Source: Marinoscillum sp. 108 (lineage in GTDB: Bacteria; Bacteroidota; Bacteroidia; Cytophagales; Cyclobacteriaceae). Taken from it: DNA of 64,000 bases. Position numbers and translations under genes: made by a program. Positions within the stretch are counted from its first letter, which is position 1. Each line of letters opens with the position of its first letter. The notes beneath the pieces are model-generated. The model was given only the letters and a program-made list of their open reading frames with translations, was not told where the DNA came from and did no database searches. The DNA lies in contig NZ_LR734808.1 in the NCBI RefSeq assembly GCF_902506655.1, positions 2,046,001 to 2,110,000 of the forward strand, in the 5' to 3' direction. This document shows, in pieces, positions 1 through 64,000 of the stretch.

Positions 1-2
1 AC

Positions 3-815
3 ACCCTCACTGTTGGTCATAAGACCATTGACCTGACCGGCGATTGGAAATACCAATTGGGGGCCGAAATGGAACTGCTCGGCCCTCCTACTTTCATTCG
101 GTGGAAGCCGGGTGGCCTGTACAATGGCATGCTCGCGCCGCTTTTTAATTACACCATCAAAGGGGCTATCTGGTATCAGGGTGAGTCCAATGCCAGCCGG
201 GCCAAAGAATACAGAACCCTCTTTCCTGCCATGATTGCCGATTGGCGCACGCAATGGGATCAGGGTGATTTTCCTTTCCTTTTTGTGCAGCTAGCCAACT
301 ACATGGAAACCAAAGCCACCCCAGGCCCCAGCGACTGGGCCATGCTGCGCGAAGCCCAGCTACAGGCTCTATCGGTTCCCAATACTGCCATGGCAGTCAT
401 TACCGACATTGGGGAGTGGAACGATATTCACCCGCTCAATAAGAAAGATGTGGGTAACCGGCTGGCCCTGGCCGCAGCGAAACTCGCTTATGGAGATGAT
501 CTGGTCCATTCCGGCCCAGTGTATAAAGATTTTCAGATCAAAGGAAATAAGATGATTCTCACTTTTGAACATACTGGCAGCGGGCTCAAAATCAAAGGAG
601 AAGAACTCAAGGGCTTTGCTATTGCGGGGAAGAATCAAAAATTCGTTTGGGCAAAAGCCAAAATAAAAGGTAATCAAATCACCGTCTGGAGTGCTGATAT
701 AAAAGAACCGGTGGCCGTACGCTATGCGTGGGCAGACAATCCAGATCAGGCCAACTTATACAATCAGGAGGGCCTGCCAGCTTCTCCTTTCCGTACTGAC
801 CAATGGGAGGAATAA
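3..815 (+). CDS. Sialate O-acetylesterase-like (SASA/SGNH) esterase, C-terminal part, truncated by window edge
   Basis: The frame is open from base 3 with no stop upstream, so the gene begins outside the window; the TTG at 57 is not a credible start. The visible part matches the SASA esterase family: the WYQGESNA block, the LFPAMIADWRTQW block, and DIGEWNDIHP, which carries the Asp-x-x-His part of the catalytic machinery. The nucleophilic serine block would lie upstream and cannot be checked. A terminal beta-rich segment follows. The family removes O-acetyl groups from sugars. Ahead of a GH3 gene and opposite a xylan operon, a role in deacetylating xylan or xylo-oligosaccharides is the natural inference. 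It lies 29 bases before the GH3 gene and is probably co-transcribed with it. The family call is firm and the substrate is inferred. Confidence 0.88.
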   Translation, partial: TLTVGHKTIDLTGDWKYQLGAEMELLGPPTFIRWKPGGLYNGMLAPLFNYTIKGAIWYQGESNASRAKEYRTLFPAMIADWRTQWDQGDFPFLFVQLANYMETKATPGPSDWAMLREAQLQALSVPNTAMAVITDIGEWNDIHPLNKKDVGNRLALAAAKLAYGDDLVHSGPVYKDFQIKGNKMILTFEHTGSGLKIKGEELKGFAIAGKNQKFVWAKAKIKGNQITVWSADIKEPVAVRYAWADNPDQANLYNQEGLPASPFRTDQWEE

Positions 816-844
816 TCCCTTTTATCACAAAAACCTGAATAGAC

Positions 845-3472
845 ATGTTCTTTAATCGCCCAACGAATACACTGTACTTACTTTCTCTCCTTCTCATTGG
901 CATGGGCTGTCAACCGCATGCCTCATACGAATTTCCATTTCAAAATCCCGAGCTAACCCTGGAAACCAGAGTGGATGATCTGGTCAGCAGGATGACACTG
1001 GAAGAAAAAGTAAGCCAAATGGTAAACGAAGCACCGGCCATTGAGCACCTTGGGATTCCTGAATACAACTGGTGGAACGAAGGACTGCATGGGGTGGCCA
1101 GAGCGGGCCTGGCCACGGTATTTCCTCAAGCCATAGGCCTGGGAGCCACCTGGGACGAAAGGCACATGCTGAAAGTAGCTACGGCCATCTCCGATGAGGC
1201 ACGTGCCAAGCACCACAACTTTGTCAGCCGCGGTAAGAGAAACCTCTATCAAGGGCTAACCCTCTGGTCGCCAAACATCAACATTTTCAGAGATCCCAGA
1301 TGGGGCCGCGGGCAGGAAACCTATGGAGAAGACCCCTACCTCACAGGCAAAATGGCGGTACAATTCGTCCGTGGGCTGCAGGGCGACGATCCCACTTATC
1401 TCAAAACGGTGGCAACCGTCAAGCATTTTGCAGTACACAATGGGCCCGAACCTGAGCGCCATGTCTTCAATGCTCAGTCCAACTATCGTGACCTATGGGA
1501 GACCTATCTACCTCAATTCGAGATGGCCATTCGTCAGGGCAAAGCCTACTCTGCCATGTGCGCCTACAACCGCTACAATGACGAAGCATGCTGCGGTAGC
1601 AGCACACTCATGACCGATATTCTAAGAAATGAAATAGGTTTTGATGGCTACATTGTTTCAGACTGCGGGGCTATTGAAGACATCTTTAAGCATCATCAGC
1701 TGGTGGCCACGCCTGAGGAAGCTGCCGCTCTGGCTGTCAAAACCGGTTGTGATCTCAATTGCGGCCTTGGCGAAGCAATATTTCCTTACCTGGTGCAAGC
1801 GGTGGAGAAAGGACTGATTGATGAAAATACGATTGACACTTCAGTGAAGCGACTGTTTATGGCCCGTTTCAAATTGGGGATGTTTGATCCTGAGGAGAAT
1901 GTGCCCTTCGCCCAGATCCCCTACTCCGTGGTGGATAGCAAAGTACATCAGGCACTGGCCGATGAAACTGCCAGAAAGTCTATGGTGCTGCTGAAAAATG
2001 AACAGCAAACCCTCCCCCTCAGCAAGGATTTGAAAAAAGTAGCCGTCATAGGCCCGAATGCCAATCAATGGCTTATGCTCCTGGGCAACTATAATGGTGT
2101 ACCGTCAGCACCCGTCACCCCGTGGGCTGGAATTCAACAAAAACTACCCAATGCAAGTGTCACGTTCGCTCAGGGCTGTGAACTTGCAGAGGGCATGCCG
2201 ATGTTCTACACCATTCCCGGAGAAAACTTAAATAGCCTTAAGGCTTCTTTTTATAACAACCGCACCCTGCAAGGGGATCCCCTCTACAGTGAGTCATGGG
2301 ACATGCTGGATGCCAACTGGAATGATCGCGCCCCACGTGAAGACATGGATGATGACAACTTCGGAGTACGTTGGGAAGGGCAGCTTTCTCCGTCCGTTTC
2401 AGGGTTCTACCAGCTTGGATTCATAGGCACTATGAATACTCAGCTTTACCTCAACGACAGCCTGGTGGCAAAAACCTCTTACCACTTTCGTGATGAATAC
2501 GGTGACCCCCGTTTGAGAAAATCAGACCAGATTTGGCTGGAGGCCGAACAATCCTATGATTTGAAGCTGGAAGCCGGAGACTCTTATGCAGATGCCACTG
2601 TCCAACTTGTATGGGCCGCACCAAAACCCAACCTGAAAGCGGAAGCCCTGAAAGCAGCACAATATGCCGAAGTGGTGATTTTGTGTATGGGACTAACCCC
2701 CAGAATGGAGGGCGAAGAAATGGACATCCAAATCGAAGGATTCAGGGGTGGTGACCGTACCACGCTTGAGCTTCCACAGACTCAGAAGGATTTGATCAGG
2801 TCCATTGAGAAACTGGGCAAGCCCACGGTTCTGATTCTTTTAAACGGCAGTGCACTGGCCATCAACTGGGAAAATGAAAACATACCCGCCATTCTGGAAG
2901 CCTGGTATCCGGGCCAATCAGCGGGTACTGCGATCGCTGATATTCTATTCGGAGACTACAACCCGGCAGGAAGACTCCCTGTCACCTTTTACAAATCAGC
3001 TGATGATCTGCCTCCCTTTGAAGATTACAATATGGCCGGCCATACCTACAGATATTTCCAAGGAGATCCCCTTTACCCGTTTGGGTATGGACTGAGCTAT
3101 ACTTCTTTTGAATATGGAGACCTTACCGTGAGTGAAGGAAATACCACCGACCAGGCCGTCAGCGTGCTGGTGAAAGTAACTAACACAGGTAAAGTTGCGG
3201 GAGAAGAAGTGGTTCAGGTTTATCTGTCAAATTTGAGCACCCAATTACCTACTCCGGCGCATTCACTGCAGGGTTTCGAGCGGGTGAGTCTGGAGCCGGG
3301 AGAGTCTAAGTTTATCCGATTCGTCCTTCCGCCAGCAGCCTTTCGGGTGATCGATGATCAAAATCAAAAGGTGGTGTTGCCCGGGGAGTATCAACTCTCC
3401 GTGGGTGGCGGGCAGCCGGGAGTAACCCTGCAAACCTCCAATATCTTATCAAAAACCATCAATCTGCAGTAA
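845..3472 (+). CDS. GH3 glycosidase with PA14 insert, probable beta-xylosidase lipoprotein
   Basis: An 875-residue GH3 enzyme. The N-terminus has a signal sequence ending in a lipobox-like IGMGC, so a surface or periplasmic lipoprotein is likely. The barrel domain carries the GH3 nucleophile in IVSDCGA (around residue 275) and the typical KHFAVHNGPE substrate-binding block. A PA14 domain (about residues 450-600) interrupts the second domain, and a fibronectin III-like domain ends the protein (DVVQVYLSN-type and LxPGES motifs). The YNWWNEGLHGVARAG block is characteristic of beta-xylosidase/alpha-arabinofuranosidase-type GH3 members. It probably trims xylo-oligosaccharides with the xylanases encoded opposite. 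A second GH3 at 14942-17125 lacks the PA14 insert, so the two may differ in chain-length preference. ATG at 845 gives a good signal peptide. Confidence 0.92.
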   Translation: MFFNRPTNTLYLLSLLLIGMGCQPHASYEFPFQNPELTLETRVDDLVSRMTLEEKVSQMVNEAPAIEHLGIPEYNWWNEGLHGVARAGLATVFPQAIGLGATWDERHMLKVATAISDEARAKHHNFVSRGKRNLYQGLTLWSPNINIFRDPRWGRGQETYGEDPYLTGKMAVQFVRGLQGDDPTYLKTVATVKHFAVHNGPEPERHVFNAQSNYRDLWETYLPQFEMAIRQGKAYSAMCAYNRYNDEACCGSSTLMTDILRNEIGFDGYIVSDCGAIEDIFKHHQLVATPEEAAALAVKTGCDLNCGLGEAIFPYLVQAVEKGLIDENTIDTSVKRLFMARFKLGMFDPEENVPFAQIPYSVVDSKVHQALADETARKSMVLLKNEQQTLPLSKDLKKVAVIGPNANQWLMLLGNYNGVPSAPVTPWAGIQQKLPNASVTFAQGCELAEGMPMFYTIPGENLNSLKASFYNNRTLQGDPLYSESWDMLDANWNDRAPREDMDDDNFGVRWEGQLSPSVSGFYQLGFIGTMNTQLYLNDSLVAKTSYHFRDEYGDPRLRKSDQIWLEAEQSYDLKLEAGDSYADATVQLVWAAPKPNLKAEALKAAQYAEVVILCMGLTPRMEGEEMDIQIEGFRGGDRTTLELPQTQKDLIRSIEKLGKPTVLILLNGSALAINWENENIPAILEAWYPGQSAGTAIADILFGDYNPAGRLPVTFYKSADDLPPFEDYNMAGHTYRYFQGDPLYPFGYGLSYTSFEYGDLTVSEGNTTDQAVSVLVKVTNTGKVAGEEVVQVYLSNLSTQLPTPAHSLQGFERVSLEPGESKFIRFVLPPAAFRVIDDQNQKVVLPGEYQLSVGGGQPGVTLQTSNILSKTINLQ

Positions 3473-3498
3473 AACGCGGGCAGAACAGGGGTACTTGT

Positions 3499-3948
3499 TT
3501 AAAGAAGAACCTTCACCACCACTTTTTTCACATTGGACGCCACGCCCAAGCTGAGACCTGGCATGTGAATGTCTTGTGGAAAAAAGACCGTGAACATACC
3601 GGCAGTCACCTTTATTTTGTAGTCATACTTGCCAAAAAAATAGACATCCTTTTCGCTATTGTACGGCACAGTCGGCTGCTGGTCGCGCAGGGTGTCAATC
3701 CCCATCATTTCTTCACCCGCATAAATAAACTGTATATCTGCGTAGCGCTGATGCGCTTCTATCTTACAGTCGGCTTCCTGCTTGCTTTCATATTCCTGCA
3801 CAGCTACTTTCAGGCGATCGCCATCCAGCTCATACTTGCCTGGAGCCACCTGACTAAAGTCTGTCGAAAGAAGGTGCTCAAACCCCTTTTGGAATCGCTC
3901 ACCCAATGCGTAATAGCGCTCGCAGTTTGCTAATTGATCAATTATCAT
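3499..3948 (-). CDS. YhcH/YjgK/YiaL family (DUF386) cupin-like protein
   Basis: A 149-residue cytoplasmic protein that fits the YhcH/YjgK/YiaL (DUF386) family over its whole length: AHQRYADIQF, the EEMMGIDTL block, and FFPQDIHMPGLS near the C-terminus with its conserved metal-binding His. The family is a single-domain cupin-type barrel related to EbgC and is often found in sugar-acid, sialate or pentose operons. It is usually suspected of acting as a sugar anomerase or isomerase, but the precise reaction is not settled. It is convergent with the GH3 gene (26 bases apart). Its place beside xylan and uronate genes fits a role in handling released sugars. Confidence 0.85.
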   Translation of the reverse strand: MIIDQLANCERYYALGERFQKGFEHLLSTDFSQVAPGKYELDGDRLKVAVQEYESKQEADCKIEAHQRYADIQFIYAGEEMMGIDTLRDQQPTVPYNSEKDVYFFGKYDYKIKVTAGMFTVFFPQDIHMPGLSLGVASNVKKVVVKVLL

Positions 3949-4023
3949 ATCTAATACTTTGAGAGCGAATTAACGGCATTCGGACCTAAAAGACAAGTCG
4001 CTATTGACATCCTTTAGTTGATA

Positions 4024-4515
4024 CTAATTACCCTTGGGGAGCTTCTCCTGCAAGTCCTGCAACCAAAGGATCAGCTGAGCTGCTTCCGTGCTGTTATTGG
4101 TTTTATCCTCGGTATCGCTTCGCAATGACAAAGGGATGATTTTGTCCTGGTAAAAGGCATTAAATCCGTAAGCCCCAAAATCATTGCGGTGTTGCTCAAT
4201 GGTCTCCACGGGACCTTTAGACGCAGGCCATATTTTGGCAATCTGACTGTCCAGCTCGGTTTTCGAAACCTGAAAGATCACACTATCAAACTTGGAGATG
4301 TGAGGATCCAACCCTCCAGACAGCCATACTACAGAATCGGCATAGGAACTCACCCGTACATTGCCGGCACCGTCTATGATCCAGTGGCTGTACTGAAAGC
4401 CCCAGGCGTGGTTGACACCAAAGTATTCAAAATAGGCTTGCTGTTCGTCCTGGTCCTCTTCACATGACCCCATGGCCACAAGCAAAATCATGAAATGTAA
4501 GAGTAATCTGGTCAT
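4024..4515 (-). CDS. Hypothetical lipoprotein
   Basis: A 163-residue protein with a short hydrophobic N-terminus ending in a lipobox-like VAMGSC, so probably a lipoprotein exported from the cytoplasm. The rest is soluble, with several aromatic residues (FEYFGVNHAWGFQYSHW), and I do not recognise a family. It lies between the DUF386 gene and the cupin lipoprotein on the same strand, with gaps of 75 and over 100 bases, so co-transcription is uncertain. Codon use looks like its neighbours and the signal peptide supports a real gene. Confidence 0.6.
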   Translation of the reverse strand: MTRLLLHFMILLVAMGSCEEDQDEQQAYFEYFGVNHAWGFQYSHWIIDGAGNVRVSSYADSVVWLSGGLDPHISKFDSVIFQVSKTELDSQIAKIWPASKGPVETIEQHRNDFGAYGFNAFYQDKIIPLSLRSDTEDKTNNSTEAAQLILWLQDLQEKLPKGN

Positions 4516-4629
4516 CGCTCATAGTTTTTTTAATGGCGTGTAAATAAGACACGGGATTCAACAGAAAAGTTAAATCGCCAGCAAATGATCTTCAGGCAGG
4601 CATTTCTATAATTCGATAAAATACCTTCA

Positions 4630-5190
4630 CTACTCCTCTCTCCTTACCTTGATGGTCCAATAGGTAAGTGAATCGCCTGGAGTAGGAATATACTGATGTG
4701 GCACCATGGCTGGTATCATCACAAAATCTCCTGGCAGCAGGCTGCGCTTCGAAGGATTTTGGATCACCCCGCCAAGCCAGTCTCTGATGGGTGCAGCTCC
4801 ACGTACCCGCTGATCGCCAACGATGGAGTCTCCGGTGATCAACACACCACTACCTGAGCGAATAATGGCCACATCATCCCACTGCTCATGAAGCTCTACA
4901 TCTCCCGGGCCTGTCCTGAGAATGACCAGAGACGGAGCTCCTTCATTGCTTCTGGACAACACCTCAGAAGCCACCATGACCGAGTCATTTTCTTTAAGGG
5001 CCAAAACTAGTTTGGCCTGAAGGAAGGCATCCTGTTGATCCTCAGAATAGAAGGTTACAGAATCCTTGAGAACAACCTCCTCAACAGGAACGGATGCTTG
5101 CTGCTGCGCAGCACTTTCCTTAGATGACTGATCACAGGAAATAAATCCCACTATTAGGGTGAGCATTGAAATGACGATTGTATTTTTCAT
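4630..5190 (-). CDS. Cupin-domain lipoprotein
   Basis: I place the start at the ATG read down from 5190 because it gives a clean signal sequence with lipobox (LIVGFISC); the ATG at 5214 adds eight residues before the signal and is less likely. The mature protein has one cupin domain: a first motif around HEQWDDVAIIRSGSGVL and a second in PGDFVMIPAMVPHQYIP. The His residues are consistent with metal binding, although the first motif is degenerate. Function is unknown; small exported cupins of this kind often occur singly in Bacteroidota. Downstream on the other side lie the duplicated palindromic repeats. Confidence 0.7.
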   Translation of the reverse strand: MKNTIVISMLTLIVGFISCDQSSKESAAQQQASVPVEEVVLKDSVTFYSEDQQDAFLQAKLVLALKENDSVMVASEVLSRSNEGAPSLVILRTGPGDVELHEQWDDVAIIRSGSGVLITGDSIVGDQRVRGAAPIRDWLGGVIQNPSKRSLLPGDFVMIPAMVPHQYIPTPGDSLTYWTIKVRREE

Positions 5191-5286
5191 GAATGAAGAG
5201 ACTTTGTACACCATCTATTTACATCAAATCTAAACATAAAGGCACACTCTTCATTCACAACCCACCCCGCAGGTTGTGCAATAAGG

Positions 5287-5459
5287 GGTGTCGCTCCTAC
5301 GGAGCTAACAATGTACTTTTGGGTTCGCGCTATTCACATCAGACACCGCTGGTGTCTAATCCACAGAAAATACCTTGTGAATCCAGATCAATCAGCTCCA
5401 TAGGAGCGGTATGTTCTTAGATATTATTCCTAGCCGAATGAGCTGCGTAGCTGCGATAT
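5287..5459. repeat. 173-bp palindrome-rich repeat, copy 1
   Basis: This segment and 5550-5722 are direct repeats of equal length offset by 263 bases, with roughly 85% identity by eye. Both begin with GGTGTCGCTCCTACGGAGCT, contain CAGACACCGCTGGTGTCT in the middle, then CAATCAGCTCCATAGGAGCGG, and end with GAGCTGCGTAGCTGCGATAT. In this copy the central hairpin is eroded: only about the innermost ten pairs survive. No coding frame was found across it. It sits in the only long gene-free stretch of the xylan island (5215-5750). Confidence 0.85.
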
Positions 5460-5549
5460 GCTCCTGACATGTCTCCTCCAAGGGCAGGAAATATTCCCAC
5501 GATCCCACCTTGCTGGCATTGTTCAGTTTCCTGCCGCACAAGAAGGGAA

Positions 5550-5722
5550 GGTGTCGCTCCTACGGAGCTACCATGTGTTCTTGGATTCGCGCTGCCCACA
5601 TCAGACACCGCTGGTGTCTGATGTGGGCAGAAAACACCTTTGAATCCAGATCAATCAGCTCCATAGGAGCGGAATGTTCTTAGATATTATTCCCAGCCGA
5701 ATGAGCTGCGTAGCTGCGATAT
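5550..5722. repeat. 173-bp palindrome-rich repeat, copy 2, with a perfect 18-bp stem
   Basis: Second copy of the 173-bp element. Its centre is a perfect inverted repeat: 5592-5609 pairs with 5613-5630 around a three-base loop (GCT). Outer arms GCTCCTACGGAGCT near the left and AGCTCCATAGGAGC near the right are also complementary except at one position. It ends 28 bases before the stop codon of the lipoprotein GH10 gene, so it lies in the 3' untranslated region of the xylan operon, where it could act as a transcript-end structure or as a mobile palindromic element. Confidence 0.85.
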
Positions 5723-5750
5723 ATCTCAGCAGGGGAAAGAATTCAGGAAG

Positions 5751-6884
5751 TTACTTCCCGACCACTCCGAGCACCGCTTGATGGGCTGGTTTGGGAGCCA
5801 AAGATCTATCGAACAACAGCGGATAGTCTGTTCTACCACGCGCAGGCCAGTTGTTTTTCCAGGATTGCCCATCGTGCACTCCCCACAAAGTAACCCTCGT
5901 GATGATGTCTTGATGCTTATGAAACAGCTCGAAAAGGTCCGCATATCTCTGAGCCAAAGCCATCTGCACAGAATCAGGCAAGCCATTTTTGTATGGGTTT
6001 GCCTCTGCATTATTTTCAAAGCTGGCTGATAGATCGGCGCCTTCTACATTTCGTGGGTTGGGTAACACTGTTATGTCGAGTTCGGTGATCATCACCTTTA
6101 GTCCTGCATTCCCAATTTTCAAAATACTGGTCTCGATTTCCTCTAAAGTTGGCCTGTCTAATCCCCAATGACCCTGCATCCCTATACCATCTATCCGCAA
6201 GCCCTTAGCTTTAATCGCTTTAGCTAGTTGCACGGCACCATCACACTTCTCTGTCCTGTTCATGCTATAATCATTGTAATAAAGTTCGGCCTCAGGATCA
6301 GCCATGGCTGCATACTCAAAGGCCTTGTATATGAAATCCACTCCTCCGATTTGGTAAAACAAGGACTCTCGAAAAGTACCATCATCATTGAGCGCCTCAT
6401 TCACCACATCATAGCCTCCAATCTTGCCCTGATAGCGGCCCATAATGGCATTGATGTGATCTTTCATCCGACCAAAGAGTGCCGTGCTGTCGATAAGATC
6501 ATTGTCTTCGTCCCGAAAAACCCATTCCGGTGTTTGATTGTGCCAAATAAGCGTATGCCCAACCATGAACTGATCATTTCTATCTGCCATCGCCACTAAC
6601 TTATCCGTATACTCGAAGTTGAAAGTATCAGGCTTCGGGTGCACATACATCCACTTCATAGCATTCTCTGGAGTGAGGCTACTAAACTCATTCCTGATAA
6701 GTGTAGATTCGGCAGAATCTTTCTCCAGGATTTGTCCCCAGCCCAGGGCTGCTCCGATATAAAAATCGTCCGCATAGGCGGTACGCAAAGTCGGTCCCAC
6801 CTTTTTCTCAGTCTGAGCACAGGACATCGTCAGGGTAAAAAACACCCCGGAAATAATCAAAAATTTTAAATCCTTCATTCTCAT
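5751..6884 (-). CDS. GH10 endo-1,4-beta-xylanase, lipoprotein
   Basis: A 377-residue GH10 enzyme cutting the xylan backbone. The N-terminus is a signal sequence with lipobox TMSC, so it is lipid-anchored. GH10 landmarks are in order: NAMKW, HTLIWHNQTPEW, the acid/base Glu163 in DVVNEAL, YYNDYS, GIGMQGHW, the nucleophile Glu268 in MITELDI, and TLWGVHDGQSW. Length is normal for a single catalytic domain with no binding module. It is the last gene of the eight-gene operon; its ATG overlaps the TAA of the upstream dehydrogenase gene by one base. The lipid anchor suggests it works on oligosaccharides at or inside the outer membrane, complementing the secreted GH10 at 13673-14902. Confidence 0.95.
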   Translation of the reverse strand: MRMKDLKFLIISGVFFTLTMSCAQTEKKVGPTLRTAYADDFYIGAALGWGQILEKDSAESTLIRNEFSSLTPENAMKWMYVHPKPDTFNFEYTDKLVAMADRNDQFMVGHTLIWHNQTPEWVFRDEDNDLIDSTALFGRMKDHINAIMGRYQGKIGGYDVVNEALNDDGTFRESLFYQIGGVDFIYKAFEYAAMADPEAELYYNDYSMNRTEKCDGAVQLAKAIKAKGLRIDGIGMQGHWGLDRPTLEEIETSILKIGNAGLKVMITELDITVLPNPRNVEGADLSASFENNAEANPYKNGLPDSVQMALAQRYADLFELFHKHQDIITRVTLWGVHDGQSWKNNWPARGRTDYPLLFDRSLAPKPAHQAVLGVVGK

Positions 6885-8464
6885 TATTTTTTCTTTAATT
6901 CACCATTTATCAACCTCCAGATATTGAGCGGGTTATGATCCCTCAACGCTAAGGGCAAGGAGGCCTGTGGGAAATCCTGGTAACATACCGGCCTCACAAA
7001 TCTTTTGATGGCCCCTGTCCCTACGGAGGTGGACTGAGGTGCTGTGGTAGCCGGGTAAGGACCTCCATGGACCATAGCTTGCCCCACCTCAACCCCTGTT
7101 GGGTAACCGTTGAATAGTAGTCGTCCCACCTTTCGTTCCAAAATATGAATCAGGTCTTTGTATTCCTCCAGGTCTGCATCGGTACCATGGATGGTGGCGG
7201 TCAAATGTCCCTGCATTTTTCTTGCTACCTCCAGCATTTGGTCTTTTCCCTCAGCTATGACACTCAAAGTGGACGGGCCAAACACCTCTTCCTCAAGACC
7301 CGACTGCCCTAAGAAATCAGTTGCTTTTGTTTTGAAAATTTTGGACGGTACCTGGTTTTTACCCTGTCCGGAAATTCCTTCGGAAACTATCTCCACCCCT
7401 GGAAAAGATGTCAACCTGTTCACCCCGGCCTCATAGTTATCCTTGATTCCTTCAGATAGCATAGTACCTGAGGCAGTTTTAGAAACCAGGTCTCCCATTG
7501 CTTCCAAAAGCTGACTTGTTTCTGTCGATTCACTAGCGATCACCAACCCAGGATTGGTACAAAACTGGCCTACCCCCATATTCAATGAGCCAACCAGACC
7601 TGAAGCCAGACCTTCACCACGAGCGCTCACGGCTCCTGGTAATAGGAATATCGGATTAGAGCTTCCCATTTCAGCAAAGACGGGAATTGGAGTATTACGC
7701 TGATTCGCTGCATCGAAGAGCGCTTTTCCTCCCCGAAAGGAGCCAGTAAATCCAACAGCCGTAATCCTGGGGTGCAACACAATAGCCATTCCGACCTCCA
7801 CTGAGGTCCCTTGTACCAGAGAGAAAACACCGTCAGGCATACCTGTTTTATTGGCTGCACTCACAATGGCTTGAGCTACCATCTCAGAGGTACCCGGGTG
7901 CAACGGATGTGCCTTCACTACCACGGGACAGCCCGCTGCCAGGGCAGAGGCCGTATCCCCTCCGGCTACAGAAAAGGCCAACGGGAAGTTACTCGCTCCA
8001 AAAATGCCCACCGGTCCCAAAGGAACCAGCATCTGCCTGATATCTGGCCGGGGAAGAGGTTGTCTATCGGGGATTGCCGTATCAATGCGCGCATCCACCC
8101 AGGAGCCCTCACGGACAAGGCTGGCAAACATTTTGAGCTGGTTGATGGTACGCATCCGCTCTCCGTTCAGGCGTGCGGCGGGAAGAGCAGTCTCTGACAT
8201 ACAGCGTTCGATCAGCTCATCGCCCAAAGCCCAAAGCTCATCCCCAATGGCCTCAAGGAAAAGCGCCCGATCCTCTGAAGACTGCTCTTTATATTCCTGA
8301 AAGGCGGCTTCAGCTTTCAATACTGCACTACCTACTTCAGCTTCTGTAGCTTCATAAAAGCTGATGGGTAACAGGTCTCCGGTAGCCGGATTAACGGCCC
8401 GAAAAGTGTTCCTACCCATCCCTGTTCGCTCTGATCCTATAAAATTTTGCCCCGTTAGTATCAT
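6884..8464 (-). CDS. Alpha-ketoglutarate semialdehyde (2,5-dioxovalerate) dehydrogenase
   Basis: A 526-residue aldehyde dehydrogenase of the ketoglutarate-semialdehyde type. Visible features are IFGASNFPLAFSVAGGDTAS, the VVVKAHPLHPGTSE cofactor region, GFTGSFRGG, the general-base Glu in FAEMGSSNP, and the catalytic Cys in GVGQFCTNPG. EMGSSNP in place of the common ELGG, and the long C-terminus ending with ALRDHNPLNIWR, are typical of this subgroup. It oxidises alpha-ketoglutarate semialdehyde to alpha-ketoglutarate, the final step of the Weimberg pentose pathway and also of L-arabonate and glucarate routes. The FAH-family and IlvD-type dehydratase genes just upstream supply the two preceding steps. 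It follows the FAH gene by 14 bases. Confidence 0.92.
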   Translation of the reverse strand: MILTGQNFIGSERTGMGRNTFRAVNPATGDLLPISFYEATEAEVGSAVLKAEAAFQEYKEQSSEDRALFLEAIGDELWALGDELIERCMSETALPAARLNGERMRTINQLKMFASLVREGSWVDARIDTAIPDRQPLPRPDIRQMLVPLGPVGIFGASNFPLAFSVAGGDTASALAAGCPVVVKAHPLHPGTSEMVAQAIVSAANKTGMPDGVFSLVQGTSVEVGMAIVLHPRITAVGFTGSFRGGKALFDAANQRNTPIPVFAEMGSSNPIFLLPGAVSARGEGLASGLVGSLNMGVGQFCTNPGLVIASESTETSQLLEAMGDLVSKTASGTMLSEGIKDNYEAGVNRLTSFPGVEIVSEGISGQGKNQVPSKIFKTKATDFLGQSGLEEEVFGPSTLSVIAEGKDQMLEVARKMQGHLTATIHGTDADLEEYKDLIHILERKVGRLLFNGYPTGVEVGQAMVHGGPYPATTAPQSTSVGTGAIKRFVRPVCYQDFPQASLPLALRDHNPLNIWRLINGELKKK

Positions 8465-8478
8465 GTCTTTTCGGTTGA

Positions 8479-9345
8479 TTATGCTACAAAATTGATGAGG
8501 GTGCCGATATGATCGATCGTAATCCTGATCTCATCGCCCTGCTGCAATGTAAATTCGTTAGGTGGTACTATCCCCGTTCCTGTCATAAGGTAGCAACCAC
8601 TTGGAAAGGAGGTTTCGAGTATTAGATAATGAACAAGGTCTTCAAATTTTCTTTTGATCTGGCTAATTTCTATCTGCCCGTGAAACATCTGCTTATCTCC
8701 TCTCAATATCTCCAGGTGGATCTCTGAATCCTCGGCCATAGGATCTTCAGAAACGTAAATACATGGGCCTACAGCAGCAGACTGGTCATAACATTTAGCC
8801 TGTGGCAGGTAGAGGGGATTCTCACCTTCTATATCACGAGAACTCATGTCATTGCCCGCTGTATAGCCTATGATCTTCCCTCCTGAACTGACCAAAAGGG
8901 TAAGCTCAGGCTCGGGTACATTCCATTTGGAATCCTTTCGGATATTAACTTTCCCCCCAGGACCTGCCGTACGGTAGGGCATGGCCTTCATAAAAAGCTC
9001 TGGTCGGTCAGCACTATATACCCTATCATAAAAATCGCCACCCCCGGAATCTTTGGACTCATCCATCCTGGCTTCCCGGCTTTTGTAATAGGTAACTCCC
9101 GATGCCCATATTTCCTGACGTCCTATAGGAGCAAGCAATTCACCCTTTAATACTTCAGCATCGTTTATCGGCCTTTTGACCGAAATCCTCTCATTTGCGT
9201 AAGCAAAGAGATCATCTCTGTTGATAAACTGATCCCAATCTTCATGAAAGGAATAACACTGCTCATCCTTTTCCACAAGGATGCAAGTTCTTGTTTTATA
9301 AATTTTCAAAACTTTCTCATTAGTTAGGTTAAACAAATGCACCAA
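8479..9345 (-). CDS. FAH-family dehydratase, probable 2-keto-3-deoxy-D-xylonate dehydratase (XylX-like)
   Basis: A 288-residue member of the fumarylacetoacetate hydrolase superfamily. Evidence is WASGVTYYKS, the metal-binding acidic residues in PEPELTLLV, IIGYTAGNDMSSRDIEGENPLYLPQAK, and the C-terminal TGTGIVPP block. The acidic residues at PEPE would hold a divalent metal. In Caulobacter XylX, members of this family convert 2-keto-3-deoxy-xylonate to alpha-ketoglutarate semialdehyde. The immediate neighbours, an aldonate dehydratase and the semialdehyde dehydrogenase, make that assignment the simplest; an acylpyruvase-type hydrolase is the alternative but would not fit the context. No signal peptide, so cytoplasmic. 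Confidence 0.85.
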   Translation of the reverse strand: MVHLFNLTNEKVLKIYKTRTCILVEKDEQCYSFHEDWDQFINRDDLFAYANERISVKRPINDAEVLKGELLAPIGRQEIWASGVTYYKSREARMDESKDSGGGDFYDRVYSADRPELFMKAMPYRTAGPGGKVNIRKDSKWNVPEPELTLLVSSGGKIIGYTAGNDMSSRDIEGENPLYLPQAKCYDQSAAVGPCIYVSEDPMAEDSEIHLEILRGDKQMFHGQIEISQIKRKFEDLVHYLILETSFPSGCYLMTGTGIVPPNEFTLQQGDEIRITIDHIGTLINFVA

Positions 9346-9390
9346 AGAATACTCATTACCTCAAAAGGTTCTACTCGAACTTTCGCATGT

Positions 9391-10725
9391 CTATACAAAA
9401 AAACTTAACAGCGTGAGCAAAATCATAGCAGAAAGACCAAGAACCGCCGTACCGACACTTTGCAGACGATAGCCCTGACTCACATTCATTCCGCTCATTT
9501 GAGTCACTACCCAAAAAAAACTATCATTGGCATGAGACACTACTGCAGAACCTGCCCCAATAGAGATCACCACCATGGCCTTTTCTATTTCTGTGTCCAT
9601 ACCCAAAACCAACATCAACGGAGCTATAATAGAAGCTGTAGTGGTCAAAGCAACAGTGGATGATCCCTGAGCCGTCTTGATCCCGGCAGCCACCATAAAT
9701 GGCAGCCAAAGTCCTATTCTGTAATCGGATGCGAAGCTCCCAAGAATTTCACCGATATCTGATGTCTGAAGCATTTTACCAAATGCTCCGCCTGCCCCTG
9801 TGATGAGAATGATCACAGAGCCGGTTTTCAACGCGTCGCCTACCCATCCGCCAGTACTCAGCATGTCTTTGTCCAGCTTTTTCGGTAGCAAAAGGGCTAG
9901 TAAAACACCTATAAATAGTGCCGTAACCGGATTGCCCAAAAAGAAGATAAAATCAACCAAAATACCGGTTCCAAATGGCTCTGTCGGGTAATCTGCGATA
10001 GACCTGAGCACAATGAGCAATATGGGTACCAGTATGGGCAAAAAAGATTTTATGGAAGATGGTGCTTCCGAGATTTTTTGTTGGATTTTCTCTCTGGTCT
10101 GCTCTGGCTGTGGGTCTATATAGACCTTTCCGGCATACGCTTTCGAAAAGAAAATAGCCACCACCAGCGCCCCGATACTTGTATAAAGGCCAATCAGAAT
10201 CACAATCCCCAAATCTGCTCCCACCAAACCAGCTGCAGTGATAGGGCCCGGTGTAGGTGGCACCATAGTGTGGGCGGCTGTAAGACCAAGTGAAAGCGCA
10301 ATAGCCGTCCCGGCCAAAGACACTCCAGCTTCCTTTGCCAAAGCTCGGTTCAGAGATGAAAGAATGATGAACCCACTATCGGCAAATACAGGAATGGATA
10401 CGATATACCCGATCACCCCCATGGCGAGGTGTACGCGCTTTTGGCCAACCACCCTCAGCACCTGACTGGCCAGGGCATAAGCACCTCCTGATTGCTCTAA
10501 AAAAGCACCTATAATAACACCTGAAATAATGATGATCCCGATTTTTCCGATGGTTTCCCCAAAGCCGATATTAATTGTCTGAATAATGGTCTCTGGTGCC
10601 ATCCCTGAGCAAAAACCAAAAAACAAACAAGCAACCAGTAAGGCCAGAAAAGGATGCAAAGAAAATCTACTAGTCGAAATGACTATAAGTAAAATACTCA
10701 GAATAATCAGTACAATAGTCAGCAT
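9391..10725 (-). CDS. GntP-family aldonate:H+ symporter, probable xylonate importer
   Basis: A 444-residue integral membrane protein with about 12 hydrophobic segments. It matches the GntP/gluconate permease family: FALHP-like FSLHPFLALLVAC at the N-terminus, GFGETIGKIGIIIISG, IPVFADSGFIIL, PTPGPITAAG, KTAQGSSTVALTTTASI and SHANDSFFWVV. The family imports aldonates (gluconate, ketodeoxygluconate and the like) with protons across the inner membrane. It lies between the sugar-acid dehydratase and the FAH-family gene, so D-xylonate or L-arabonate is the likely cargo. A paralogue at 32892-34220 sits in the uronate operon, showing that the family was recruited twice here. Confidence 0.93.
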   Translation of the reverse strand: MLTIVLIILSILLIVISTSRFSLHPFLALLVACLFFGFCSGMAPETIIQTINIGFGETIGKIGIIIISGVIIGAFLEQSGGAYALASQVLRVVGQKRVHLAMGVIGYIVSIPVFADSGFIILSSLNRALAKEAGVSLAGTAIALSLGLTAAHTMVPPTPGPITAAGLVGADLGIVILIGLYTSIGALVVAIFFSKAYAGKVYIDPQPEQTREKIQQKISEAPSSIKSFLPILVPILLIVLRSIADYPTEPFGTGILVDFIFFLGNPVTALFIGVLLALLLPKKLDKDMLSTGGWVGDALKTGSVIILITGAGGAFGKMLQTSDIGEILGSFASDYRIGLWLPFMVAAGIKTAQGSSTVALTTTASIIAPLMLVLGMDTEIEKAMVVISIGAGSAVVSHANDSFFWVVTQMSGMNVSQGYRLQSVGTAVLGLSAMILLTLLSFFV

Positions 10726-10749
10726 TATGGAGAGGTTTTAGGGTGATTA

Positions 10750-12474
10750 TTAATGCAAGTCTCTGGTTACTTCCGACCCTGATGAGCCTTTGAGGAAATC
10801 AAAATCGCAACCCTTATCGGCTTGCTCCACATGCTGAATGAACATTTTTGTATAGCCCCTTTCAGCCACGGGTTTAGGTTTCACCCAATGCTTTCTCCGC
10901 TCTGCCAACTCTTCATCCGACACATGCAGGGTGAGACGCTTACCTTTCACATCAAGTTCTATCAAGTCACCATTCCTCACAAGGGCCAGATTGCCACCAA
11001 TGGCAGCCTCTGGTGACACGTGTAAAACCACGGTACCATAGGCTGTACCGCTCATACGCCCATCGGAGATTCTTACCATATCCTTCACGCCTTTTCTGAG
11101 CAATTTCTCCGGCAGGTCCATATTACCTACCTCCGGCATACCCGGATAACCCACCGGCCCCACACCTTTGAGGATCATCACGGAAGTCTCATCTATTTCA
11201 AGCGCCGGGTCATCGATCCTTTGGTGATAATCCTCGATCGTCTCAAAAACAACTGCTTTCCCTTTATGCTGCATAAGTGCCGGAGTAGCTGCCGAGGGTT
11301 TGATCATGGCTCCATTTTCGCAAAGGTTCCCTTTCAGTACCACGATTCCCGCGTTCTCCTTGATTGGAGCGTCGACAGTGCCAATGACTTCCCGATCATA
11401 GCATGGTGCATTGCGACAATTATCTCCGATTGTTTTTCCATTGGCTGTGATGGCTCCAATATGAATCCGTTCTCTGATCTCATCAATTACTACCGGAAGA
11501 CCTCCTGCATAGAAAAAGTCTTCCATCAGGTACTTTCCGGAAGGCATGAGATTAACTAACATAGGCATCTGGCTACCCAACCGATCAAAGTCTTCAATAT
11601 CCAGATCCACGCCGATTCGTCCGGCGATGGCCGTCAGATGGATGGGCATATTAGTGGAGCCTCCTACTGCAGAATTGACTTTGATGGCATTTTCGAAAGC
11701 CTCTCTGGTAAGGATTTTAGATAGTTTTAAGTCTTCACGGACCATTTCAACAATCCTATTTCCCGCCAGATGAGCCATTACCTTTTTGCGCGAGTCTACA
11801 GCCGGAATGGCTGATGCTCCGGGAAGAGTGAGCCCCAATGCCTCTACCATCACCCCCATAGTGGAGGCTGTGCCCATGGTCATACAATGACCCGCACTTC
11901 TGGACATGCAGGACTCAGCTTCTACCATATCCTTTTCTGTGATGGTGCCTTCCTTTAGCCCCTCCGAAAGCTGCCATGTAAGTGTACCTGATCCCACATC
12001 CTTACCACGCCACTTACCGTTGAGCATAGGCCCTCCCGGCACCACAATGGTTGGTAAATCAACGCTGGCTGCACCCATAAGGGTAGAGGGGGTAGTCTTA
12101 TCGCATCCAGTCAAGAGTACGATACCATCTAGTGGGTTGGCCCTGATGGTCTCTTCGACATCCATACTCACCAGATTTCTCCAAAGCATGGTGGTAGGCT
12201 TCATAATGGTCTCGCCCAAGGACATGACTGGGAACTCTAGCGGAAAACCTCCGGCTTCATAAATTCCCCGCTTTACGATTTCTGCAAACTCCCTGAGGTG
12301 GGCATTACATGGGGTAAGGTCAGACCAAGTATTGCAAATGCCAATGACAGGCTTCCCCCGAAACATATGATCAGGATGACCCTGATTTCTCAACCAGCTG
12401 CGGTGGACAAACCCCATTTTATCATCCTTGCCAAACCACTCCTCACTTCGTAGTTTTTCCTTTTTATCGCTCAT
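10750..12474 (-). CDS. IlvD/Edd-family sugar-acid dehydratase (D-xylonate / L-arabonate dehydratase)
   Basis: A 574-residue member of the IlvD/Edd family, of the subgroup with arabonate and xylonate dehydratases: WFGKDDKMGFVHRSW at the start, GICNTWSDLTPCN and LTGCDKTTPS (iron-sulfur cluster Cys residues), SRSAGHCMTMGTAS (third Cys), and the DGRMSGTAYGTVVLHVSPEAA C-terminal block. It removes water from the aldonate to give the 2-keto-3-deoxy acid. D-xylonate and L-arabonate specificities cannot be separated by eye, and both would converge on alpha-ketoglutarate semialdehyde. It starts 33 bases after the Tat-exported oxidoreductase, directly linking oxidation and dehydration of the same sugar. 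Cytoplasmic. Confidence 0.92.
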   Translation of the reverse strand: MSDKKEKLRSEEWFGKDDKMGFVHRSWLRNQGHPDHMFRGKPVIGICNTWSDLTPCNAHLREFAEIVKRGIYEAGGFPLEFPVMSLGETIMKPTTMLWRNLVSMDVEETIRANPLDGIVLLTGCDKTTPSTLMGAASVDLPTIVVPGGPMLNGKWRGKDVGSGTLTWQLSEGLKEGTITEKDMVEAESCMSRSAGHCMTMGTASTMGVMVEALGLTLPGASAIPAVDSRKKVMAHLAGNRIVEMVREDLKLSKILTREAFENAIKVNSAVGGSTNMPIHLTAIAGRIGVDLDIEDFDRLGSQMPMLVNLMPSGKYLMEDFFYAGGLPVVIDEIRERIHIGAITANGKTIGDNCRNAPCYDREVIGTVDAPIKENAGIVVLKGNLCENGAMIKPSAATPALMQHKGKAVVFETIEDYHQRIDDPALEIDETSVMILKGVGPVGYPGMPEVGNMDLPEKLLRKGVKDMVRISDGRMSGTAYGTVVLHVSPEAAIGGNLALVRNGDLIELDVKGKRLTLHVSDEELAERRKHWVKPKPVAERGYTKMFIQHVEQADKGCDFDFLKGSSGSEVTRDLH

Positions 12475-12507
12475 AAGCGCTCATCTGTTTCGGGTTGAAA
12501 AAATAAG

Positions 12508-13641
12508 TCATACCAAATGCAAAATATTGGGGATTCCTTTCAGTGAAACTGGCTTGCCTGCCGCTGCAGACTCATAAATCTTATCAATGATGAACATATC
12601 CCGCTGGCCCATTTCACCACGAACCGTGCTCTGCTTGTCCTTTAAAATACATGTAGCAAAATCATCCATCTGGAGTGCCTGCTGATTGACAGCCGGGAAG
12701 TTCATAGCGCCTAAATGGGTCCTGCCTTTCAGGCCACCATATGAATAAGCAGGCGCCAACTCCCAGTTCCCCTCCTGAGCCTGTACTTTCAAATAATTAG
12801 AACTCTCTTCGTAGCTCGTCCTCATTTTGGCATTGATTCCCGTAGGGAAATCAAATTTGACATCCAGTGTACCCTCTACAGCGCCATAAAACGCTTTATC
12901 GACAGTGGTATCCGTAGCTTGTAGTGCGATGGGCAACTGACCGAGGGTATAGATGGTGCTTTGTATGGCATAGATACCCACGTCCATAAGTGGGCCCCCG
13001 CCTGCCATTTCTTTGTCCAGGCGCCAGCGACTTTTGTCTCTCAGAGGAAAAGCAAAACCAGCGTCTGATTCGAGTACCTTCCCAAATACCTGCCGCTGCC
13101 CCAGTCTCATGACCTCCAGGTTGTGAGGTTCGAAATGCAATCGATAGCCGATGGAAAGTTTCTTTTCAGCCTTGCGGCATGCATCAATCATCCTTTGACA
13201 ATCTTCGTATTTGGTGGCCATCGGCTTTTCACAAATCACATGCTTGCCTGCCTGAGCAGCCCGAATCACGAACTCCGCGTGCATGGAATTGGGGAGGACC
13301 ACGTACACAATGTCTATTTCATCATTGTTCGAGATCTCATCAAAGTTGTCATAGTTATAGACATTCTTAGATGGGATAAGATACTGGTCCACCCACGAAT
13401 CTGCTTTCGAGGGGGTGCCTGTGACAATTCCCGCCAGGTAGCAGTTTTCTGTCCTTTCCAAAGCCGGTGCCAGTTGACCCGTAGCATAACCGCCTAACCC
13501 CACCAGTGCCACACCGAGTCCTCTTTTCTCACCTGCCCTACCCGAAGGACCTGAAAGAAGCCCAAGAGTGGTCAAACTGCTGGCCACCATGATGCTCCCT
13601 GTCGACTTGGCGGTATTGGATAAGAAATGTCTTCTTTTCAT
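12508..13641 (-). CDS. Tat-exported Gfo/Idh/MocA oxidoreductase (GFOR / aldose oxidoreductase-like)
   Basis: A 377-residue protein whose N-terminus has a twin-arginine signal (RRHFL at residues 3-7 followed by an Ala/Ser/Leu-rich stretch), so it is folded with cofactor and exported to the periplasm. The Rossmann fold is at GVALVGLGGYATGQL, then VYVVLPNSMHAEF and CEKPMATKYEDCQ with the catalytic Lys of the EKP motif, and IGYRLHFEPHN, which resembles the corresponding block of glucose-fructose oxidoreductase. Such enzymes retain NADP tightly and oxidise one aldose to a lactone while reducing another sugar. In this operon the best substrate is D-xylose, giving xylonolactone for hydrolysis and GntP import. 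A lactonase gene is not seen in the window. The export signal is directly visible; the xylose role is inferred. Confidence 0.82.
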   Translation of the reverse strand: MKRRHFLSNTAKSTGSIMVASSLTTLGLLSGPSGRAGEKRGLGVALVGLGGYATGQLAPALERTENCYLAGIVTGTPSKADSWVDQYLIPSKNVYNYDNFDEISNNDEIDIVYVVLPNSMHAEFVIRAAQAGKHVICEKPMATKYEDCQRMIDACRKAEKKLSIGYRLHFEPHNLEVMRLGQRQVFGKVLESDAGFAFPLRDKSRWRLDKEMAGGGPLMDVGIYAIQSTIYTLGQLPIALQATDTTVDKAFYGAVEGTLDVKFDFPTGINAKMRTSYEESSNYLKVQAQEGNWELAPAYSYGGLKGRTHLGAMNFPAVNQQALQMDDFATCILKDKQSTVRGEMGQRDMFIIDKIYESAAAGKPVSLKGIPNILHLV

Positions 13642-13672
13642 TGGACTAATGGTTTAGGTTCGGGGGACTCCC

Positions 13673-14902
13673 CTACTTAATGACGATCTTTCTCAGTTCG
13701 CTTTTGGAAGTCCCTTGTACTTTGAGTAAATAGATTCCGCTGGTTAAGTTCAGTGAAAGGCTCACCTCCTGCCCCTCCATTGGGGTAAAATCAGCCACCA
13801 GGTGACCACTCAAGTCATACAGTGTCACCTGATGCACAGGCTCTTTCGACCTGACCGTTAATTGGCCGTCAACCACCGGGTTAGGGAACAGCTCCAGATT
13901 CGAATGATTTTTCCATCCCAAAACCGTACGGTCTATGGGTGTGGAAGCATACTCTCTAAGCCAGGTCAATGCCGGTCGCTCCGTTCCATCGGTATTGATC
14001 AAATAAGCCTTCTGTGCGGTACGCCACATCCCACTACGCCACCCCCAGAGTGTGACTCCTATCACCGATTCGTGCTCCCAAAACAGTGGGAAAACTCGCT
14101 TGTACTCATCCAGCTGAATCTGATCTGTGGATCCATCTATATCCATCTCAGTCACCATGATCGGCAGGCCTGTATCACCCAGTTTATCGAGTTGATCGGT
14201 AATGGTGGTGGAGCTTCCAGTGGTAGAAAAGGCATGTGCCTGTACGCCGATTACATCTATCAGATTCTCTGCCTGCAACAGCTCTATGATTCTCTTGTAT
14301 TTATTGGCATTACTGCTACTGCTCACAATGTTGTACTCATTGATCACCAGTTTGGCATTTGGGAAACGCTCTCTAGCCATGGTGAAGGCGGTGACGATCC
14401 AATCGTACCCGGAAGCTCCTCTACCCCCCAACGCATCTATGTAATTGCCATTGCCGGCACCACTCGGAGGATCATTGATAGGCTCGTTGACCACTTCCAA
14501 GTAATCCACATCGGGGTATCGCTCTGCCACAGCATCCATCCATTCGGTGATTTCCTCCAGCTGCTCCTCCACCGGCAAATCTTCGATCCAGGAGGGTTGC
14601 TGATTTCCCCAGATCAACACATGAAACCTAAACACAAAATCGTTTTCCTTGGCAAAATTGTAAGCCGCATCCAATGTGGCCCAGTCATAATTATCCCGCG
14701 TCCTTTCCACGCTTCCCCATTTTCCGGCATTTTCGGGCGTTACCTGATTCCAGTAAGTCTCATATCCGCTTAGCTGAGAGCTACTGTATACATTTCCAAG
14801 AAACTTCTCCATCCCATCGGCTATGGGCTTTTCCTGACTCACCGCCATCTGCCCCATGACCACCAACCCAATCAGCAACAATATACTTTTACTCATCTTC
14901 AT
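13673..14902 (-). CDS. GH10 endo-1,4-beta-xylanase with T9SS sorting domain
   Basis: A 409-residue secreted xylanase. A signal peptide (to about residue 22) is followed by a GH10 domain with NAGKW, HVLIWGNQQPSW, acid/base Glu140 in EVVNEP, INEYN, VQAHAFS, nucleophile Glu252 in VTEMDID and TLWGW. The last 75 or so residues form a T9SS C-terminal sorting domain: LFPNPVVDGQL, VTLYDLSGHLV and SGIYLLKVQG. The enzyme should therefore pass the outer membrane through the type IX system and stay on the surface or be released, acting on polymeric xylan. It is the second gene of the operon, 39 bases after GH3 and 31 bases before the oxidoreductase. Confidence 0.95.
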   Translation of the reverse strand: MKMSKSILLLIGLVVMGQMAVSQEKPIADGMEKFLGNVYSSSQLSGYETYWNQVTPENAGKWGSVERTRDNYDWATLDAAYNFAKENDFVFRFHVLIWGNQQPSWIEDLPVEEQLEEITEWMDAVAERYPDVDYLEVVNEPINDPPSGAGNGNYIDALGGRGASGYDWIVTAFTMARERFPNAKLVINEYNIVSSSSNANKYKRIIELLQAENLIDVIGVQAHAFSTTGSSTTITDQLDKLGDTGLPIMVTEMDIDGSTDQIQLDEYKRVFPLFWEHESVIGVTLWGWRSGMWRTAQKAYLINTDGTERPALTWLREYASTPIDRTVLGWKNHSNLELFPNPVVDGQLTVRSKEPVHQVTLYDLSGHLVADFTPMEGQEVSLSLNLTSGIYLLKVQGTSKSELRKIVIK

Positions 14903-14941
14903 AAAATATAATCTGTTATAATCACCTCAAATTTCCTATCG

Positions 14942-17125
14942 TTATTTCACCTTCAAATTCACAGAAACAGGAACAGACGCACCCAGTTCTAGACTTCTGC
15001 TGGTGGGCAGAGACCCGCCAACGTGTATTTTGAAATCACCCTTCTCCAGAATGGTTTCACCCTTCTCATTAACCACCTGAAGCATTTCAGGGTTTATGGT
15101 GAAGGAAATGCGCTGTGACTCACCTGCCGCAAGTTTCACCCTGCGAATGGACTGTAAAGAAAAAAGCGGAGTACTCACACTGGCTTCTACATCCGTCACG
15201 TACAGCTGCACCACTTCCTCTACATCAAAATCCCCTTCGTTGGTCACTAGAACCGAAACCTCAGCAGACTCTCCTGACTTTATTACCGACCGGGTGACGG
15301 CAGGGGTCCCATACTTGATTTTGGAGTAGTGTAGTCCAAAACCAAAGGGATACATCGGCTCGGCTGTCATGTATTTGTAAGTTCTGCCCATCATACTATA
15401 ATCCTCATATGCTGGCAATTGATCCAGGCTCTTTGGAAAAGTAATCGGCAATCGCCCGGAAGGTGAGGCTTTACCGAAAACAATATCAGCGATGGCATTA
15501 CCACCTTCTTCACCGGGGTACCACACCAATAACACTGCGTCAGCTATTTCGTGAACTTCAGAAAGATTCATGGGACTTCCACCAGTGACAATGGCTATCA
15601 CAGGCTTGTCATTGTCGGCTTTAAGTTTTTTCAGGTAATCAATCTGATTGGCAGGTATATCATAATCCAGGCGGTCACCATAATGCGCGGAGGCAATGGA
15701 CTCCCCTTCCTCTCCTTCAATAAATCCCGTGATTCCCATTACCATCAAAGTCGCATCTGAAGTATGTGCCACCCCAGACGACCAGTCCACGGGATTTACA
15801 TTCGGCCGATCGAGCAACGTGCCAGCTCTATAATGCACCTGACTACCAGAAGCTACCGCAGCGGTGATGCCTTCTAAAACCGTGACCATATCAGGGTTTA
15901 CCCCGTAATAATTTCCAATGAGTGGATCGATACCAGCCGCATTGGGACCTGTGACATAGTAGCGCGACAGGTCATTGGCCAAAGGCAACACTCCATTATT
16001 TTTGAGCAAAACAATAGACTTGACGGCAGCTTCCCGTGCCAACGCCCTGTGGGCAGGACTGTTCACCACATCCAGCGAAATGGCATTATATGGATTGGCA
16101 TTGCTATCATCAAACATGCCCAGCTTGAACCTCGTCTCCAGCAACTTGGTAAGGGCCACATCAATCGTCTTTTCCTCGATCAACCCCTGATTCACCGCCT
16201 CCACCAGTGCCGGGAAGGTACTCCCGCAGTTGAGGTTTACCCCACTTTCGAGTGCCAAAGCTGAAGCATCTACCTGATTTTCTACAGTGCCATGTCCATT
16301 CTCTGAATAGAAATCCACAATGGCCCAGCAGTCACTCACGATGTGCCCATCAAAGTCCCATTCACCCCGAAGTACCTCCTGAAGCAAATAATTGTTGGCA
16401 CAGCAGGGCTCATCGTTGGTGCGGTTGTAAGCACACATTACGGCCTCCACATCCGCCTCCACCAATGCTTTAAAAGCTGGAAGGTATGTTTCATAAAGAT
16501 CCTTTTTAGAAACAACAGCATTGAACTCATGGCGCAAACGCTCCGGACCACTGTGCACCGCAAAATGCTTGGCACAAGCCGCGGTTTTCAAGTATCGGGA
16601 ATCTTCTCCCTGAAGTCCTTTCACAAAGGATACCCCCAATCTGGTAGTCAAAAATGGATCTTCACCGTAAGTTTCCTGGCCGCGCCCCCACCTGGGGTCA
16701 CGGAAAATATTGATGTTCGGTGTCCAAAAGGTGAGTCCATTGTATCGGTTGTAATAACCCTTTTTCAGTGATGCATTATACATGGCCCGAGCCTCATCAG
16801 AGATGGCTGAAGACACCCGGTAAGCCAGCTCCTCATCAAAGGTGGCTCCAAGTCCAATGGCTTGCGGAAATACCGTAGCCACACCAGACCGCCCTACTCC
16901 GTGCAAGGCCTCATTCCACCATTCATAAGGCGGGATGTTCAACCGTTCGATCGCGGGGCTGTTCATCATCATTTGCTGAACCTTCTCCTCAAGAGTAAGT
17001 CTGCTCACCAAATCCTTAGCCCGGGCCGCATTGGTAAGAGAAGTTTCCAGATAATCCTGGCTTTCTGCATTGTGACTAATGGCTGCCAGCACAATCAATA
17101 AAAAGGATGCTAATTTTTTCATCAT
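14942..17125 (-). CDS. GH3 glycosidase, probable beta-xylosidase
   Basis: A 727-residue GH3 enzyme without PA14 insert. A cleavable signal peptide (to about residue 22, no lipobox Cys) predicts the periplasm. Landmarks: PYEWWNEALHGVGRSG, RDPRWGRGQETYGEDP, KHFAVHSGPE, nucleophile Asp in IVSDCWAI, the second-domain block EGEEGESIA, and a fibronectin III-like end (VVQLYVTDVEASVSTP). The WWNEALHG and RDPRWGRGQETYGED blocks are typical of xylosidase/arabinosidase-type GH3. It is the first gene of the eight-gene minus-strand operon, so its transcript start should lie in the 17126-17491 divergent region. It probably yields the free xylose used by the oxidoreductase two genes downstream. Confidence 0.93.
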   Translation of the reverse strand: MMKKLASFLLIVLAAISHNAESQDYLETSLTNAARAKDLVSRLTLEEKVQQMMMNSPAIERLNIPPYEWWNEALHGVGRSGVATVFPQAIGLGATFDEELAYRVSSAISDEARAMYNASLKKGYYNRYNGLTFWTPNINIFRDPRWGRGQETYGEDPFLTTRLGVSFVKGLQGEDSRYLKTAACAKHFAVHSGPERLRHEFNAVVSKKDLYETYLPAFKALVEADVEAVMCAYNRTNDEPCCANNYLLQEVLRGEWDFDGHIVSDCWAIVDFYSENGHGTVENQVDASALALESGVNLNCGSTFPALVEAVNQGLIEEKTIDVALTKLLETRFKLGMFDDSNANPYNAISLDVVNSPAHRALAREAAVKSIVLLKNNGVLPLANDLSRYYVTGPNAAGIDPLIGNYYGVNPDMVTVLEGITAAVASGSQVHYRAGTLLDRPNVNPVDWSSGVAHTSDATLMVMGITGFIEGEEGESIASAHYGDRLDYDIPANQIDYLKKLKADNDKPVIAIVTGGSPMNLSEVHEIADAVLLVWYPGEEGGNAIADIVFGKASPSGRLPITFPKSLDQLPAYEDYSMMGRTYKYMTAEPMYPFGFGLHYSKIKYGTPAVTRSVIKSGESAEVSVLVTNEGDFDVEEVVQLYVTDVEASVSTPLFSLQSIRRVKLAAGESQRISFTINPEMLQVVNEKGETILEKGDFKIHVGGSLPTSRSLELGASVPVSVNLKVK

Positions 17126-17491
17126 TAAGGGATTTAAATTTTATATGACCACCCGGATATTTTTTACTAAATATATCCCTCCCTCAACTCATTGCGGGAA
17201 AGGCTTAACAATCCGTAGGGTATTCATTAACAAACGGTGCCTACATCAACAAGAAATGCACGCTCATTCACTCTCATTTCAAGCCTCATGTGATTTAAAA
17301 ATGAAGCAACATCAGCCCTGATTTCAGAGAAGCTTTAGACATTCATTGTGGCAAAGTAGCACAGATTCCTAAATTTTAAACAATCGATTGCGTAAAAATT
17401 TCAGTTTTACCACACATCTCACTACTTTAGCCAAATAGCCGTGTTTGCAATTGTCAGATACGCGATTGATTCAACTCAAACCAGACCCCAC
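17126..17491. promoter_or_regulatory. Divergent control region between xylan operon and GH67 operon
   Basis: This AT-rich, gene-free stretch separates the eight-gene minus-strand operon from the GH67-uxuA pair on the plus strand, so both promoters and any shared operator should lie here. TACTTTAG at about 17422-17429 resembles the Bacteroidota -7 element (TAnnTTTG) on the plus strand but is not exact, and I could not find a convincing -33 partner. No hairpin or riboswitch-like structure stood out. The role is inferred from gene orientation. Confidence 0.45.
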
Positions 17492-19648
17492 GTGAAATAT
17501 CTATTTAGCACTTTTTTGTTATTCGCACTTTTCATCCTTCCAGCATCAGCGGAAACAGGATATGAACTCTGGCTCAGGTACCATAAGATCCAAAATACCG
17601 AGCTCCTCAATGGCTATCTCGGCCAAATCAAGTCGTTTAGCGTAGTGGGTAGTTCGGCAACTCATGATGTGATCCGAAATGAGTTGAGTGCTGGCTTGAG
17701 TGGTCTGCTGGGTCAGCCATTCGAGCCATCCACCAGCAGCAAGGCTTCCTTGCTAGCTGGTCTATCCGATGAGCCGACTATCGCCCAATACTTATCTGAG
17801 TCAGAGTTGACACAGCTGGGTAAAGAAGGTTATCTGGTCAAGGCCATCTCACAAAAGGAGTCATCGCGATTTCTCATCACCGCCAAAGACCCGGTGGGCC
17901 TGCTCTATGGCACCTTTCATTTTCTGAAGCTCCTCCAAACCAACCAAAACCTGGCTTCCATTAATATTCTTGAAAACCCCAAAGTGGACATCAGAATCCT
18001 CAACCACTGGGACAATCTGGACAGAACTTCGGAGCGTGGGTATGCAGGATTTTCTATCTGGGACTGGCACAAACTTCCTGACTTTCTGGATCAACGATAC
18101 ATTGACTATGCGCGGGCGAATGCCTCCATTGGGCTCAATGCCACGGTGCTCACCAATGTGAATGCCAATGCATTGGTACTCACACCTGCTTATCTGGAGA
18201 AGGTGAAGGCATTGGCCGATCTTTTCAGGCCGTATGGAATCAAAGTCTACCTGACTGCTCGCTTCAGTGCCCCCATAGAGATTGGTGGGCTGGACACAGC
18301 AGATCCACTCAACTCAGACGTGACCAATTGGTGGGAGGAAAAGGTCAAAGAAATCTATGAGCATATTCCCGATTTTGGGGGCTTTCTGGTGAAAGCCAAC
18401 TCTGAGGGCCAACCGGGCCCTCAAAACTACGGTCGCTCGCATGCGGAAGGTGCCAATATGATGGCAGATGCATTGAAGCCTTTTGGTGGCGTGGTGATGT
18501 GGCGTGCTTTTGTGTACAGCAGTGAAGAGCCTGATGACCGGGCCAAACAAGCCTATTCAGAATTCAATCCTTTGGATGGCTCTTTCCGACCCAATGTTTT
18601 GGTACAGGTGAAAAATGGAGCGATTGATTTCCAACCACGAGAACCTTTTCACCCCCTTTTTGGCGCCATGCCCAAAACCCCCGTGATGATGGAGTTTCAA
18701 ATCACCCAGGAGTACCTGGGTCAGGCTACCCAACTGGTCTATCTGGCCCCTATGTGGAAGGAATGCCTCGATGCTGACACCTATGTCAACGGTCAGGGGT
18801 CAACGGTTTCTAAAGTGGTTGATGGTTCGCTACATGATTATAGTATCACCGGAATTGCCGGGGTTGCCAACACTGGGACTGACATCAACTGGACCGGTCA
18901 CCCTTTTGCGCAAGCCAACTGGTATGCCTTCGGACGCCTGGCGTGGAATCCGGATCAGACTGCCCAGCAGATCGCAGAAGATTGGATTCGAATGACGTTT
19001 AATAATCATCCAAAAACGATAGCTGCGCTAAGCGATATGATGATGAACTCCTGGGAAGCCTCCGTGAATTACATGACGCCACTGGGGCTGCATCACCTGA
19101 TGGGTACGGGACATCACTACGGTCCGGCACCCTGGGTCAGTAACCTGTCCAGAGCTGACTGGACACCAGTGTATTATCACAAGGCTGATGCCTTTGGGAT
19201 CGGGTTTGACCGATCGGAGAATGGTAGCAATGCGGTGAGCCAATACGCACCGGAAGTGGCCAAAATCTTTAATTCTAAAGACGAAATCCCGGAGAAATTC
19301 CTCCTATGGTTTCATCATGTGGGTTGGGATTTTGAAATGAACTCTGGTAGGACCCTTTGGAACGAGTTGGCCTTCCGCTATCAGGATGGGGTGAACACCG
19401 TCAGAAAAATGCAGGAACAGTGGCAATCCGTACAACCCAAAATTGACGATGAGCGCTTCAAAAGCGTTCAAATGTTACTCACCATACAAGAAAAGGAGGC
19501 CGTTTGGTGGAAGGACGCCTCACTGAGCTACTTCCAGACTTTCTCCAAGAGACCCATTCCTGATAAGGTAGAGCCTCCCAAAAGATCGCTGGAGTATTAT
19601 CAATCTTTGAAATTCCCTTTTGCGCCGGGTATACGTCCGAGCTGGTAA
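17492..19648 (+). CDS. GH67 alpha-glucuronidase (xylan side-chain removal)
   Basis: I prefer the GTG at 17492 because it begins directly with a signal peptide (FLLFALFILPASA then ETGYELWLRY); the GTG at 17441 adds 17 residues of odd sequence before it. GH67 blocks are continuous: the N-terminal beta domain, WDNLDRTSERGYAGFSIWDW, KANSEGQPGPQNYGRSHAEGAN, VMWRAFVY, DFQPREPFHPLFG and FQITQEYLG. The conserved Asp in AIDFQPREP and Glu in PREP correspond to the family's catalytic acids. It removes 4-O-methyl-glucuronate from the non-reducing end of xylo-oligosaccharides in the periplasm. The mannonate dehydratase 19 bases downstream handles the uronate branch. Length (718 residues) is normal. Confidence 0.94.
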   Translation: MKYLFSTFLLFALFILPASAETGYELWLRYHKIQNTELLNGYLGQIKSFSVVGSSATHDVIRNELSAGLSGLLGQPFEPSTSSKASLLAGLSDEPTIAQYLSESELTQLGKEGYLVKAISQKESSRFLITAKDPVGLLYGTFHFLKLLQTNQNLASINILENPKVDIRILNHWDNLDRTSERGYAGFSIWDWHKLPDFLDQRYIDYARANASIGLNATVLTNVNANALVLTPAYLEKVKALADLFRPYGIKVYLTARFSAPIEIGGLDTADPLNSDVTNWWEEKVKEIYEHIPDFGGFLVKANSEGQPGPQNYGRSHAEGANMMADALKPFGGVVMWRAFVYSSEEPDDRAKQAYSEFNPLDGSFRPNVLVQVKNGAIDFQPREPFHPLFGAMPKTPVMMEFQITQEYLGQATQLVYLAPMWKECLDADTYVNGQGSTVSKVVDGSLHDYSITGIAGVANTGTDINWTGHPFAQANWYAFGRLAWNPDQTAQQIAEDWIRMTFNNHPKTIAALSDMMMNSWEASVNYMTPLGLHHLMGTGHHYGPAPWVSNLSRADWTPVYYHKADAFGIGFDRSENGSNAVSQYAPEVAKIFNSKDEIPEKFLLWFHHVGWDFEMNSGRTLWNELAFRYQDGVNTVRKMQEQWQSVQPKIDDERFKSVQMLLTIQEKEAVWWKDASLSYFQTFSKRPIPDKVEPPKRSLEYYQSLKFPFAPGIRPSW

Positions 19649-19667
19649 AAGCTAAACTGAGACAACT

Positions 19668-20840
19668 ATGCATTTAATGGAACAAACCATGCGATGGTTC
19701 GGCCCCAAAGATCCGGTAAGTCTGGCGAACATCAGACAGGCAGGATGTACCGGGGTGGTCACCGCCTTGCATCAAATTCCGGTCGGGGATATATGGCCCG
19801 TGGAGGAGATAGAGATCAGAAAAAGGGAGATTGAGGCCGCCGGCATGACCTGGACAGTGATAGAAAGCCTGCCAGTGCATGAAGACATCAAAAAGCAAAG
19901 TGGGGACTACAAGCGATACATTGAAAATTACAAAGTCAGTCTTCGAAATGTTGCCACCTGCGGACTGAAGGTGGTCACCTACAATTTCATGCCCATACTC
20001 GATTGGGTGCGCACCAACCCATTTCATATCCTCCCCAATGGCTCCAGTGCCCTTCGATTTGAAAAAGCTGCTTTCATAGCCTTTGACTTATTTTTACTGA
20101 AAAGACCAAACGCCGAAAAAGACTATAACGAAGATGAAATACGATCGGCCGAACTGCGACTCAAGTCGATGGACGAAGCAGAAAAACAAGCACTCTATAA
20201 AAATCTACTCCTGAGTCTGCCGGGCAGTGAAGAAGCATTCACACCGAAGGCAGTGCTCTCAGCGCTCGAAACCTATGCACACATAGATACCCCTAAGCTC
20301 AAAGAGCACCTGTTTCATTTCCTAAGGGAGGTGGTGCCGGTAGCTGAAGAAGTAGGCCTGAAAATGGCCATTCATCCGGATGATCCGCCGTATTCCGTAT
20401 TGGGGCTACCCCGAATAGTCAGTACAGAGCAGGATGTCAGGGAGCTGATCAATAGTGCACCCTCACCGGCCAATGGACTGTGCTTTTGTACCGGATCTTT
20501 CGGTGCACGAGCGGATAATGACCTGGTAGGGATGCTTCAACGTCTGGGTGAGCATGTCCATTTTTTGCATTTGAGAAATACCAAAAGGGATGCTGAGGGC
20601 AACTTTGAAGAGGCCAACCACCTGGACGGTGATACGGATATGGTGGCCGTGGTGAAAGAGGTGGTTCACCTGATGAACCGCCGACAGATTAGTCTGCCTA
20701 TGAGGCCCGATCACGGGCATCAGATGCTGGATGACCTGAAGAAAACCACTTATCCTGGCTACTCAGCCATCGGCCGCCTGAAAGGTCTGGCAGAGCTGAG
20801 AGGTGTGGAGCGGGCGGTGGTGTATGGGGTTACAACCTAG
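19668..20840 (+). CDS. uxuA: Mannonate dehydratase (UxuA), copy 1
   Basis: A 390-residue cytoplasmic enzyme converting D-mannonate to 2-keto-3-deoxy-D-gluconate. Conserved blocks are [36 protein letters not shown], the metal-binding [21 protein letters not shown] and [12 protein letters not shown]. It forms a two-gene unit with GH67, so glucuronate freed from xylan is processed next to its release. No uronate isomerase lies in the window. The second copy at 34303-35496 is clearly paralogous by eye but is in another operon with a mannonate oxidoreductase. Confidence 0.96.
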
Positions 20841-20909
20841 CGACTTACTTTAGGCATAATCGCACATCGCTAACTTATGCCGGAGGGGTTTCGGACTTGC
20901 GAAGAGACC

Positions 20910-21206
20910 TTAAATCGGTTTTCTTGTAGGGTTTTGTCGATTATCAAACAAGGTAATCAGTTCTATTTTGTCTTTCTTAATTTGATAATAAAGGCTGGTT
21001 TGTTTACCAATTACACACCTTCTCACTTGTTTCTTCTTACCTGATGCAGGGTAGATTTCTGGTCTTTCGGCGATGAGTTCAATAATTGATTGCAAACGGT
21101 CATTAAACTTTCTGACTGTCTTTTCTCCCCATTTGTCTTGCAGGTAATCCAGTAAGTTTAGAAAGTCTTTTTTAGATCGAGGTGACCATTCGATTGGTTT
21201 ACTCAT
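20910..21206 (-). CDS. ParE/RelE-superfamily toxin
   Basis: A 98-residue basic protein of the RelE/ParE fold: IEWSPRSKKDFLNLLDYL, the RPEIYPASGKKKQVRRCVI strand, YYQIKKDKIELITLFDNRQNP at the end. These match ParE-like toxins, which either poison gyrase or cut mRNA; the family cannot be refined by eye. Its start overlaps the end of the antitoxin gene by four bases, the usual translational coupling. The pair lies between the xylan island and the giant surface protein. Confidence 0.85.
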   Translation of the reverse strand: MSKPIEWSPRSKKDFLNLLDYLQDKWGEKTVRKFNDRLQSIIELIAERPEIYPASGKKKQVRRCVIGKQTSLYYQIKKDKIELITLFDNRQNPTRKPI

Positions 21207-21436
21207 AGGTTGTACTTCTCTCGAACCTCCTTCATTACCTGCTCATGTGGGATACCTTCCCCACGATCAAGTTGAGCCAGACCTTCATCAATCGCGGCTC
21301 GTTCATCTTCGCTCATCTCATCCCACCAATCAACTTCTTTAGATTTCTTTAAAGAAATGAACTCCTTGAGGGTTTTGGGGTCATTCAGTCCCGCTAACCA
21401 TTCCAGTAAACTTAATTTCTCAGCTTGTAAATCCAT
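21203..21436 (-). CDS. Antitoxin of the ParE-type pair
   Basis: A 77-residue acidic protein immediately upstream of the ParE-like toxin and overlapping it by four bases. The C-terminal half (MSEDERAAIDEGLAQLDRGEGIPHEQV) has the pattern of small antitoxins with a helix that covers the toxin: the DRGEGIPHEQVMKEVREKY ending is shared by many ParE partners. The N-terminus has no clear ribbon-helix-helix. The assignment rests on size, charge, order and overlap. Confidence 0.8.
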   Translation of the reverse strand: MDLQAEKLSLLEWLAGLNDPKTLKEFISLKKSKEVDWWDEMSEDERAAIDEGLAQLDRGEGIPHEQVMKEVREKYNL

Positions 21437-21820
21437 GATTCACCTCTTTTTCACAAAATAACGATTTATTCGCATGATTTGATTCTTTAAAGTGGATGAT
21501 ATTTCTTGAATCCCTCTTTCAGGCCTTCCATCTCCTTTTCTAGATAGCTTTCTGCTGTGGGTCTCTTCAATTTGATAGTGAACCTGATATGAAAACTTGT
21601 TCACTAATGCATTCCGAACATTCTAATAACCGGTCTGGTAGTGCAATGGGTTTTTCTCGACATAAGCCATTCACAGTCGAGCTTCCGGAAGAAGTTTAAC
21701 CTTATACTCAACGATCCTGTAGTTCTGTCAGCCCTTGTATAAGAGCAACTTTTATCGATTGAATATCCATTCTGATCCTTGATGTTGTGCCTTAAAGTTA
21801 TCAATTCCTTTGTCAGATAA
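21437..21820. other. Gene-free accessory stretch
   Basis: No convincing gene. A short minus-strand frame running down to about 21492 (ending EGLKEGFKKYHPL) has no start and may be a remnant. A 73-codon frame at 21604-21825 lacks any family signal or sensible composition. The stretch probably contains the promoter for the antitoxin-toxin pair near 21437-21480 and decayed sequence beyond. Confidence 0.4.
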
Positions 21821-21823
21821 ACC

Positions 21824-21854
21824 AAAAAAAACCGGCTCCCTTTGGAAGCCGGTT
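21824..21854 (-). terminator. Rho-independent terminator of the giant T9SS gene
   Basis: On the minus strand an AACCGGCT / AGCCGGTT stem with a short loop is followed directly by a run of T (the A-run at 21824-21831 on the plus strand). It lies 40 bases past the stop of the 21894-26435 gene. The stem is GC-rich and perfect over eight pairs. Confidence 0.85.
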
Positions 21855-21893
21855 GCTAATTAGTGGATGATCTGATCATCCGAATTAGCTGCC

Positions 21894-24800
21894 TTAGTTT
21901 TTCTTAATCAATCGATAGACTGTGTGATCATCTCCCAAAATCCTGATAAAATAGGTACCATCACTAAGCTGAGAAACATCCGTCACCAAATTAGTAGAAG
22001 TCCGCATTTGCAGCTGACCAGCCAGGTCATAAACCTCTACCACCTGTTTCTCACTACTGCGTACTTCAAAAGACTGCTGTGTCGGGTTGGGGAAAATGCG
22101 CACCTCAGTGTTTGTTAGTCCAAGTACCTGACCTATAACCAATGTCGCCGTGGCGCTCCCTTCGTAATTCACTTCGTCAATCACGACCGACACTTCATAC
22201 TCACCGATCGCTGATGGTGCGGCAGAAGCTCCATCATATGTCACCACATAATTGAGCCCGGCAGGGTCTGTAGTAATGGTGGGCTCCTTCGCAGTGCCAT
22301 CCACCAGATGTGCCAAATCTGAAATCTCTACCGTAGCCTGAGCCTTGAGGATGGTGAGTGTACCTTCCACATGAGTGATGGTATAATTGGCAGCAGCTCC
22401 TGCAGTTAATGAGATGGGATAGGTGCCCACGTCCGAAGAATTGGTAGCCGTGGTACTGGCCACCGGCTCAGTAGTCAACACTGAAGCATCTTCCCCATTC
22501 ACAAACCCAGCGTAGGAAATCGTAAGGTCAGGCAATGCTGTCCCGTAAGCCACTGATTGGTTATCGGCAGTAGCAGTAAGCGCTGCTGGGCTGATACTGA
22601 AGGTAATTTCTGCCGAAGCATTCAAGAAATCATCATTACCGGCCTGCGTCACCTCAATCACCGCATCTCCCACTCCTATGATACTCACAGTAGCACCTGA
22701 AACTGTCACCGGCCCACTAATGACGGCATAAGAAACATCAAGCCCTGATGAAGCCGATGCACTGAGTGCAAAGTCGGCCTCACCATAGACTCTATCATCC
22801 ACAGCGGTGACTGTGATGGTTTGTGCTTGTTTGTACGGGTTGACCGTCACAATGGCGGTCGCCGAAGCACTATTGCCATTTCCATCCACTGCAGTCAGTG
22901 TTACTGTGTTCTCACCCAAATGTGATGCATCAAAAGTGCTGATGTCCAACGTCAACGTAATCTCCGAACACTCATCTGAAGAGCCATTATCAATGTCTGC
23001 TGCGGTAATGGATGCCGTATTATCTTCTCCAAGTCTGACCGAAATATCCTTCACCACCACCTCCGGTGGAGTGATGTCTTCAACTGTGATTGTCACTTCA
23101 GTGGTCATTTGTAACTCACAGGTTGTGCATTCCAAACCAGCCACTTCGGATATCCAATCTGTAGTGGCATCCATATTCATGAGTGCTCCATTAATCGCCG
23201 AAGGAGATAAGTCGGTTACCACAGTTCCCTCTCCTTCGTTTAGGTCAAAAAAGCCGACTGAAGTCTCCGGATTTTTCAATCCACAAACATCACTTTGCAA
23301 GGCAATGGTATCTTCATCCAACGCCGTGTTCCAGAAAGCCACTTCATCGATCTGTCCTCTGAAATATTCACTATTCAGTGCGCCAATGGTCAGGTACTGG
23401 GAATTGAACAGACTGGAGCCCACACCATTCAGCGCAGAACTCTCAAGCGCACCATCCACATAAATTTTCCACGCCCCAGTGGTTAGATCAATGGTGCCCG
23501 TCACATAGTGCCACGCATCGTCATTCACGGCTGTGGTGGAAGCTCCCGTGCTCTTATACCCACCGGACGCATCTCGACCATCCAAAACCACATTTCCATT
23601 GGCATTGATATACATCAGAAAGCCTCTATACCCATCATACTTACCCACCAGGTAGTTGGTAGATCCGGAATGATCAGTCTTCACCCACATGCCAATGGTC
23701 ATGGCTGTGATCATATCTCTGGCATTCGTGCCTGCATTTATGTAGCCACCCATTCCATCAAAATCCAACCCCGAGCCCGCATCTCCGGCATTCATTCCGA
23801 TCACATTGAAAGTAGTCGTTTGACTAAGTACTCCGGTAGCAAAATTTAAAGCTTCGCCAGATCCAGCCACCGGGCCATCCACGATGCTGTTGTCGGCACT
23901 GTTCCTAAGGTAGTATTCAACTCCCTCTACCGAGCTACCAATACCAATGGTCGTCCCTTCTGTATCGCCCGGACAAAGTCCTGAAACCGAACTGGTTACT
24001 GTTTCATCGGCAATCAGGGAGGTAATGGTGACGGTGGCCTCTGCACTTGCACTGTTTCCTGCTTCGTCAGTGACAGTAAGCGTAACCGTATTTGGGCCCA
24101 GATCAGCACATGAAAAACTCGTCTTATCAAGGCTGTAGATGAGGGTAGAAGTCGCGGAGCAATTGTCCGAAGATCCATTGTCGATGAGGTCAGCTGAGAT
24201 AGATAGGATTCCTGTACTACCCACCTGTGCTTCGATATCCTGAACCTGCACGGTCGGTGCTACATCGTCACCCACGGTGATCTGGGTACTCATGATTTTA
24301 TAACAATCAAAGGCACATGACACAGCCGCGTCATCCGTCTGCGTGCCTCCGTTTTTGAGCTGTGCTGGCGTACTGCTCACCAGATCGGTGAAGATGGTGC
24401 CACTGACAGACTCCAAATCATAATACAACACCAAATTATCCTCTGAGCCTGAGATACATCGGCCCATATCATCGGAAATGGATCTGGCAGTACGTGCTGT
24501 GTCATACACCCGGATATCATCCATCAACCCATCAAACGACTGGTAGCCTGGAAAACCAGAGTTATTCAGGTACCCAAAAGTTAACTCACTGCCGGCACTT
24601 TTTACCGGAGGTAAAATAGTGCCACTTCCAGCTTCTACACCGTTGACCAATAACCTCACCGTAGTTCCATCAAAGGTCACTGACAGATGAGCGTATTCGC
24701 CAGAAGGCAAGGGGTTTGTACTGGTTCCAAATGTGGAGAGTGTGCCCCCATTACCTCGATTATGAACAACCGTAAACACACCGCTCTGAGTGCTTTGATA

Positions 24801-26435
24801 AACCTCTATGTCACTGCCGGTGGTTCCACCAGCATAGAAAATGGTATTATAAGAATTGGAAATACCACCGAGGCTTTCTTTGACCCAGGCTGAAAAAGTG
24901 TAACCGGCAGAATAGTCGAAAGAACCGGGAGTGGCTACCGCCAGGTAGTCAGCTGATGAAGGCAAAGACAATGCTTTTCCAGAGGAAGGCACTTCAGCAT
25001 AGACCTGGAAAGTGGTGTTTTCACTCACTGCTCCGGTACTAAAAGAAAGACCACTTCCGGTTCCGTCCAGTGGCCCGTCAATCACGCTGCTATCCGCACT
25101 ATTGCGCAAGGAATATTTCACTCCAACCATTGATCCATCCGTATTGATGGTAGTTCCGGCGTTTTCGTTCGATCCATCAAAGCAAACTGTGGTACTGGTA
25201 GCAGAAACTTCAACCTCAGGAATATAAGAATTTACCATGACCGTAAAGGTCGCCTGATCGGTTCGTCCGCCCCCATCAAAAACATCCAGCACTACCGTAT
25301 TCAATCCCTGATCGGAGCAGGTAAAGATGGTTTTAGACAATTGCATAGAAGTAATGCCGCAATTATCTGAGGATCCATTGTCCACCATATCCGCAGTAAT
25401 GACGGCCATACCTGTATTTTCATCGATGGTAACATTGATATCATTGGCAAGGGCCGCAGGTCCGTACTCATCTATGATCTCCATGTAGCGGGTAGCTGAG
25501 GCCGTGCCCCCTTCATAAGTGGCTGTAACCGTCACTACCAGACCCCCTACATCCTCGCAACTAAAATCTGTTTTATCAAAGGTATAGGTGATCCCTTCGC
25601 ACTGTGTGGTACCCGAGCTTAATCCATTCTCTGTTGTCAAAGTAAACTGGCCAGACTCACTCAAAGAGATGGTACCAAAACCGATGGCCAAAGCCGGCTC
25701 CACGGTGATTACAGCGGTAGCAGTGGCCGTATTCCCAAAACCATCATCAGCCGTGAGGGTGACTGTATTTGCCCCCAGGTCATCACAGGTGAAGAGTGTT
25801 TTGTCAAGAGACAAATTTGTAATAGGTGCTTCACAGCTATTGATCGATCCATTGTCCACCTGACTTGCATTGACGATCACATTACCCGAAGCATCCAGTT
25901 TCACAGTAATGTCTTTGGCCATTGCGGTGGCAGAGCTGCTACTGGTGCAGGTACTTTGGTAATGCACATCATCGAGCAAGAAGCTGATATTGCTGGAGTT
26001 ATTTCCCCGGAAAGCAATATTCCCATTGAGCTGATTGCTACTAAAGTCAAAAGTGAAACTCTGAAAAGAAGGCTGACCATAATCAATGGCAAACACCTTG
26101 GTGAAAGTGGCCCCATCATAGATTCCCAGGTCCATGGTTAACCCACCGTAGGTTCGGGAGGTGCCATTTCGGGCCTTGAAGGTAAGTACTCCAGTGGCAT
26201 TGACGGTATTCGGAAGAACGAGCATTTCGCCCTGATAGGCAAAGCTTGCACGTCCAGCATCGAAATTAAAACTATTGGGATTGCCAACCGGCGTCCAGCA
26301 ATCTGGTGGTGTGGTACCACTCAAGTTTGCAAAATTTTCATTGACTACCCACACAGGAGTGGAGTCGGTACACTGAGCAAATCCTTCTAATGTGGAGATG
26401 AACAGGACAATAAGAGGCAGCAGTAATTTTTTCAT
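21894..26435 (-). CDS. Giant multidomain surface protein: HYR/cadherin-like repeats, two LamG-type domains, MBG domains, T9SS tail
   Basis: A 1513-residue protein with signal peptide (about residues 1-20) and a C-terminal T9SS sorting domain (IFPNPTQQSFEV, VVEVYDLAGQLQ, DGTYFIRIL). After an N-terminal jelly-roll-like domain (to about residue 165) come at least four HYR-like units sharing the pattern DITVxLD...DNGSSDxC...LSLDKTxFxCxDLGxNTVTLT. Two LamG/concanavalin-like domains interrupt them (about 480-660 and 900-1080), each introduced by a module with ANT- or NSADSSVIDGP-like sequence. Two MBG-type domains (about 1230-1430, ATADNQSVAYGTALP) precede the tail. The architecture suggests an adhesin or glycan-binding surface protein; no catalytic motif was found. 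It lies downstream of a histidine kinase/LytTR pair on the same strand. Confidence 0.85.
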   Translation of the reverse strand: MKKLLLPLIVLFISTLEGFAQCTDSTPVWVVNENFANLSGTTPPDCWTPVGNPNSFNFDAGRASFAYQGEMLVLPNTVNATGVLTFKARNGTSRTYGGLTMDLGIYDGATFTKVFAIDYGQPSFQSFTFDFSSNQLNGNIAFRGNNSSNISFLLDDVHYQSTCTSSSSATAMAKDITVKLDASGNVIVNASQVDNGSINSCEAPITNLSLDKTLFTCDDLGANTVTLTADDGFGNTATATAVITVEPALAIGFGTISLSESGQFTLTTENGLSSGTTQCEGITYTFDKTDFSCEDVGGLVVTVTATYEGGTASATRYMEIIDEYGPAALANDINVTIDENTGMAVITADMVDNGSSDNCGITSMQLSKTIFTCSDQGLNTVVLDVFDGGGRTDQATFTVMVNSYIPEVEVSATSTTVCFDGSNENAGTTINTDGSMVGVKYSLRNSADSSVIDGPLDGTGSGLSFSTGAVSENTTFQVYAEVPSSGKALSLPSSADYLAVATPGSFDYSAGYTFSAWVKESLGGISNSYNTIFYAGGTTGSDIEVYQSTQSGVFTVVHNRGNGGTLSTFGTSTNPLPSGEYAHLSVTFDGTTVRLLVNGVEAGSGTILPPVKSAGSELTFGYLNNSGFPGYQSFDGLMDDIRVYDTARTARSISDDMGRCISGSEDNLVLYYDLESVSGTIFTDLVSSTPAQLKNGGTQTDDAAVSCAFDCYKIMSTQITVGDDVAPTVQVQDIEAQVGSTGILSISADLIDNGSSDNCSATSTLIYSLDKTSFSCADLGPNTVTLTVTDEAGNSASAEATVTITSLIADETVTSSVSGLCPGDTEGTTIGIGSSVEGVEYYLRNSADNSIVDGPVAGSGEALNFATGVLSQTTTFNVIGMNAGDAGSGLDFDGMGGYINAGTNARDMITAMTIGMWVKTDHSGSTNYLVGKYDGYRGFLMYINANGNVVLDGRDASGGYKSTGASTTAVNDDAWHYVTGTIDLTTGAWKIYVDGALESSALNGVGSSLFNSQYLTIGALNSEYFRGQIDEVAFWNTALDEDTIALQSDVCGLKNPETSVGFFDLNEGEGTVVTDLSPSAINGALMNMDATTDWISEVAGLECTTCELQMTTEVTITVEDITPPEVVVKDISVRLGEDNTASITAADIDNGSSDECSEITLTLDISTFDASHLGENTVTLTAVDGNGNSASATAIVTVNPYKQAQTITVTAVDDRVYGEADFALSASASSGLDVSYAVISGPVTVSGATVSIIGVGDAVIEVTQAGNDDFLNASAEITFSISPAALTATADNQSVAYGTALPDLTISYAGFVNGEDASVLTTEPVASTTATNSSDVGTYPISLTAGAAANYTITHVEGTLTILKAQATVEISDLAHLVDGTAKEPTITTDPAGLNYVVTYDGASAAPSAIGEYEVSVVIDEVNYEGSATATLVIGQVLGLTNTEVRIFPNPTQQSFEVRSSEKQVVEVYDLAGQLQMRTSTNLVTDVSQLSDGTYFIRILGDDHTVYRLIKKN

Positions 26436-26535
26436 AGCATTTTGTTTTGTTGGGTGACTAAAACAAATATGCCTGTTAGCTAAATGGGATTTTTACGTCA
26501 GTTTCCGAATGGCGCTTATGAGTTTCCGAAAGGTT

Positions 26536-27282
26536 TTATCCCTGCATGACCTGAAAGAACTCGTCTTTCTTGTCTTTGGAAATTCCCACAAGCTTCTGAT
26601 TGTCCATGATGATATATCCTCCATCTTGGTTGACGTACTGTTTGATGTGCTTGAGGTTGATGACGAAAGATCGGTGCGGGCGATAAAACTCCCTGACGTC
26701 TTCAAGGATATCGGTAAAAAACTTCATGGGTTTGCTCACTAAAAGCTCTCCATCTCCTGTGGTAAACACCTTGGTGTACATTCGGTCTGCCTCCATCATG
26801 ATCACATCATCCAGCTCTACAAAAAGCACCCCATTGGAGACCGGAAGCCCGATTTTTCGGATATTGCTCACCTTGAGGGTATTTCGTAATTCTTCTAATC
26901 TTTCACTCACTTTTGACTGACCGATCTGCTGTATGGCCTTTTGTACGGCCGTCTCCAACTGGTCATGTCGAAGGGGCTTTAGGAGGTAGTCAATGGCATT
27001 GAGTTCGAAAGCTTTGATGGCGTATTCAGCGTAGGCTGTAGTGAAAATGACCTCAAAGTTGATTTGCTCAGGTGTGAAAAACTCCAGCAATTGGATGCCG
27101 GAATACGCTGGCATTTCAATGTCCAGAAACACTATGTCCGGCTGGAATTTATTGATCAGAGCAACACCTTTGGGTAGGTCTTCAGCGGTCTCTATGGCTG
27201 TAATCTGAGGACAGTTTTCCTCCAGCAGGAGCCTCAGGAGGCGTCTGGCTTTTTGCTCATCATCTATTATTACAGCCTTCAT
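26536..27282 (-). CDS. LytTR-family response regulator
   Basis: A 248-residue regulator. The receiver domain shows acidic IDDEQKAR, the phosphoryl-acceptor Asp in DIVFLDIEMP (about residue 54), and the conserved Lys in LLKPL. The C-terminal half is a LytTR DNA-binding domain (VLFVELDDVIMMEADRMYTKVF, FYRPHRSFVINLKHI). It lies 57 bases after the histidine kinase gene and is almost certainly its partner. Targets are unknown; the surface-protein gene 100 bases downstream is one candidate. Confidence 0.93.
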   Translation of the reverse strand: MKAVIIDDEQKARRLLRLLLEENCPQITAIETAEDLPKGVALINKFQPDIVFLDIEMPAYSGIQLLEFFTPEQINFEVIFTTAYAEYAIKAFELNAIDYLLKPLRHDQLETAVQKAIQQIGQSKVSERLEELRNTLKVSNIRKIGLPVSNGVLFVELDDVIMMEADRMYTKVFTTGDGELLVSKPMKFFTDILEDVREFYRPHRSFVINLKHIKQYVNQDGGYIIMDNQKLVGISKDKKDEFFQVMQG

Positions 27283-27339
27283 TTCTCAAATATAACCTTG
27301 TGGACATGGGCTTTTAGTGTCAACTTCCAAAATACAGCT

Positions 27340-29436
27340 CTAAACTTCCAAATCAACTATGGCTCCCTTCGGAACACTGATCACCACGTGGGTGCCAGCG
27401 GCCTTTCCGGCATCATCGTACAAATCTTCTATTCGCTCCTCCACGGGTTTTTCACTATTGAAGTTGATCAGCTCTATCCTGCTCTTGATGGCATCAGTCG
27501 CAAAGGGTTTGTGCCTTTCGTTACGGCTTTGATTAAGCTCAGCAGATTTCACCCGGCCAATGCCATTATCGATCACCTCACACCTCAGCATGTCTTCAGC
27601 CTCTAGATAACTGAATCTGACCGTAAGCTTGCGATCGGTTTTCTTATGCAAAAGTCCATGTTTGAGGGCATTCTCCACATAGGGCTGTATCAGCAAAGCC
27701 GGAAGCTTGATCTCATCATCATCAGCGCCCTCCTCCATGATTACTTCATAGGTCAGCGCATCCTCAAACCTTAGCTTTTCCAGCTCAAGATACAGGCTCA
27801 GCGCCTCCACCTCCTCCGGTACCGAAATAGCCCTGGCTTGGCTGTGATTAAGGTAGATGCGCATCAGATCGGCGAACTTTCCCAGGTACTTTCCGGCCAG
27901 CTTTTTTTCATTGAACATGATGTACTCCTGAATGGAGTTGAGTGCATTGAAGACGAAATGGGGGTTCATTTGAGAACGCAGCGCTTTTAACTCCGAAGCA
28001 CGGTACTGCTGCTCAACCACCAGACGCTTTTTCGTTTCTGCCAGCTCCAGGTCGGTGATGGCCTGCTGCTGCTTCAATTGGCGCTGACGATAGATCAATA
28101 CCCCACCACCGATAATCACTACGATCAAAACAATCAGCCCTGCCAGAAAGTAGCCCTGTTTGGATAGCTGTAGCTTCTGAATGGCGGCCTCTCTGGAGAG
28201 CAACTCTATCTCAGCCTGTTTACCTTCCGTTTCGTACTTGGTCTGCATTTCAGCCAATTGTCTGGATTTTTCGGCATCCAGAATGGCTTTACTGAGTTTC
28301 GTATATTCCAGCTGTGTTTCAAAGGCCTTATCAGGCATATTCAGGTAATTGTATGCCATCGCCATGTCCTGCAATACCTTGTAGTAAAGTTCCACCTGAC
28401 CTGATTTTTTTCCGGCCTCCACAGCCAAAAGGCCATCCTGGATAGCTTCTCTGTACCTGCCCAGTGCCAGGTAATTCGAGACGTTATTGACATACATGGA
28501 AGGGAGATACAATTCATAGCCAGATGAACGCGCCAGTTCAATGACTCGGTTGTTGGTGGCGATGGACTGTTCGTGGTCTCCTGCCAGGTTATAAGCATAG
28601 GAAATCCCTTGCAACAACAATATTTCACTATTTTGGTCGCGGACGGACTCATTCACTTTCAGTCCCAGATTGAAATAAGCGACAGCCTCATCAAACTCAC
28701 TGCTGTCCGCCTTGAGGTAACCCAACCACTCGAGCACACTCACTTCGCGCTGTTGATCCCCAATGATCCGGGTCAGATCCAATAATTCAAGAAAATCAGA
28801 CGATTTCAGTTTACTCGGTTGATGATCATAGTAGATGGTGGCCACATTCAGTTTGGCAGTGATGATCAATGGTTTGTCATCAATAGCCTCGGCTATTCTC
28901 AAAGCCTGAAAATACGCATCCAGCGCTTTGTCTATTTGTCCCTTGTGTTGATAAAGTATACCAATCCCGACATAGGAAGATCCAATATAGAGGCTATCGC
29001 CCACTTCCTGGGCGAGCAGGAGCCCCTTGTTGAGATAATAAGAGGAAGAGTCCAGCAAACCCGCCGTTTGAAAATAAAAACCCAGCCTATTCAGTAATTT
29101 GACGGACTCGGCATTCAGGTCGTGTTGTAACCCAATCTGAGCTGCCCGGCGATAGTAGTAAATGGCACTGTCCAGGTCTCCGGTGCAGTATTTCATTTTG
29201 CCTAGCTGCTCCAAAGCCTTCAATGCTCCACGGGGATAACCACTGAGCGATCCCTTTATTGCTCCATAATACAGCAAGGTCAGACTATCCTGATCACATG
29301 CCGTGGTTTCCATCAGGGAAATCAGGCTATCGATTCGCGCTGTAGTGGGAGGAGTATCTGCTGCTGTACTGACCGAGCTGGCGAGCACAAACAAGTGAAA
29401 GACGAAAAAGCTGAATAGGCGGCTAGTGTGACTCAT
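27340..29436 (-). CDS. TPR-containing LytS-type sensor histidine kinase
   Basis: A 698-residue inner-membrane kinase. A signal peptide is followed by a long helical sensor made of TPR-like repeats (about residues 30-390), then a transmembrane segment GYFLAGLIVLIVVIIGGGVLIY (about 430-452), a coiled coil, and a His_kinase domain with the phospho-acceptor in SQMNPHFVFNALNSIQ (about 490). The ATPase domain has LLIQPYVENALKHG as N-box and a DNGIG G-box. The TPR part would face the periplasm. It is directly upstream of the LytTR regulator. The signal sensed is not evident. Confidence 0.92.
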   Translation of the reverse strand: MSHTSRLFSFFVFHLFVLASSVSTAADTPPTTARIDSLISLMETTACDQDSLTLLYYGAIKGSLSGYPRGALKALEQLGKMKYCTGDLDSAIYYYRRAAQIGLQHDLNAESVKLLNRLGFYFQTAGLLDSSSYYLNKGLLLAQEVGDSLYIGSSYVGIGILYQHKGQIDKALDAYFQALRIAEAIDDKPLIITAKLNVATIYYDHQPSKLKSSDFLELLDLTRIIGDQQREVSVLEWLGYLKADSSEFDEAVAYFNLGLKVNESVRDQNSEILLLQGISYAYNLAGDHEQSIATNNRVIELARSSGYELYLPSMYVNNVSNYLALGRYREAIQDGLLAVEAGKKSGQVELYYKVLQDMAMAYNYLNMPDKAFETQLEYTKLSKAILDAEKSRQLAEMQTKYETEGKQAEIELLSREAAIQKLQLSKQGYFLAGLIVLIVVIIGGGVLIYRQRQLKQQQAITDLELAETKKRLVVEQQYRASELKALRSQMNPHFVFNALNSIQEYIMFNEKKLAGKYLGKFADLMRIYLNHSQARAISVPEEVEALSLYLELEKLRFEDALTYEVIMEEGADDDEIKLPALLIQPYVENALKHGLLHKKTDRKLTVRFSYLEAEDMLRCEVIDNGIGRVKSAELNQSRNERHKPFATDAIKSRIELINFNSEKPVEERIEDLYDDAGKAAGTHVVISVPKGAIVDLEV

Positions 29437-29592
29437 GCATCACAAATATGTCACTTATTTTGAATTAGGAACCATCCGCTCAAAAATTGGGGTAGTCAGA
29501 GGACCCTACTTTTAAGTACGAATTACAAGCTCGCGCTAGCGGGGGAGCCAGGAAAGGGCCCTACTTTGGTAATAAGTGCCCCCTGTTGTTTT

Positions 29593-29657
29593 AAGTGTTC
29601 CGTCAAATGACGGGTCACTTGAAACTTCTATATGAAATCAAGTGTCTCCGACACGGC
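29593..29657. repeat. REP-like palindromes left of the decayed transposase
   Basis: Two adjacent palindromic units: 29593-29620, with arms AAGTG/CACTT and CCGTCA/TGACGG, and 29641-29657, AGTGTCTCCGACACGGC with a GTGTC/GACAC core. The second recurs inverted at 30265-30282 beyond the transposase pseudogene, as expected for REP sequences mobilised by a RAYT enzyme. Confidence 0.7.
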
Positions 29658-29663
29658 CAATAT

Positions 29664-30235
29664 TTACCCTACCAACATAAGATCCAATAAACCCTTTTGG
29701 CCGCAATAATCCCTGGCACTAGAATAGCGATAATGTTCTGCCTCATCTACTATCCCAGCCTTAACAGGGTTCATATGAATATATTCTAATTTCTGGTCGA
29801 TGAATTTATTCGATACGAGTTCTTCTGCATGATTGTCCTACTTCCAAAACTGATGATTTGTGTTGTTTCGGTTACGTTGACCGGCAGATCTAAATATCCA
29901 CATCATCCAGTTTTTTCTGCTCTCCTGGATATTAGATTCAATGCTATCTACTGTGCTTGATGAAGTAAATTTCTTAAAGTCCCGAACGATATCTGAAAAT
30001 GTCGAACCCTCGAGCTCACGGGAAATGATCAGGTGCAGATGATTGGACATGATAACCCAGGCATGTATGATCAACCCCTTTTTCTCCTGACAGTACTTCA
30101 AACTATCCAGAACAATCCACACATAATCCTCTCTGGTAAACACATAATCCTCTCTGGTAAACACATCCACCCATTCTATCACGTAAAGGTTACAAAGTAT
30201 ACTCCGTCCGGATTATCGAATTTATAAGCTGACAT
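29664..30235 (-). pseudogene. REP-associated tyrosine transposase (RAYT, IS200-like Y1/HUH), inactivated
   Basis: Reading the minus strand from the ATG at 30235: MSAYKFDNPDGVYFVTFT, then a one-base deletion breaks the frame before VIEWVDVF. The frame continues with the HUH signature HLHLIISRE (MSNHLHLI), then meets an in-frame TAG at 29838-29840 exactly where the family has Gln in FWKQDNHAEEL. Beyond it the same frame runs 57 codons (LEYIHMNPVKAGIV, YRYSSARDY) to TAA at 29664. A perfect 21-bp tandem duplication also repeats VFTREDY. Three lesions mean it is dead. RAYTs are single-strand transposases linked to REP palindromes, and REP-like sequences flank it here. Confidence 0.9.
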
Positions 30236-30264
30236 GCCAGTAAATATAATGCCCCTATTTCAAT

Positions 30265-30282
30265 GCCGTGTCAGGAGACACT
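30265..30282. repeat. Inverted partner of the 29641 REP-like palindrome
   Basis: GCCGTGTCAGGAGACACT is the reverse complement of the 29641-29657 unit except for one inserted base and small changes. The two lie on either side of the RAYT pseudogene, 608 bases apart, and probably mark the ends of the element that the transposase once recognised. Confidence 0.65.
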
Positions 30283-30344
30283 CGAACTCATTATGACTTT
30301 CAAGTCTCCCCCTGGAAGACTTAAAAGAACGGACAGGGTGATTT

Positions 30345-30719
30345 TCATTGATATTTGGGATCAATAGAATCCAAAAAATCCAATGTCCCTCTTCTTCCTT
30401 TGTAATGAATTTCATTTATTTCAAAAGTTGTATCCCAGTGATAAAAAATTGAATCATAGTTACTGTCTACAATCACCATCCTTATATTGTCTCTTTTAGC
30501 GGGGTTTCTTTTTTTCTGGCATTTAACTTGCGATAAGAACTTTACGATATACTTAACTGAATCTTTATCATTTATATATCGAGTTTTGAAATTAGAATTC
30601 ATGAATTTATCTTTAGAAACACAACCCTCAACTAAATTTGCATAACCAATAGAATGTATCTGATAACTTGTAACAGGGTTGGTGTTTAACACATAAAGGA
30701 TAAACGTAATTAGAAACAT
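30345..30719 (-). CDS. Hypothetical protein
   Basis: A 124-residue protein with a hydrophobic N-terminus (FLITFILYVLNTNP), possibly a signal anchor. The rest is Lys/Asp/Tyr-rich, with no family I recognise. The stretch is more AT-rich than the catabolic genes around it and lies between a dead transposase and a toxin/antitoxin pair, so a horizontally acquired or poorly conserved gene is likely. Existence as a real gene is moderately supported by frame length in AT-rich DNA. Confidence 0.45.
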   Translation of the reverse strand: MFLITFILYVLNTNPVTSYQIHSIGYANLVEGCVSKDKFMNSNFKTRYINDKDSVKYIVKFLSQVKCQKKRNPAKRDNIRMVIVDSNYDSIFYHWDTTFEINEIHYKGRRGTLDFLDSIDPKYQ

Positions 30720-30785
30720 TATCTATAATATTTATGAATCCTTAAAGTTTGCGATATTTTTAATCTTCGAATGATAAAATCTTCC

Positions 30786-30854
30786 CTCCACTGGCTTCAG
30801 TTTGCAACTGAAGCTTCAATCCATTTTAGGCTTAAGTTACGCTAAACTTAAGCC
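30786..30854. repeat. Two REP-like palindromes downstream of yoeB-like gene
   Basis: The first unit contains a 9-bp perfect stem (GCTTCAGTT at 30794-30802, AACTGAAGC at 30806-30814, loop TGC). The second has a 10-bp perfect stem (GGCTTAAGTT at 30829-30838, AACTTAAGCC at 30845-30854). The first recurs almost exactly at 31681-31710 and in diverged form near 31494-31528, so it is a dispersed family rather than a terminator; there is no T-run. Confidence 0.8.
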
Positions 30855-30878
30855 AGTTTAATTAGCAACTTCGGCGGA

Positions 30879-31157
30879 TTACTTATCTCCGTAATGCGAC
30901 CTGGCACTCACTACATACACCACCACAACTTCCTCCTTGATACCGTAAACCAAGCGATGCTTTCTATTTATTCGTCTGGAAAACAAACCTGCCAGATCAT
31001 GTTTCAACATCTCGGGTTGCCCCGTACCTGTCATGGGATGTTCTCGTAATTCATTAAATAATCGATTCAGCTTCTTTAAAACGGATTGATCCCCAGCCCT
31101 TTTGTGCTTTTCAATGTCTTCTAAAGCATGATCTGAGAATTCCAGAACATAACTCAT
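30879..31157 (-). CDS. YoeB/Txe-type mRNA-interferase toxin
   Basis: A 92-residue toxin matching YoeB: LEFSDHALEDIEKHKRAGDQSVLKKLNRLFNEL, GTGQPEMLKHDLAGLFSRRINRKHRLVY, and the C-terminal VVSARSHYGDK with the conserved His-Tyr end. YoeB cuts mRNA on the ribosome when freed from its antitoxin. Its start overlaps the antitoxin stop by four bases. REP-like palindromes occur on both sides of the pair. Confidence 0.93.
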   Translation of the reverse strand: MSYVLEFSDHALEDIEKHKRAGDQSVLKKLNRLFNELREHPMTGTGQPEMLKHDLAGLFSRRINRKHRLVYGIKEEVVVVYVVSARSHYGDK

Positions 31158-31405
31158 AGACCAAGCAAATCATTAATCTGTTCAGGAGTGGTAATCCTTT
31201 TAGTTTTTCCTGACTCCACCTGATCCATGCTTTCCTTTATCCGCTTGACCATTTCCGCATTGAAGTAAATGTCCTCTTCTCCAATAGGAGTCAAAGCATA
31301 GGATTTATCCTTCCCTCTCTGAACAATAATTTGCTCTCCCTGGTCTGCTCTTTCAAAGTACATCTTTTGATTCTGTCTAAACTCTCTGCTGCTTATTACT
31401 AACAT
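31154..31405 (-). CDS. YefM/Phd-type antitoxin
   Basis: I place the start at the ATG read from 31405 (MLVISSREFRQNQKMYFERA), which aligns with the usual YefM/Phd N-terminus; an ATG at 31456 would add 17 residues not found in the family. The N-terminal part binds operator DNA; the C-terminal tail (ESMDQVESGKTKRITTPEQINDLLGL) neutralises the toxin. The gene overlaps the yoeB-like gene by four bases and the complex probably autorepresses. Confidence 0.88.
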   Translation of the reverse strand: MLVISSREFRQNQKMYFERADQGEQIIVQRGKDKSYALTPIGEEDIYFNAEMVKRIKESMDQVESGKTKRITTPEQINDLLGL

Positions 31406-31493
31406 ATCGATATTATTTAGCGTACCATAATGGTACAAATATACGATATCTTCCATTACTATGTTTTAATCCCGAGTGGAAAGGATACGCTCT

Positions 31494-31710
31494 TTTCCTC
31501 CGGTTTCGGTTTACAACTGAAGCTGAATAAATTACAACACAGATTGTCAGGGTATTGGTGGTGCAACCGAAAAAAATGGATACGGCGCTCTTCTACTTTG
31601 GTGATAAGTGCATCCACATGGGTAGATTGCTTCGTCTGACCTGTGGTCCTCCTCGCAATGACGGTAAACGAAAATATCACTCCACTGGCTTCAGTTTGCA
31701 ACTGAAGCTT
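31494..31710. repeat. REP-like repeats and intergenic repeat debris
   Basis: A diverged copy of the palindrome (CGGTTTACAACTGAAGC) lies at about 31506-31522 and a near-exact copy (TCCACTGGCTTCAGTTTGCA...) at 31681-31710, same orientation as the 30786 copy. Between them is a segment containing GATTGCTTCGTC and CCTCGCAATGACGG, a complementary-armed motif often seen in intergenic repeats. No gene in 31457-31748. Confidence 0.65.
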
Positions 31711-31748
31711 TTCCCATCCTTCTTTATTTAACAGTTACAACTGACTCC

Positions 31749-32888
31749 TCACCCTAGCTCCCCCTGGCCCATTGACAACAAATGGCCGATCTGCTCGCCT
31801 ATCCGGATCAGGTTCTCGCGGGTCTGCTTCATAGCAGATTCTACATCTCCGGGGCCATTACCAATGGACAGCAATACCTGAAAATATTTCTTCATCTCTA
31901 CCGGAGTATTCAATGGCACCTTACCGGCCAGCCCAATTACAGGGATGCCTAACGCCTTTGCTCTGACAGCCACTCCCATGGGCCCTTTGCCACGAAGGGT
32001 TTGTTCATCCAGACTTCCTTCGCCGGTGATGATCAGGCTGGCTTTTTGTGCTGCCGCTTCAAAAGACGTCACCCTGATGAATTCATCGATCCCATTCACC
32101 AGACTGGCTCCCAAAAAGGCATGAAGGCCTGCCGAAACACCTCCCGCAGCTCCGCCATGAGGCACGTCCATTTCCAGACCATGCTCCCGTAAGGCTACGG
32201 CTCTGAGCCTGGTCAATGACTCCTCCAACATCAGCACTTCGTCGGGTGTAGCACCCTTTTGGGGTCCAAAAACGGAAGCAGCACCTTCTTCACCCAACAA
32301 CGGATTGTCCACATCACAAAGCAGCACAAACTCACAATCGGTAATGCGCTGATCCACCTGATTGATCTCAATATGGGCCAAATCCACCAACGTTTCCGCT
32401 GTAGTCAGCGGATCGTTACCTTCATCTAAAAACTGCACGCCCAATGCGCTCAAAATACCCATCCCTCCATCCACAGTCGCTGAGCCACCGAGTGTCAGGA
32501 TAATTTTCCTTGCTCCGGCATCCAGAGCTGCCAATATCAATTCACCTGTGCCCAATGAAGACGTCTCCAATGGATTAAGTTCGTCGGGTTTTAGCAACCG
32601 AATCCCTGAGGCGTTAGCCATTTCAATGATGGCAGTATGCCCATTTTCAATCAAACCAAAGGAAACGTTGATTTTTCTTCCGAGTGGATCATGGACCATT
32701 ACATTCATCATTTCGCCACCACATTTCTGTACAATGAGCTCACCTGTGCCATCGCCCCCATCGGCTATGGGAAAGCACTCGGTGGTGCATTTAAGTTGAC
32801 TAGTGATGAGGCCGGTCTCAATGGCACTGGCTACCTCCCCGGCAGACAGGCTGTTTTTAAAGGCATTGGGAGCTATGAGAATGTGCAT
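31749..32888 (-). CDS. Glycerate kinase (GarK/GlxK type)
   Basis: A 379-residue glycerate kinase of family type 1: MHILIAPNAFKNSLSAGEVA at the start, PIADGGDGTGE, the IILTLGGSATVDGGMGILSALG block, PHGGAAGGVSAGLHAFLG, and ITGEGSLDEQTLRGKGPMGVA. It phosphorylates glycerate to a phosphoglycerate for glycolysis. It ends the operon DUF4861-SDR-UxuA-GntP-kinase; the start lies three bases after the permease stop, so they are translationally close. Glycerate is not a normal intermediate of the mannonate route, which makes its presence informative. Confidence 0.93.
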   Translation of the reverse strand: MHILIAPNAFKNSLSAGEVASAIETGLITSQLKCTTECFPIADGGDGTGELIVQKCGGEMMNVMVHDPLGRKINVSFGLIENGHTAIIEMANASGIRLLKPDELNPLETSSLGTGELILAALDAGARKIILTLGGSATVDGGMGILSALGVQFLDEGNDPLTTAETLVDLAHIEINQVDQRITDCEFVLLCDVDNPLLGEEGAASVFGPQKGATPDEVLMLEESLTRLRAVALREHGLEMDVPHGGAAGGVSAGLHAFLGASLVNGIDEFIRVTSFEAAAQKASLIITGEGSLDEQTLRGKGPMGVAVRAKALGIPVIGLAGKVPLNTPVEMKKYFQVLLSIGNGPGDVESAMKQTRENLIRIGEQIGHLLSMGQGELG

Positions 32889-32891
32889 TTT

Positions 32892-34220
32892 CTATAATAA
32901 AATTAGGGACAAAAGATACACCATTATAAACGAAGTAAGCCACATCAGAATTGTGGCCACTGAATAAACCCGGAGCATCTCCTTCATGCCTACACCGGAA
33001 AATTTACTGATGACCCAAAAGTAGGAATCGTTGGCATGCGAGATCATGATGGACCCTGCTCCCATGGAAAGAACGCAGAGCAAATAGCCCATTTCGGTAG
33101 TGATGCCGAGGTTTGGCAAAAGTGGCTGAACAATGGATGCAGAGGTGATCACCGCTACGGTAGAAGACCCCTGGGCAGTCTTCAAGATGAACGCCAATAG
33201 GAATGGAAACAAGATTCCCAGCCCTTCGAGTGGGATAGCCTGATTGACGTACTCCCCAATATTGATCGCCACCAGCACTGCTCCGAATGCCGCTCCAGCT
33301 CCAATGATTACCAATATGCCCCCAGACTTTTGCACTGCGTCTTGCATAAGATGAGACACCGTGTTCTTTTGCCAGCCGCGTTTGGTATTGAAAGCCAGCA
33401 ACACGCCAATAGCAAGTGCTATGACGGGATCGCCTATGGTTACTAACACCGAAATGACCCAGTTCTGATCCGGGGCATCCAGGGCTATAAATGATCTGAT
33501 GGCTATCAAAAGAATGGGTACTATAATGGGCAAAAATGCCCTGATCACTGAATGACCGGGCAAATCAGACTCCTGCTCCTCCTCATCTGCCAGAACCACA
33601 GGGTTTTTCTTACCCGCATACGTAGCCCACCAGAAACCCACCAGACTAGTGGGGATAGCCACGATGATACCAGCCATGATCAACTGACCAAAATCTACTC
33701 CGATGATCTCTGCAGCGGCCGCCGCTCCGGGATGCGGCGGAATCATACAATGAATCGCATATAGGCCGGCAGCCAGCGAAACCGCCATGGTCGCAATGGG
33801 CACCTTGGTTTTCCGAGCTAGCGAATTGTTCAGTCCATCCAACACTATGAATCCGGAATCGCAAAAAATCAGGGTCCCCACGGAAAAACCGGTGAGGTTC
33901 ATCGCGAGCGCTGCTCTTTTTTCATTGACCAGTTTTCGGATGAAACCAGCCATCACTCGCGTGCTACCCGTATGCTCCAGTATTACTCCGAGGGTAATCC
34001 CCAACACAATGACCAGGCCGAGGGATTTTAAAATATTACCAAACCCATTTTTGACATGGGTGAGCACCTCGCTCACCGGCATACCCACACCTATGCCCAC
34101 TACAAATCCCGCAATGATCAAGGCAAAAAACGGATGCACTTTGAACCGGGTGGTGAGCAAAACAATCACTGCTATGCCTGCCAGGAGCCATAGGAATACA
34201 TACAAAAAACTGCTGATCAT
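32892..34220 (-). CDS. GntP-family permease, copy 2
   Basis: A 442-residue permease with about 12 membrane segments and GntP signatures: FKVHPFFALIIAGFVVGIG, GFGNILKSLGLVIVLG, IFCDSGFIVLDGLN, PPHPGAAAAAEIIG, KTAQGSSTVAVITSASI, and SHANDSYFWVIS. Substrate is probably a hexonate, uronate or ketodeoxygluconate given UxuA and the SDR upstream; glycerate is also possible because glycerate kinase follows by three bases. It is more alike to gluconate permeases in its first third than the copy at 9391-10725. Confidence 0.93.
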   Translation of the reverse strand: MISSFLYVFLWLLAGIAVIVLLTTRFKVHPFFALIIAGFVVGIGVGMPVSEVLTHVKNGFGNILKSLGLVIVLGITLGVILEHTGSTRVMAGFIRKLVNEKRAALAMNLTGFSVGTLIFCDSGFIVLDGLNNSLARKTKVPIATMAVSLAAGLYAIHCMIPPHPGAAAAAEIIGVDFGQLIMAGIIVAIPTSLVGFWWATYAGKKNPVVLADEEEQESDLPGHSVIRAFLPIIVPILLIAIRSFIALDAPDQNWVISVLVTIGDPVIALAIGVLLAFNTKRGWQKNTVSHLMQDAVQKSGGILVIIGAGAAFGAVLVAINIGEYVNQAIPLEGLGILFPFLLAFILKTAQGSSTVAVITSASIVQPLLPNLGITTEMGYLLCVLSMGAGSIMISHANDSYFWVISKFSGVGMKEMLRVYSVATILMWLTSFIMVYLLSLILL

Positions 34221-34302
34221 AGAGGGAATTTACGGTGTGCCGTGGCTGTCTCCAAAACGTTGGCCATCAAAACCTCGAAATTCTACTGATCTGAGCAATT
34301 GC

Positions 34303-35496
34303 CTACTTAATACTTCTTCTGATTCCCAACTCCAGTCCCCTCAGCTCCGCCAGCCCCCTCAAGCGACCAATGGCCGAATAGCCAGGATTGGTTTGCTTAC
34401 CCAAATCATCCAGCATCTGGTGCCCGTGATCTGGTCGCATAGGCATGCGCAGGTCCGTTCTTCCCGCGGCTTTTCTTTTGTCCTGTTCTATTACCAAAGC
34501 ACTCATCACGGCATACATGTCCACATCCCCATCCAGGTGATCAGCTTCATGAAAATTGCCAGCTGCGTCTCTCCTTGTGCTGCGCAGGTGAATGAAATTA
34601 ATGCGATGCCCGAGTCTTTCTACCATTCCAGGCAGGTCATTGTCTTCACGTACTCCGTAAGACCCTGTGCAAAAGCACAAGCCATTATTGGGACTATCAC
34701 ATGCTTCCAAAAGCTGTTTGGCGTCCGCCTCGGTACTCACTACCCGGGGCAAGCCCAAAATAGGAAACGGCGGATCATCGGGATGAATGGCCATCAATAC
34801 CCCTGCTTGCTCAGCGATCGGTATAATTGCTTTGAGAAATGCGTAGAGATTGTTTCGCAATTCCTGATCGCCAATGGACGAATAGGTATCCAAAACCGTC
34901 TGAAACTGATCCAGAGTATATCCCTCTTCTGCTCCCGGCAGGCCGGCAATGATGTTTTTCACCAACAATTCCTGATCGGCATCTGAAAGTTTTTTCAGGG
35001 TCTCAGCTGCCCGCTGTTTTTGCTCTGGCGTATAAAACTCCTCTGCCCCCGGGCGCTTCAGCAGGTAAAGCTCAAATGCTGCAAACTGAGCTGCATCAAA
35101 CCTCAAAGCTCTGGAACCATCAGGCATCTCATAGGAAAGGTCTGTGCGGGTCCAGTCCAGCACCGGCATGAAATTATAGCAGACCGTATCGATCCCACAA
35201 GCACCCAAATTCAGGATACTCGTTTTATAATTTTCAATGTACTGCTCAAATTTCCCAGTTCGTTTTTTAATGTCCTCGTGTACCGGAATACTCTCCACTA
35301 CTGACCATGTAAGTCCGGCCTGCTCAATCTCCGTTTTCCGTTTCAGAATCTCCTCTTTGGTCCAGATTTCTCCATTCGGAATGTGGTGAAGTGCGGTAAC
35401 AATACCAGTAGCCCCGGCCATTTTGATGTGTGAGAGCGGAATGGTGTCCTTCGGGCCATACCATCTCCAGGTTTGTTCTAATCCTTTCATATCCAT
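34303..35496 (-). CDS. uxuA: Mannonate dehydratase (UxuA), copy 2
   Basis: A 397-residue mannonate dehydratase: [80 protein letters not shown] and [13 protein letters not shown]. It makes 2-keto-3-deoxygluconate from D-mannonate. It follows the SDR gene by three bases, giving consecutive steps (fructuronate to mannonate to KDG). The copy at 19668-20840 belongs to the xylan side-chain unit. No KDG kinase or KDPG aldolase is seen in the window. Confidence 0.96.
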
Positions 35497-35499
35497 TGT

Positions 35500-36348
35500 T
35501 TAAACTCCGCTAAATGCACTAAAACCTCCATCTATAGGCACCACCACGCCAGTCACAAACTTTGACCCATCACTGCAAAGCCACAGTAAAGTACCCAGCA
35601 AATCTTCCGGTTCGCCAAAACGACCCATAGGCGTATGATCTATGATGGTATTGCCCCGATCTGTCAGGCTTCCTTCTGCATTGGTCAGTAGTGCTCTGTT
35701 CTGATCTGTCAAAAAGAAACCTGGCGCTAAGGCATTCACCCGGATATTTACTTTGGCAAAATGCACTGCCAGCCACTGAGTGAAGTTACTCACGGCGGCT
35801 TTTGCTCCACTATAGGCCGGAATTTTGGTCAGTGGAGTAAAGGCATTCATCGAAGAAACATTAATGATCGAACATCCCTTTTTGCCCACCATATCTTTGG
35901 CAAATACCTGCGTCGGAAGCAGGGTGCCAATAAAATTAAGATTGAAAACAAACTGGACTCCATCCGGATCCAGGTCAAAAAAGGTCTTCAGCTCGTCATT
36001 GGCTTCCAAATCCTCCAGGTGCAAATGTGTTTTGGAGGTGGTCCCTTTAGGATGATTTCCTCCTGCTCCATTGATAAGGATGTCGCAGGGTCCCAGCTGA
36101 TCCACTACTGTCTGATGTGCCCTTTTGAGGCTCTCCAGGGTCAATACATTGGCTTCTACCCCTATGGCTTCCCCACCATTCTGCACAATTTTATCTGCCA
36201 CTTGCTGGGCATTTTCCAGCTTCAAATCCAAGATAGCCACTTTCACTTTTTGGGCGGCCAACATCTCAGCCATGGTACTACAGAGCACACCACCACCCCC
36301 GGTGATTACAGCCACTTTTCCGGCCAGTTCCTCAAATTTCGGATACAT
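35500..36348 (-). CDS. uxuB: SDR-type D-mannonate oxidoreductase (fructuronate reductase)
   Basis: A 282-residue short-chain dehydrogenase. Cofactor motif VITGGGGVLCSTMAE, NGAGGNHPKG, catalytic Ser in NVSSMNAF and the YxxxK pair in AYSGAKAAVSNF, with LAPGFFLTDQNRALL after it. The NHPKGTT block and the length match the SDR mannonate oxidoreductases found beside uxuA in Firmicutes and Bacteroidota. The reaction would be fructuronate to mannonate with NAD(P)H. A reductase of the unsaturated uronate product of lyases (DEH to KDG) is an alternative given the lyases at 54-60 kb. Directly upstream of uxuA with three bases between. Confidence 0.87.
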   Translation of the reverse strand: MYPKFEELAGKVAVITGGGGVLCSTMAEMLAAQKVKVAILDLKLENAQQVADKIVQNGGEAIGVEANVLTLESLKRAHQTVVDQLGPCDILINGAGGNHPKGTTSKTHLHLEDLEANDELKTFFDLDPDGVQFVFNLNFIGTLLPTQVFAKDMVGKKGCSIINVSSMNAFTPLTKIPAYSGAKAAVSNFTQWLAVHFAKVNIRVNALAPGFFLTDQNRALLTNAEGSLTDRGNTIIDHTPMGRFGEPEDLLGTLLWLCSDGSKFVTGVVVPIDGGFSAFSGV

Positions 36349-36437
36349 AAATTTTCTTATTGGTTGATATTAAAAATGGTTAGAAGAGCATTGCCTGCAA
36401 AGAGCTGCTTCTCTACCGCTTTGATTGCTTATAAAAC

Positions 36438-37649
36438 CTATTTAACCAGTTCCACTGAAATATTCGCATTGAGTTCGTTGGCAGACTCAATCAGGGCTTC
36501 TTCAAACCCATTTTGATTGGCAAAAGCCTCATTCTCTACTTCCCAGCCCGCGAAAAAGTGAAAACTGTATACATCATCCACGGGATTCAGTAATGCGGTA
36601 TAGGTATTGATCACTCCTTCACCTTCCTCGGGAGCCTTGCTGAAGCCAGCCAATCCGTCCTGCTTTACCAAAATCCCCATTCCCAGGTTGTCGTGGTTTT
36701 CACTCTGATTCCCATAGGTGTACATGATCTGCACACCGCCTACTTCCAACTCTCGCTTAGCCACCTTTTTCAGATCCACAATCCCCGTGACCAGTTTTTC
36801 ATTTCCCTCACGGCCTTCCAGAAGCACCTGACTCTCATAGCTGCGCTTACCAGCCCAAATGGAGATGGTTTCAGTCAGGCCATAGGTGGCTCCGCCCACA
36901 TTCCATCCGCCATACTTCAGTTGGAGTACAGCCCTCACAGGCCCCTCAGTAATGATTCGAAAATCAGCAGTCTCAGTGTTTCCAAGACGATAAATAGAAT
37001 CACCCCGAAACATGGCCAGGGCGCCTGCTCCCAGGGATGAGCCTACTTTGAGCACATCCATCCCCCAATCCTGCAATTCGTGATAATTTTCGCCCAACCC
37101 AATCTGCTCTACGCAAAGCTGAGGTTTCGCTTTTCCAAAAATGTCCTTCCCATTCCGACTGTCAAAGTAGGTTCTGAATCCCACTAATTCGCTTTCCCAG
37201 CCAGGCCCCTCATACTGATAAAGGTATGGAGTGCTCAAAGCCACATGATCTGCAGGTCGTGAGTTGGCGGCTACGGACGTAAATTGATTGTTCCGTTCCG
37301 CACTGTAACCCAGATACACGTTGGTATTCGTGGGAAAATCAGGCAGATCATCCGTCTCAGTCAGCTCCAGACTCAAAACGCCATCAGGTTCAAAATCACA
37401 TTCGAATGCTACTTCATCCCAAATGCCATCTCCATCCATATCATCAAACTGAACAGGAATCAGCTCTCCTTTAGGGTCTTTCAAAGTGAAATAGGAAGCC
37501 TTCAAATCAGGGAAATCCGTCTTTTTCATTACAAGTCTTTTACCACTGACAAGAACACTCGAGTCGCTGGTCAATTTCAATGTGGTGGTCTTTTGGCATG
37601 CCACCAAGCACACCACACAGGTCAATAAGAAGAGGGTACGGTAAATCAT
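36438..37649 (-). CDS. DUF4861-family lipoprotein
   Basis: A 403-residue protein with a lipobox signal (CVVCLVAC) and then a full-length match in my reading to the DUF4861 family: LIPVQFDDMDGDGIWDEVAF with a calcium-loop-like acidic run, GPGWESELVGFRTYFDSRNGKDIFGK, ENYHELQDWGMDVLKVGSSLGAG, and SFHFFAGWEVENEAF. The conserved Tyr, Asp and His residues hint at an enzyme, but the reaction is not known to me. The gene leads the uxuB-uxuA-gntP-glycerate kinase operon (89 bases to uxuB), which suggests a periplasmic step on uronate oligosaccharides or their products. Confidence 0.8.
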   Translation of the reverse strand: MIYRTLFLLTCVVCLVACQKTTTLKLTSDSSVLVSGKRLVMKKTDFPDLKASYFTLKDPKGELIPVQFDDMDGDGIWDEVAFECDFEPDGVLSLELTETDDLPDFPTNTNVYLGYSAERNNQFTSVAANSRPADHVALSTPYLYQYEGPGWESELVGFRTYFDSRNGKDIFGKAKPQLCVEQIGLGENYHELQDWGMDVLKVGSSLGAGALAMFRGDSIYRLGNTETADFRIITEGPVRAVLQLKYGGWNVGGATYGLTETISIWAGKRSYESQVLLEGREGNEKLVTGIVDLKKVAKRELEVGGVQIMYTYGNQSENHDNLGMGILVKQDGLAGFSKAPEEGEGVINTYTALLNPVDDVYSFHFFAGWEVENEAFANQNGFEEALIESANELNANISVELVK

Positions 37650-37935
37650 AATCAGATCTTTCTGTGTAATTTATACACAGTTTAACAATTTCGCAATTAT
37701 GTGACCAGGTTTCAACTCCATTTTGGCATATTTTATTCAAATCCACTCACTCCGTACATAATCAGCATCTATTAGTATGCACTGGTAAAACTAAGTGACG
37801 CCATCACAGCATTATGGCGCTGAGTAGCGTCTGAGCCTGCTTTGTACTTTAATGCCCCCTTTTTCGGATGATCAGATTGAGCGTTCCTTCTAAATATGCA
37901 TTAGTCAAGATTTAAAAAACTAACTACTTAAGATT
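37650..37935. promoter_or_regulatory. Divergent intergenic region
   Basis: Promoters for the DUF4861 operon (minus) and the TIG lipoprotein gene (plus) must lie here. It contains an imperfect stem CGCCAT/ATGGCG around 37801-37820 but no T-run. No gene is evident. TACTTTAA near 37855 partly resembles a -7 element for the plus-strand gene. Confidence 0.35.
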
Positions 37936-39204
37936 ATGCAAAAACTACAACGCTTTAGAACTTTGGGGCTGATCTGCCTGACGGCCCTTGCCGGGCTATA
38001 CCTTGTATCATGTGGAGAAGATGAGGGCGGAAGTGACCCCAAGATCCCAGTGGTACTTTCTTTCTCACCAGCCAGTGGTGAACCCGGAGACAATGTAACC
38101 ATCACCGGAACTGACCTGGACAACGCTACGGCAGTAACCATAGGCGGTGCAGATGCGGCGATCGTATCGAATACTGCCACGGAGATTGTGGCCACGGTAC
38201 CAGAAGGAGCGACTACAGGTAAAATCTCCGTGAGAACCGAAGGTGGATTGGGCCAGAGCAGCGCTGATTTTACAGTCATTGTGATAGGAGCCGTAACTGT
38301 ATCTGGTGTCAGCCCTGTCTCCGCGCAAGTTGGAGGAAATGTAACGATCACTGGCACCGAAATGACCACCGTCTCCTCCGTGAAAGTAGGAGATAAAGAA
38401 GCCACGATAGTGGGCACCACAGACACTTCTGTGGAAATCACCATTCCTGAAGGCGTAAGTACAGGTTTGAATTCCCTAACCATAGTAAACGATGGGGGTA
38501 CCAACACCACCTCAACAGAGGCTGTCAAATTTTATGTCATTAAGCTTCATACAGACCTCACCATGACTTTTGACGGAGAGCAAACAGGCACTTTCACCGG
38601 ATCACCAGACCCAGAGGAATCCACCGTGTATGGTACCTCAGATGATGCCGCTGTGATAGCTTCTGCGCAGAGTCTGCCAGCAGCCATCGACGGTAACTTT
38701 TTCCAGTTTGAAGGATTCAGCAGCACCGCGATCTCAGGAAACTATGCCACCATTGTGCAAAACAGCTCAGCACTTCCTGCAGGTACGTATGCGGAATTTT
38801 TCTCAGGAGCTACAGATCAAACCATCTACTTCAATCTGCAAATCCATGTAGGTGATCTTCCGGCTGACTATGATGGAGCATTATTTGGTCTAAGAATGAG
38901 ATTTGATGGAGACGACTATGAATTTGTGCCTACACCAGCCGAACTGGCAGACATGGGGTTTGCTCCGAACGAGGAAGGCTGGTATAGTCTATCTATTCCG
39001 GCTTCTGCATTTGATGATGACGCAGCTCTGGGGACCTTCCAGTTTACAGACATGCAGCGAATAGCCGTGGCTGTGAGAAGAGACTACGGTACAGGTGGCA
39101 CTGCGGGCCAGCAAGTGACCGCCGAGGATGGAGGTATTTTTTACTCACAGAGTTTTGACAATGTGAGTATTTCAGTGGGGGGACCCTACAGCTTCCCTGA
39201 ATAA
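37936..39204 (+). CDS. IPT/TIG-domain surface glycan-binding lipoprotein
   Basis: A 422-residue lipoprotein (signal ending LYLVSCGED). Two tandem IPT/TIG domains follow (about residues 35-115 and 117-200: FSPASGEPGDNVTITGTDL and VSPVSAQVGGNVTITGTEM). The C-terminal half (about 205-422) is a beta-rich domain with acidic loops (DGDDYEFVP, YSLSIPASAFDDDA) like the glycan-binding end of SusE/SGBP-type proteins in Cytophagales PULs. No SusC/D pair is adjacent, so it is either an orphan or works with the uronate operon transcribed divergently. A terminator follows closely, so it is monocistronic. Confidence 0.8.
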   Translation: MQKLQRFRTLGLICLTALAGLYLVSCGEDEGGSDPKIPVVLSFSPASGEPGDNVTITGTDLDNATAVTIGGADAAIVSNTATEIVATVPEGATTGKISVRTEGGLGQSSADFTVIVIGAVTVSGVSPVSAQVGGNVTITGTEMTTVSSVKVGDKEATIVGTTDTSVEITIPEGVSTGLNSLTIVNDGGTNTTSTEAVKFYVIKLHTDLTMTFDGEQTGTFTGSPDPEESTVYGTSDDAAVIASAQSLPAAIDGNFFQFEGFSSTAISGNYATIVQNSSALPAGTYAEFFSGATDQTIYFNLQIHVGDLPADYDGALFGLRMRFDGDDYEFVPTPAELADMGFAPNEEGWYSLSIPASAFDDDAALGTFQFTDMQRIAVAVRRDYGTGGTAGQQVTAEDGGIFYSQSFDNVSISVGGPYSFPE

Positions 39205-39228
39205 CATTTGATCCCAACCAGCTATGAG

Positions 39229-39258
39229 AGGCAGGAATTAATTCCTGCCTTTTTTTAT
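39229..39258 (+). terminator. Rho-independent terminator of the TIG lipoprotein gene
   Basis: GGCAGGAATTAATTCCTGCC forms a perfect ten-pair palindrome and is followed by seven T. It lies about 25 bases after the stop codon of the 37936-39204 gene. Confidence 0.92.
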
Positions 39259-39278
39259 GTCTTCACATCACCCGGAAA

Positions 39279-39881
39279 TCAGAAACTGTAACCTACGTGT
39301 AATGTGGCAAACATGGTCATTGGCGCTACATCATACTGCTCCTGCTCTAGCCGGCTGCTGCCCGATAGCTGATGAGTATACCCCACTCCTGCCCATGGTT
39401 TGATGTAAAGTGGCAGACTAAACGGCCTAAGGGTATATCCGAAGTACCCCATAAGCAGCGCATTGGTAAAAGTGCTATTTCCTGTCACTTGGTCGTTTTT
39501 TATTTTGAACTGCTGGATACCGGCCTGCCCACCAATGAACCATTTGCGATTCACCTCACTGAAGTGATGCTCCGTGAAGAAACTGTACCCTTGATTGAGT
39601 CGGACCTCCCAGCCCTCTTCTTTGTTCATTTCATTAAGGTTCACCATCACATCGGGCATGTCCATAGCATAGGTACCTACACCCAGCAGCAGGTGATCAT
39701 TACCAACAGGTTGCATGCGCAAATGCAAACTGTACCCTTTGAAAGCAAAAGTCGCCGGGTCAATTTCCACTGAAAATTGGAGATGTTTCGGGTTCTTAGT
39801 TTGAGCATCCACTTTAGAAACAATTGCCGACAAGCACAGAACAAGTAATGCGATGATTTTTCGGTTTTTCATAATTCTCAT
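39279..39881 (-). CDS. Outer-membrane beta-barrel family protein
   Basis: A 200-residue protein with signal peptide (starts at 39881 or the in-frame ATG at 39872, MKNRKIIALLVLCLSAIVSKVDA). The body alternates polar and hydrophobic residues, has many Tyr/Gly, and ends in FATLHVGYSF, a terminal aromatic strand typical of outer-membrane barrels. About eight strands are likely. No enzyme motif. A 28-base motif upstream (39893-39920) recurs ahead of the Rrf2 regulator gene, so this gene is a probable target of that regulator. Confidence 0.7.
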   Translation of the reverse strand: MRIMKNRKIIALLVLCLSAIVSKVDAQTKNPKHLQFSVEIDPATFAFKGYSLHLRMQPVGNDHLLLGVGTYAMDMPDVMVNLNEMNKEEGWEVRLNQGYSFFTEHHFSEVNRKWFIGGQAGIQQFKIKNDQVTGNSTFTNALLMGYFGYTLRPFSLPLYIKPWAGVGYTHQLSGSSRLEQEQYDVAPMTMFATLHVGYSF

Positions 39882-39892
39882 TTTAAATTAGT

Positions 39893-39920
39893 ATACGATA
39901 TATTTATTATATTTAGTTAA
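39893..39920. promoter_or_regulatory. Putative Rrf2 operator, copy 1
   Basis: Read on the minus strand this 28-base site matches the site at 40361-40388 at 24 positions (TTAACTA...TATATCGTAT in both). It sits 12 bases before the 39881 start of the barrel gene, where a repressor would block transcription. It is AT-rich and not a perfect palindrome. Confidence 0.55.
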
Positions 39921-39933
39921 ATCAAAAAAAATA

Positions 39934-40362
39934 CTACTTACCCATTTCGATCAAAATCTCTTCGATGTTCCGACTGGCAAGCACCTGCTTCATTTGATCC
40001 TCAGCATCCATGAGCAAGCTTCTCACTACCTTTTGCGCATTGTCTGGCCGCTTACCCTCCGCCATAATGTGAAATGTTGTTTGAAAGAGTGACTTTCCCT
40101 TCTCCGTAGCATTCAATATATCCAGAATGGTTATTTCAGATGGTTGCCTCACCAGCCTGATCCCACCTAGCTTGCCCTCCCTGGTTTCGATAATTCCAGC
40201 CATAGAAAGTCCCTGGAAAATTTTAACTAGTGTGGGCTTGGGGATGTCCAATACTTCAGCAATCATCTGCGTGGACAAAAACTCAAACTGCCCCTGACGG
40301 ATTTTATCCGAAATAAAAATGACTACCAGAATGGATTTTGAGAAAGAAAGAGGGTAACTCAT
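39934..40362 (-). CDS. Rrf2-family transcriptional regulator without cluster cysteines
   Basis: A 142-residue Rrf2-type repressor: an N-terminal winged helix with LSTQMIAEVLDIPKPTLVKIFQGLSMAGIIETREGKLGGIRL, then the dimer helix. The sequence has no Cys at all, so it cannot hold the [2Fe-2S] cluster of IscR, NsrR or RsrR; it should respond to another signal. The gene's own start codon overlaps a copy of the 28-base motif shared with the barrel gene downstream, pointing to autoregulation. Confidence 0.88.
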   Translation of the reverse strand: MSYPLSFSKSILVVIFISDKIRQGQFEFLSTQMIAEVLDIPKPTLVKIFQGLSMAGIIETREGKLGGIRLVRQPSEITILDILNATEKGKSLFQTTFHIMAEGKRPDNAQKVVRSLLMDAEDQMKQVLASRNIEEILIEMGK

Positions 40363-40388
40363 ACGATATATTAAGAATATATAGTTAA
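40361..40388. promoter_or_regulatory. Putative Rrf2 operator, copy 2 (autoregulatory)
   Basis: Second copy of the 28-base motif. It abuts and overlaps the ATG of the Rrf2 gene at 40362 by two bases, so bound protein could occlude transcription or translation start. See 39893-39920 for the partner. Confidence 0.5.
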
Positions 40389-40507
40389 GACACTCAATCG
40401 TTAACGGAGATTGCTGAAATGGGTTACCGGAAAGTGCTCAATATTTAAAAAAAAAGACGGAGGGGGGGTATAAAGACTTTTAACACAAGTCGTCCTACCT
40501 ACCATTT

Positions 40508-40834
40508 TCACTCTTTGAAAGCCTTGGATAGTTTATACTCTATGAGGATGAAAAGAAGTGCCAGGTAACCAACAATGATGAAGGCACTCTCCCACCCGGT
40601 GAGTTCATCTCCACCCTGAGCCAGGTACACCAGTGTTCCTAAATACATCAGGCCCAGAATAATGAGTCCCCATCCAAATATACGGTTGGCGTAGGCGAAG
40701 CGATCGTGACTCTTGAGGCACCTTGTAGACCTGTAGCCCAGCACCCAGTTTCTGTTGCGCTTAAGCAGGAGGTTGAGAATACCAGCCACAATAAAAATAA
40801 TGACCAACTTATACTCCAAAGGCATTGTGTCCAT
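40508..40834 (-). CDS. SdpI-family small membrane protein
   Basis: A 108-residue protein with about three membrane segments. The cytoplasmic loop NWVLGYRSTRCLKSHDRFAYANRIFGW matches the SdpI/YhfL-type signature (GYRTxxslks...W..AN...G), known from Bacillus SdpI, which confers immunity and acts in signalling. Here it is alone, so the function is open. It is preceded on the other strand by no obvious partner. Confidence 0.75.
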   Translation of the reverse strand: MDTMPLEYKLVIIFIVAGILNLLLKRNRNWVLGYRSTRCLKSHDRFAYANRIFGWGLIILGLMYLGTLVYLAQGGDELTGWESAFIIVGYLALLFILIEYKLSKAFKE

Positions 40835-41103
40835 AGCGGACTAAATCTAATGTATTGGCAAGAACTATCAAGGGTTGGCGTCTGGTAAATTTTCAGGAAT
40901 CGAGGTGTAGTAACCGGACAGCCAGAACTCCCTGAATGCATCAAACATAGCGTATCAATATGAGGTGACTTGGCTTAGTGAGGGGCCAAAAAAAAAGGCA
41001 CTGCAAAGATTCAATGCCTTTAAGACTGCGACTAAGACTTTTGAGCACTCATTATTTTGGAGTCATGAGATAATTCCGAAGGACGAAGTACGTTTGCACT
41101 TCT
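40835..41103. other. Intergenic region
   Basis: No gene or strong structure seen. A TACGTTTG at 41089-41096 matches the Bacteroidota -7 element but is only eight bases before the ATG of the 3D-domain gene and lacks a spaced TTG upstream, so I do not call a promoter. Confidence 0.4.
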
Positions 41104-41517
41104 ATGACTTTAATTGCAGCATTCCGCAGATTTCATCTCTGGTTATTCCTGAGCTTCGGACTATTGTCATCGGCCCATGTGATGGCACAGCCACCCAGGT
41201 GGGACACGCTGGAGGTGAGGGCATCAGCCTATAATTCTGTAACGGCGCAGACAAAGCCCAACGATGCCACCACAGCGGCCTGGGGAGATCAGCTGGTGCC
41301 GGGAATGAAGGCGATCGCCGTTTCCAGGGATTTGATTGCGCTGGGGCTCACCCACAATACCCGGGTGAAAATTGAGGGAATGGAAGGGGTCTTTCTGGTC
41401 AAAGACAAAATGCATCCCCGATGGACCCAAAAAATTGACATCTACATGGGGGAGGACATCCAAAAGGCCCTTATCTGGGGGGTACGTCCGGTGAAGATTT
41501 TTTACGAAGTGAAGTAA
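41104..41517 (+). CDS. Secreted 3D-domain protein
   Basis: A 137-residue protein with signal peptide (to about residue 29, HVMAQ) and a 3D domain named for three Asp: VRASAYNSVTAQT, the AWGDQLVPGMKAIAVSRDLIAL block, VFLVKDKMHPRW and KIDIYMGEDIQKALIWG. The fold is the double-psi barrel of MltA-type lytic transglycosylases and related cell-wall proteins. As a stand-alone small exported protein it probably binds or cuts peptidoglycan in the periplasm. Its convergent neighbour is the GH2 gene. Confidence 0.87.
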   Translation: MTLIAAFRRFHLWLFLSFGLLSSAHVMAQPPRWDTLEVRASAYNSVTAQTKPNDATTAAWGDQLVPGMKAIAVSRDLIALGLTHNTRVKIEGMEGVFLVKDKMHPRWTQKIDIYMGEDIQKALIWGVRPVKIFYEVK

Positions 41518-41541
41518 TCCCAAAATCACCCCACTACTTCT

Positions 41542-41574
41542 CAAAAAAATGCCCCGGTTGTAACAACCGGGGCA
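41542..41574 (-). terminator. Rho-independent terminator of the PUL operon (minus strand)
   Basis: TGCCCCGGTTG / CAACCGGGGCA stem (41550-41574) with a TAA loop; on the minus strand it is followed by seven T (A-run at 41543-41549). It ends the GH2-GH88-SusD-SusC transcript about 30 bases past the GH2 stop codon, and may also act weakly for the convergent gene. Confidence 0.92.
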
Positions 41575-41605
41575 CCAACTATGAAGAGGATGAAAAACTC
41601 AAAGA

Positions 41606-44026
41606 TTAAGGGGTCACATTAATGGGTACCTTGAGAAAGGTGCCTTTAAAATTTTGATTGAGCACGGTCATAATAAACTCCCTGGTGTCCTTCTCTGGCA
41701 TCACTTCAATGGCCGCTTTTCCATTCGCCATTTTGATAGAAGAACTACCGGTGGGTGTGCCCATATGTTCTACCAACGTGCCTCCGGTCAGGCATTGAAA
41801 ATAGACCCTTTCTTCGTAATCCAGGCACCTGCCCTGCTTACTGTCTACCGCCGTGGCTGTGATCAGGTAATTCCCATTTTCCAAAAGCTTATATGACAAC
41901 TCCAGAGCCTCCGGGATGCCTGACTTCTCATAAGTATAATTTACTGTGAGGGTATCTTCGGCAACTGATTTGCCGCCAATGTAAGCCACTGCTCTGAACT
42001 CGCTATCACCCGCAGGGAACAACACGTCCCAGTTGAGTCCACAAGCGGGAAACTGCGTGATATCACGCGTTTTCATTCCCAGGCTCTGCCCACTGATGAA
42101 GAGTTCCACGCTATCGGCGTTGCTAAAAACACTGATATTGCGCGCCACTCCCGCCGGGCCGGATCGCTCTGTCCAGGTGTGAGATTCTATGTAGGCAAAA
42201 GGCTCCTCCGACCAGTAGCTCTTAAAGACATAGTAGGCATCCTTGGGATTGCCTGCCCGATCCACCAAGCCTTTTTGATTGATATAGGGGATGTCATTTT
42301 CCGGGCGCAAGGGGGTACCAAAATCTCGAAAGGCCCATTGTGCATTACCTGCAAAATCAGGGTGCGTCTCAGATACCCTCAGGTGCCAATCAAACAAGTC
42401 TACAATGTAGTTTTCACTCCAGTCGCCATTTTGAGCGATGTTAGCAATCTGCACCTGATTGATGGGCTCCTCCCATTCATTGGCATTGATCAGCCCATCC
42501 CCGGTCACCGGACTTTCGGTATGCCTGCCCAGGTGGCTGGATCCGCCGTATTCCATGTGTACAAAATGCGGATACTTTTTCAGTGAGTTATCAATGGCGT
42601 GCTGATAGTTTTTATAGGTACCAGAGTACCACCCCGACCAGATGGAGGGACTAAAAACATCCACAATATCGGCGCCTTCATAGTACTTGCGCACCGCGGT
42701 TTTCCGATAAGGATCAAGAGCATGGGCCAGGTCATTGAGCTCCCGCAAAAAGGCATTGATCTTTTCGGGATTATCTCCATCTTCAAACTCAGGCAGCCAG
42801 TAGATCTCATTCCCCAATGACCATAGGATCACACTTGGATGATTGTAATTCTGATCAATCATTTCTGTCAAAAGCCTTTTGGTATTCTCCTTCCAAACCT
42901 CATCACCCACGCCTCCCCGGCACCATGGCAGCTCATCCCAGACTAAAATACCCAGCTCATCACAAGCTTTGTAAACCTCGGGATCCTGTGGATAGTGACC
43001 CAGCCGCACAAAATTGGCACCCATGGCTTTAATGTCTTCTATGTCCTGGCGATGCAGTGCATTGGGCATGGCCGCTCCATATCCGGCATACTCCTCGTGG
43101 CGGTGTGTCCCTCTCAGAATCAACCGCTCGCCGTTGAGGAAAAAGGGGCCGTGCTCCTTAAACTCATACCAGCGATAACCATAGGTCTCCTCCACGGTAT
43201 CAACGACCCTCTTGCCCCGCAGCAGCTGTATTTCAGCGGTATACAACACAGGGTTTTTCACCCCCCACAGCTCAGGGTCCTTCAATGTGAAACTCATCTC
43301 CGCCTGTCCGGCCTGCACATCCGCTTGTTTGCTAAATACAATCTCTCCTGCCGGATTTTTCACCTCCACCTTTACCTCCAACCCTTTGGTGCTTCCTGTG
43401 GATTGAGTCTCCACAACGATCCGTGTGCTGCCTGATTTAGCGCTCACCTCCGGTGTTTGGATGGTGACATCCTGAAGATAAGATTCGGCTGTTTTCTTGA
43501 GCCAAACATCTCGTGTAATACCCCCAAAAATGAAGAAGTCTGATTGGTGAGACGGGATCAACTGAGGGTGATAGCCATTGTCTACCCGCACGAGTATCTC
43601 ATTTTTTCCAGCGATCAGCTGTCCTGTGATCTCGATTTCGAAACCCACATATCCGCCGATATGCTCACCAGATTTGGTGCCATTGACGTATACCTTCGTG
43701 ACATTATTGGCCCCTTCGAAGTAGAGAAAGTACCTGCTCCCCTTCTCTGGAGCGAAGCTGAGGACTTTGCGATACCAGCTCGCACTGCGTCTGTAGCCGG
43801 GTTCCAGATCCGTGGCATCCAGATTATTCCAGGTGTGTGGCAGGTCTACTAAGACCCACCCATCCATGTTACGTGCCTTTTCCACGTTGATTTCCGGATT
43901 CTCCAGGTAGGACCAGCCCTGGTTGATATTGGTTTTACGATCCGAAAATGATTGGCTGAGAACTGATCCAATCAACAGGAAATATAACACCCCGCCTATT
44001 ATCGGCCTTGCTAACTGTCTTTTCAT
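41606..44026 (-). CDS. GH2 glycosidase (beta-glucuronidase/beta-galactosidase family)
   Basis: An 806-residue GH2 enzyme with signal peptide. Domain order: N-terminal sugar-binding domain (DLPHTWNN, WYRK, GANNVTKVYVNG), immunoglobulin-like domain, the catalytic barrel with LRGTHRHEEYAGYG, acid/base Glu in LWSLGNEIYW, nucleophile Glu in VHMEYGGSSH, and C-terminal beta domains. Precise substrate (galactose, glucuronate, mannose, other) is not readable. Its ATG is directly adjacent to the GH88 stop, so it is the last gene of the PUL transcript. With a GH88 exo-acting on lyase products it would remove another non-reducing-end sugar, possibly a neutral side branch. Confidence 0.92.
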   Translation of the reverse strand: MKRQLARPIIGGVLYFLLIGSVLSQSFSDRKTNINQGWSYLENPEINVEKARNMDGWVLVDLPHTWNNLDATDLEPGYRRSASWYRKVLSFAPEKGSRYFLYFEGANNVTKVYVNGTKSGEHIGGYVGFEIEITGQLIAGKNEILVRVDNGYHPQLIPSHQSDFFIFGGITRDVWLKKTAESYLQDVTIQTPEVSAKSGSTRIVVETQSTGSTKGLEVKVEVKNPAGEIVFSKQADVQAGQAEMSFTLKDPELWGVKNPVLYTAEIQLLRGKRVVDTVEETYGYRWYEFKEHGPFFLNGERLILRGTHRHEEYAGYGAAMPNALHRQDIEDIKAMGANFVRLGHYPQDPEVYKACDELGILVWDELPWCRGGVGDEVWKENTKRLLTEMIDQNYNHPSVILWSLGNEIYWLPEFEDGDNPEKINAFLRELNDLAHALDPYRKTAVRKYYEGADIVDVFSPSIWSGWYSGTYKNYQHAIDNSLKKYPHFVHMEYGGSSHLGRHTESPVTGDGLINANEWEEPINQVQIANIAQNGDWSENYIVDLFDWHLRVSETHPDFAGNAQWAFRDFGTPLRPENDIPYINQKGLVDRAGNPKDAYYVFKSYWSEEPFAYIESHTWTERSGPAGVARNISVFSNADSVELFISGQSLGMKTRDITQFPACGLNWDVLFPAGDSEFRAVAYIGGKSVAEDTLTVNYTYEKSGIPEALELSYKLLENGNYLITATAVDSKQGRCLDYEERVYFQCLTGGTLVEHMGTPTGSSSIKMANGKAAIEVMPEKDTREFIMTVLNQNFKGTFLKVPINVTP

Positions 44027-45214
44027 CTATTTCAATTCTTTTTGTCTGAGCAACGCCTCCATAAAATAGTAATCCGCATAGATCAGAGGCACATCCACCT
44101 CGTCATCCTTGGGCATATTTCCTGTACTGTGTGTCAGAATAAACATATTATTGGTTCCGTCTTCCAGGTAAGCCTCTGATTGCAAGACTTCCAGAATGGC
44201 ATCGGCCTGTTCGATCATTTTCGGATCAGACACATAAGTACTCAGCTCATAAAGTGCTGAAGCCGTCACACTGGCTGCAGAAACATCTCTGGGCTTGCCC
44301 GTGGAAGGGTCGTTATAATCCCAGTAGGGAATGAGGTCTTCCGGCAGACTGGGATGATCCATCATGTAGGTATAAATCTTTCGGGCCTGATCCAAAAACT
44401 GAGCCTCCCCAGTGAAACGGTAGACCATGGTATAGCCATACAATCCCCAGGCTTGCCCACGAGCCCACGAGGATTCATCGGAATACCCCTGATGGGTCTG
44501 CTTACCCCGAACTGCGCCGGTCTGTGGATCATAATCCACCACATGCCATGAGCTGTTATCCTCTCTGAAGTGATTCTCCATGGTGGTGATGGCATGCTCG
44601 CGTGCCATTCGATAATAGCTGGAGTCTCCAGTAAATTCTGTGGCCAAAAAGAGCAGTTCCAAATTCATCATGTTGTCGATGATGACCGGAAAAGTCCAGA
44701 CATCTTTATTGAAATCCCATGATCGGGTACAGCCCACCACCGGATTGAATCGGGTGCTGAGGGTCTTTGCACTTTCGACCATGATCTCCCTATACTTTGG
44801 GTCATTCGTGATCCGATAGCCATTGCCAAAGCTGCAATTGATTTTGAAACCCATATCATGGGTACCTGCATTGGTTTTCTGATCTTCTACCAGAGCCGTC
44901 CATTCCTGAGCCAGCTTTTTATAAGCCTCATTACCAGTGTACTCATAGGCATACCAAAGCACGCCCGGGTAAAACCCACTGGTCCAGTCGCGTGAGGCTA
45001 CCCCACGTATTTGACCATTGGGCTCCAGGCTTCTTGGAAAACTACCGGCTGTTGCCGGATAATCAAGCAGGTTAGCGATTCGGGCACTCAGGCCCGAATC
45101 GCTAACTGTTGTTGGGGTGTTCTCCACGTCTGTATCCTCTGGCTGCGCACCCCCTTGATTACACGCACTCATCCACATCCCTACCAATCCGCACATTAAC
45201 AATATCCTATTCAT
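44027..45214 (-). CDS. GH88 unsaturated glucuronyl hydrolase, lipoprotein
   Basis: A 395-residue enzyme with lipobox signal (MWMSAC). GH88 features: KINCSFGNGYRIT, TRSWDFNKDVWTFPVIIDNMMNLELL (with the catalytic Asp), QTHQGYSDESSWARGQAWGLYGYTM, and PYWDYNDPSTGKPRDVSAASVTASALYELS. It hydrates and releases the delta-4,5-unsaturated uronate left by polysaccharide lyases, so a lyase-based pathway is operating. An exact 15-bp inverted repeat lies in its own coding sequence at 45071-45106, about 110 bases from the ATG. It is 7 bases after SusD and abuts GH2. Confidence 0.94.
   Translation of the reverse strand: MNRILLMCGLVGMWMSACNQGGAQPEDTDVENTPTTVSDSGLSARIANLLDYPATAGSFPRSLEPNGQIRGVASRDWTSGFYPGVLWYAYEYTGNEAYKKLAQEWTALVEDQKTNAGTHDMGFKINCSFGNGYRITNDPKYREIMVESAKTLSTRFNPVVGCTRSWDFNKDVWTFPVIIDNMMNLELLFLATEFTGDSSYYRMAREHAITTMENHFREDNSSWHVVDYDPQTGAVRGKQTHQGYSDESSWARGQAWGLYGYTMVYRFTGEAQFLDQARKIYTYMMDHPSLPEDLIPYWDYNDPSTGKPRDVSAASVTASALYELSTYVSDPKMIEQADAILEVLQSEAYLEDGTNNMFILTHSTGNMPKDDEVDVPLIYADYYFMEALLRQKELK
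45071..45106 (-). promoter_or_regulatory. Perfect 15-bp inverted repeat in 5' coding part of GH88 gene
   Basis: GTTAGCGATTCGGGC at 45071-45085 pairs perfectly with 45092-45106 around a six-base loop. In the minus-strand mRNA this would be a very stable hairpin, about 108 bases into the GH88 reading frame and in the linker after the signal peptide. No T-run follows, so it is not a simple terminator; transcript-stability or processing element, or insertion remnant, are options. Confidence 0.7.
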
Positions 45215-45221
45215 TCCGCGT

Positions 45222-46784
45222 TTAGTAATTGAGGTTCTGAGTAAGATTTTCGTTCTTATCTACGTCGTTCTGATACTTCGGCAGGTAGTAGTCACGCGCA
45301 GGGTTAAATGCCTGCTGCTCCAGTCCTCCTGCACCAAATGCCGTCTCGGCCATTTTTCTTCTCTGAATGTCGTACCATCTGCCTCCTTCAAAAGCAAGCT
45401 CCAGGCGACGCTCTTCCAGTACTGCGGTGCGGAAATCCGCCTGACTCATCCCTGAGGCGATATTGGCCGGAAATGCCCGATCATTGCTCGGATCTCCATC
45501 CAACTCCCTTCGGGCTCTGGACCTCACCTGATTCACGTAGCCTTCAGCTTCTGCATTGGGGCCCGAATTTTTCTCATTTAAGGCCTCTGCAGCGATCAAT
45601 AAGACTTCAGCATACCTCATTACAGGCTGATCAATTTCCGAATCGCGGCCATTGAGGCCCGAAGGTGCGCCTGATACTCCAAGGGATCTGTAATACTTGG
45701 CAATGTGAGGACGTGCCACATTCAATGGGATACTTCCCCACTCGGTGTATGGAGTATCCTCTCCAAGGTAAGTCATCAGGGTGTCAAAGCTTACCGCTTT
45801 TCTGTAGTCTCTGGAATCCCAGGTATCATACACTGCCAAGGTAGGCACTGCTACACTCCAGCCTTCGCCCATGCCAAAGCGCTCGTCTTTACGTGGCCCT
45901 GTGACAGACGCCAGATAATCCGTGGAAGGATTGGATCCACCAATGGCTCCGGCAGCATCGTTACCCGAAAAATCGATCTCAAACAAAAGTTCATTAGATG
46001 GCGCACCTATAGATGGATCAAACAAATCTGCGAACTCACCCTCCAGTGCGTACTGAAATGAACCGCTATTGTCTATCACCCATTTTGCTTCGTCATACGC
46101 ATCGTTCCAGTTTTCCAACGTAAGGTGTACTGAGGCCAGCAAACCTGCTGCCGTACCCTTGCCAGGTCTGGAGCGCAATGCCGGTGCATCTGGCAGCCAC
46201 TCTTTGGCAAACTCCAGATCCGCAATAATGCCAGCATAGGTATCTGCCACAGGGTTTTGAGGCAGTGTATACGCCAAAGCCGGATCTGAAAAAGCCACAT
46301 CTATATAAGGAATCTCTCCAAACAGGCGCACAAAGTGATAATGGATGAAGGCCCTCAAAAAGCGACCCTCTGCCACCACAGCATTGAGTTCCTCCTCGGG
46401 CGCATCCACACTTTTGGCTCCCTCCAGGGCATAGTTAATGGCTGCAAGTGCTTCATAACCTTTCGGCCAAAACTCACTCACCATTCCATTATTTGAACTC
46501 ATGTTCATTTTGTCCACTTCGATTCTACGAGCTGCAGTAGTCTGATCGCCAATGCTAACCATATCCCCTCTGAGGATAAGCGTGAGGAAAAGCTTGCGAC
46601 CCCAGAATGCCTCGTGCTCTATGGCTGAATAGCCGCCGTTGAGGCCTATCTGTACGTCTGCCGGTGTCTTGAAAAAGCCCTCAGGAGACAACAGCCCCAC
46701 AGGCTCTTCCTCCAGGTCGTCGCAGGAAAATGCGAACAACATACCCAGTGCAAAAAATGCTGATAATATATATGATCTTTTCAT
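45222..46784 (-). CDS. susD: SusD-family starch-binding-like outer-membrane lipoprotein
   Basis: The start at 46784 (MKRSYILSAFFALGMLFAFSC) gives a proper lipobox; the ATG at 46808 adds eight residues that overlap the SusC stop. SusD/RagB features: GLLSPEGFFKTPADVQIGLNGGYSAI, helical TPR-like core (AAINYALEGAK, AEGRFLRAFIHYHFVRLFGEIPYID), and the C-terminal RYAEVLLIAAEALNEKNSG and LELAFEGGRWYDIQRR blocks. It sits on the cell surface and captures oligosaccharide for the SusC pore. About 520 residues, normal for the family. Confidence 0.95.
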   Translation of the reverse strand: MKRSYILSAFFALGMLFAFSCDDLEEEPVGLLSPEGFFKTPADVQIGLNGGYSAIEHEAFWGRKLFLTLILRGDMVSIGDQTTAARRIEVDKMNMSSNNGMVSEFWPKGYEALAAINYALEGAKSVDAPEEELNAVVAEGRFLRAFIHYHFVRLFGEIPYIDVAFSDPALAYTLPQNPVADTYAGIIADLEFAKEWLPDAPALRSRPGKGTAAGLLASVHLTLENWNDAYDEAKWVIDNSGSFQYALEGEFADLFDPSIGAPSNELLFEIDFSGNDAAGAIGGSNPSTDYLASVTGPRKDERFGMGEGWSVAVPTLAVYDTWDSRDYRKAVSFDTLMTYLGEDTPYTEWGSIPLNVARPHIAKYYRSLGVSGAPSGLNGRDSEIDQPVMRYAEVLLIAAEALNEKNSGPNAEAEGYVNQVRSRARRELDGDPSNDRAFPANIASGMSQADFRTAVLEERRLELAFEGGRWYDIQRRKMAETAFGAGGLEQQAFNPARDYYLPKYQNDVDKNENLTQNLNY

Positions 46785-46807
46785 GATTCTATGTTTTAAA
46801 GCCTTCA

Positions 46808-49795
46808 TTATAGTCCCAGATTGATGCCGAAAGTATAGGTGCGAACATTGGGATAACTGGCGTAATCCAGCCCAATATTTCTGCTGCTATTCTGATAGTT
46901 CACTTCAGGATCCAGTCCAGGATAGTCCGTAATGGTCAGGAGGTTCTGAGCACTGGCATAAATCCGCAATGACCTGATGTGCAAGCCGTTCAGCAATGCT
47001 GTAGGGAAAGTATAGCCCAATGCGATGTTCTTCAACCTGACATAGCTGGCATCATACACCCATCGGGAAGATACTTTGTAGGTCCTGCCGCTTGAAGCTT
47101 TGGGAATGTCAGTGTTGGGATTTTCAGGTGTCCAGGCTCGCAATGCAATCTTAGATGCATTGGCTTTTCCCGAAAGGGTCTCCAACTCCATTTGCGTATA
47201 GCTGAGCATGTCATTGCCATGTGAACCCTGAAAGAAAACATTCAGGTCAAAGTTTTTGTAACTCACGGTGTTGCCAAAAGCCCAGATAAAATCAGGATGA
47301 GGATTACCTATGATTTTACGGTCATCGTTGCTCAGCTCGCCATCTTCGCTCACGTCTGCAAACTTCTCACCACCAGCCTCTTGCTCAAAACCAGAACCCG
47401 GCAAAAAGGTGTCACCATTCTGATAGATTCCCTGGTACTCGTACCCGTAGAAAACACCAATGGACTCTCCCTCCAGCAGGAGCTGTGAGCTACCCAACAA
47501 CATATGGCCGGGTGAGGCACCGTAGATCTGCACTGAGTCTGCCAGCTCCACTATCTTATTTCTATTAGCCGAAATATTGAAGTTGGATTCCCACTGTATT
47601 TTTCCCACCAGGTTTTTAGTATTCACAGAGAATTCAAATCCTTTGTTTTCCAGTACTCCAATGTTTTGCCACTGCGAGCCCACGCCTATGTAGCTAGGCA
47701 GCGGCCTGTTGAACAAAAGGTCTTTAGTCTGCTTGTTGTAGTAGTCCACTGTAAGATTCACACGGCCCTTGACCAGTCCAATATCCGCACCGACATCAAA
47801 CTGATCGGTGGTTTCCCAGCTCAACACATTGTTGGCAAGTGACCCTACTCCGAGGGCATTGGTGCCAGCGATGTGTGGGTTGCGTACAGACAAGGTGGCC
47901 AACGACTGGTAAGGTCCGATGGCCTGGTTTCCTACAGAACCATAGCTCACGCGCATTTTCAGCTGATCGATCACATCCACAGATTTCAGGAAAGACTCTC
48001 CCTTGACATCCCAGGCGAAGGCCGCTGAAGGGAAAAATCCCCATTTTTTGTTGGCTGCAAAATTGGACGCCCCGTCTCTTCTGCCTGTGAAGGTGAAGGT
48101 GTAGCGATCCATGATGGTATAGTTCAGTCGGGTATAGAAGGACTTAATGGACGACTGAGAATAACCAGATGAAGGAGTACTTGGAGTAGACCCCTGATTC
48201 AAAGCCCAGAAGCGCCCGGCATTATTGATAAAGCCAGAAGAAGAAGCGCCCCATGACTCGGTGCTGTTTTTCTGATAAGAATAACCATTGACCCAAAGGA
48301 TGCGATGCTGTCCAAAATCCTTGTGAATGGTGAAGTAGTTTTCACTCAAAAGGGAAGTTTGTTTCTGTGCACTGATGGATGCCAGACCATCCGAGCCTGC
48401 TCCACGAATAAGTGTGGTAGGCCAAAACTCCCCATCACGCCAGTTGGTCACGCCTATACCGAGGGTGGTTTTGAATGATAACCACTCTGTGATATCCAGC
48501 TCTGCAAAAGTGTTAGACTGAAATCTGTCTGTAATGCGCTCACGATCATATTCTGTGGCCATGGCATATGGGTTGTCTATCTGATCACCCACCTGAGCTA
48601 CCGTATAGGAGCCATCTTCATTGTAAATACCCAGATCGGGGTTGAAACGCATCGCTGCACCCACTACACCGGCCTGGCCCGATCCGCCACTGCCTTCCTG
48701 AGTACGAATCCCCATGTCTTTGCTACGGCGACCGTAGAGGTTCAAACCAAACTTTAGGTATTCATTGGCCTTCACATCCATGTTGGCATTGAGAGAGTAT
48801 CTGTTGTACTCAGACCCAATGACCACACCATCCTGATCGAAGTAGGTACCTGACAGGTAGTATCGCACGTTATCTGTGCCACCACTCACCGACAGCTGAT
48901 TGTTTGCAATCATTCCCTGACGATAGATTTCGTCCTGCCAGTCAGTGTTTGAGCCCAAATACTCATAATTGGGTGAGAAATTCTGAATGTAAGAAGCAAA
49001 TTCCGGTCCGTCCAAAAGCTCGAGTTTGTTGGTCGTATTCTGAAAAGAATAAGAACTATTGAAATCAACCTTGATCTGGCCGCTGCTTCCTTTTTTGGTA
49101 GTGATGAGTATTACCCCATTGGATCCTCTGGAACCATAAATGGCGGTAGCCGAAGCATCTTTCAGTATTTCAATAGACTCAATGTCCTGTGGCGGAGGCA
49201 TCTCCGCGCCCACGAAACCATCTACCACGCGAATAGGCTCACTGGAAGAGTTGATAGAACTCACTCCCCGCACCCTGATGCTATAGTTGGTCCCTGGCTG
49301 ACCTCCGTTGTTGGAAGATATCTGCACTCCGGCAGCACGCCCCTGCAGCGTCTGCACAGCAGATAATGCCGGGAAAGCATTGATCTCCGCTGCCTTGACA
49401 GAAGAGACCGAACCCGTAAGATCACTCTTCCTCACAGCACCATATCCAACTACGACCACCTCATCCAAGGACATCAGGTCCACGGCCAACTCCACACTCA
49501 CAGTACTACGTCCGGCTACGTTGATCTTTTGCTGCTCAAATCCTATGAAGCTAAAAATCAGTGACGAATTATCGTTCGGTACGGTCAGACTATAGTTACC
49601 TTCTATGTCTGTAATGGTACCACTCTGGGTGCCATCTATCAGCACAGACACACCGGGCAAACCGGTACCATCTTCGGCAGAAGTCACCGTACCATTCACT
49701 GTCCGCTCCTGAGCGATCGCCCAGGATGTCACACTCATTAATACTACAGACAGCAGGGTCTTATAGTATTTGTTCAAAGTAAAAATCATTCTCAT
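46808..49795 (-). CDS. susC: SusC-family TonB-dependent transporter
   Basis: A 995-residue outer-membrane importer. After the signal peptide comes a carboxypeptidase-like domain (TVNGTVTSAEDGTGLPGVSVLIDG), then the SusC signature SLDEVVVVGYGAVRKSDLTGSVSSV, a plug domain (RGVSSINSSSEPIRVVDGFVG, KDASATAIYGSRGSNGVILITTKKG) and a 22-strand barrel ending in RTYTFGINLGL. It has no N-terminal STN extension, so it is not an anti-sigma-coupled type. It is first in the PUL transcript after the 210-base gap below the regulator gene. Confidence 0.95.
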   Translation of the reverse strand: MRMIFTLNKYYKTLLSVVLMSVTSWAIAQERTVNGTVTSAEDGTGLPGVSVLIDGTQSGTITDIEGNYSLTVPNDNSSLIFSFIGFEQQKINVAGRSTVSVELAVDLMSLDEVVVVGYGAVRKSDLTGSVSSVKAAEINAFPALSAVQTLQGRAAGVQISSNNGGQPGTNYSIRVRGVSSINSSSEPIRVVDGFVGAEMPPPQDIESIEILKDASATAIYGSRGSNGVILITTKKGSSGQIKVDFNSSYSFQNTTNKLELLDGPEFASYIQNFSPNYEYLGSNTDWQDEIYRQGMIANNQLSVSGGTDNVRYYLSGTYFDQDGVVIGSEYNRYSLNANMDVKANEYLKFGLNLYGRRSKDMGIRTQEGSGGSGQAGVVGAAMRFNPDLGIYNEDGSYTVAQVGDQIDNPYAMATEYDRERITDRFQSNTFAELDITEWLSFKTTLGIGVTNWRDGEFWPTTLIRGAGSDGLASISAQKQTSLLSENYFTIHKDFGQHRILWVNGYSYQKNSTESWGASSSGFINNAGRFWALNQGSTPSTPSSGYSQSSIKSFYTRLNYTIMDRYTFTFTGRRDGASNFAANKKWGFFPSAAFAWDVKGESFLKSVDVIDQLKMRVSYGSVGNQAIGPYQSLATLSVRNPHIAGTNALGVGSLANNVLSWETTDQFDVGADIGLVKGRVNLTVDYYNKQTKDLLFNRPLPSYIGVGSQWQNIGVLENKGFEFSVNTKNLVGKIQWESNFNISANRNKIVELADSVQIYGASPGHMLLGSSQLLLEGESIGVFYGYEYQGIYQNGDTFLPGSGFEQEAGGEKFADVSEDGELSNDDRKIIGNPHPDFIWAFGNTVSYKNFDLNVFFQGSHGNDMLSYTQMELETLSGKANASKIALRAWTPENPNTDIPKASSGRTYKVSSRWVYDASYVRLKNIALGYTFPTALLNGLHIRSLRIYASAQNLLTITDYPGLDPEVNYQNSSRNIGLDYASYPNVRTYTFGINLGL

Positions 49796-49807
49796 ACATT
49801 TTTTGGT

Positions 49808-49942
49808 TTAGATTAGGTATATCATCAGGAGCACCATAAAAGCGATCAAAAGACTTAGCGCCACCTCAAGAAAACTGATTCGATGTTTCACAAATTTTTC
49901 GTTTGTTAATTCAAGGTCAATCTTAGGACTTTGGGAGGTCAC
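49808..49942 (-). CDS. Possible small membrane protein upstream of susC
   Basis: A 44-codon minus-strand frame starting at a GTG and ending just before the SusC gene. It reads polar N-terminal residues followed by a strongly hydrophobic C-terminal stretch (FLEVALSLLIAFMVLLMIYLI). The frame stays open further upstream with no better start codon. The composition is that of a single-pass membrane peptide rather than random AT-rich DNA, but there is no recognised family or obvious ribosome site; a leader or chance frame is possible. Confidence 0.25.
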   Translation of the reverse strand: MTSQSPKIDLELTNEKFVKHRISFLEVALSLLIAFMVLLMIYLI

Positions 49943-50005
49943 AAAAATCCAGAAGTAGGTATAAAGGAGTCCTAAAAAGCGATTTCAGCTTCTAAAAACG
50001 AAGAT

Positions 50006-53000
50006 TTAGCCCTCATCCACCTCTGCCACGGAGAATTTTCCTGCATATTCGGTAGGAGTAGCCGAGTGGTATTTCTGAAAGCACTTGCTGAAATACTTGG
50101 GATTGGAGAATCCCACATGATAACTCACCTCTGCCACGGAGACTTTGTTTTGCTCGAGGATCTGAGCAGCCCGCTTCATGCGCATCGAATGAATGAATTC
50201 GTTCGGTGTGAGATTGGTCCACGCTTTCACTTTGGTGAAGAGCATGGTACGGCTCACACCCAGTTCGGTGCTGAACAGCTGGATATTAAAAAACTCGTTA
50301 GAAATGTTTTCATCCACGATCTCCAGCGCACGCTTCAGCAGCTTTTCATCCAGCGAAGAAACGGTAATCTCGCTGGGTTTCACGATGGATTCACTGGCAA
50401 ACTTCTCACGCAGCCTGTTGTAGGTATTGATCAGGTTTCTGGTCTTCAGCTTGAGTTCCTTCACATTGAAGGGCTTATTGAGGTACTCATCGGCTCCAGA
50501 CTCCAACCCTTCAAACTTAAAAATCAGCGAAGTACGGGCGGTCAGCAACATGAAGGGAATGTGGCTTGTTTTGAGGTTTGATTTGGCCTGAAAGCAAAAT
50601 TCAATTCCATCCATTTTGGGCATCATCACATCACTGATAATGAGGTCCGGCACGATTTGAACGGCTTTTTTGAACCCTTCCATTCCATTTTCAGCCTCCT
50701 CTGTCCGATACTCTCCCCTGAAAACGTCCACAATGAACCGGCGCACCGATGGATTGTCCTCCACGACGAGTATGCAAGGCATTTTATCCTCATCCACTGT
50801 ATGGGTCACCTCCTCGATGGAATCCTCTGACTCCATCAGCTCGGCTTCCACCATGTTGATCTTCACATAGGTGGAAACATCCTCACTGTCCTTAAAGTCT
50901 TTGATGATCTGGTCTTCCTGAAGGTGATCTTTTCCCAGTGGCATACTTACCGTGAATGCCGTGCCCTTTCCTTTTTCACTTTCTACTGCGATGACGCCAC
51001 CGTGCATTTCTACCACTCCTTTGGCGATGGCCAATCCGATACCTGTGCCCTTTTGATGCTGATGTTTTGGGCTGGCTTCTGTATGCTCCACCTCATAAAA
51101 GCGATCAAAAATGCGCTCGAGGTGTTCACGCTCCATCCCAATGCCTGTATCAGTAATCCTGAAAAAGAACTGCTTGTCCTCCTGCCAGACCTTGATATGG
51201 ATACTCCCTTCTTCGTTGGTGTACTTAAAGGCATTGGAGATCAGGTTATAAAAAACCCGCTCCATTTTGTCCCGATCGTACCAGGCCTTGATTTCCTCCG
51301 AGCTTTTGTCAAACTCATAATTGATCTGATGGATCTTGGCATACTGCCTGAAGGACAGCACGATCTCCTCGATAAACTTCACCATATTCCCCTCTGCGGC
51401 ATGGAGTTTCTCGTGCTTGTTTTCAAACTTTCTGAAATCCAGCAACTGATTAACCAGCTTGAGCAATCGGACAGAGTTCTTCTCCATCACCTTGAGCTGC
51501 TTGTACACCTTATTACTGCCTTTATAATCTTGCAGAATCTGCTCCAATGGCCCCAGAATGAGGGTGAGTGGTGTTCTAAACTCATGAGAAATGTTGGTAA
51601 AAAACCGGAGTTTCATCTGGTTTACGGACTTCTGCCGCTCATTTTCAAAGTGCTCCAGCTCCAGCTGATGCCGGAGCCTGGAGCGTGACAGCATGATGTT
51701 GTTCAGTGCATACAAGGCCACCACCACGATGATGAAATAGATCGAAAATGCCCACCAGGTACGCCATGGCGCTGGGTTCACCACAATCTTCATAGAAGTA
51801 ATGTCCTCGCTCCAGATACCATCATTATTGGCCCCTTTCACCTTGAAAACATACGTCCCCGGACGCTGAATGGTATAAGTAGCCGTATTCTTATGCGTGA
51901 TGTTCCAGTTTTCTTCCAGCCCGGCCAGTCGATAGGCATAGAGGTTTTTATCCGGGTTGATGAAGTTGGGTATGGCAAAATCGAGTGAGAAAATGGCCTG
52001 ATCGTGATCCAGTGTAATCTGATGCGTCTCCATGATGGAGGTTTTCAAAATACCATCTGTCGCGCCCACTTTCACCGACTGGTTGAAAAGCTTGAGATCG
52101 GTGATCACCGTGGAAGGAGCGTATCTATTCGTTCTGATTTTGTCAGGAAAAAAAGCCGAAAGTCCCTGAGGCCCGCCAAAATACATCATACCGGACTGGC
52201 TTTTGAAACAGGCGTTGTTATTGAATTCGTTAGAAACCAGACCGTCGGACTCATCAAAGGTGAGCGTGTTACCATTCTCGGGATTCACTTTGCTAATACC
52301 CTGATTGGAACTCACCCAAAGGTAATGCTCGCTGTCCTCCAAAATGCCGTGAATCACATTGCTGTTGCCATCTGAAGAATCAAAAATGGGGAATGAAATG
52401 AATTCATTGCGCTGTGAGTCATACCGGCTCAGCCCGGATTCATAGGTACCCACCCAAATGCGTCGGAGGTGATCTTCAAAAATCACCAGAACATCTTCAC
52501 CAGACTTCTTTTGTTCGTTGTAGAAAAACCGCTCGAAGGTGTAGTTGTGGTCGGCGATATTTCGAGCCGGCAATTTATTCAGTCCGTATTGGGTGCCTAC
52601 CCATAGATTGCCATCGGCATCCTTACAAAGGAGCCGTACCTGATTATCGCTCAGACTTCCGGCATCTGCCGGGTCATACAGGATGTTTTCTGAGGTCTTG
52701 GAGTGGGTATTTAGCAGATGAAGGCCGCCCCCAAAAGTACCCACCCAAAAGAGTGAGTCATTTTCCTTCAAAATAGCATATACGCTATTATGACTAAGCC
52801 CAAGGTCTTTATCAAAATGGGCTTTGAACGTACCCGATTCTGTATCAAAAACATCGATCCCGGTATTCAGGGTCCCTATCCATAAATTTTTCCCAGACTC
52901 CAGATACAGCGCCTTGATGTTGTTGCTGGACAAAGCTGCAGGTTTTCCCGTGGCTTTCAGATGGCTGATCTTCCCGTTTTTAGGGTTGAGAAAATTAATT

Positions 53001-54187
53001 CCTCCACCCTCCGTACCGATGAATATCTTCCCGAACTGATCCTCCACGATGGAGCTCACTACATCATAGCTCAGTCCATTGCCAGCTGGCAGCTGCTGGT
53101 AGTTTCTGAAGTTACTATTGGTTTCATCCAGCATATTGATCCCGCCATAATACACCCCCACCCATAGGGAGCCTTTCTTATCAATAAAGGTGGATTTGAT
53201 GGTGTTCTTGCTTAGGCTTTGAGCGTCATTGGGATCGTTGAGGATTGGCAAGAAAATGCCCGGAGTACTCATTTTATTGAGCCCGCGGTAAGTACCTATC
53301 CAAAGATTTCCCTCCTCATCAAAGGTCAATGACCTCACATCGTCATTGCTAATGGACGCGGGGTCCGCCGGATCGTGGTGAAAAGCAACAAATCGATCTT
53401 GCTCCTCCAGTCTATGCAGGCCACCTCTGGTACCAAACCAAAGTGTACCATCCAGACCTTCCGCAATGCTCTGCACAAAGTTATCGCTAAGAGTACCCTG
53501 CTGGCCGGGATCCGAAAGGTAGCGATCAAAGTATATCTTGTTTCCCTCACGAGCCGATACCCGGTTAAGGCCTTTTGAAGTACCTATCCAGATATCATCA
53601 CGGCTATCCTGAAAAATCTCCACCACATAATTGCCGGATAAGCTCTTATCATCTGCCGGGTCATGCTGCACTCTGAACGACTTCCCATCTTTATAAATGG
53701 TGAGTCCACCACCCGTGCCGACCCAGATCTCCCCATTATCCATCTCATGAATGGCCCATACACTGTTATTGGCCAGGGAGGTGGGATCATTCTTGTCATT
53801 ATAAAACCGGTAAAACCTGCCCTGACTATAGCTGTATCGGTTCAGTCCATTGTACGTGCCCACCCATAGGTCCCCATACTGATCGGTGAGGATTTCCAGT
53901 ACATCATTGTTGCTGATGGTCGTAGAGTCTTTGGGATCATTCCTGAAAACCGTGAACTGATTGCCATCATAGGTGTTGAGCCCATCTCGTGTAGCAAACC
54001 ATAACAATCCTTTTTGATCCTGAGCAATAGCAATCACTGAGCCCTGCGAAAGCCCATCAGCTGTGGAAAGGTGTCGAAATCTGTGATTTTCCTGACCAAA
54101 ACCCAGCCCTCCGACCAGCAGCAAAGAGATCACAAAAAAGACTCTCCTGTACTCAATTAAAGTATTTTTCAACTTTATGTTCATCAT
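50006..54187 (-). CDS. Hybrid two-component system regulator (HTCS) of the PUL
   Basis: A 1393-residue one-protein sensor-regulator. Order: signal peptide/anchor (to about residue 30); periplasmic two-propeller sensor of Reg_prop repeats (LWFATRDGLNTYDG, LWVGTYNGLNRY and many more) to about 690; Y_Y_Y domain (YAYRLAGLEENWN) to about 780; transmembrane helix; histidine kinase with FFTNISHEFRTPLTLILG (phospho-His about 866) and ATPase boxes (NAFKYT, DTGIGM); receiver with Asp in IISDVMMPKMDG (about 1184); AraC-type DNA-binding end (about 1290-1390, VAEVSYHVGFSNPKYFSKCFQKYHS). Such proteins bind an oligosaccharide in the periplasm and switch on the PUL. The order with SusC/D is typical. Confidence 0.96.
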   Translation of the reverse strand: MMNIKLKNTLIEYRRVFFVISLLLVGGLGFGQENHRFRHLSTADGLSQGSVIAIAQDQKGLLWFATRDGLNTYDGNQFTVFRNDPKDSTTISNNDVLEILTDQYGDLWVGTYNGLNRYSYSQGRFYRFYNDKNDPTSLANNSVWAIHEMDNGEIWVGTGGGLTIYKDGKSFRVQHDPADDKSLSGNYVVEIFQDSRDDIWIGTSKGLNRVSAREGNKIYFDRYLSDPGQQGTLSDNFVQSIAEGLDGTLWFGTRGGLHRLEEQDRFVAFHHDPADPASISNDDVRSLTFDEEGNLWIGTYRGLNKMSTPGIFLPILNDPNDAQSLSKNTIKSTFIDKKGSLWVGVYYGGINMLDETNSNFRNYQQLPAGNGLSYDVVSSIVEDQFGKIFIGTEGGGINFLNPKNGKISHLKATGKPAALSSNNIKALYLESGKNLWIGTLNTGIDVFDTESGTFKAHFDKDLGLSHNSVYAILKENDSLFWVGTFGGGLHLLNTHSKTSENILYDPADAGSLSDNQVRLLCKDADGNLWVGTQYGLNKLPARNIADHNYTFERFFYNEQKKSGEDVLVIFEDHLRRIWVGTYESGLSRYDSQRNEFISFPIFDSSDGNSNVIHGILEDSEHYLWVSSNQGISKVNPENGNTLTFDESDGLVSNEFNNNACFKSQSGMMYFGGPQGLSAFFPDKIRTNRYAPSTVITDLKLFNQSVKVGATDGILKTSIMETHQITLDHDQAIFSLDFAIPNFINPDKNLYAYRLAGLEENWNITHKNTATYTIQRPGTYVFKVKGANNDGIWSEDITSMKIVVNPAPWRTWWAFSIYFIIVVVALYALNNIMLSRSRLRHQLELEHFENERQKSVNQMKLRFFTNISHEFRTPLTLILGPLEQILQDYKGSNKVYKQLKVMEKNSVRLLKLVNQLLDFRKFENKHEKLHAAEGNMVKFIEEIVLSFRQYAKIHQINYEFDKSSEEIKAWYDRDKMERVFYNLISNAFKYTNEEGSIHIKVWQEDKQFFFRITDTGIGMEREHLERIFDRFYEVEHTEASPKHQHQKGTGIGLAIAKGVVEMHGGVIAVESEKGKGTAFTVSMPLGKDHLQEDQIIKDFKDSEDVSTYVKINMVEAELMESEDSIEEVTHTVDEDKMPCILVVEDNPSVRRFIVDVFRGEYRTEEAENGMEGFKKAVQIVPDLIISDVMMPKMDGIEFCFQAKSNLKTSHIPFMLLTARTSLIFKFEGLESGADEYLNKPFNVKELKLKTRNLINTYNRLREKFASESIVKPSEITVSSLDEKLLKRALEIVDENISNEFFNIQLFSTELGVSRTMLFTKVKAWTNLTPNEFIHSMRMKRAAQILEQNKVSVAEVSYHVGFSNPKYFSKCFQKYHSATPTEYAGKFSVAEVDEG

Positions 54188-54240
54188 TTCGGGATACGCC
54201 TACATGTAAAAATTACGGAATATTCTCCATACTATTGCCA

Positions 54241-55902
54241 TCACCTGGTCCTCATGTCCAGCTGATACTGATAAAGCGAAGGGATGTCACTGATCCGCGA
54301 GTTTACCCGCTCAATATAGGCATCAGGCCCATAAACTACCGCTATTTTTCTGTTCGCATATATTCCCAGCAAACGGGCCATGGGTCCGTCTGTCATGCCA
54401 TTTAAAGTCACCACTCTGGTGGTTTCAAACCCATCTCCGAAGGTCACACCAATGTTCCAAAAAGTGGTGTAAGCGCCATGTGCAGGCTTCCAATAGCCAG
54501 CACCTCCTCCTGCAAACAGGGGGTATTCATCTGCTCCGTTTAAAGATACATTCACCCTGATGTTGTCAAACAAATTTTGGTGGTTAGCCCCGGCATGCTG
54601 ATCGAGAATGGGAGCCACCTCCACCTGGCAGTCGGCATAGACACTCTTAGTAGAAAAGGTATTGAAGCTCAACGGATGTCTGACCACATTGCGAACCCGC
54701 AACCGCTGCACGAGCACGTTGTGCACCCCACTCATCGCCACTGAGTAGTGGGCTATTTTCTCCCCGGAGGTTTCTATGTCACTGACCGTCACATTGGCAA
54801 TTTCTTCTGTCAATATCCCACTATCTGCATTCTCAATCTTCACGTCTGTCACCCATCCATTGAATAGGCTGGTGAGGTAAATGGCGTTATATCCCTCCTC
54901 TACATGATGGGCGATATTGGGTGCCATCGGGAAGGCGATTCGGATGTGCTCGATCCCCACTTCTTCCAGGTGGAGCCACTCCACCATAGTCGGAGCCCAG
55001 GCTTCTCTGATATCCATGAGCAGTGGATCCTTGATGATCACTTTATTCCCCGCGACCCTTGTAATGAGCGCACGCTGCTGCACCAGTGGATGGGTGGGAT
55101 AGTTCCAGTGATGAGTACCTATTTTCAATGGGCTTTCGCCATACAAGGCCTTGATCAATGAGCCCTCCTGCCCCTCGGTGTTGTACCACTCTATCTGAAC
55201 CACCTGCCCCACTTTTAGATCCTTGGTGGATGATACGGTTAGCTCATGGGTGCCACGCTTACCTGTCAGGACTTTGCAAAGCACTACAGGCTCTGCATCA
55301 TACTTGTCCAGGTAAGCCTTGGTGCGTACTCCCGGCTGGCGCGTCCAGATCACCCCACCCGCCCAGGCATATTGTGAAAAAGGTAAGTCAAGATTATTTT
55401 CTGGTTCTCGCTGGCGCTTATCCAACTCCACCAAATATTCCCGGAGCTCTGATAACGCTGGAGGATCGGCAAAATAGCTCATGGGCCTGGGGCAGTAAAT
55501 AGTGGTACCATTGGCACCACTTCCACTTCCTCTCAATACCATGTGGCTCCGCTCAATATACAGCACCTCGCTCAGGATGATTTGTCCGGGAGGAAGCTGC
55601 AAGGTCACCGGCTCCGGTACCTCATGGGCTGCGCTGAAAGCTTGCTGAAGCGCTTTACTATCGTCCCGTCCGTCATTGGGAATCACTCCAAAATCAGTGG
55701 CGTAGAGCACTTCACCTTCAGTCAAACCCGGGAGTGGATCTTCTCCAAAATGATACCCGGCATAGGAAAAATCCGGAAGATAATTCGCTTGGGCAATGGC
55801 TCTATTGGATAACAAGTCGGGTAAATCCTGCGCCTGTCCTGTCAGGGTTGAGCATGCCCAAATGCCTAAAATCAGTGTGTAAGTCCTGTTGAATAGCTCC
55901 AT
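54241..55902 (-). CDS. Secreted beta-helix protein, pectate-lyase-superfamily-like
   Basis: A 553-residue exported protein with signal peptide (ending TGQAQ). The start of the mature part has the pectate lyase/GH28-type pattern ATDFGVIPNDGRDDSKALQQAF and LPPGQIILSEVLYIERSHMVLRGSGSGANGTTIY, then repeats of short beta-strand turns (VTDVKIENADSG, NVTVSDIETSGE, NVLVQRLRVRNVV) and a C-terminal DQHAGANHQNLFDNIRV region. This resembles proteins annotated with DUF4955. Catalytic residues cannot be named, so lyase, hydrolase or epimerase activity are all possible. It sits 53 bases upstream of the regulator gene and 5 after the jelly-roll gene, so is in the same transcript. Confidence 0.72.
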   Translation of the reverse strand: MELFNRTYTLILGIWACSTLTGQAQDLPDLLSNRAIAQANYLPDFSYAGYHFGEDPLPGLTEGEVLYATDFGVIPNDGRDDSKALQQAFSAAHEVPEPVTLQLPPGQIILSEVLYIERSHMVLRGSGSGANGTTIYCPRPMSYFADPPALSELREYLVELDKRQREPENNLDLPFSQYAWAGGVIWTRQPGVRTKAYLDKYDAEPVVLCKVLTGKRGTHELTVSSTKDLKVGQVVQIEWYNTEGQEGSLIKALYGESPLKIGTHHWNYPTHPLVQQRALITRVAGNKVIIKDPLLMDIREAWAPTMVEWLHLEEVGIEHIRIAFPMAPNIAHHVEEGYNAIYLTSLFNGWVTDVKIENADSGILTEEIANVTVSDIETSGEKIAHYSVAMSGVHNVLVQRLRVRNVVRHPLSFNTFSTKSVYADCQVEVAPILDQHAGANHQNLFDNIRVNVSLNGADEYPLFAGGGAGYWKPAHGAYTTFWNIGVTFGDGFETTRVVTLNGMTDGPMARLLGIYANRKIAVVYGPDAYIERVNSRISDIPSLYQYQLDMRTR

Positions 55903-55907
55903 CCCTC

Positions 55908-57206
55908 TTACTTTTTGATAAATCTGAAAACATGTCCCTCTGTATGCAGAAAGTAAACACCCGGCATCAATGACTCAATGGAAATTTCGGAGCCGCTACC
56001 GGTCCGAACCACACGGCCTCCCATGTCCAAAACACGGTAGTTTTCTGCTCCTTCCATATGCAGAAGTTTTATCGTGTTGGTAGCAGGATTGGGGTACACC
56101 TCCGGTTTCGGTGCAATAGTCGCATTCAGGACCAGTGCATTTTTAGTATCATCAGGATCATCCGCATTGTCTACATACCCTGCTGGCTGCGCACATCCAT
56201 ATTGACTCACCTCAGGATTACCCAGGCCATCGCCGTCCGCATCCTCAAACCAGTCCACGCAGGTATCTACATTGTTCTGCACATACCCATCAGGTCGCTC
56301 ACAGGCGTAAACAAAGGAATTGGGGTCACCCATACCATCCCCATCGGCATCTTCATACCATGCAGGGCAAGCGCCCATTTCTGATACCTTAAAATCCGCA
56401 AAAAGCACCTCCTCATCGCGGAGAGAATTAATGTCATTCAAACTGCGGTAGATGCCCCACTTGGGCCGCACAAACGAAGACCCTGTTCTCCACATGTCTA
56501 TTTCGTTGCTGGTGTAGCTCAGCACTTCGGTACCATCCAGCAGTTTCAGACTGACATCCAGGGTGCCTGTATTGTCAGCATACTCCACTTTGCAGTAAGC
56601 CTGTACCCATTGGCCTTTGATGAGCGACAGATCGGTGTATGTGACCGTCGTGTAGCTGTTGCTCCCTCTGCCATGAATGAGCTGAAGCTGCTCAGGATCA
56701 CCCTTTCGTGGTGTGATGGTCAGCAGCGGATTCGCAGCATCGTTACCACCCACAGCTTTCAGCTGAAAGAGATGCGTGAAGTTGGTCGAAGGCTGAAAAA
56801 ATTCATCAATCTTAAAAAACCACTCATAAGTGACCACCTCACGCTGAATGGCTTTCAGGTAATCGGGAGAAGGGTCATACGCTTTGATTTCATTCCTTTG
56901 ACGATCCACATTCGTTTCGCATCGGTCAGTATCTATGTCTTTGTGAATGTAAAACTTGAACACGTTCCGTTCGAGCTCGTCATCATACAACTCTTCTATG
57001 TGTTTGAAAACTTCCGTATGGTCACAATCCGGCACCTCCAGGGGCGAGCCGCCCAAAGCACTCTCCAGCAAACTATAGGTATCTCCTGGACCATCGGCCG
57101 ATATGGTAGTGACCGTGGTGTCTTGTGCGATGGATGGATAGTAAAGAAATACACCTGCTAAAATCAATAAGTATTGCTTCCCGAGTCTCAGGTAGTTGTT
57201 CATCAT
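55908..57206 (-). CDS. Jelly-roll polysaccharide-lyase-like protein with calcium repeats and T9SS tail
   Basis: A 432-residue secreted protein. Signal peptide, then a jelly-roll domain (about 55-285) with EWFFKIDEFFQPSTNFTHLFQLKA, PLLTITPRKGDPEQLQLIHG, LSLIKGQWVQAYCKVEYAD and SFVRPKWGIYRSL. The QLK/GQWVQ/KWGIYR pattern resembles heparin lyase I/PL13-like and related alginate or glucuronan lyases, but I cannot name a family. Two thrombospondin-3-like Asp-rich units follow (WYEDADGDGMGDP, WFEDADGDGLGNP), probably calcium-binding linkers, then a T9SS sorting domain (VYPNPATNTIKLL...MPGVYFLHTEGH). An endo-acting surface lyase is a reasonable guess for the start of the pathway. It is the first gene of the regulator-end transcript. 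Confidence 0.72.
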   Translation of the reverse strand: MMNNYLRLGKQYLLILAGVFLYYPSIAQDTTVTTISADGPGDTYSLLESALGGSPLEVPDCDHTEVFKHIEELYDDELERNVFKFYIHKDIDTDRCETNVDRQRNEIKAYDPSPDYLKAIQREVVTYEWFFKIDEFFQPSTNFTHLFQLKAVGGNDAANPLLTITPRKGDPEQLQLIHGRGSNSYTTVTYTDLSLIKGQWVQAYCKVEYADNTGTLDVSLKLLDGTEVLSYTSNEIDMWRTGSSFVRPKWGIYRSLNDINSLRDEEVLFADFKVSEMGACPAWYEDADGDGMGDPNSFVYACERPDGYVQNNVDTCVDWFEDADGDGLGNPEVSQYGCAQPAGYVDNADDPDDTKNALVLNATIAPKPEVYPNPATNTIKLLHMEGAENYRVLDMGGRVVRTGSGSEISIESLMPGVYFLHTEGHVFRFIKK

Positions 57207-57360
57207 ATGAAGTTGGTTGCCAAAAAATTTCAGACCCTAAACCTATTAAGAGCCCGGGTAGTCAGCGTCCGAAACTGGGGGTACAATCGTTCAAAACAGC
57301 TCAAAGGAGTGTTTAAACGATAAATGATTGTAATTTGCATGTAGGAACACAAAACAGAGA
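57207..57360. promoter_or_regulatory. Divergent promoter region (PUL lyase operon and Gfo/Idh/MocA gene)
   Basis: A 154-base gap between the minus-strand lyase-like gene and the plus-strand oxidoreductase gene. Both promoters are expected here. No recognisable consensus, hairpin or repeat stood out. Confidence 0.4.
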
Positions 57361-58359
57361 ATGAACAAGAAAATCAAGGAAAACCAGGTGAATTGGGGCA
57401 TCGTAGGGGTAGGTGATGTATGTGAAGTCAAAAGTGCACCAGCCATGAACCTGGTCGCCAACTCGAGGATAGAGGCGGTCATGCGAAGAAATGCCGACAA
57501 AGCGCAGGACTATGCCAAGCGCCACCAGATCGAAAAATGGTATAGTGATGCCGATGCGCTGATCAATGATCCCAAAGTTAATGCCATCTACATCGCCACT
57601 CCCCCAGATGCACACCTGGAATACACCATCAAAGCGGCCAACGCTGGCAAGCCTGTGTACGTGGAAAAACCCATGGCCCGAACCCATGCCGAGTGTCAGG
57701 AAATGATCTCCGTTTGTGAAAAAGCGGGTGTACCACTCTACGTAGCCTACTACCGCCGGGCCCTCCCCCATTTTCTGAAAATCAAAGAACTGATCGAATC
57801 GGGTGCTATCGGAGACGTTCGGTTTGTAGAAGTGAGGATGTGTAAGCCATTGGTGCCAGACATTATCACCCATCAAACCAATCATTGGCGGGTAAATCCG
57901 GAGGTTTCCGGCGGAGGATACTTTTATGATTTGGCCAGCCATCAGCTGGATTTTCTGGATTTCCTTTTTGGTCCCATCCGAAAGGCCAGCGGATATTCAG
58001 CCAATCAGGGCGGACAATACAAAGCCGAGGATATCGTAACCGCCAGCTTTGAGTTTACCAAAGGGGTGCTCGGTACCGGCAGTTGGTGCTTCGCTTCAGG
58101 AGAAGTGAGTGACAAAGACATTACTACCATTGTAGGCTCCAAAGGGGAGATTTCTTATGTGTCCTTTGGCAAGGCCGAAGTGACGCTGAGGAGAGATGCT
58201 TCTGAAGACAAGGTCTTTTCCTTCGACTTACCCAAACACATACAGCAGCCACTCATTCAGCAGGTGGTGGACGACCTATTGGGCAATGGCATGTGTGTGA
58301 GCACAGGTGTAAGCGGAGCACGTACCAACCAGGTGATGGAATGGATGGCTAATTCGTAA
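57361..58359 (+). CDS. Cytoplasmic Gfo/Idh/MocA-family oxidoreductase
   Basis: A 332-residue NAD(P)-dependent enzyme without signal peptide: Rossmann fold NWGIVGVGDVCEVKSA, IYIATPPDAHLEY, catalytic-Lys motif VEKPMARTHAEC, then YYRRALPHFLKIKELI and GGGYFYDLASHQLDFLDFLFG. It resembles the sugar-dehydrogenase or 1,5-anhydrofructose-reductase-like branch, unlike the Tat-exported member at 12508-13641. It likely acts on a monosaccharide or uronate from the PUL. The end overlaps the convergent barrel gene by 11 bases. Confidence 0.88.
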   Translation: MNKKIKENQVNWGIVGVGDVCEVKSAPAMNLVANSRIEAVMRRNADKAQDYAKRHQIEKWYSDADALINDPKVNAIYIATPPDAHLEYTIKAANAGKPVYVEKPMARTHAECQEMISVCEKAGVPLYVAYYRRALPHFLKIKELIESGAIGDVRFVEVRMCKPLVPDIITHQTNHWRVNPEVSGGGYFYDLASHQLDFLDFLFGPIRKASGYSANQGGQYKAEDIVTASFEFTKGVLGTGSWCFASGEVSDKDITTIVGSKGEISYVSFGKAEVTLRRDASEDKVFSFDLPKHIQQPLIQQVVDDLLGNGMCVSTGVSGARTNQVMEWMANS

Positions 58360-59221
58360 GTCTCCAAACCACTCCCACTTCTACCCCCAGCACCTCAGTG
58401 GTGACATCATTCAGTCGTGTTTTGGGTGTGGACTGGTCTTTTTTGTAGACGGTATCGATCCCCATGCCTGTGGTCCAATAACCGTAGGAAGGTCGTACCT
58501 CCACACACAATCCCCCAGACATTTTGTAAGACATGACCAATTGATTTTCAAGTCCGAAACCTTTGGCTCGATGCCTGAAACTCACCGGATGCTGGAAACG
58601 CTCGATCAGGTTCCAGTTGCCGGTGGCATGGTATCGCACCTGATGATAAGTGGTTTTGAGGGTGATCCCAAAGGCGCTTTCGGCCAGCAATTGCAACCTA
58701 CCTGTGAGTAGCGGTCCATACCATTGATTGGTATAAGAGCTACGCAATCCCATCTTTTCATTGAGCAGAAAAAAGCGCTGGCTCATAAGTCCGTAGCCCC
58801 CACCAAGGGTGAAGGTCATGCTTTTCCTTTTGCACACCTGATACAATAAGCCGCCCTGACTGGCCAGGGTATATCCCTTCCCGGCATCCTCTTTGGCAAA
58901 AAACACACGTCCGGTACGATCATCCCCCTCATAGTCACTATCGGTGACGCTCCCTTGCACCAATAATTGATGCTGGTGCTCAGCGAAAGCTACTATCCTG
59001 TCTGTGATGGGATGTTGGTAGGCTACCAGGGCTCCTACTCCCATCACACGTTGCCATTTCAGTTCTGAAAAAATATTGGGCGAGGTGCCATTGAGGTTGC
59101 CTGCTATGGACCAGGTGAGGCTTTGCCGGGTATAGCTCATCCCTGCGGTCAGTTGGGTCTGTCCGTGAGCAATAAGTTCCGCAACGAACAAATTGAAGAA
59201 TATGATGAGTCTTATTTTCAT
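58349..59221 (-). CDS. Outer-membrane beta-barrel protein
   Basis: I start the gene at the ATG read from 59221 (MKIRLIIFFNLFVAELIAHGQ), which gives a signal peptide; a start at 59266 adds 15 residues not typical of one. About 290 residues of alternating aromatic/polar strands with GGGYGLMSQRFF, LVMSYKMSGGLCVEVRPSYGYW and ending VGVVWRLTN point to an outer-membrane barrel. SPNIFSELKWQRVMG near residue 50 is reminiscent of omptin-like barrels, but I cannot claim peptidase residues. Possibly PUL-linked, since it lies between the oxidoreductase and the PL14/20-like gene. Confidence 0.68.
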   Translation of the reverse strand: MKIRLIIFFNLFVAELIAHGQTQLTAGMSYTRQSLTWSIAGNLNGTSPNIFSELKWQRVMGVGALVAYQHPITDRIVAFAEHQHQLLVQGSVTDSDYEGDDRTGRVFFAKEDAGKGYTLASQGGLLYQVCKRKSMTFTLGGGYGLMSQRFFLLNEKMGLRSSYTNQWYGPLLTGRLQLLAESAFGITLKTTYHQVRYHATGNWNLIERFQHPVSFRHRAKGFGLENQLVMSYKMSGGLCVEVRPSYGYWTTGMGIDTVYKKDQSTPKTRLNDVTTEVLGVEVGVVWRLTN

Positions 59222-59311
59222 AAAAACAAGCACTGTCCCAGTGCCTTGGAGAGTTCCATCCGACAAGCTCCTGTGATCTGCTCTCCTCCTCCCCGGGACA
59301 GTGCTCTGGGT

Positions 59312-60190
59312 TTAGCTACTGATTCTTGCCCATTTCAAGTCATCAAAATAGATGTAACCTGTGCTACTGGAACCCCAGTAACTCTGGCTTCCACCTCTGA
59401 ACACAGAGTAGTACAGTCCCTTTACTTTTCGCTTAGAGTCAGAAGAAGCCCATTTGATGTTGTCTCTTCTCAAAACAGTGCTTCCATTCACTTTCATCTC
59501 GGCGGTGCCATTGTAGGAACTTCCTGTATTAGATTTCATATAAAACCCAATGGTGTACCAGGTACCTCTGGACAATGCTCCGGAGCTCGGATATGTAGCA
59601 CCAAATGACTCACCGCAGTTGCTGGTCATGCCCTGATGATATAGATAGGGCTGGAAATACACCCGGCTGTCACTAGAGTTTGGCGAATACCACATGGCGC
59701 GCATGCTGCCTCCGTTTCCGGCCTGGGCATCACTGGCTCTGCAGCCTGTCACTCCATCGCCTACCTGAAAGCCCCAACCTACTTTGCCACCACGGCTCCA
59801 GTCAAACTGGCTGTGGAATCTCACTTTATACTCCAGCCAGTACTCTGTACCGTCCGAAACATCAATTCTGGACTCCATACCCCCGGAGGTTCCCACTACA
59901 TTCGCTGCCAGGGTGATTCGAAGGGTATTAGAAGAAATGTAGGTAGCCCCTGCATCCCAGCCGGAAACATTCCCGAAATCGGAAGAAGCGGTGGAGGATG
60001 AAACCTGCCCATTGGAGCGGGTGAAATAAACCTCACGGCTGGAGTAGATCGCCCGAGCCTCAGTGGCTGCATCTGCATCGATGATGGCCGAGGGCTCCGT
60101 GACGTCCTCCTGGCAGCCCGTAAAGAGCAGGCCAAAGCCCAGAATAGCACACAGGCTCAGGGCCTTCAATTGGTGTTGATTGTTGATCAT
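59312..60190 (-). CDS. PL14/PL20-like polysaccharide lyase, lipoprotein (putative glucuronan lyase)
   Basis: A 292-residue lipoprotein (LLFTGC lipobox). After a linker, a jelly-roll domain shows the lyase pattern: WLEYKVRFHSQFDWSRGGKVGWGFQVGDG, an Arg/Met strand GGSMRAMWYSP, QPYLYHQGM, GTWYTIGFYMKSN, and YYSVFRGGSQSYWG with a terminal YIYFDDLKW. The GGKxxGxxxG and MRAMW blocks match PL14 and PL20 enzymes (alginate and glucuronan lyases). Such enzymes cut uronate chains by elimination, producing the unsaturated ends that GH88 removes. Upstream of it on the same strand (69 bases) is the beta-lactamase-fold gene. The family is likely; the exact uronan is inferred from context. Confidence 0.85.
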   Translation of the reverse strand: MINNQHQLKALSLCAILGFGLLFTGCQEDVTEPSAIIDADAATEARAIYSSREVYFTRSNGQVSSSTASSDFGNVSGWDAGATYISSNTLRITLAANVVGTSGGMESRIDVSDGTEYWLEYKVRFHSQFDWSRGGKVGWGFQVGDGVTGCRASDAQAGNGGSMRAMWYSPNSSDSRVYFQPYLYHQGMTSNCGESFGATYPSSGALSRGTWYTIGFYMKSNTGSSYNGTAEMKVNGSTVLRRDNIKWASSDSKRKVKGLYYSVFRGGSQSYWGSSSTGYIYFDDLKWARISS

Positions 60191-60259
60191 GGTAATCGTT
60201 TTTAATTGGTTAGAAATAAATAAATGATCCTGTCAAAGAATCGTGGTTGGAAAATTTCT

Positions 60260-61780
60260 TTAGGATGAAGCCTGATTCTCCTGAGCCACTGCGAGCTGCT
60301 CTCGCAGAAAGCTTACATAGGGAGAATTCATGGACGGCCTCAGTTTCATGGCCTCTTCAAAGTGTGTTTTTGCCTCGGCCAGGAGACCCGAAGTAAGGAG
60401 GGCCTCAGCCAGGTTCAGATGTGCCTCTGGAGATTCAGGATAAAGCTGGACAGCGTGCAGAAATACCTCGGTGGCATCTTCCATTCGGGAAAGCCTGTGC
60501 AGAAGATTGACCCCCAGTTGCCCCAGTAAAGCAGGCCCCATCAGGTAATCGCCCCCGCCTGCCATCATCAGGCTGTCGTGCCAGGCCAATACTTCCTCCA
60601 GGCAGCGTCCCTCATTGAGTTTTCGGCTCATAGCGATGTGAATGGGATATTTCACTGTACTCAGCGATGCCCCATGCAGGTGATCGAGAATGTGCTCGCT
60701 AATGACAGAGGGATTAAAATCGTCAGAGGTGTTGGAGAGTACCATCACTGCCATTTCCTCTGCGGGAATCACACTGAGGTCACCACTGAAGCCGCCAGCA
60801 TTCCAGCTGTTGTGAAATACCCGCATGCCTTCCGAGTCTCTGATCTCCCAGCCATAACCCTTGTAGGTATTTTCTCCGGTTTTGTAGTGGGCAGTCATCA
60901 GCTGATCAATAGAAGCCGATGAAAGACCTCCCTGAACCGTGTCTGTTCTCAAAACCATTTGCATCCATTTGGCCATATCGCCCACTGTAGTATGCAGGCC
61001 AAAGCTCCCCGCATTTTCGCGGGTATATGGATAAATCTCCGATTCCCTGAGGTCATAGCTGATCCAGTTGAGGATCTCATGTGGCCGGGCCAGCTCTGCC
61101 GATGAAGTATCCGGAAAGAAGCTGGAGTGGCGCATCCCAAGAGGCGCCAGCGTTTCGGCATGTACCACCTCTTCGAAAGACTTCTGCTCAGACTTGGCCA
61201 TCAGATCGGCCAGGATATCATAGTTATAAGGCGACCGTTTGCATTGGGTGCCGGGCGCAAACATTACATCCTGAAAAATAATGCTGCGAGTGGTGGCCTC
61301 CAATGCGTCCTCCTCATAGGCCGGCATATCCCAGGCCGGATTGAAATGAGGAATACCAGAAGTGTGGGTAAGCAGATGATGTGCTGAAATGCGCTGGTAG
61401 TCCCCCTGCATCTGAAAGTAGGGCAGCTCCCTGACCACCGGGTCCTGCAAGCTGAGTTTGCCTACTTGCTGCAGACGAAGTGCTGTACTCGCCACCAACA
61501 GCTCTGAGAATCCTCCGGCGAAAAACACCGTGGAATCTGTAAATGGTATCTTCCTGGCCAGATCACTGTAGCCAGTGGTAAGGTAATAGGCCGTATCGCG
61601 TGTGACCACCACTACAGCCATAGCGGGCAGCGGATAGGTTTGAACTACTGATTGGGTAAAACTTTTGAGTGCCGGAATGTCCAGGCGTGCTTTATAAGAG
61701 GAAGTATCCTGTACCGGGCTGCATTGGGTGAGTGCGAGGCAAAAAAAGACGAGTGAGCAGATTCTTCTATCAAGTACCAT
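60260..61780 (-). CDS. Beta-lactamase/PBP-fold protein with lost catalytic residues, lipoprotein, TPR C-terminus
   Basis: A 506-residue protein with lipobox signal (CLALTQC) and a class-C-beta-lactamase-like fold: FFAGGFSELLVASTALRLQ, LLTHTSGIPHF, VLSNTSDDF. The active-site motif SxxK is replaced: the Ser position is Gly90 and the Lys is Glu93, in an ungapped match. The YxN motif reads Arg182-Ser-Pro184 where active enzymes have Tyr-Ser-Asn. The catalytic nucleophile, base and Tyr are therefore missing, so it is probably a pseudoenzyme acting as a binding or structural partner. Residues about 400-500 form TPR-like helices. It sits upstream of the PL14/20-like gene. Confidence 0.82.
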   Translation of the reverse strand: MVLDRRICSLVFFCLALTQCSPVQDTSSYKARLDIPALKSFTQSVVQTYPLPAMAVVVVTRDTAYYLTTGYSDLARKIPFTDSTVFFAGGFSELLVASTALRLQQVGKLSLQDPVVRELPYFQMQGDYQRISAHHLLTHTSGIPHFNPAWDMPAYEEDALEATTRSIIFQDVMFAPGTQCKRSPYNYDILADLMAKSEQKSFEEVVHAETLAPLGMRHSSFFPDTSSAELARPHEILNWISYDLRESEIYPYTRENAGSFGLHTTVGDMAKWMQMVLRTDTVQGGLSSASIDQLMTAHYKTGENTYKGYGWEIRDSEGMRVFHNSWNAGGFSGDLSVIPAEEMAVMVLSNTSDDFNPSVISEHILDHLHGASLSTVKYPIHIAMSRKLNEGRCLEEVLAWHDSLMMAGGGDYLMGPALLGQLGVNLLHRLSRMEDATEVFLHAVQLYPESPEAHLNLAEALLTSGLLAEAKTHFEEAMKLRPSMNSPYVSFLREQLAVAQENQASS

Positions 61781-62374
61781 AATTGCGATATTGTGTTCAT
61801 TGCAATTTGACCGGTATTTTATACTCCAAAATTCACAAATAGGTATAAAATAGTACGTTTGATTGGGGTATTTTCAAAATATAAAAAGGTCGCTGCCTTT
61901 CTCTCAGACGAATAGGAAGGAGAATCTCATCCAGTCAGAAGCTCTCAGATTCGATAACAGGCATTTTCTTCCCATCTGTCATGGTGAGCTCCGTCGTACC
62001 ATCAGACAGATGGTAAGGTAGATCGATATAATAAGGCATTGTCTTACTCTTCGAGGAGATCAGAGTGACAATGCCCATAGACGCTTTGCCTTGAAAATGT
62101 CATACTAAAATCAGAATAACAATGCCAGACTCAGCGTGATAATGCCAGAGATAGAAAATGTCATGCTGAGCTCCGTCGAAGCATCAGACATTTTCACTTT
62201 CTGGTATAAGCTATCGAAAGAGTGACAATGCCTGGATCAGCGTGAAAAGGTCATTTCTTATCCTATTTGCTCCATGTAGGTGTGCAGACACACCTCCCAA
62301 TACACCAAACCGACACACACGGCAATTACACCGTATATTGCCGAATCATCCGAACTATTACTTGTAAAAACACC
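61781..62374. repeat. Gene-free stretch with repeat family copy A and hairpins
   Basis: 61922-62004 is a repeat unit whose counterpart lies at 63757-63829 in the same orientation (GAATCTCATCCAGTCAGA, AGATTCGATA, CAGGCATTTTCTTCCCATCT shared). Two hairpins follow: CCATCTGTC/GACAGATGG near 61991-62032, and GAAAATGTCATGC/GCATCAGACATTTTC at 62154-62195, whose loop contains GAGCTCCGTCGAA. These last units recur near 63818-63846. No gene found except the possible extended start of the antiporter. Confidence 0.75.
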
Positions 62375-63625
62375 ATGAGTATCTTCAACATTATCACAAT
62401 CCTGATTATCCTTTCGGCCATTTTTGCATTCATCAATACCAAATTCCTGAAACTGCCTTTTACCATTGGCCTGATGATCATTGCCATTGTTTTCACTGTA
62501 GGGATCACCATTTTGGGAAGTTTTAATCATTACATCCTGGATGAAGCCAAGCTACTGATCCAATCGGTAGATTTTGAGACGGCACTGCTTGATGTAATGC
62601 TCAGCTTCTTGCTGTTTGCCGGGGCCTTACACACCAAACTTGATGCTCTCAAAAAGCAAAAAGGGCCCATTGCTCTTTTTGCCACCATTGGCGTAGTACT
62701 CTCTACTTTTCTGATCGGCACCATGATGTATTATTTATTCATGGCCTTTAGCTATCCCATCGATTACGTATACTGTCTTCTTTTTGGTGCCCTCATCTCT
62801 CCTACCGACCCCATTGCGGTCTTGGGAATATTGAAGGAAGCCAATGCCCCCAAGAAGCTCGAGACCAAGATTGTGGGCGAGTCGTTGTTTAACGATGGCG
62901 TGGGTGTGGTCATTTTCATTGTACTTTTCAAAATCGCTCAACAAGGACTGGATTCCATGAGTTTTACCGATGTGAGTTTGTTGTTTGTGTCGGAAGTAGC
63001 TGGGGGGCTTATACTTGGCTTACTGGCAGGCTGGGGTGCTTTCCGGTTGATGAAAGTCATAGATCATTATGAAACGGAGGTGATCATTACTTTGGCGTTG
63101 GTCATGGGCGTTTCTGCTTTGGCCCATTACTTACACGTATCCGGACCACTCGCTGTAGTGGTAGCCGGGATTTTTCTTGGCAACAAAGCCCCAAAAATCG
63201 CCTGGTCAGACAATACGCACTTGTATGTTGACAAATTTTGGGAGCTCATAGACGTCCTGCTCAATGCCGTTCTTTTTGTGTTGATCGGACTTGAATTACT
63301 GGTTGTCACTATGAATGGTGCCTATTTCCTGTTTGGCTTGATGGCTATTCCTCTGGCACTTTTGGCAAGGTATATTGCGCTCTCTGGCCCTGTGGCCATT
63401 TTTAAAAACAAACTGAACTTCATCCCCCAATCGAACCTAATCATGACCTGGGGCGGTATCAGAGGGGGTATTTCTATAGCTTTGGCTTTGTCCTTGGAAC
63501 CTCAGATGGGGCGTGAGCTCTTCCTTACCGTCACCTATGTGATCGTGGTATTCTCTATCATCGTTCAGGGGTTAACCATCGCTCCTTTGGTGAAGAAGGT
63601 TTTGAAGGGTTCGGAACCTGATTAA
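62375..63625 (+). CDS. CPA1-family Na+(K+)/H+ antiporter (NhaP-like)
   Basis: I choose the ATG at 62375 (MSIFNIITILIILSAIFAFIN); a longer frame from 62267 would add 36 hydrophilic residues with no family support. About 416 residues, 12 predicted membrane helices and CPA1 motifs: SPTDPIAVLGILKEANAPKKLETKIVGESLFNDGVGVVIFIVLF (ion-binding Asp of the GVGVV block), AHYLHVSGPLAVVVAGIFLGN, and MTWGGIRGGISIALALSL. It exchanges cations for protons in the inner membrane. It is flanked by copies of the same repeat. No link to the PUL is implied. Confidence 0.93.
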   Translation: MSIFNIITILIILSAIFAFINTKFLKLPFTIGLMIIAIVFTVGITILGSFNHYILDEAKLLIQSVDFETALLDVMLSFLLFAGALHTKLDALKKQKGPIALFATIGVVLSTFLIGTMMYYLFMAFSYPIDYVYCLLFGALISPTDPIAVLGILKEANAPKKLETKIVGESLFNDGVGVVIFIVLFKIAQQGLDSMSFTDVSLLFVSEVAGGLILGLLAGWGAFRLMKVIDHYETEVIITLALVMGVSALAHYLHVSGPLAVVVAGIFLGNKAPKIAWSDNTHLYVDKFWELIDVLLNAVLFVLIGLELLVVTMNGAYFLFGLMAIPLALLARYIALSGPVAIFKNKLNFIPQSNLIMTWGGIRGGISIALALSLEPQMGRELFLTVTYVIVVFSIIVQGLTIAPLVKKVLKGSEPD

Positions 63626-63756
63626 TAGATTTCCTTTTTTCTCCATAGAGGTGCACACATCAATCCTCCGAAAAGAAAATCCCATTTCTTGTGCCCAAAT
63701 TGTAATCCGAAAGCGGATGAGTATCGCCGTTTGGAACCGTCATCCCGCGCAGGCGG

Positions 63757-63846
63757 GAATCTCATCCAGTCAGAGGCTCTCAGATTCGATAGCAGGCATT
63801 TTCTTCCCATCTGGGGTGAGCTCCGTCGAAGGATCAGACATTTTCA
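63757..63846. repeat. Repeat family copy B
   Basis: Matches copy A at 61922-62004 over its main length and then continues with GTGAGCTCCGTCGAAGGATCAGACATTTTCAC, which resembles 62161-62195. It lies between the antiporter and the T9SS gene tail, so a dispersed repeat brackets the antiporter gene. Confidence 0.8.
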
Positions 63847-63854
63847 CCTACAAA

Positions 63855-63886
63855 AAATAAACCGGAACCCAAAAGGGCTCCGGCTT
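63855..63886 (-). terminator. Terminator of the T9SS gene at the window end (minus strand)
   Basis: ACCGGAACCC at 63861-63870 and GGGCTCCGGC at 63875-63884 form a GC-rich stem with one internal mismatch; on the minus strand it is followed by a T-rich run. It lies about 25 bases after the partial gene's stop codon. Confidence 0.75.
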
Positions 63887-63910
63887 AACAAAATTCCGAG
63901 TAAACTCAGA

Positions 63911-64000
63911 TTAATCTTTGATCATCTTGAAGGTTTTCAACTGTTCACCAGACTGCACCTTGAAGAAATAAATACCCGCCTTGAGGGATGCTGTATTCAA
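63911..64000 (-). CDS. T9SS-secreted protein, extreme C-terminus only (truncated by window edge)
   Basis: Reading in from the window edge, 29 codons end in TAA at 63911: LKAGIYFFKVQSGEQ and TFKMIKD. This is the tail of a type IX sorting domain (the GxYxxxV strand followed by a Lys-rich end). The rest of the gene lies beyond the window, so the product is unknown. Confidence 0.8.
   Translation of the reverse strand: MNTASLKAGIYFFKVQSGEQLKTFKMIKD

Follow-up and report, generated by a model that had tools for sequence, protein, structure and literature searches.

The xylan locus of Marinoscillum sp. 108 raises the question whether D-xylose freed from the polymer is oxidised to alpha-ketoglutarate (Weimberg pathway), and whether such a route would replace or accompany xylose isomerase and kinase. 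The window, i.e., the whole stretch of 64,000 nucleotides that was analysed, harbours an eight-gene cluster at 5751-17125, which, judged from its sequence, rather probably represents a glucuronoxylan-linked, split Weimberg branch beside XylE-XylA-XylB.

Gene content and layout

Predicted features of the cluster and its surroundings are:

845-3472, plus strand: second GH3 with PA14, Xyl3A-like
5751-6884, minus strand: GH10 endo-xylanase, lipoprotein-like, 377 aa (Pfam; start read by eye)
6884-8464, minus strand: NADP-type aldehyde dehydrogenase (ALDH), 526 aa, proposed alpha-ketoglutaric semialdehyde dehydrogenase (Pfam Aldedh, 155.8 bits)
8479-9345, minus strand: FAH-family 2-keto-3-deoxy-D-pentonate dehydratase, start TTG 9345 or 9309 (Pfam FAA_hydrolase, 59.7 bits)
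9391-10725, minus strand: GntP-family permease, 444 aa, proposed D-xylonate importer (Pfam GntP_permease, 332.8 bits)
10750-12474, minus strand: IlvD/EDD-family pentonate dehydratase, 574 aa (Pfam ILVD_EDD_N, 371 bits)
12508-13641, minus strand: Gfo/Idh/MocA oxidoreductase, GFOR/AAOR group, Tat-type start, 377 aa (Pfam GFO_IDH_MocA, 99.5 bits)
13673-14902, minus strand: GH10 endo-xylanase, T9SS type A tail, secreted, 409 aa (Pfam and NCBIfam)
14942-17125, minus strand: GH3, probable beta-xylosidase, signal-like start, 727 aa (Pfam GH3 N-terminal domain, 156.9 bits)
17381-17390, no strand: palindrome CAATCGATTG in the spacer between the divergent GH3 and GH67 genes, candidate operator of the LacI family
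17441-19648, plus strand: GH67 alpha-glucuronidase, divergent neighbour of the operon (Pfam)
19668-20840, plus strand: UxuA mannonate dehydratase, glucuronate branch (Pfam and NCBIfam)

All eight open reading frames at 5751-17125 lie on the minus strand (ORF list of the window), and the seven intergenic gaps from the GH3 to the last GH10 gene measure 39, 31, 33, 24, 45, 14 and -1 bases by ORF coordinates, the last being a 1-base overlap of the ALDH and lipoprotein-like GH10 genes. The close spacing claimed by the sequence-only reading is thus borne out, as are the enzyme classes it had named from motifs, Pfam cut-offs being exceeded for each of the eight enzyme and permease classes. From strand and spacing only, we infer that the eight genes are co-transcribed. 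Scans for consensus promoters (20 versus 17.9 expected) and terminators (13 versus 11.0 expected) stayed at chance level. The grouping itself exceeds chance, since other Bacteroidota likewise carry IlvD, GntP, FAH and ALDH next to one another. The FAH reading frame opens with TTG at 9345 and contains a second in-frame TTG at 9309-9307; as the start residue of its relatives corresponds to the latter, the true GntP-FAH gap may be ~81 bases.

Xylan hydrolases are grouped in the window (two GH10, two GH3 and GH67). The two GH10 proteins of the operon reach 213 and 317.8 bits with Pfam, and the N-terminus of the one at 5751-6884, MRMKDLKFLIISGVFFTLTMSC, appears lipoprotein-like by eye. The GH3 protein of the operon matches NCBIfam xylosidase_Xyl3A with 816.9 bits (below the cut-off of 1250) and has a xylan 1,4-beta-xylosidase (7vc6) as best PDB match. 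Homologues of the second GH3 immediately precede FAH-ALDH-IlvD-GntP in three other loci (L113, L125, L165). No SusC/SusD pair is present within the operon; the pair found left of the window, which has FecR, BNR/CBM9 and GH2-type genes as neighbours, may belong to another locus.

Proposed steps from xylan to alpha-ketoglutarate

Judging from families and signals, the two exported GH10 xylanases and the GH3 xylosidase would free D-xylose outside the cytoplasm, where the Tat-exported GFOR/AAOR-type oxidoreductase would convert it to xylonolactone/xylonate in the periplasm. Import of xylonate by the GntP permease would follow, as described for GntP of Pseudomonas taiwanensis, which carries D-xylonate (PMC11252243). 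Homology and co-occurrence of the remaining three enzymes suggest subsequent conversion to 2-keto-3-deoxy-D-xylonate (IlvD-type dehydratase), alpha-ketoglutaric semialdehyde (FAH-family dehydratase) and alpha-ketoglutarate (ALDH). The branch would run parallel to XylE-XylA-XylB, perhaps under a LacI-family regulator also covering GH67. The sequence-only reading had drawn one path from xylan to alpha-ketoglutarate; this stands in that the enzyme set fits, the locus is a glucuronoxylan locus and an aldonate-type permease is included, and is qualified by the GFOR/AAOR-type first step and the additional presence of the isomerase route.

The oxidoreductase begins with MKRRHFL, a Tat-like motif by eye; RR-x-F is invariant in all five aligned oxidoreductases, and a TatC gene is present in the genome, in line with the export previously claimed. 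By sequence and fold, its nearest characterised relatives are AAOR of Caulobacter and GFOR of Zymomonas, well ahead of other Gfo/Idh enzymes (structure model from an alignment of four sequences, mean pLDDT 74). Identities are 41 % to AAOR and 39 % to GFOR, compared to 51 % between the latter two. The best NCBIfam model is NF041392 (D-xylose 1-dehydrogenase Gfo6; 189 bits, below the cut-off of 350). Given the Tat-type start and these relatives, the first oxidation step is probably periplasmic. This consequence of the Tat signal, oxidation outside the cytoplasm, had not been drawn in the sequence-only reading.

In phylogenetic trees, the AAOR and GFOR references pair together, apart from all Bacteroidota rows including the window protein. 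The first tree (32 rows) did not resolve the placement of the latter; upon removal of four rows with <30 % identity and very long branches, the window protein moved, on a long branch, to a weakly supported sister position (just 83/77 in the 28-row tree) of a xylan-linked clade. This clade (100/99) unites the oxidoreductases of loci L041, L042, L053 and L138 with that of the GH10/GH115 locus L085.

At the family level, both an IlvD/EDD pentonate dehydratase and an FAH-family KDP dehydratase were found, as expected for a Weimberg pathway. The closest PDB chains of the ALDH (1eyy, 3v4c) are NADP aldehyde dehydrogenases, and its scores with the NCBIfam models KGSADH (97 bits) and dioxovalerate (109 bits) are both far below cut-offs. 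Together, IlvD, FAH and ALDH point to a C5 acid. No xylonolactonase is encoded among the eight operon genes (Pfam); in L053 and L138, SGL lactonases whose starts look signal-like by eye are encoded in the same gene row as oxidoreductase, IlvD, FAH and GntP. Hydrolysis of xylonolactone can also proceed spontaneously (PMC11252243). The permease reaches 274.6 bits with TIGR00791, slightly below the cut-off of 292.75. Since those of L041, L042 and L053 share just 30-33 % identity with a window GntP and that of L042 is above the gluconate symporter cut-off, the permease does not represent one conserved orthologue.

Distribution, isomerase genes and candidate operator

The FAH gene is present in 34 of 395 genomes of the phylum (E 1e-20) and in 84 of 291 genomes of the order (E 1e-60) and is thus not rare in Bacteroidota, whereas an oxidoreductase gene beside it is rare (at least 3 of 291 genomes of the order; two more outside the order). 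A polymer-to-Weimberg operon, previously considered unusual, is so with respect to this adjacency and not to the FAH gene, xylan-linked copies of which recur. The search for the same gene order in other genomes of the order, proposed at that time, ruled out uniqueness: the IlvD-GntP-FAH-ALDH cassette recurs widely in Bacteroidota. Among 80 FAH loci, GntP accompanies 12 of the 18 with IlvD versus 4 of the 62 without, and xylan glycoside hydrolases are found at 6 of 18 versus 3 of 62 (one-sided Fisher p 0.003). L041 lies beside GH115; in L042, ALDH, IlvD, FAH, GntP and oxidoreductase adjoin LacI-GH67-SDR-UxuA, divergent from GH51-AraB-AraD-AraA. In the one further genome of the genus that was searched, the oxidoreductase and FAH genes are both absent at the cut-offs used.

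Titles and abstracts of open-licence articles in PMC yielded, among the matches listed, no description of the route in Bacteroidota. What comes closest is a KGSADH homologue (called xylA) that was taken from a 'Bacteroidetes bacterium' and tried out in yeast (PMC11775059). In the available parts of the text, a marine xylan study contains xylose isomerase and no xylonate (PMC12125979), and a study of root Bacteroidota names no xylose route (PMC11892949).

The operon had also been regarded as an alternative to the usual isomerase and kinase. This view is contradicted by the genome itself, which carries xylA and xylB elsewhere than in the operon, and the XylE symporter gene ~8 kb left of the window. 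Within the order, xylA is present in 172 of 291 genomes, i.e., in 81 of 84 with the FAH gene versus 91 of 207 without; the three exceptions (G490, G535, G657) are assemblies of at least 290 contigs. All 27 further FAH-bearing genomes, hand-picked from FAH loci already retrieved, likewise contain xylA. Replacement of the isomerase pathway is ruled out, and because 81 of the 84 FAH-bearing genomes carry xylA, the oxidative route is a parallel branch. Since xylA, xylB and XylE are all present, it may be a minor one.

A LacI regulator is encoded at C1:2039728-2040780; like XylE, it lies 5-8 kb left of the window. The single exact match of CAATCGATTG in the 64-kb window is near chance. The palindrome occurs at 11 places in the genome, two of them in this neighbourhood (C1:2040896 and 2063381); it adjoins the LacI gene, and one place is immediately ahead of the region matched in a further LacI gene (C1:2261370 and 2261432). 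Its candidacy as the signature of one regulator is weakened by these 11 places and the second LacI gene; it resembles a general core of the LacI type. In L132 it is located before IlvD and also between LacI and GH67; no exact copy was found by regular expression in L041, L042, L053, L092, L113, L134, L137 and L138, and all three copies at the xylAB locus carry one mismatch.

Alternative readings and known systems

That the cassette serves L-arabinose from arabinoxylan via L-arabinonate, instead of D-xylose, appears quite improbable. The IlvD-type protein speaks for it: besides 929 bits with NCBIfam PRK06131 (above the cut-off of 539), it reaches 858.7 bits with the L-arabinonate dehydratase model PRK13016 (below the cut-off of 882) and, among PDB chains (8ej0, 841 bits; 5j83, 764 bits, whose kin 9evv is titled L-arabinonate dehydratase), it is closer to L-arabinonate dehydratase than to 5oyn (460 bits), which we take to be the D-xylonate dehydratase of Caulobacter. 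However, an L-arabinonate dehydratase was also used for D-KDP production from D-xylonate (PMC6336799), so the substrate cannot be read from the dehydratase clade. Dehydratases of the FAH family work on D-KDP, those for L-KDP belonging to the DHDPS family (PMC7374468). Moreover, the eight genes include no arabinofuranosidase family (Pfam), araA is located elsewhere in the genome (C1:1383759), and L042 has araA, araB and araD beside its cassette, so arabinose has its own route there. Since the FAH family is of the D-KDP type, GH67 and UxuA adjoin and araA lies elsewhere, D-xylose is the likeliest substrate.

Two further alternatives concern the first step. As a true AAOR-like aldose dismutase, the oxidoreductase would form xylonate and xylitol (1:1) from D-xylose via bound NADP, with xylonate feeding the operon and the polyol being lost or used otherwise; this is possible, though we give it limited credence. 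It is a version of the split Weimberg explanation and not exclusive of it. The closest characterised relatives of the oxidoreductase, AAOR and GFOR, are in agreement: yeast expressing AAOR converted xylose to xylonate and xylitol in equimolar amounts, the physiological function of AAOR being called unclear (PMC4628093). However, the window protein falls outside the AAOR/GFOR clade at the identities given above, and no polyol dehydrogenase is encoded among the eight genes. If the enzyme were AAOR-like, xylitol would account for half of the xylose, which would make no simple Weimberg pathway. In the AAOR/GFOR relatives, oxidation is coupled to the reduction of a second sugar, a step not required in a plain Weimberg route. 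It is unlikely that the oxidoreductase acts otherwise (e.g., glycoside/inositol-type oxidation) and that the operon only scavenges aldonates, xylonate coming from outside or another enzyme. Such scavenging would agree with the presence of an oxidoreductase homologue in just 3 of 80 FAH loci (one just 40 % identical), most loci with FAH, IlvD and GntP lacking it in the stretch covered, and with the frequency of homologues in the order (135 of 291 genomes, E 1e-60); in 16 of 20 loci retrieved around good matches, no further gene of the cassette or of xylan breakdown was seen. It is at odds with a GFOR/AAOR match far above other Gfo/Idh enzymes and with the one oxidoreductase clade that tracks xylan/pentonate loci.

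If the favoured split Weimberg branch is real, xylan-eating Bacteroidota can use two xylose routes in parallel, XylE-XylA-XylB and periplasmic oxidation to alpha-ketoglutarate without carbon loss. AAOR/GFOR-type enzymes would gain a testable physiological setting, and a candidate would be at hand for the dedicated enzyme of periplasmic xylose oxidation that has been named as one way to let Pseudomonas use glucose and xylose together (PMC11252243). One may speculate, with considerable doubt, that a Bacteroidota clade of Tat-exported oxidoreductases represents a dedicated periplasmic xylose oxidase of xylan loci. Dismutating xylose without quinone or PQQ, it would yield xylonate, imported by GntP and processed to alpha-ketoglutarate, together with a polyol or another reduced sugar. 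Dismutation, if true, would be the first physiological role for the AAOR type and a new way into the Weimberg route. Annotation checking xylA/xylB alone would overlook the oxidative branch.

Caulobacter xylXABCD encodes an IlvD/EDD pentonate dehydratase, an FAH-family KDP dehydratase, an aldehyde dehydrogenase, a cytoplasmic SDR dehydrogenase and a lactonase. The window FAH protein also shares a common FAH subfamily (43 % identity over 216 residues) with an archaeal enzyme, presumably part of a D-arabinose pathway. The xylXABCD genes form a Weimberg operon (PMC6475665) which has the first three enzymes in common with the window; in place of the SDR and lactonase, the latter has an exported oxidoreductase, a permease and xylanases, and its IlvD protein falls on another branch. 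With Caulobacter AAOR (CC1225) and Zymomonas GFOR, the window oxidoreductase shares the fold, the CEKP lysine, the GIY tyrosine and Tat-type export, whereas it is only ~40 % identical and outside their clade; CC1225 shares a putative operon of three genes with a gluconolactonase gene and one whose function is unknown (PMC4628093). In P. taiwanensis VLB120, the Weimberg route is likewise split across the inner membrane, with periplasmic xylose oxidation, xylonate import (GntP among the carriers) and dehydratases and KGSA dehydrogenase inside (PMC11252243). There, however, the first step is catalysed by a PQQ glucose dehydrogenase coupled to ubiquinone (PMC11252243), whereas the window has a Tat-type Gfo/Idh protein in one operon with GH10 and GH3 genes.

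Operon genes and enzyme assignments

The eight genes under study form a real and coherent operon, likely, as judged from sequence, to be read as a single transcript.

5751–17125, minus strand: GH3, GH10, exported Gfo/Idh/MocA oxidoreductase (GFOR/AAOR group), IlvD/EDD dehydratase, GntP permease, FAH protein, aldehyde dehydrogenase (ALDH), GH10

Coordinates and tight spacing match those of the sequence-only reading, and the enzyme class it had proposed for each gene is borne out by Pfam and NCBIfam. The oxidoreductase starts with a twin-arginine motif (TatC is encoded in the genome), the secreted GH10 carries a T9SS sorting tail, and the true start of the FAH gene may lie 36 bases downstream of the listed one.

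In comparison with solved chains, the dehydratase is closer to L-arabinonate dehydratases than to 5oyn, the Caulobacter D-xylonate dehydratase. The aldehyde dehydrogenase (526 residues) has NADP enzymes as its closest solved relatives and falls below the cut-off of every NCBIfam model for alpha-ketoglutaric semialdehyde dehydrogenase, while the permease scores slightly below the NCBIfam gluconate-symporter cut-off. Kinship of the dehydratase does not fix its substrate, since an L-arabinonate dehydratase yielded D-2-keto-3-deoxypentonate from D-xylonate (PMC6336799). Among several enzymes studied, the D-isomer is the substrate of FAH-family members and the L-isomer that of DHDPS-family members (PMC7374468).

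Related loci and distribution

Content, order and kinship of these genes, as well as their recurrence, are shown by this analysis; related loci read as follows.

L042: NrtR-type regulator, ALDH, IlvD, FAH, GntP, oxidoreductase, LacI, GH67, SDR, UxuA; divergent side GH51, AraB, AraD, AraA
L041: ALDH, IlvD, FAH, GntP, oxidoreductase as in L042, with GH115 adjoining; GH67 absent from the locus in view
L053: oxidoreductase, IlvD, SGL lactonase, FAH, GntP
L138: FAH, IlvD, GntP, SGL, oxidoreductase; GH10 gene upstream

The lactonases of L053 and L138 have, by eye, lipoprotein- or signal-like N-terminal stretches, consistent with a putative extracytoplasmic oxidation. The permeases of L041, L042 and L053 share just 30–33% identity with a GntP protein of the window, that of L042 exceeding the gluconate-symporter cut-off; the window permease subtype occurs in L090, L116 and L132 (56–67% identity).

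In a 28-row tree, the oxidoreductases of L041, L042, L053, L138 and L085 form one clade (support 100/99). FAH is absent from the L085 locus in view, where the surrounding genes encode GH10, GH115 and a lipoprotein taken by eye to be SusD-like. The window oxidoreductase, on a long branch, is sister to this clade at 83/77, which is not decisive, and its position did not resolve in an earlier 32-row tree. An exported Gfo/Idh protein is encoded in the Saprospiraceae cassette locus L132 (1042–2136); it is a more remote relative (40%) and is not a member of the xylan-linked clade.

FAH homologues were found in 34 of 395 sampled phylum genomes (E 1e-20) and 84 of 291 genomes of the order Cytophagales (E 1e-60). 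FAH and oxidoreductase lie a few kilobases apart in at least three of the 291 (own genome, G049, G186), a lower bound judged by eye from coordinates among the oxidoreductase matches listed; L105 and G186 are one contig, counted once. Beyond the Cytophagales, two further cases are G292 (L053) and a Chitinophagaceae MAG (L138). In G630, the one additional congeneric genome that was searched, xylA is present; FAH and oxidoreductase were both unmatched there at E 1e-60, and the operon therefore looks patchy within the genus.

Among the best 80 of 589 confirmed FAH loci, 18 encode IlvD at ≥60% identity. GntP is present in 12 of these 18 versus 4 of the 62 others, and GH10, GH67 or GH115 in 6/18 versus 3/62 (Fisher one-sided p 0.003, for phylogenetically non-independent loci; one of the six, L090, is a weak GH10 match of 26% identity). 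For loci of at least 12 kb (n = 68), the latter counts are 6/17 and 2/51. Thus, most cassette loci have no tie to these xylan families.

Close FAH homologues also occur in Acidobacteria and a KSB1 MAG (L107, L123, L144, L146, L149, L159 and others), the latter (L149) with the complete IlvD-GntP-FAH-ALDH order. On the 38.8-kb Runella slithyformis plasmid pRUNSL05 (L089, 9004–13183), FAH and ALDH genes of the window type adjoin an altronate-dehydratase-family gene and may represent a plasmid-borne D-arabinonate route.

Genomic neighbourhood and candidate operator

L179, left of the window: SusC-SusD, sugar porter, D-mannonate oxidoreductase SDR, LacI regulator, GH9, T9SS-tailed deacetylase, 646-residue gene, then GH3 (window 845–3472)
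31749–37649, minus strand: second uronate/aldonate cluster with glycerate kinase, further GntP permease, second UxuA, D-mannonate oxidoreductase SDR (442.6 bits, cut-off 281), DUF4861
41606–61780: distinct PUL-like stretch with GH2, GH88-like, SusD, SusC, hybrid two-component regulator; also a weak pectin-lyase-like match, T9SS-tailed polysaccharide-lyase-like protein, PL14

The L179 sugar porter exceeds the XylE equivalog cut-off (735.6 versus 608 bits) and matches the solved D-xylose symporter; its gene stops 7.8 kb short of the left edge of the window, and the LacI gene 5.2 kb short.

The palindrome CAATCGATTG lies at 17381, in the spacer between the operon GH3 and GH67. Four L179 sites with at most one mismatch (13537, 13615, 14818 and 14896 (exact)) all flank the LacI gene; at up to two mismatches, 12 sites compare with 11.5 by chance. 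In the Saprospiraceae MAG L132, whose LacI finds its best match in the own genome in that of L179 (51%), exact copies precede the IlvD-GntP-FAH-ALDH genes and lie between LacI and GH67. The candidate operator suggests that operon and GH67 glucuronidase may share control. The 10-mer is a family-type motif, given its further copies ahead of another LacI gene and, on contig 4, of a SusC gene. The only other copy with the stricter TWANN context (L181 position 6271; G000 C4:70270) is located on contig 4, some 140 bases ahead of a SusC-SusD pair.

Proposed route and known systems

The own genome encodes xylA-xylB with an NrtR-type regulator on contig 8 and araA on contig 1; xylA occurs in 81 of the 84 FAH-bearing order genomes and in all 27 further FAH-bearing genomes chosen by us. 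The operon as a substitute for the xylA/xylB route was therefore rejected, and the putative oxidative branch would run parallel to the isomerase route. Most likely, xylan would be cleaved outside the cell, xylose oxidised in the periplasm, xylonate imported by GntP and converted to alpha-ketoglutarate by the three cytoplasmic enzymes, every substrate and compartment being putative, as are regulation and co-transcription.

In the titles and abstracts listed by searches of open-licence papers, no description of this route in Bacteroidota was found. According to PMC11252243, the split layout is already known from Pseudomonas taiwanensis, where knock-out and complementation showed GntP to carry D-xylonate; the first step there is catalysed by a PQQ glucose dehydrogenase, in contrast to the first enzyme of the present operon. 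The operon is a variant of an already known pathway type, new in its different first enzyme, the co-location of this enzyme with xylanases in one operon, and the phylum.
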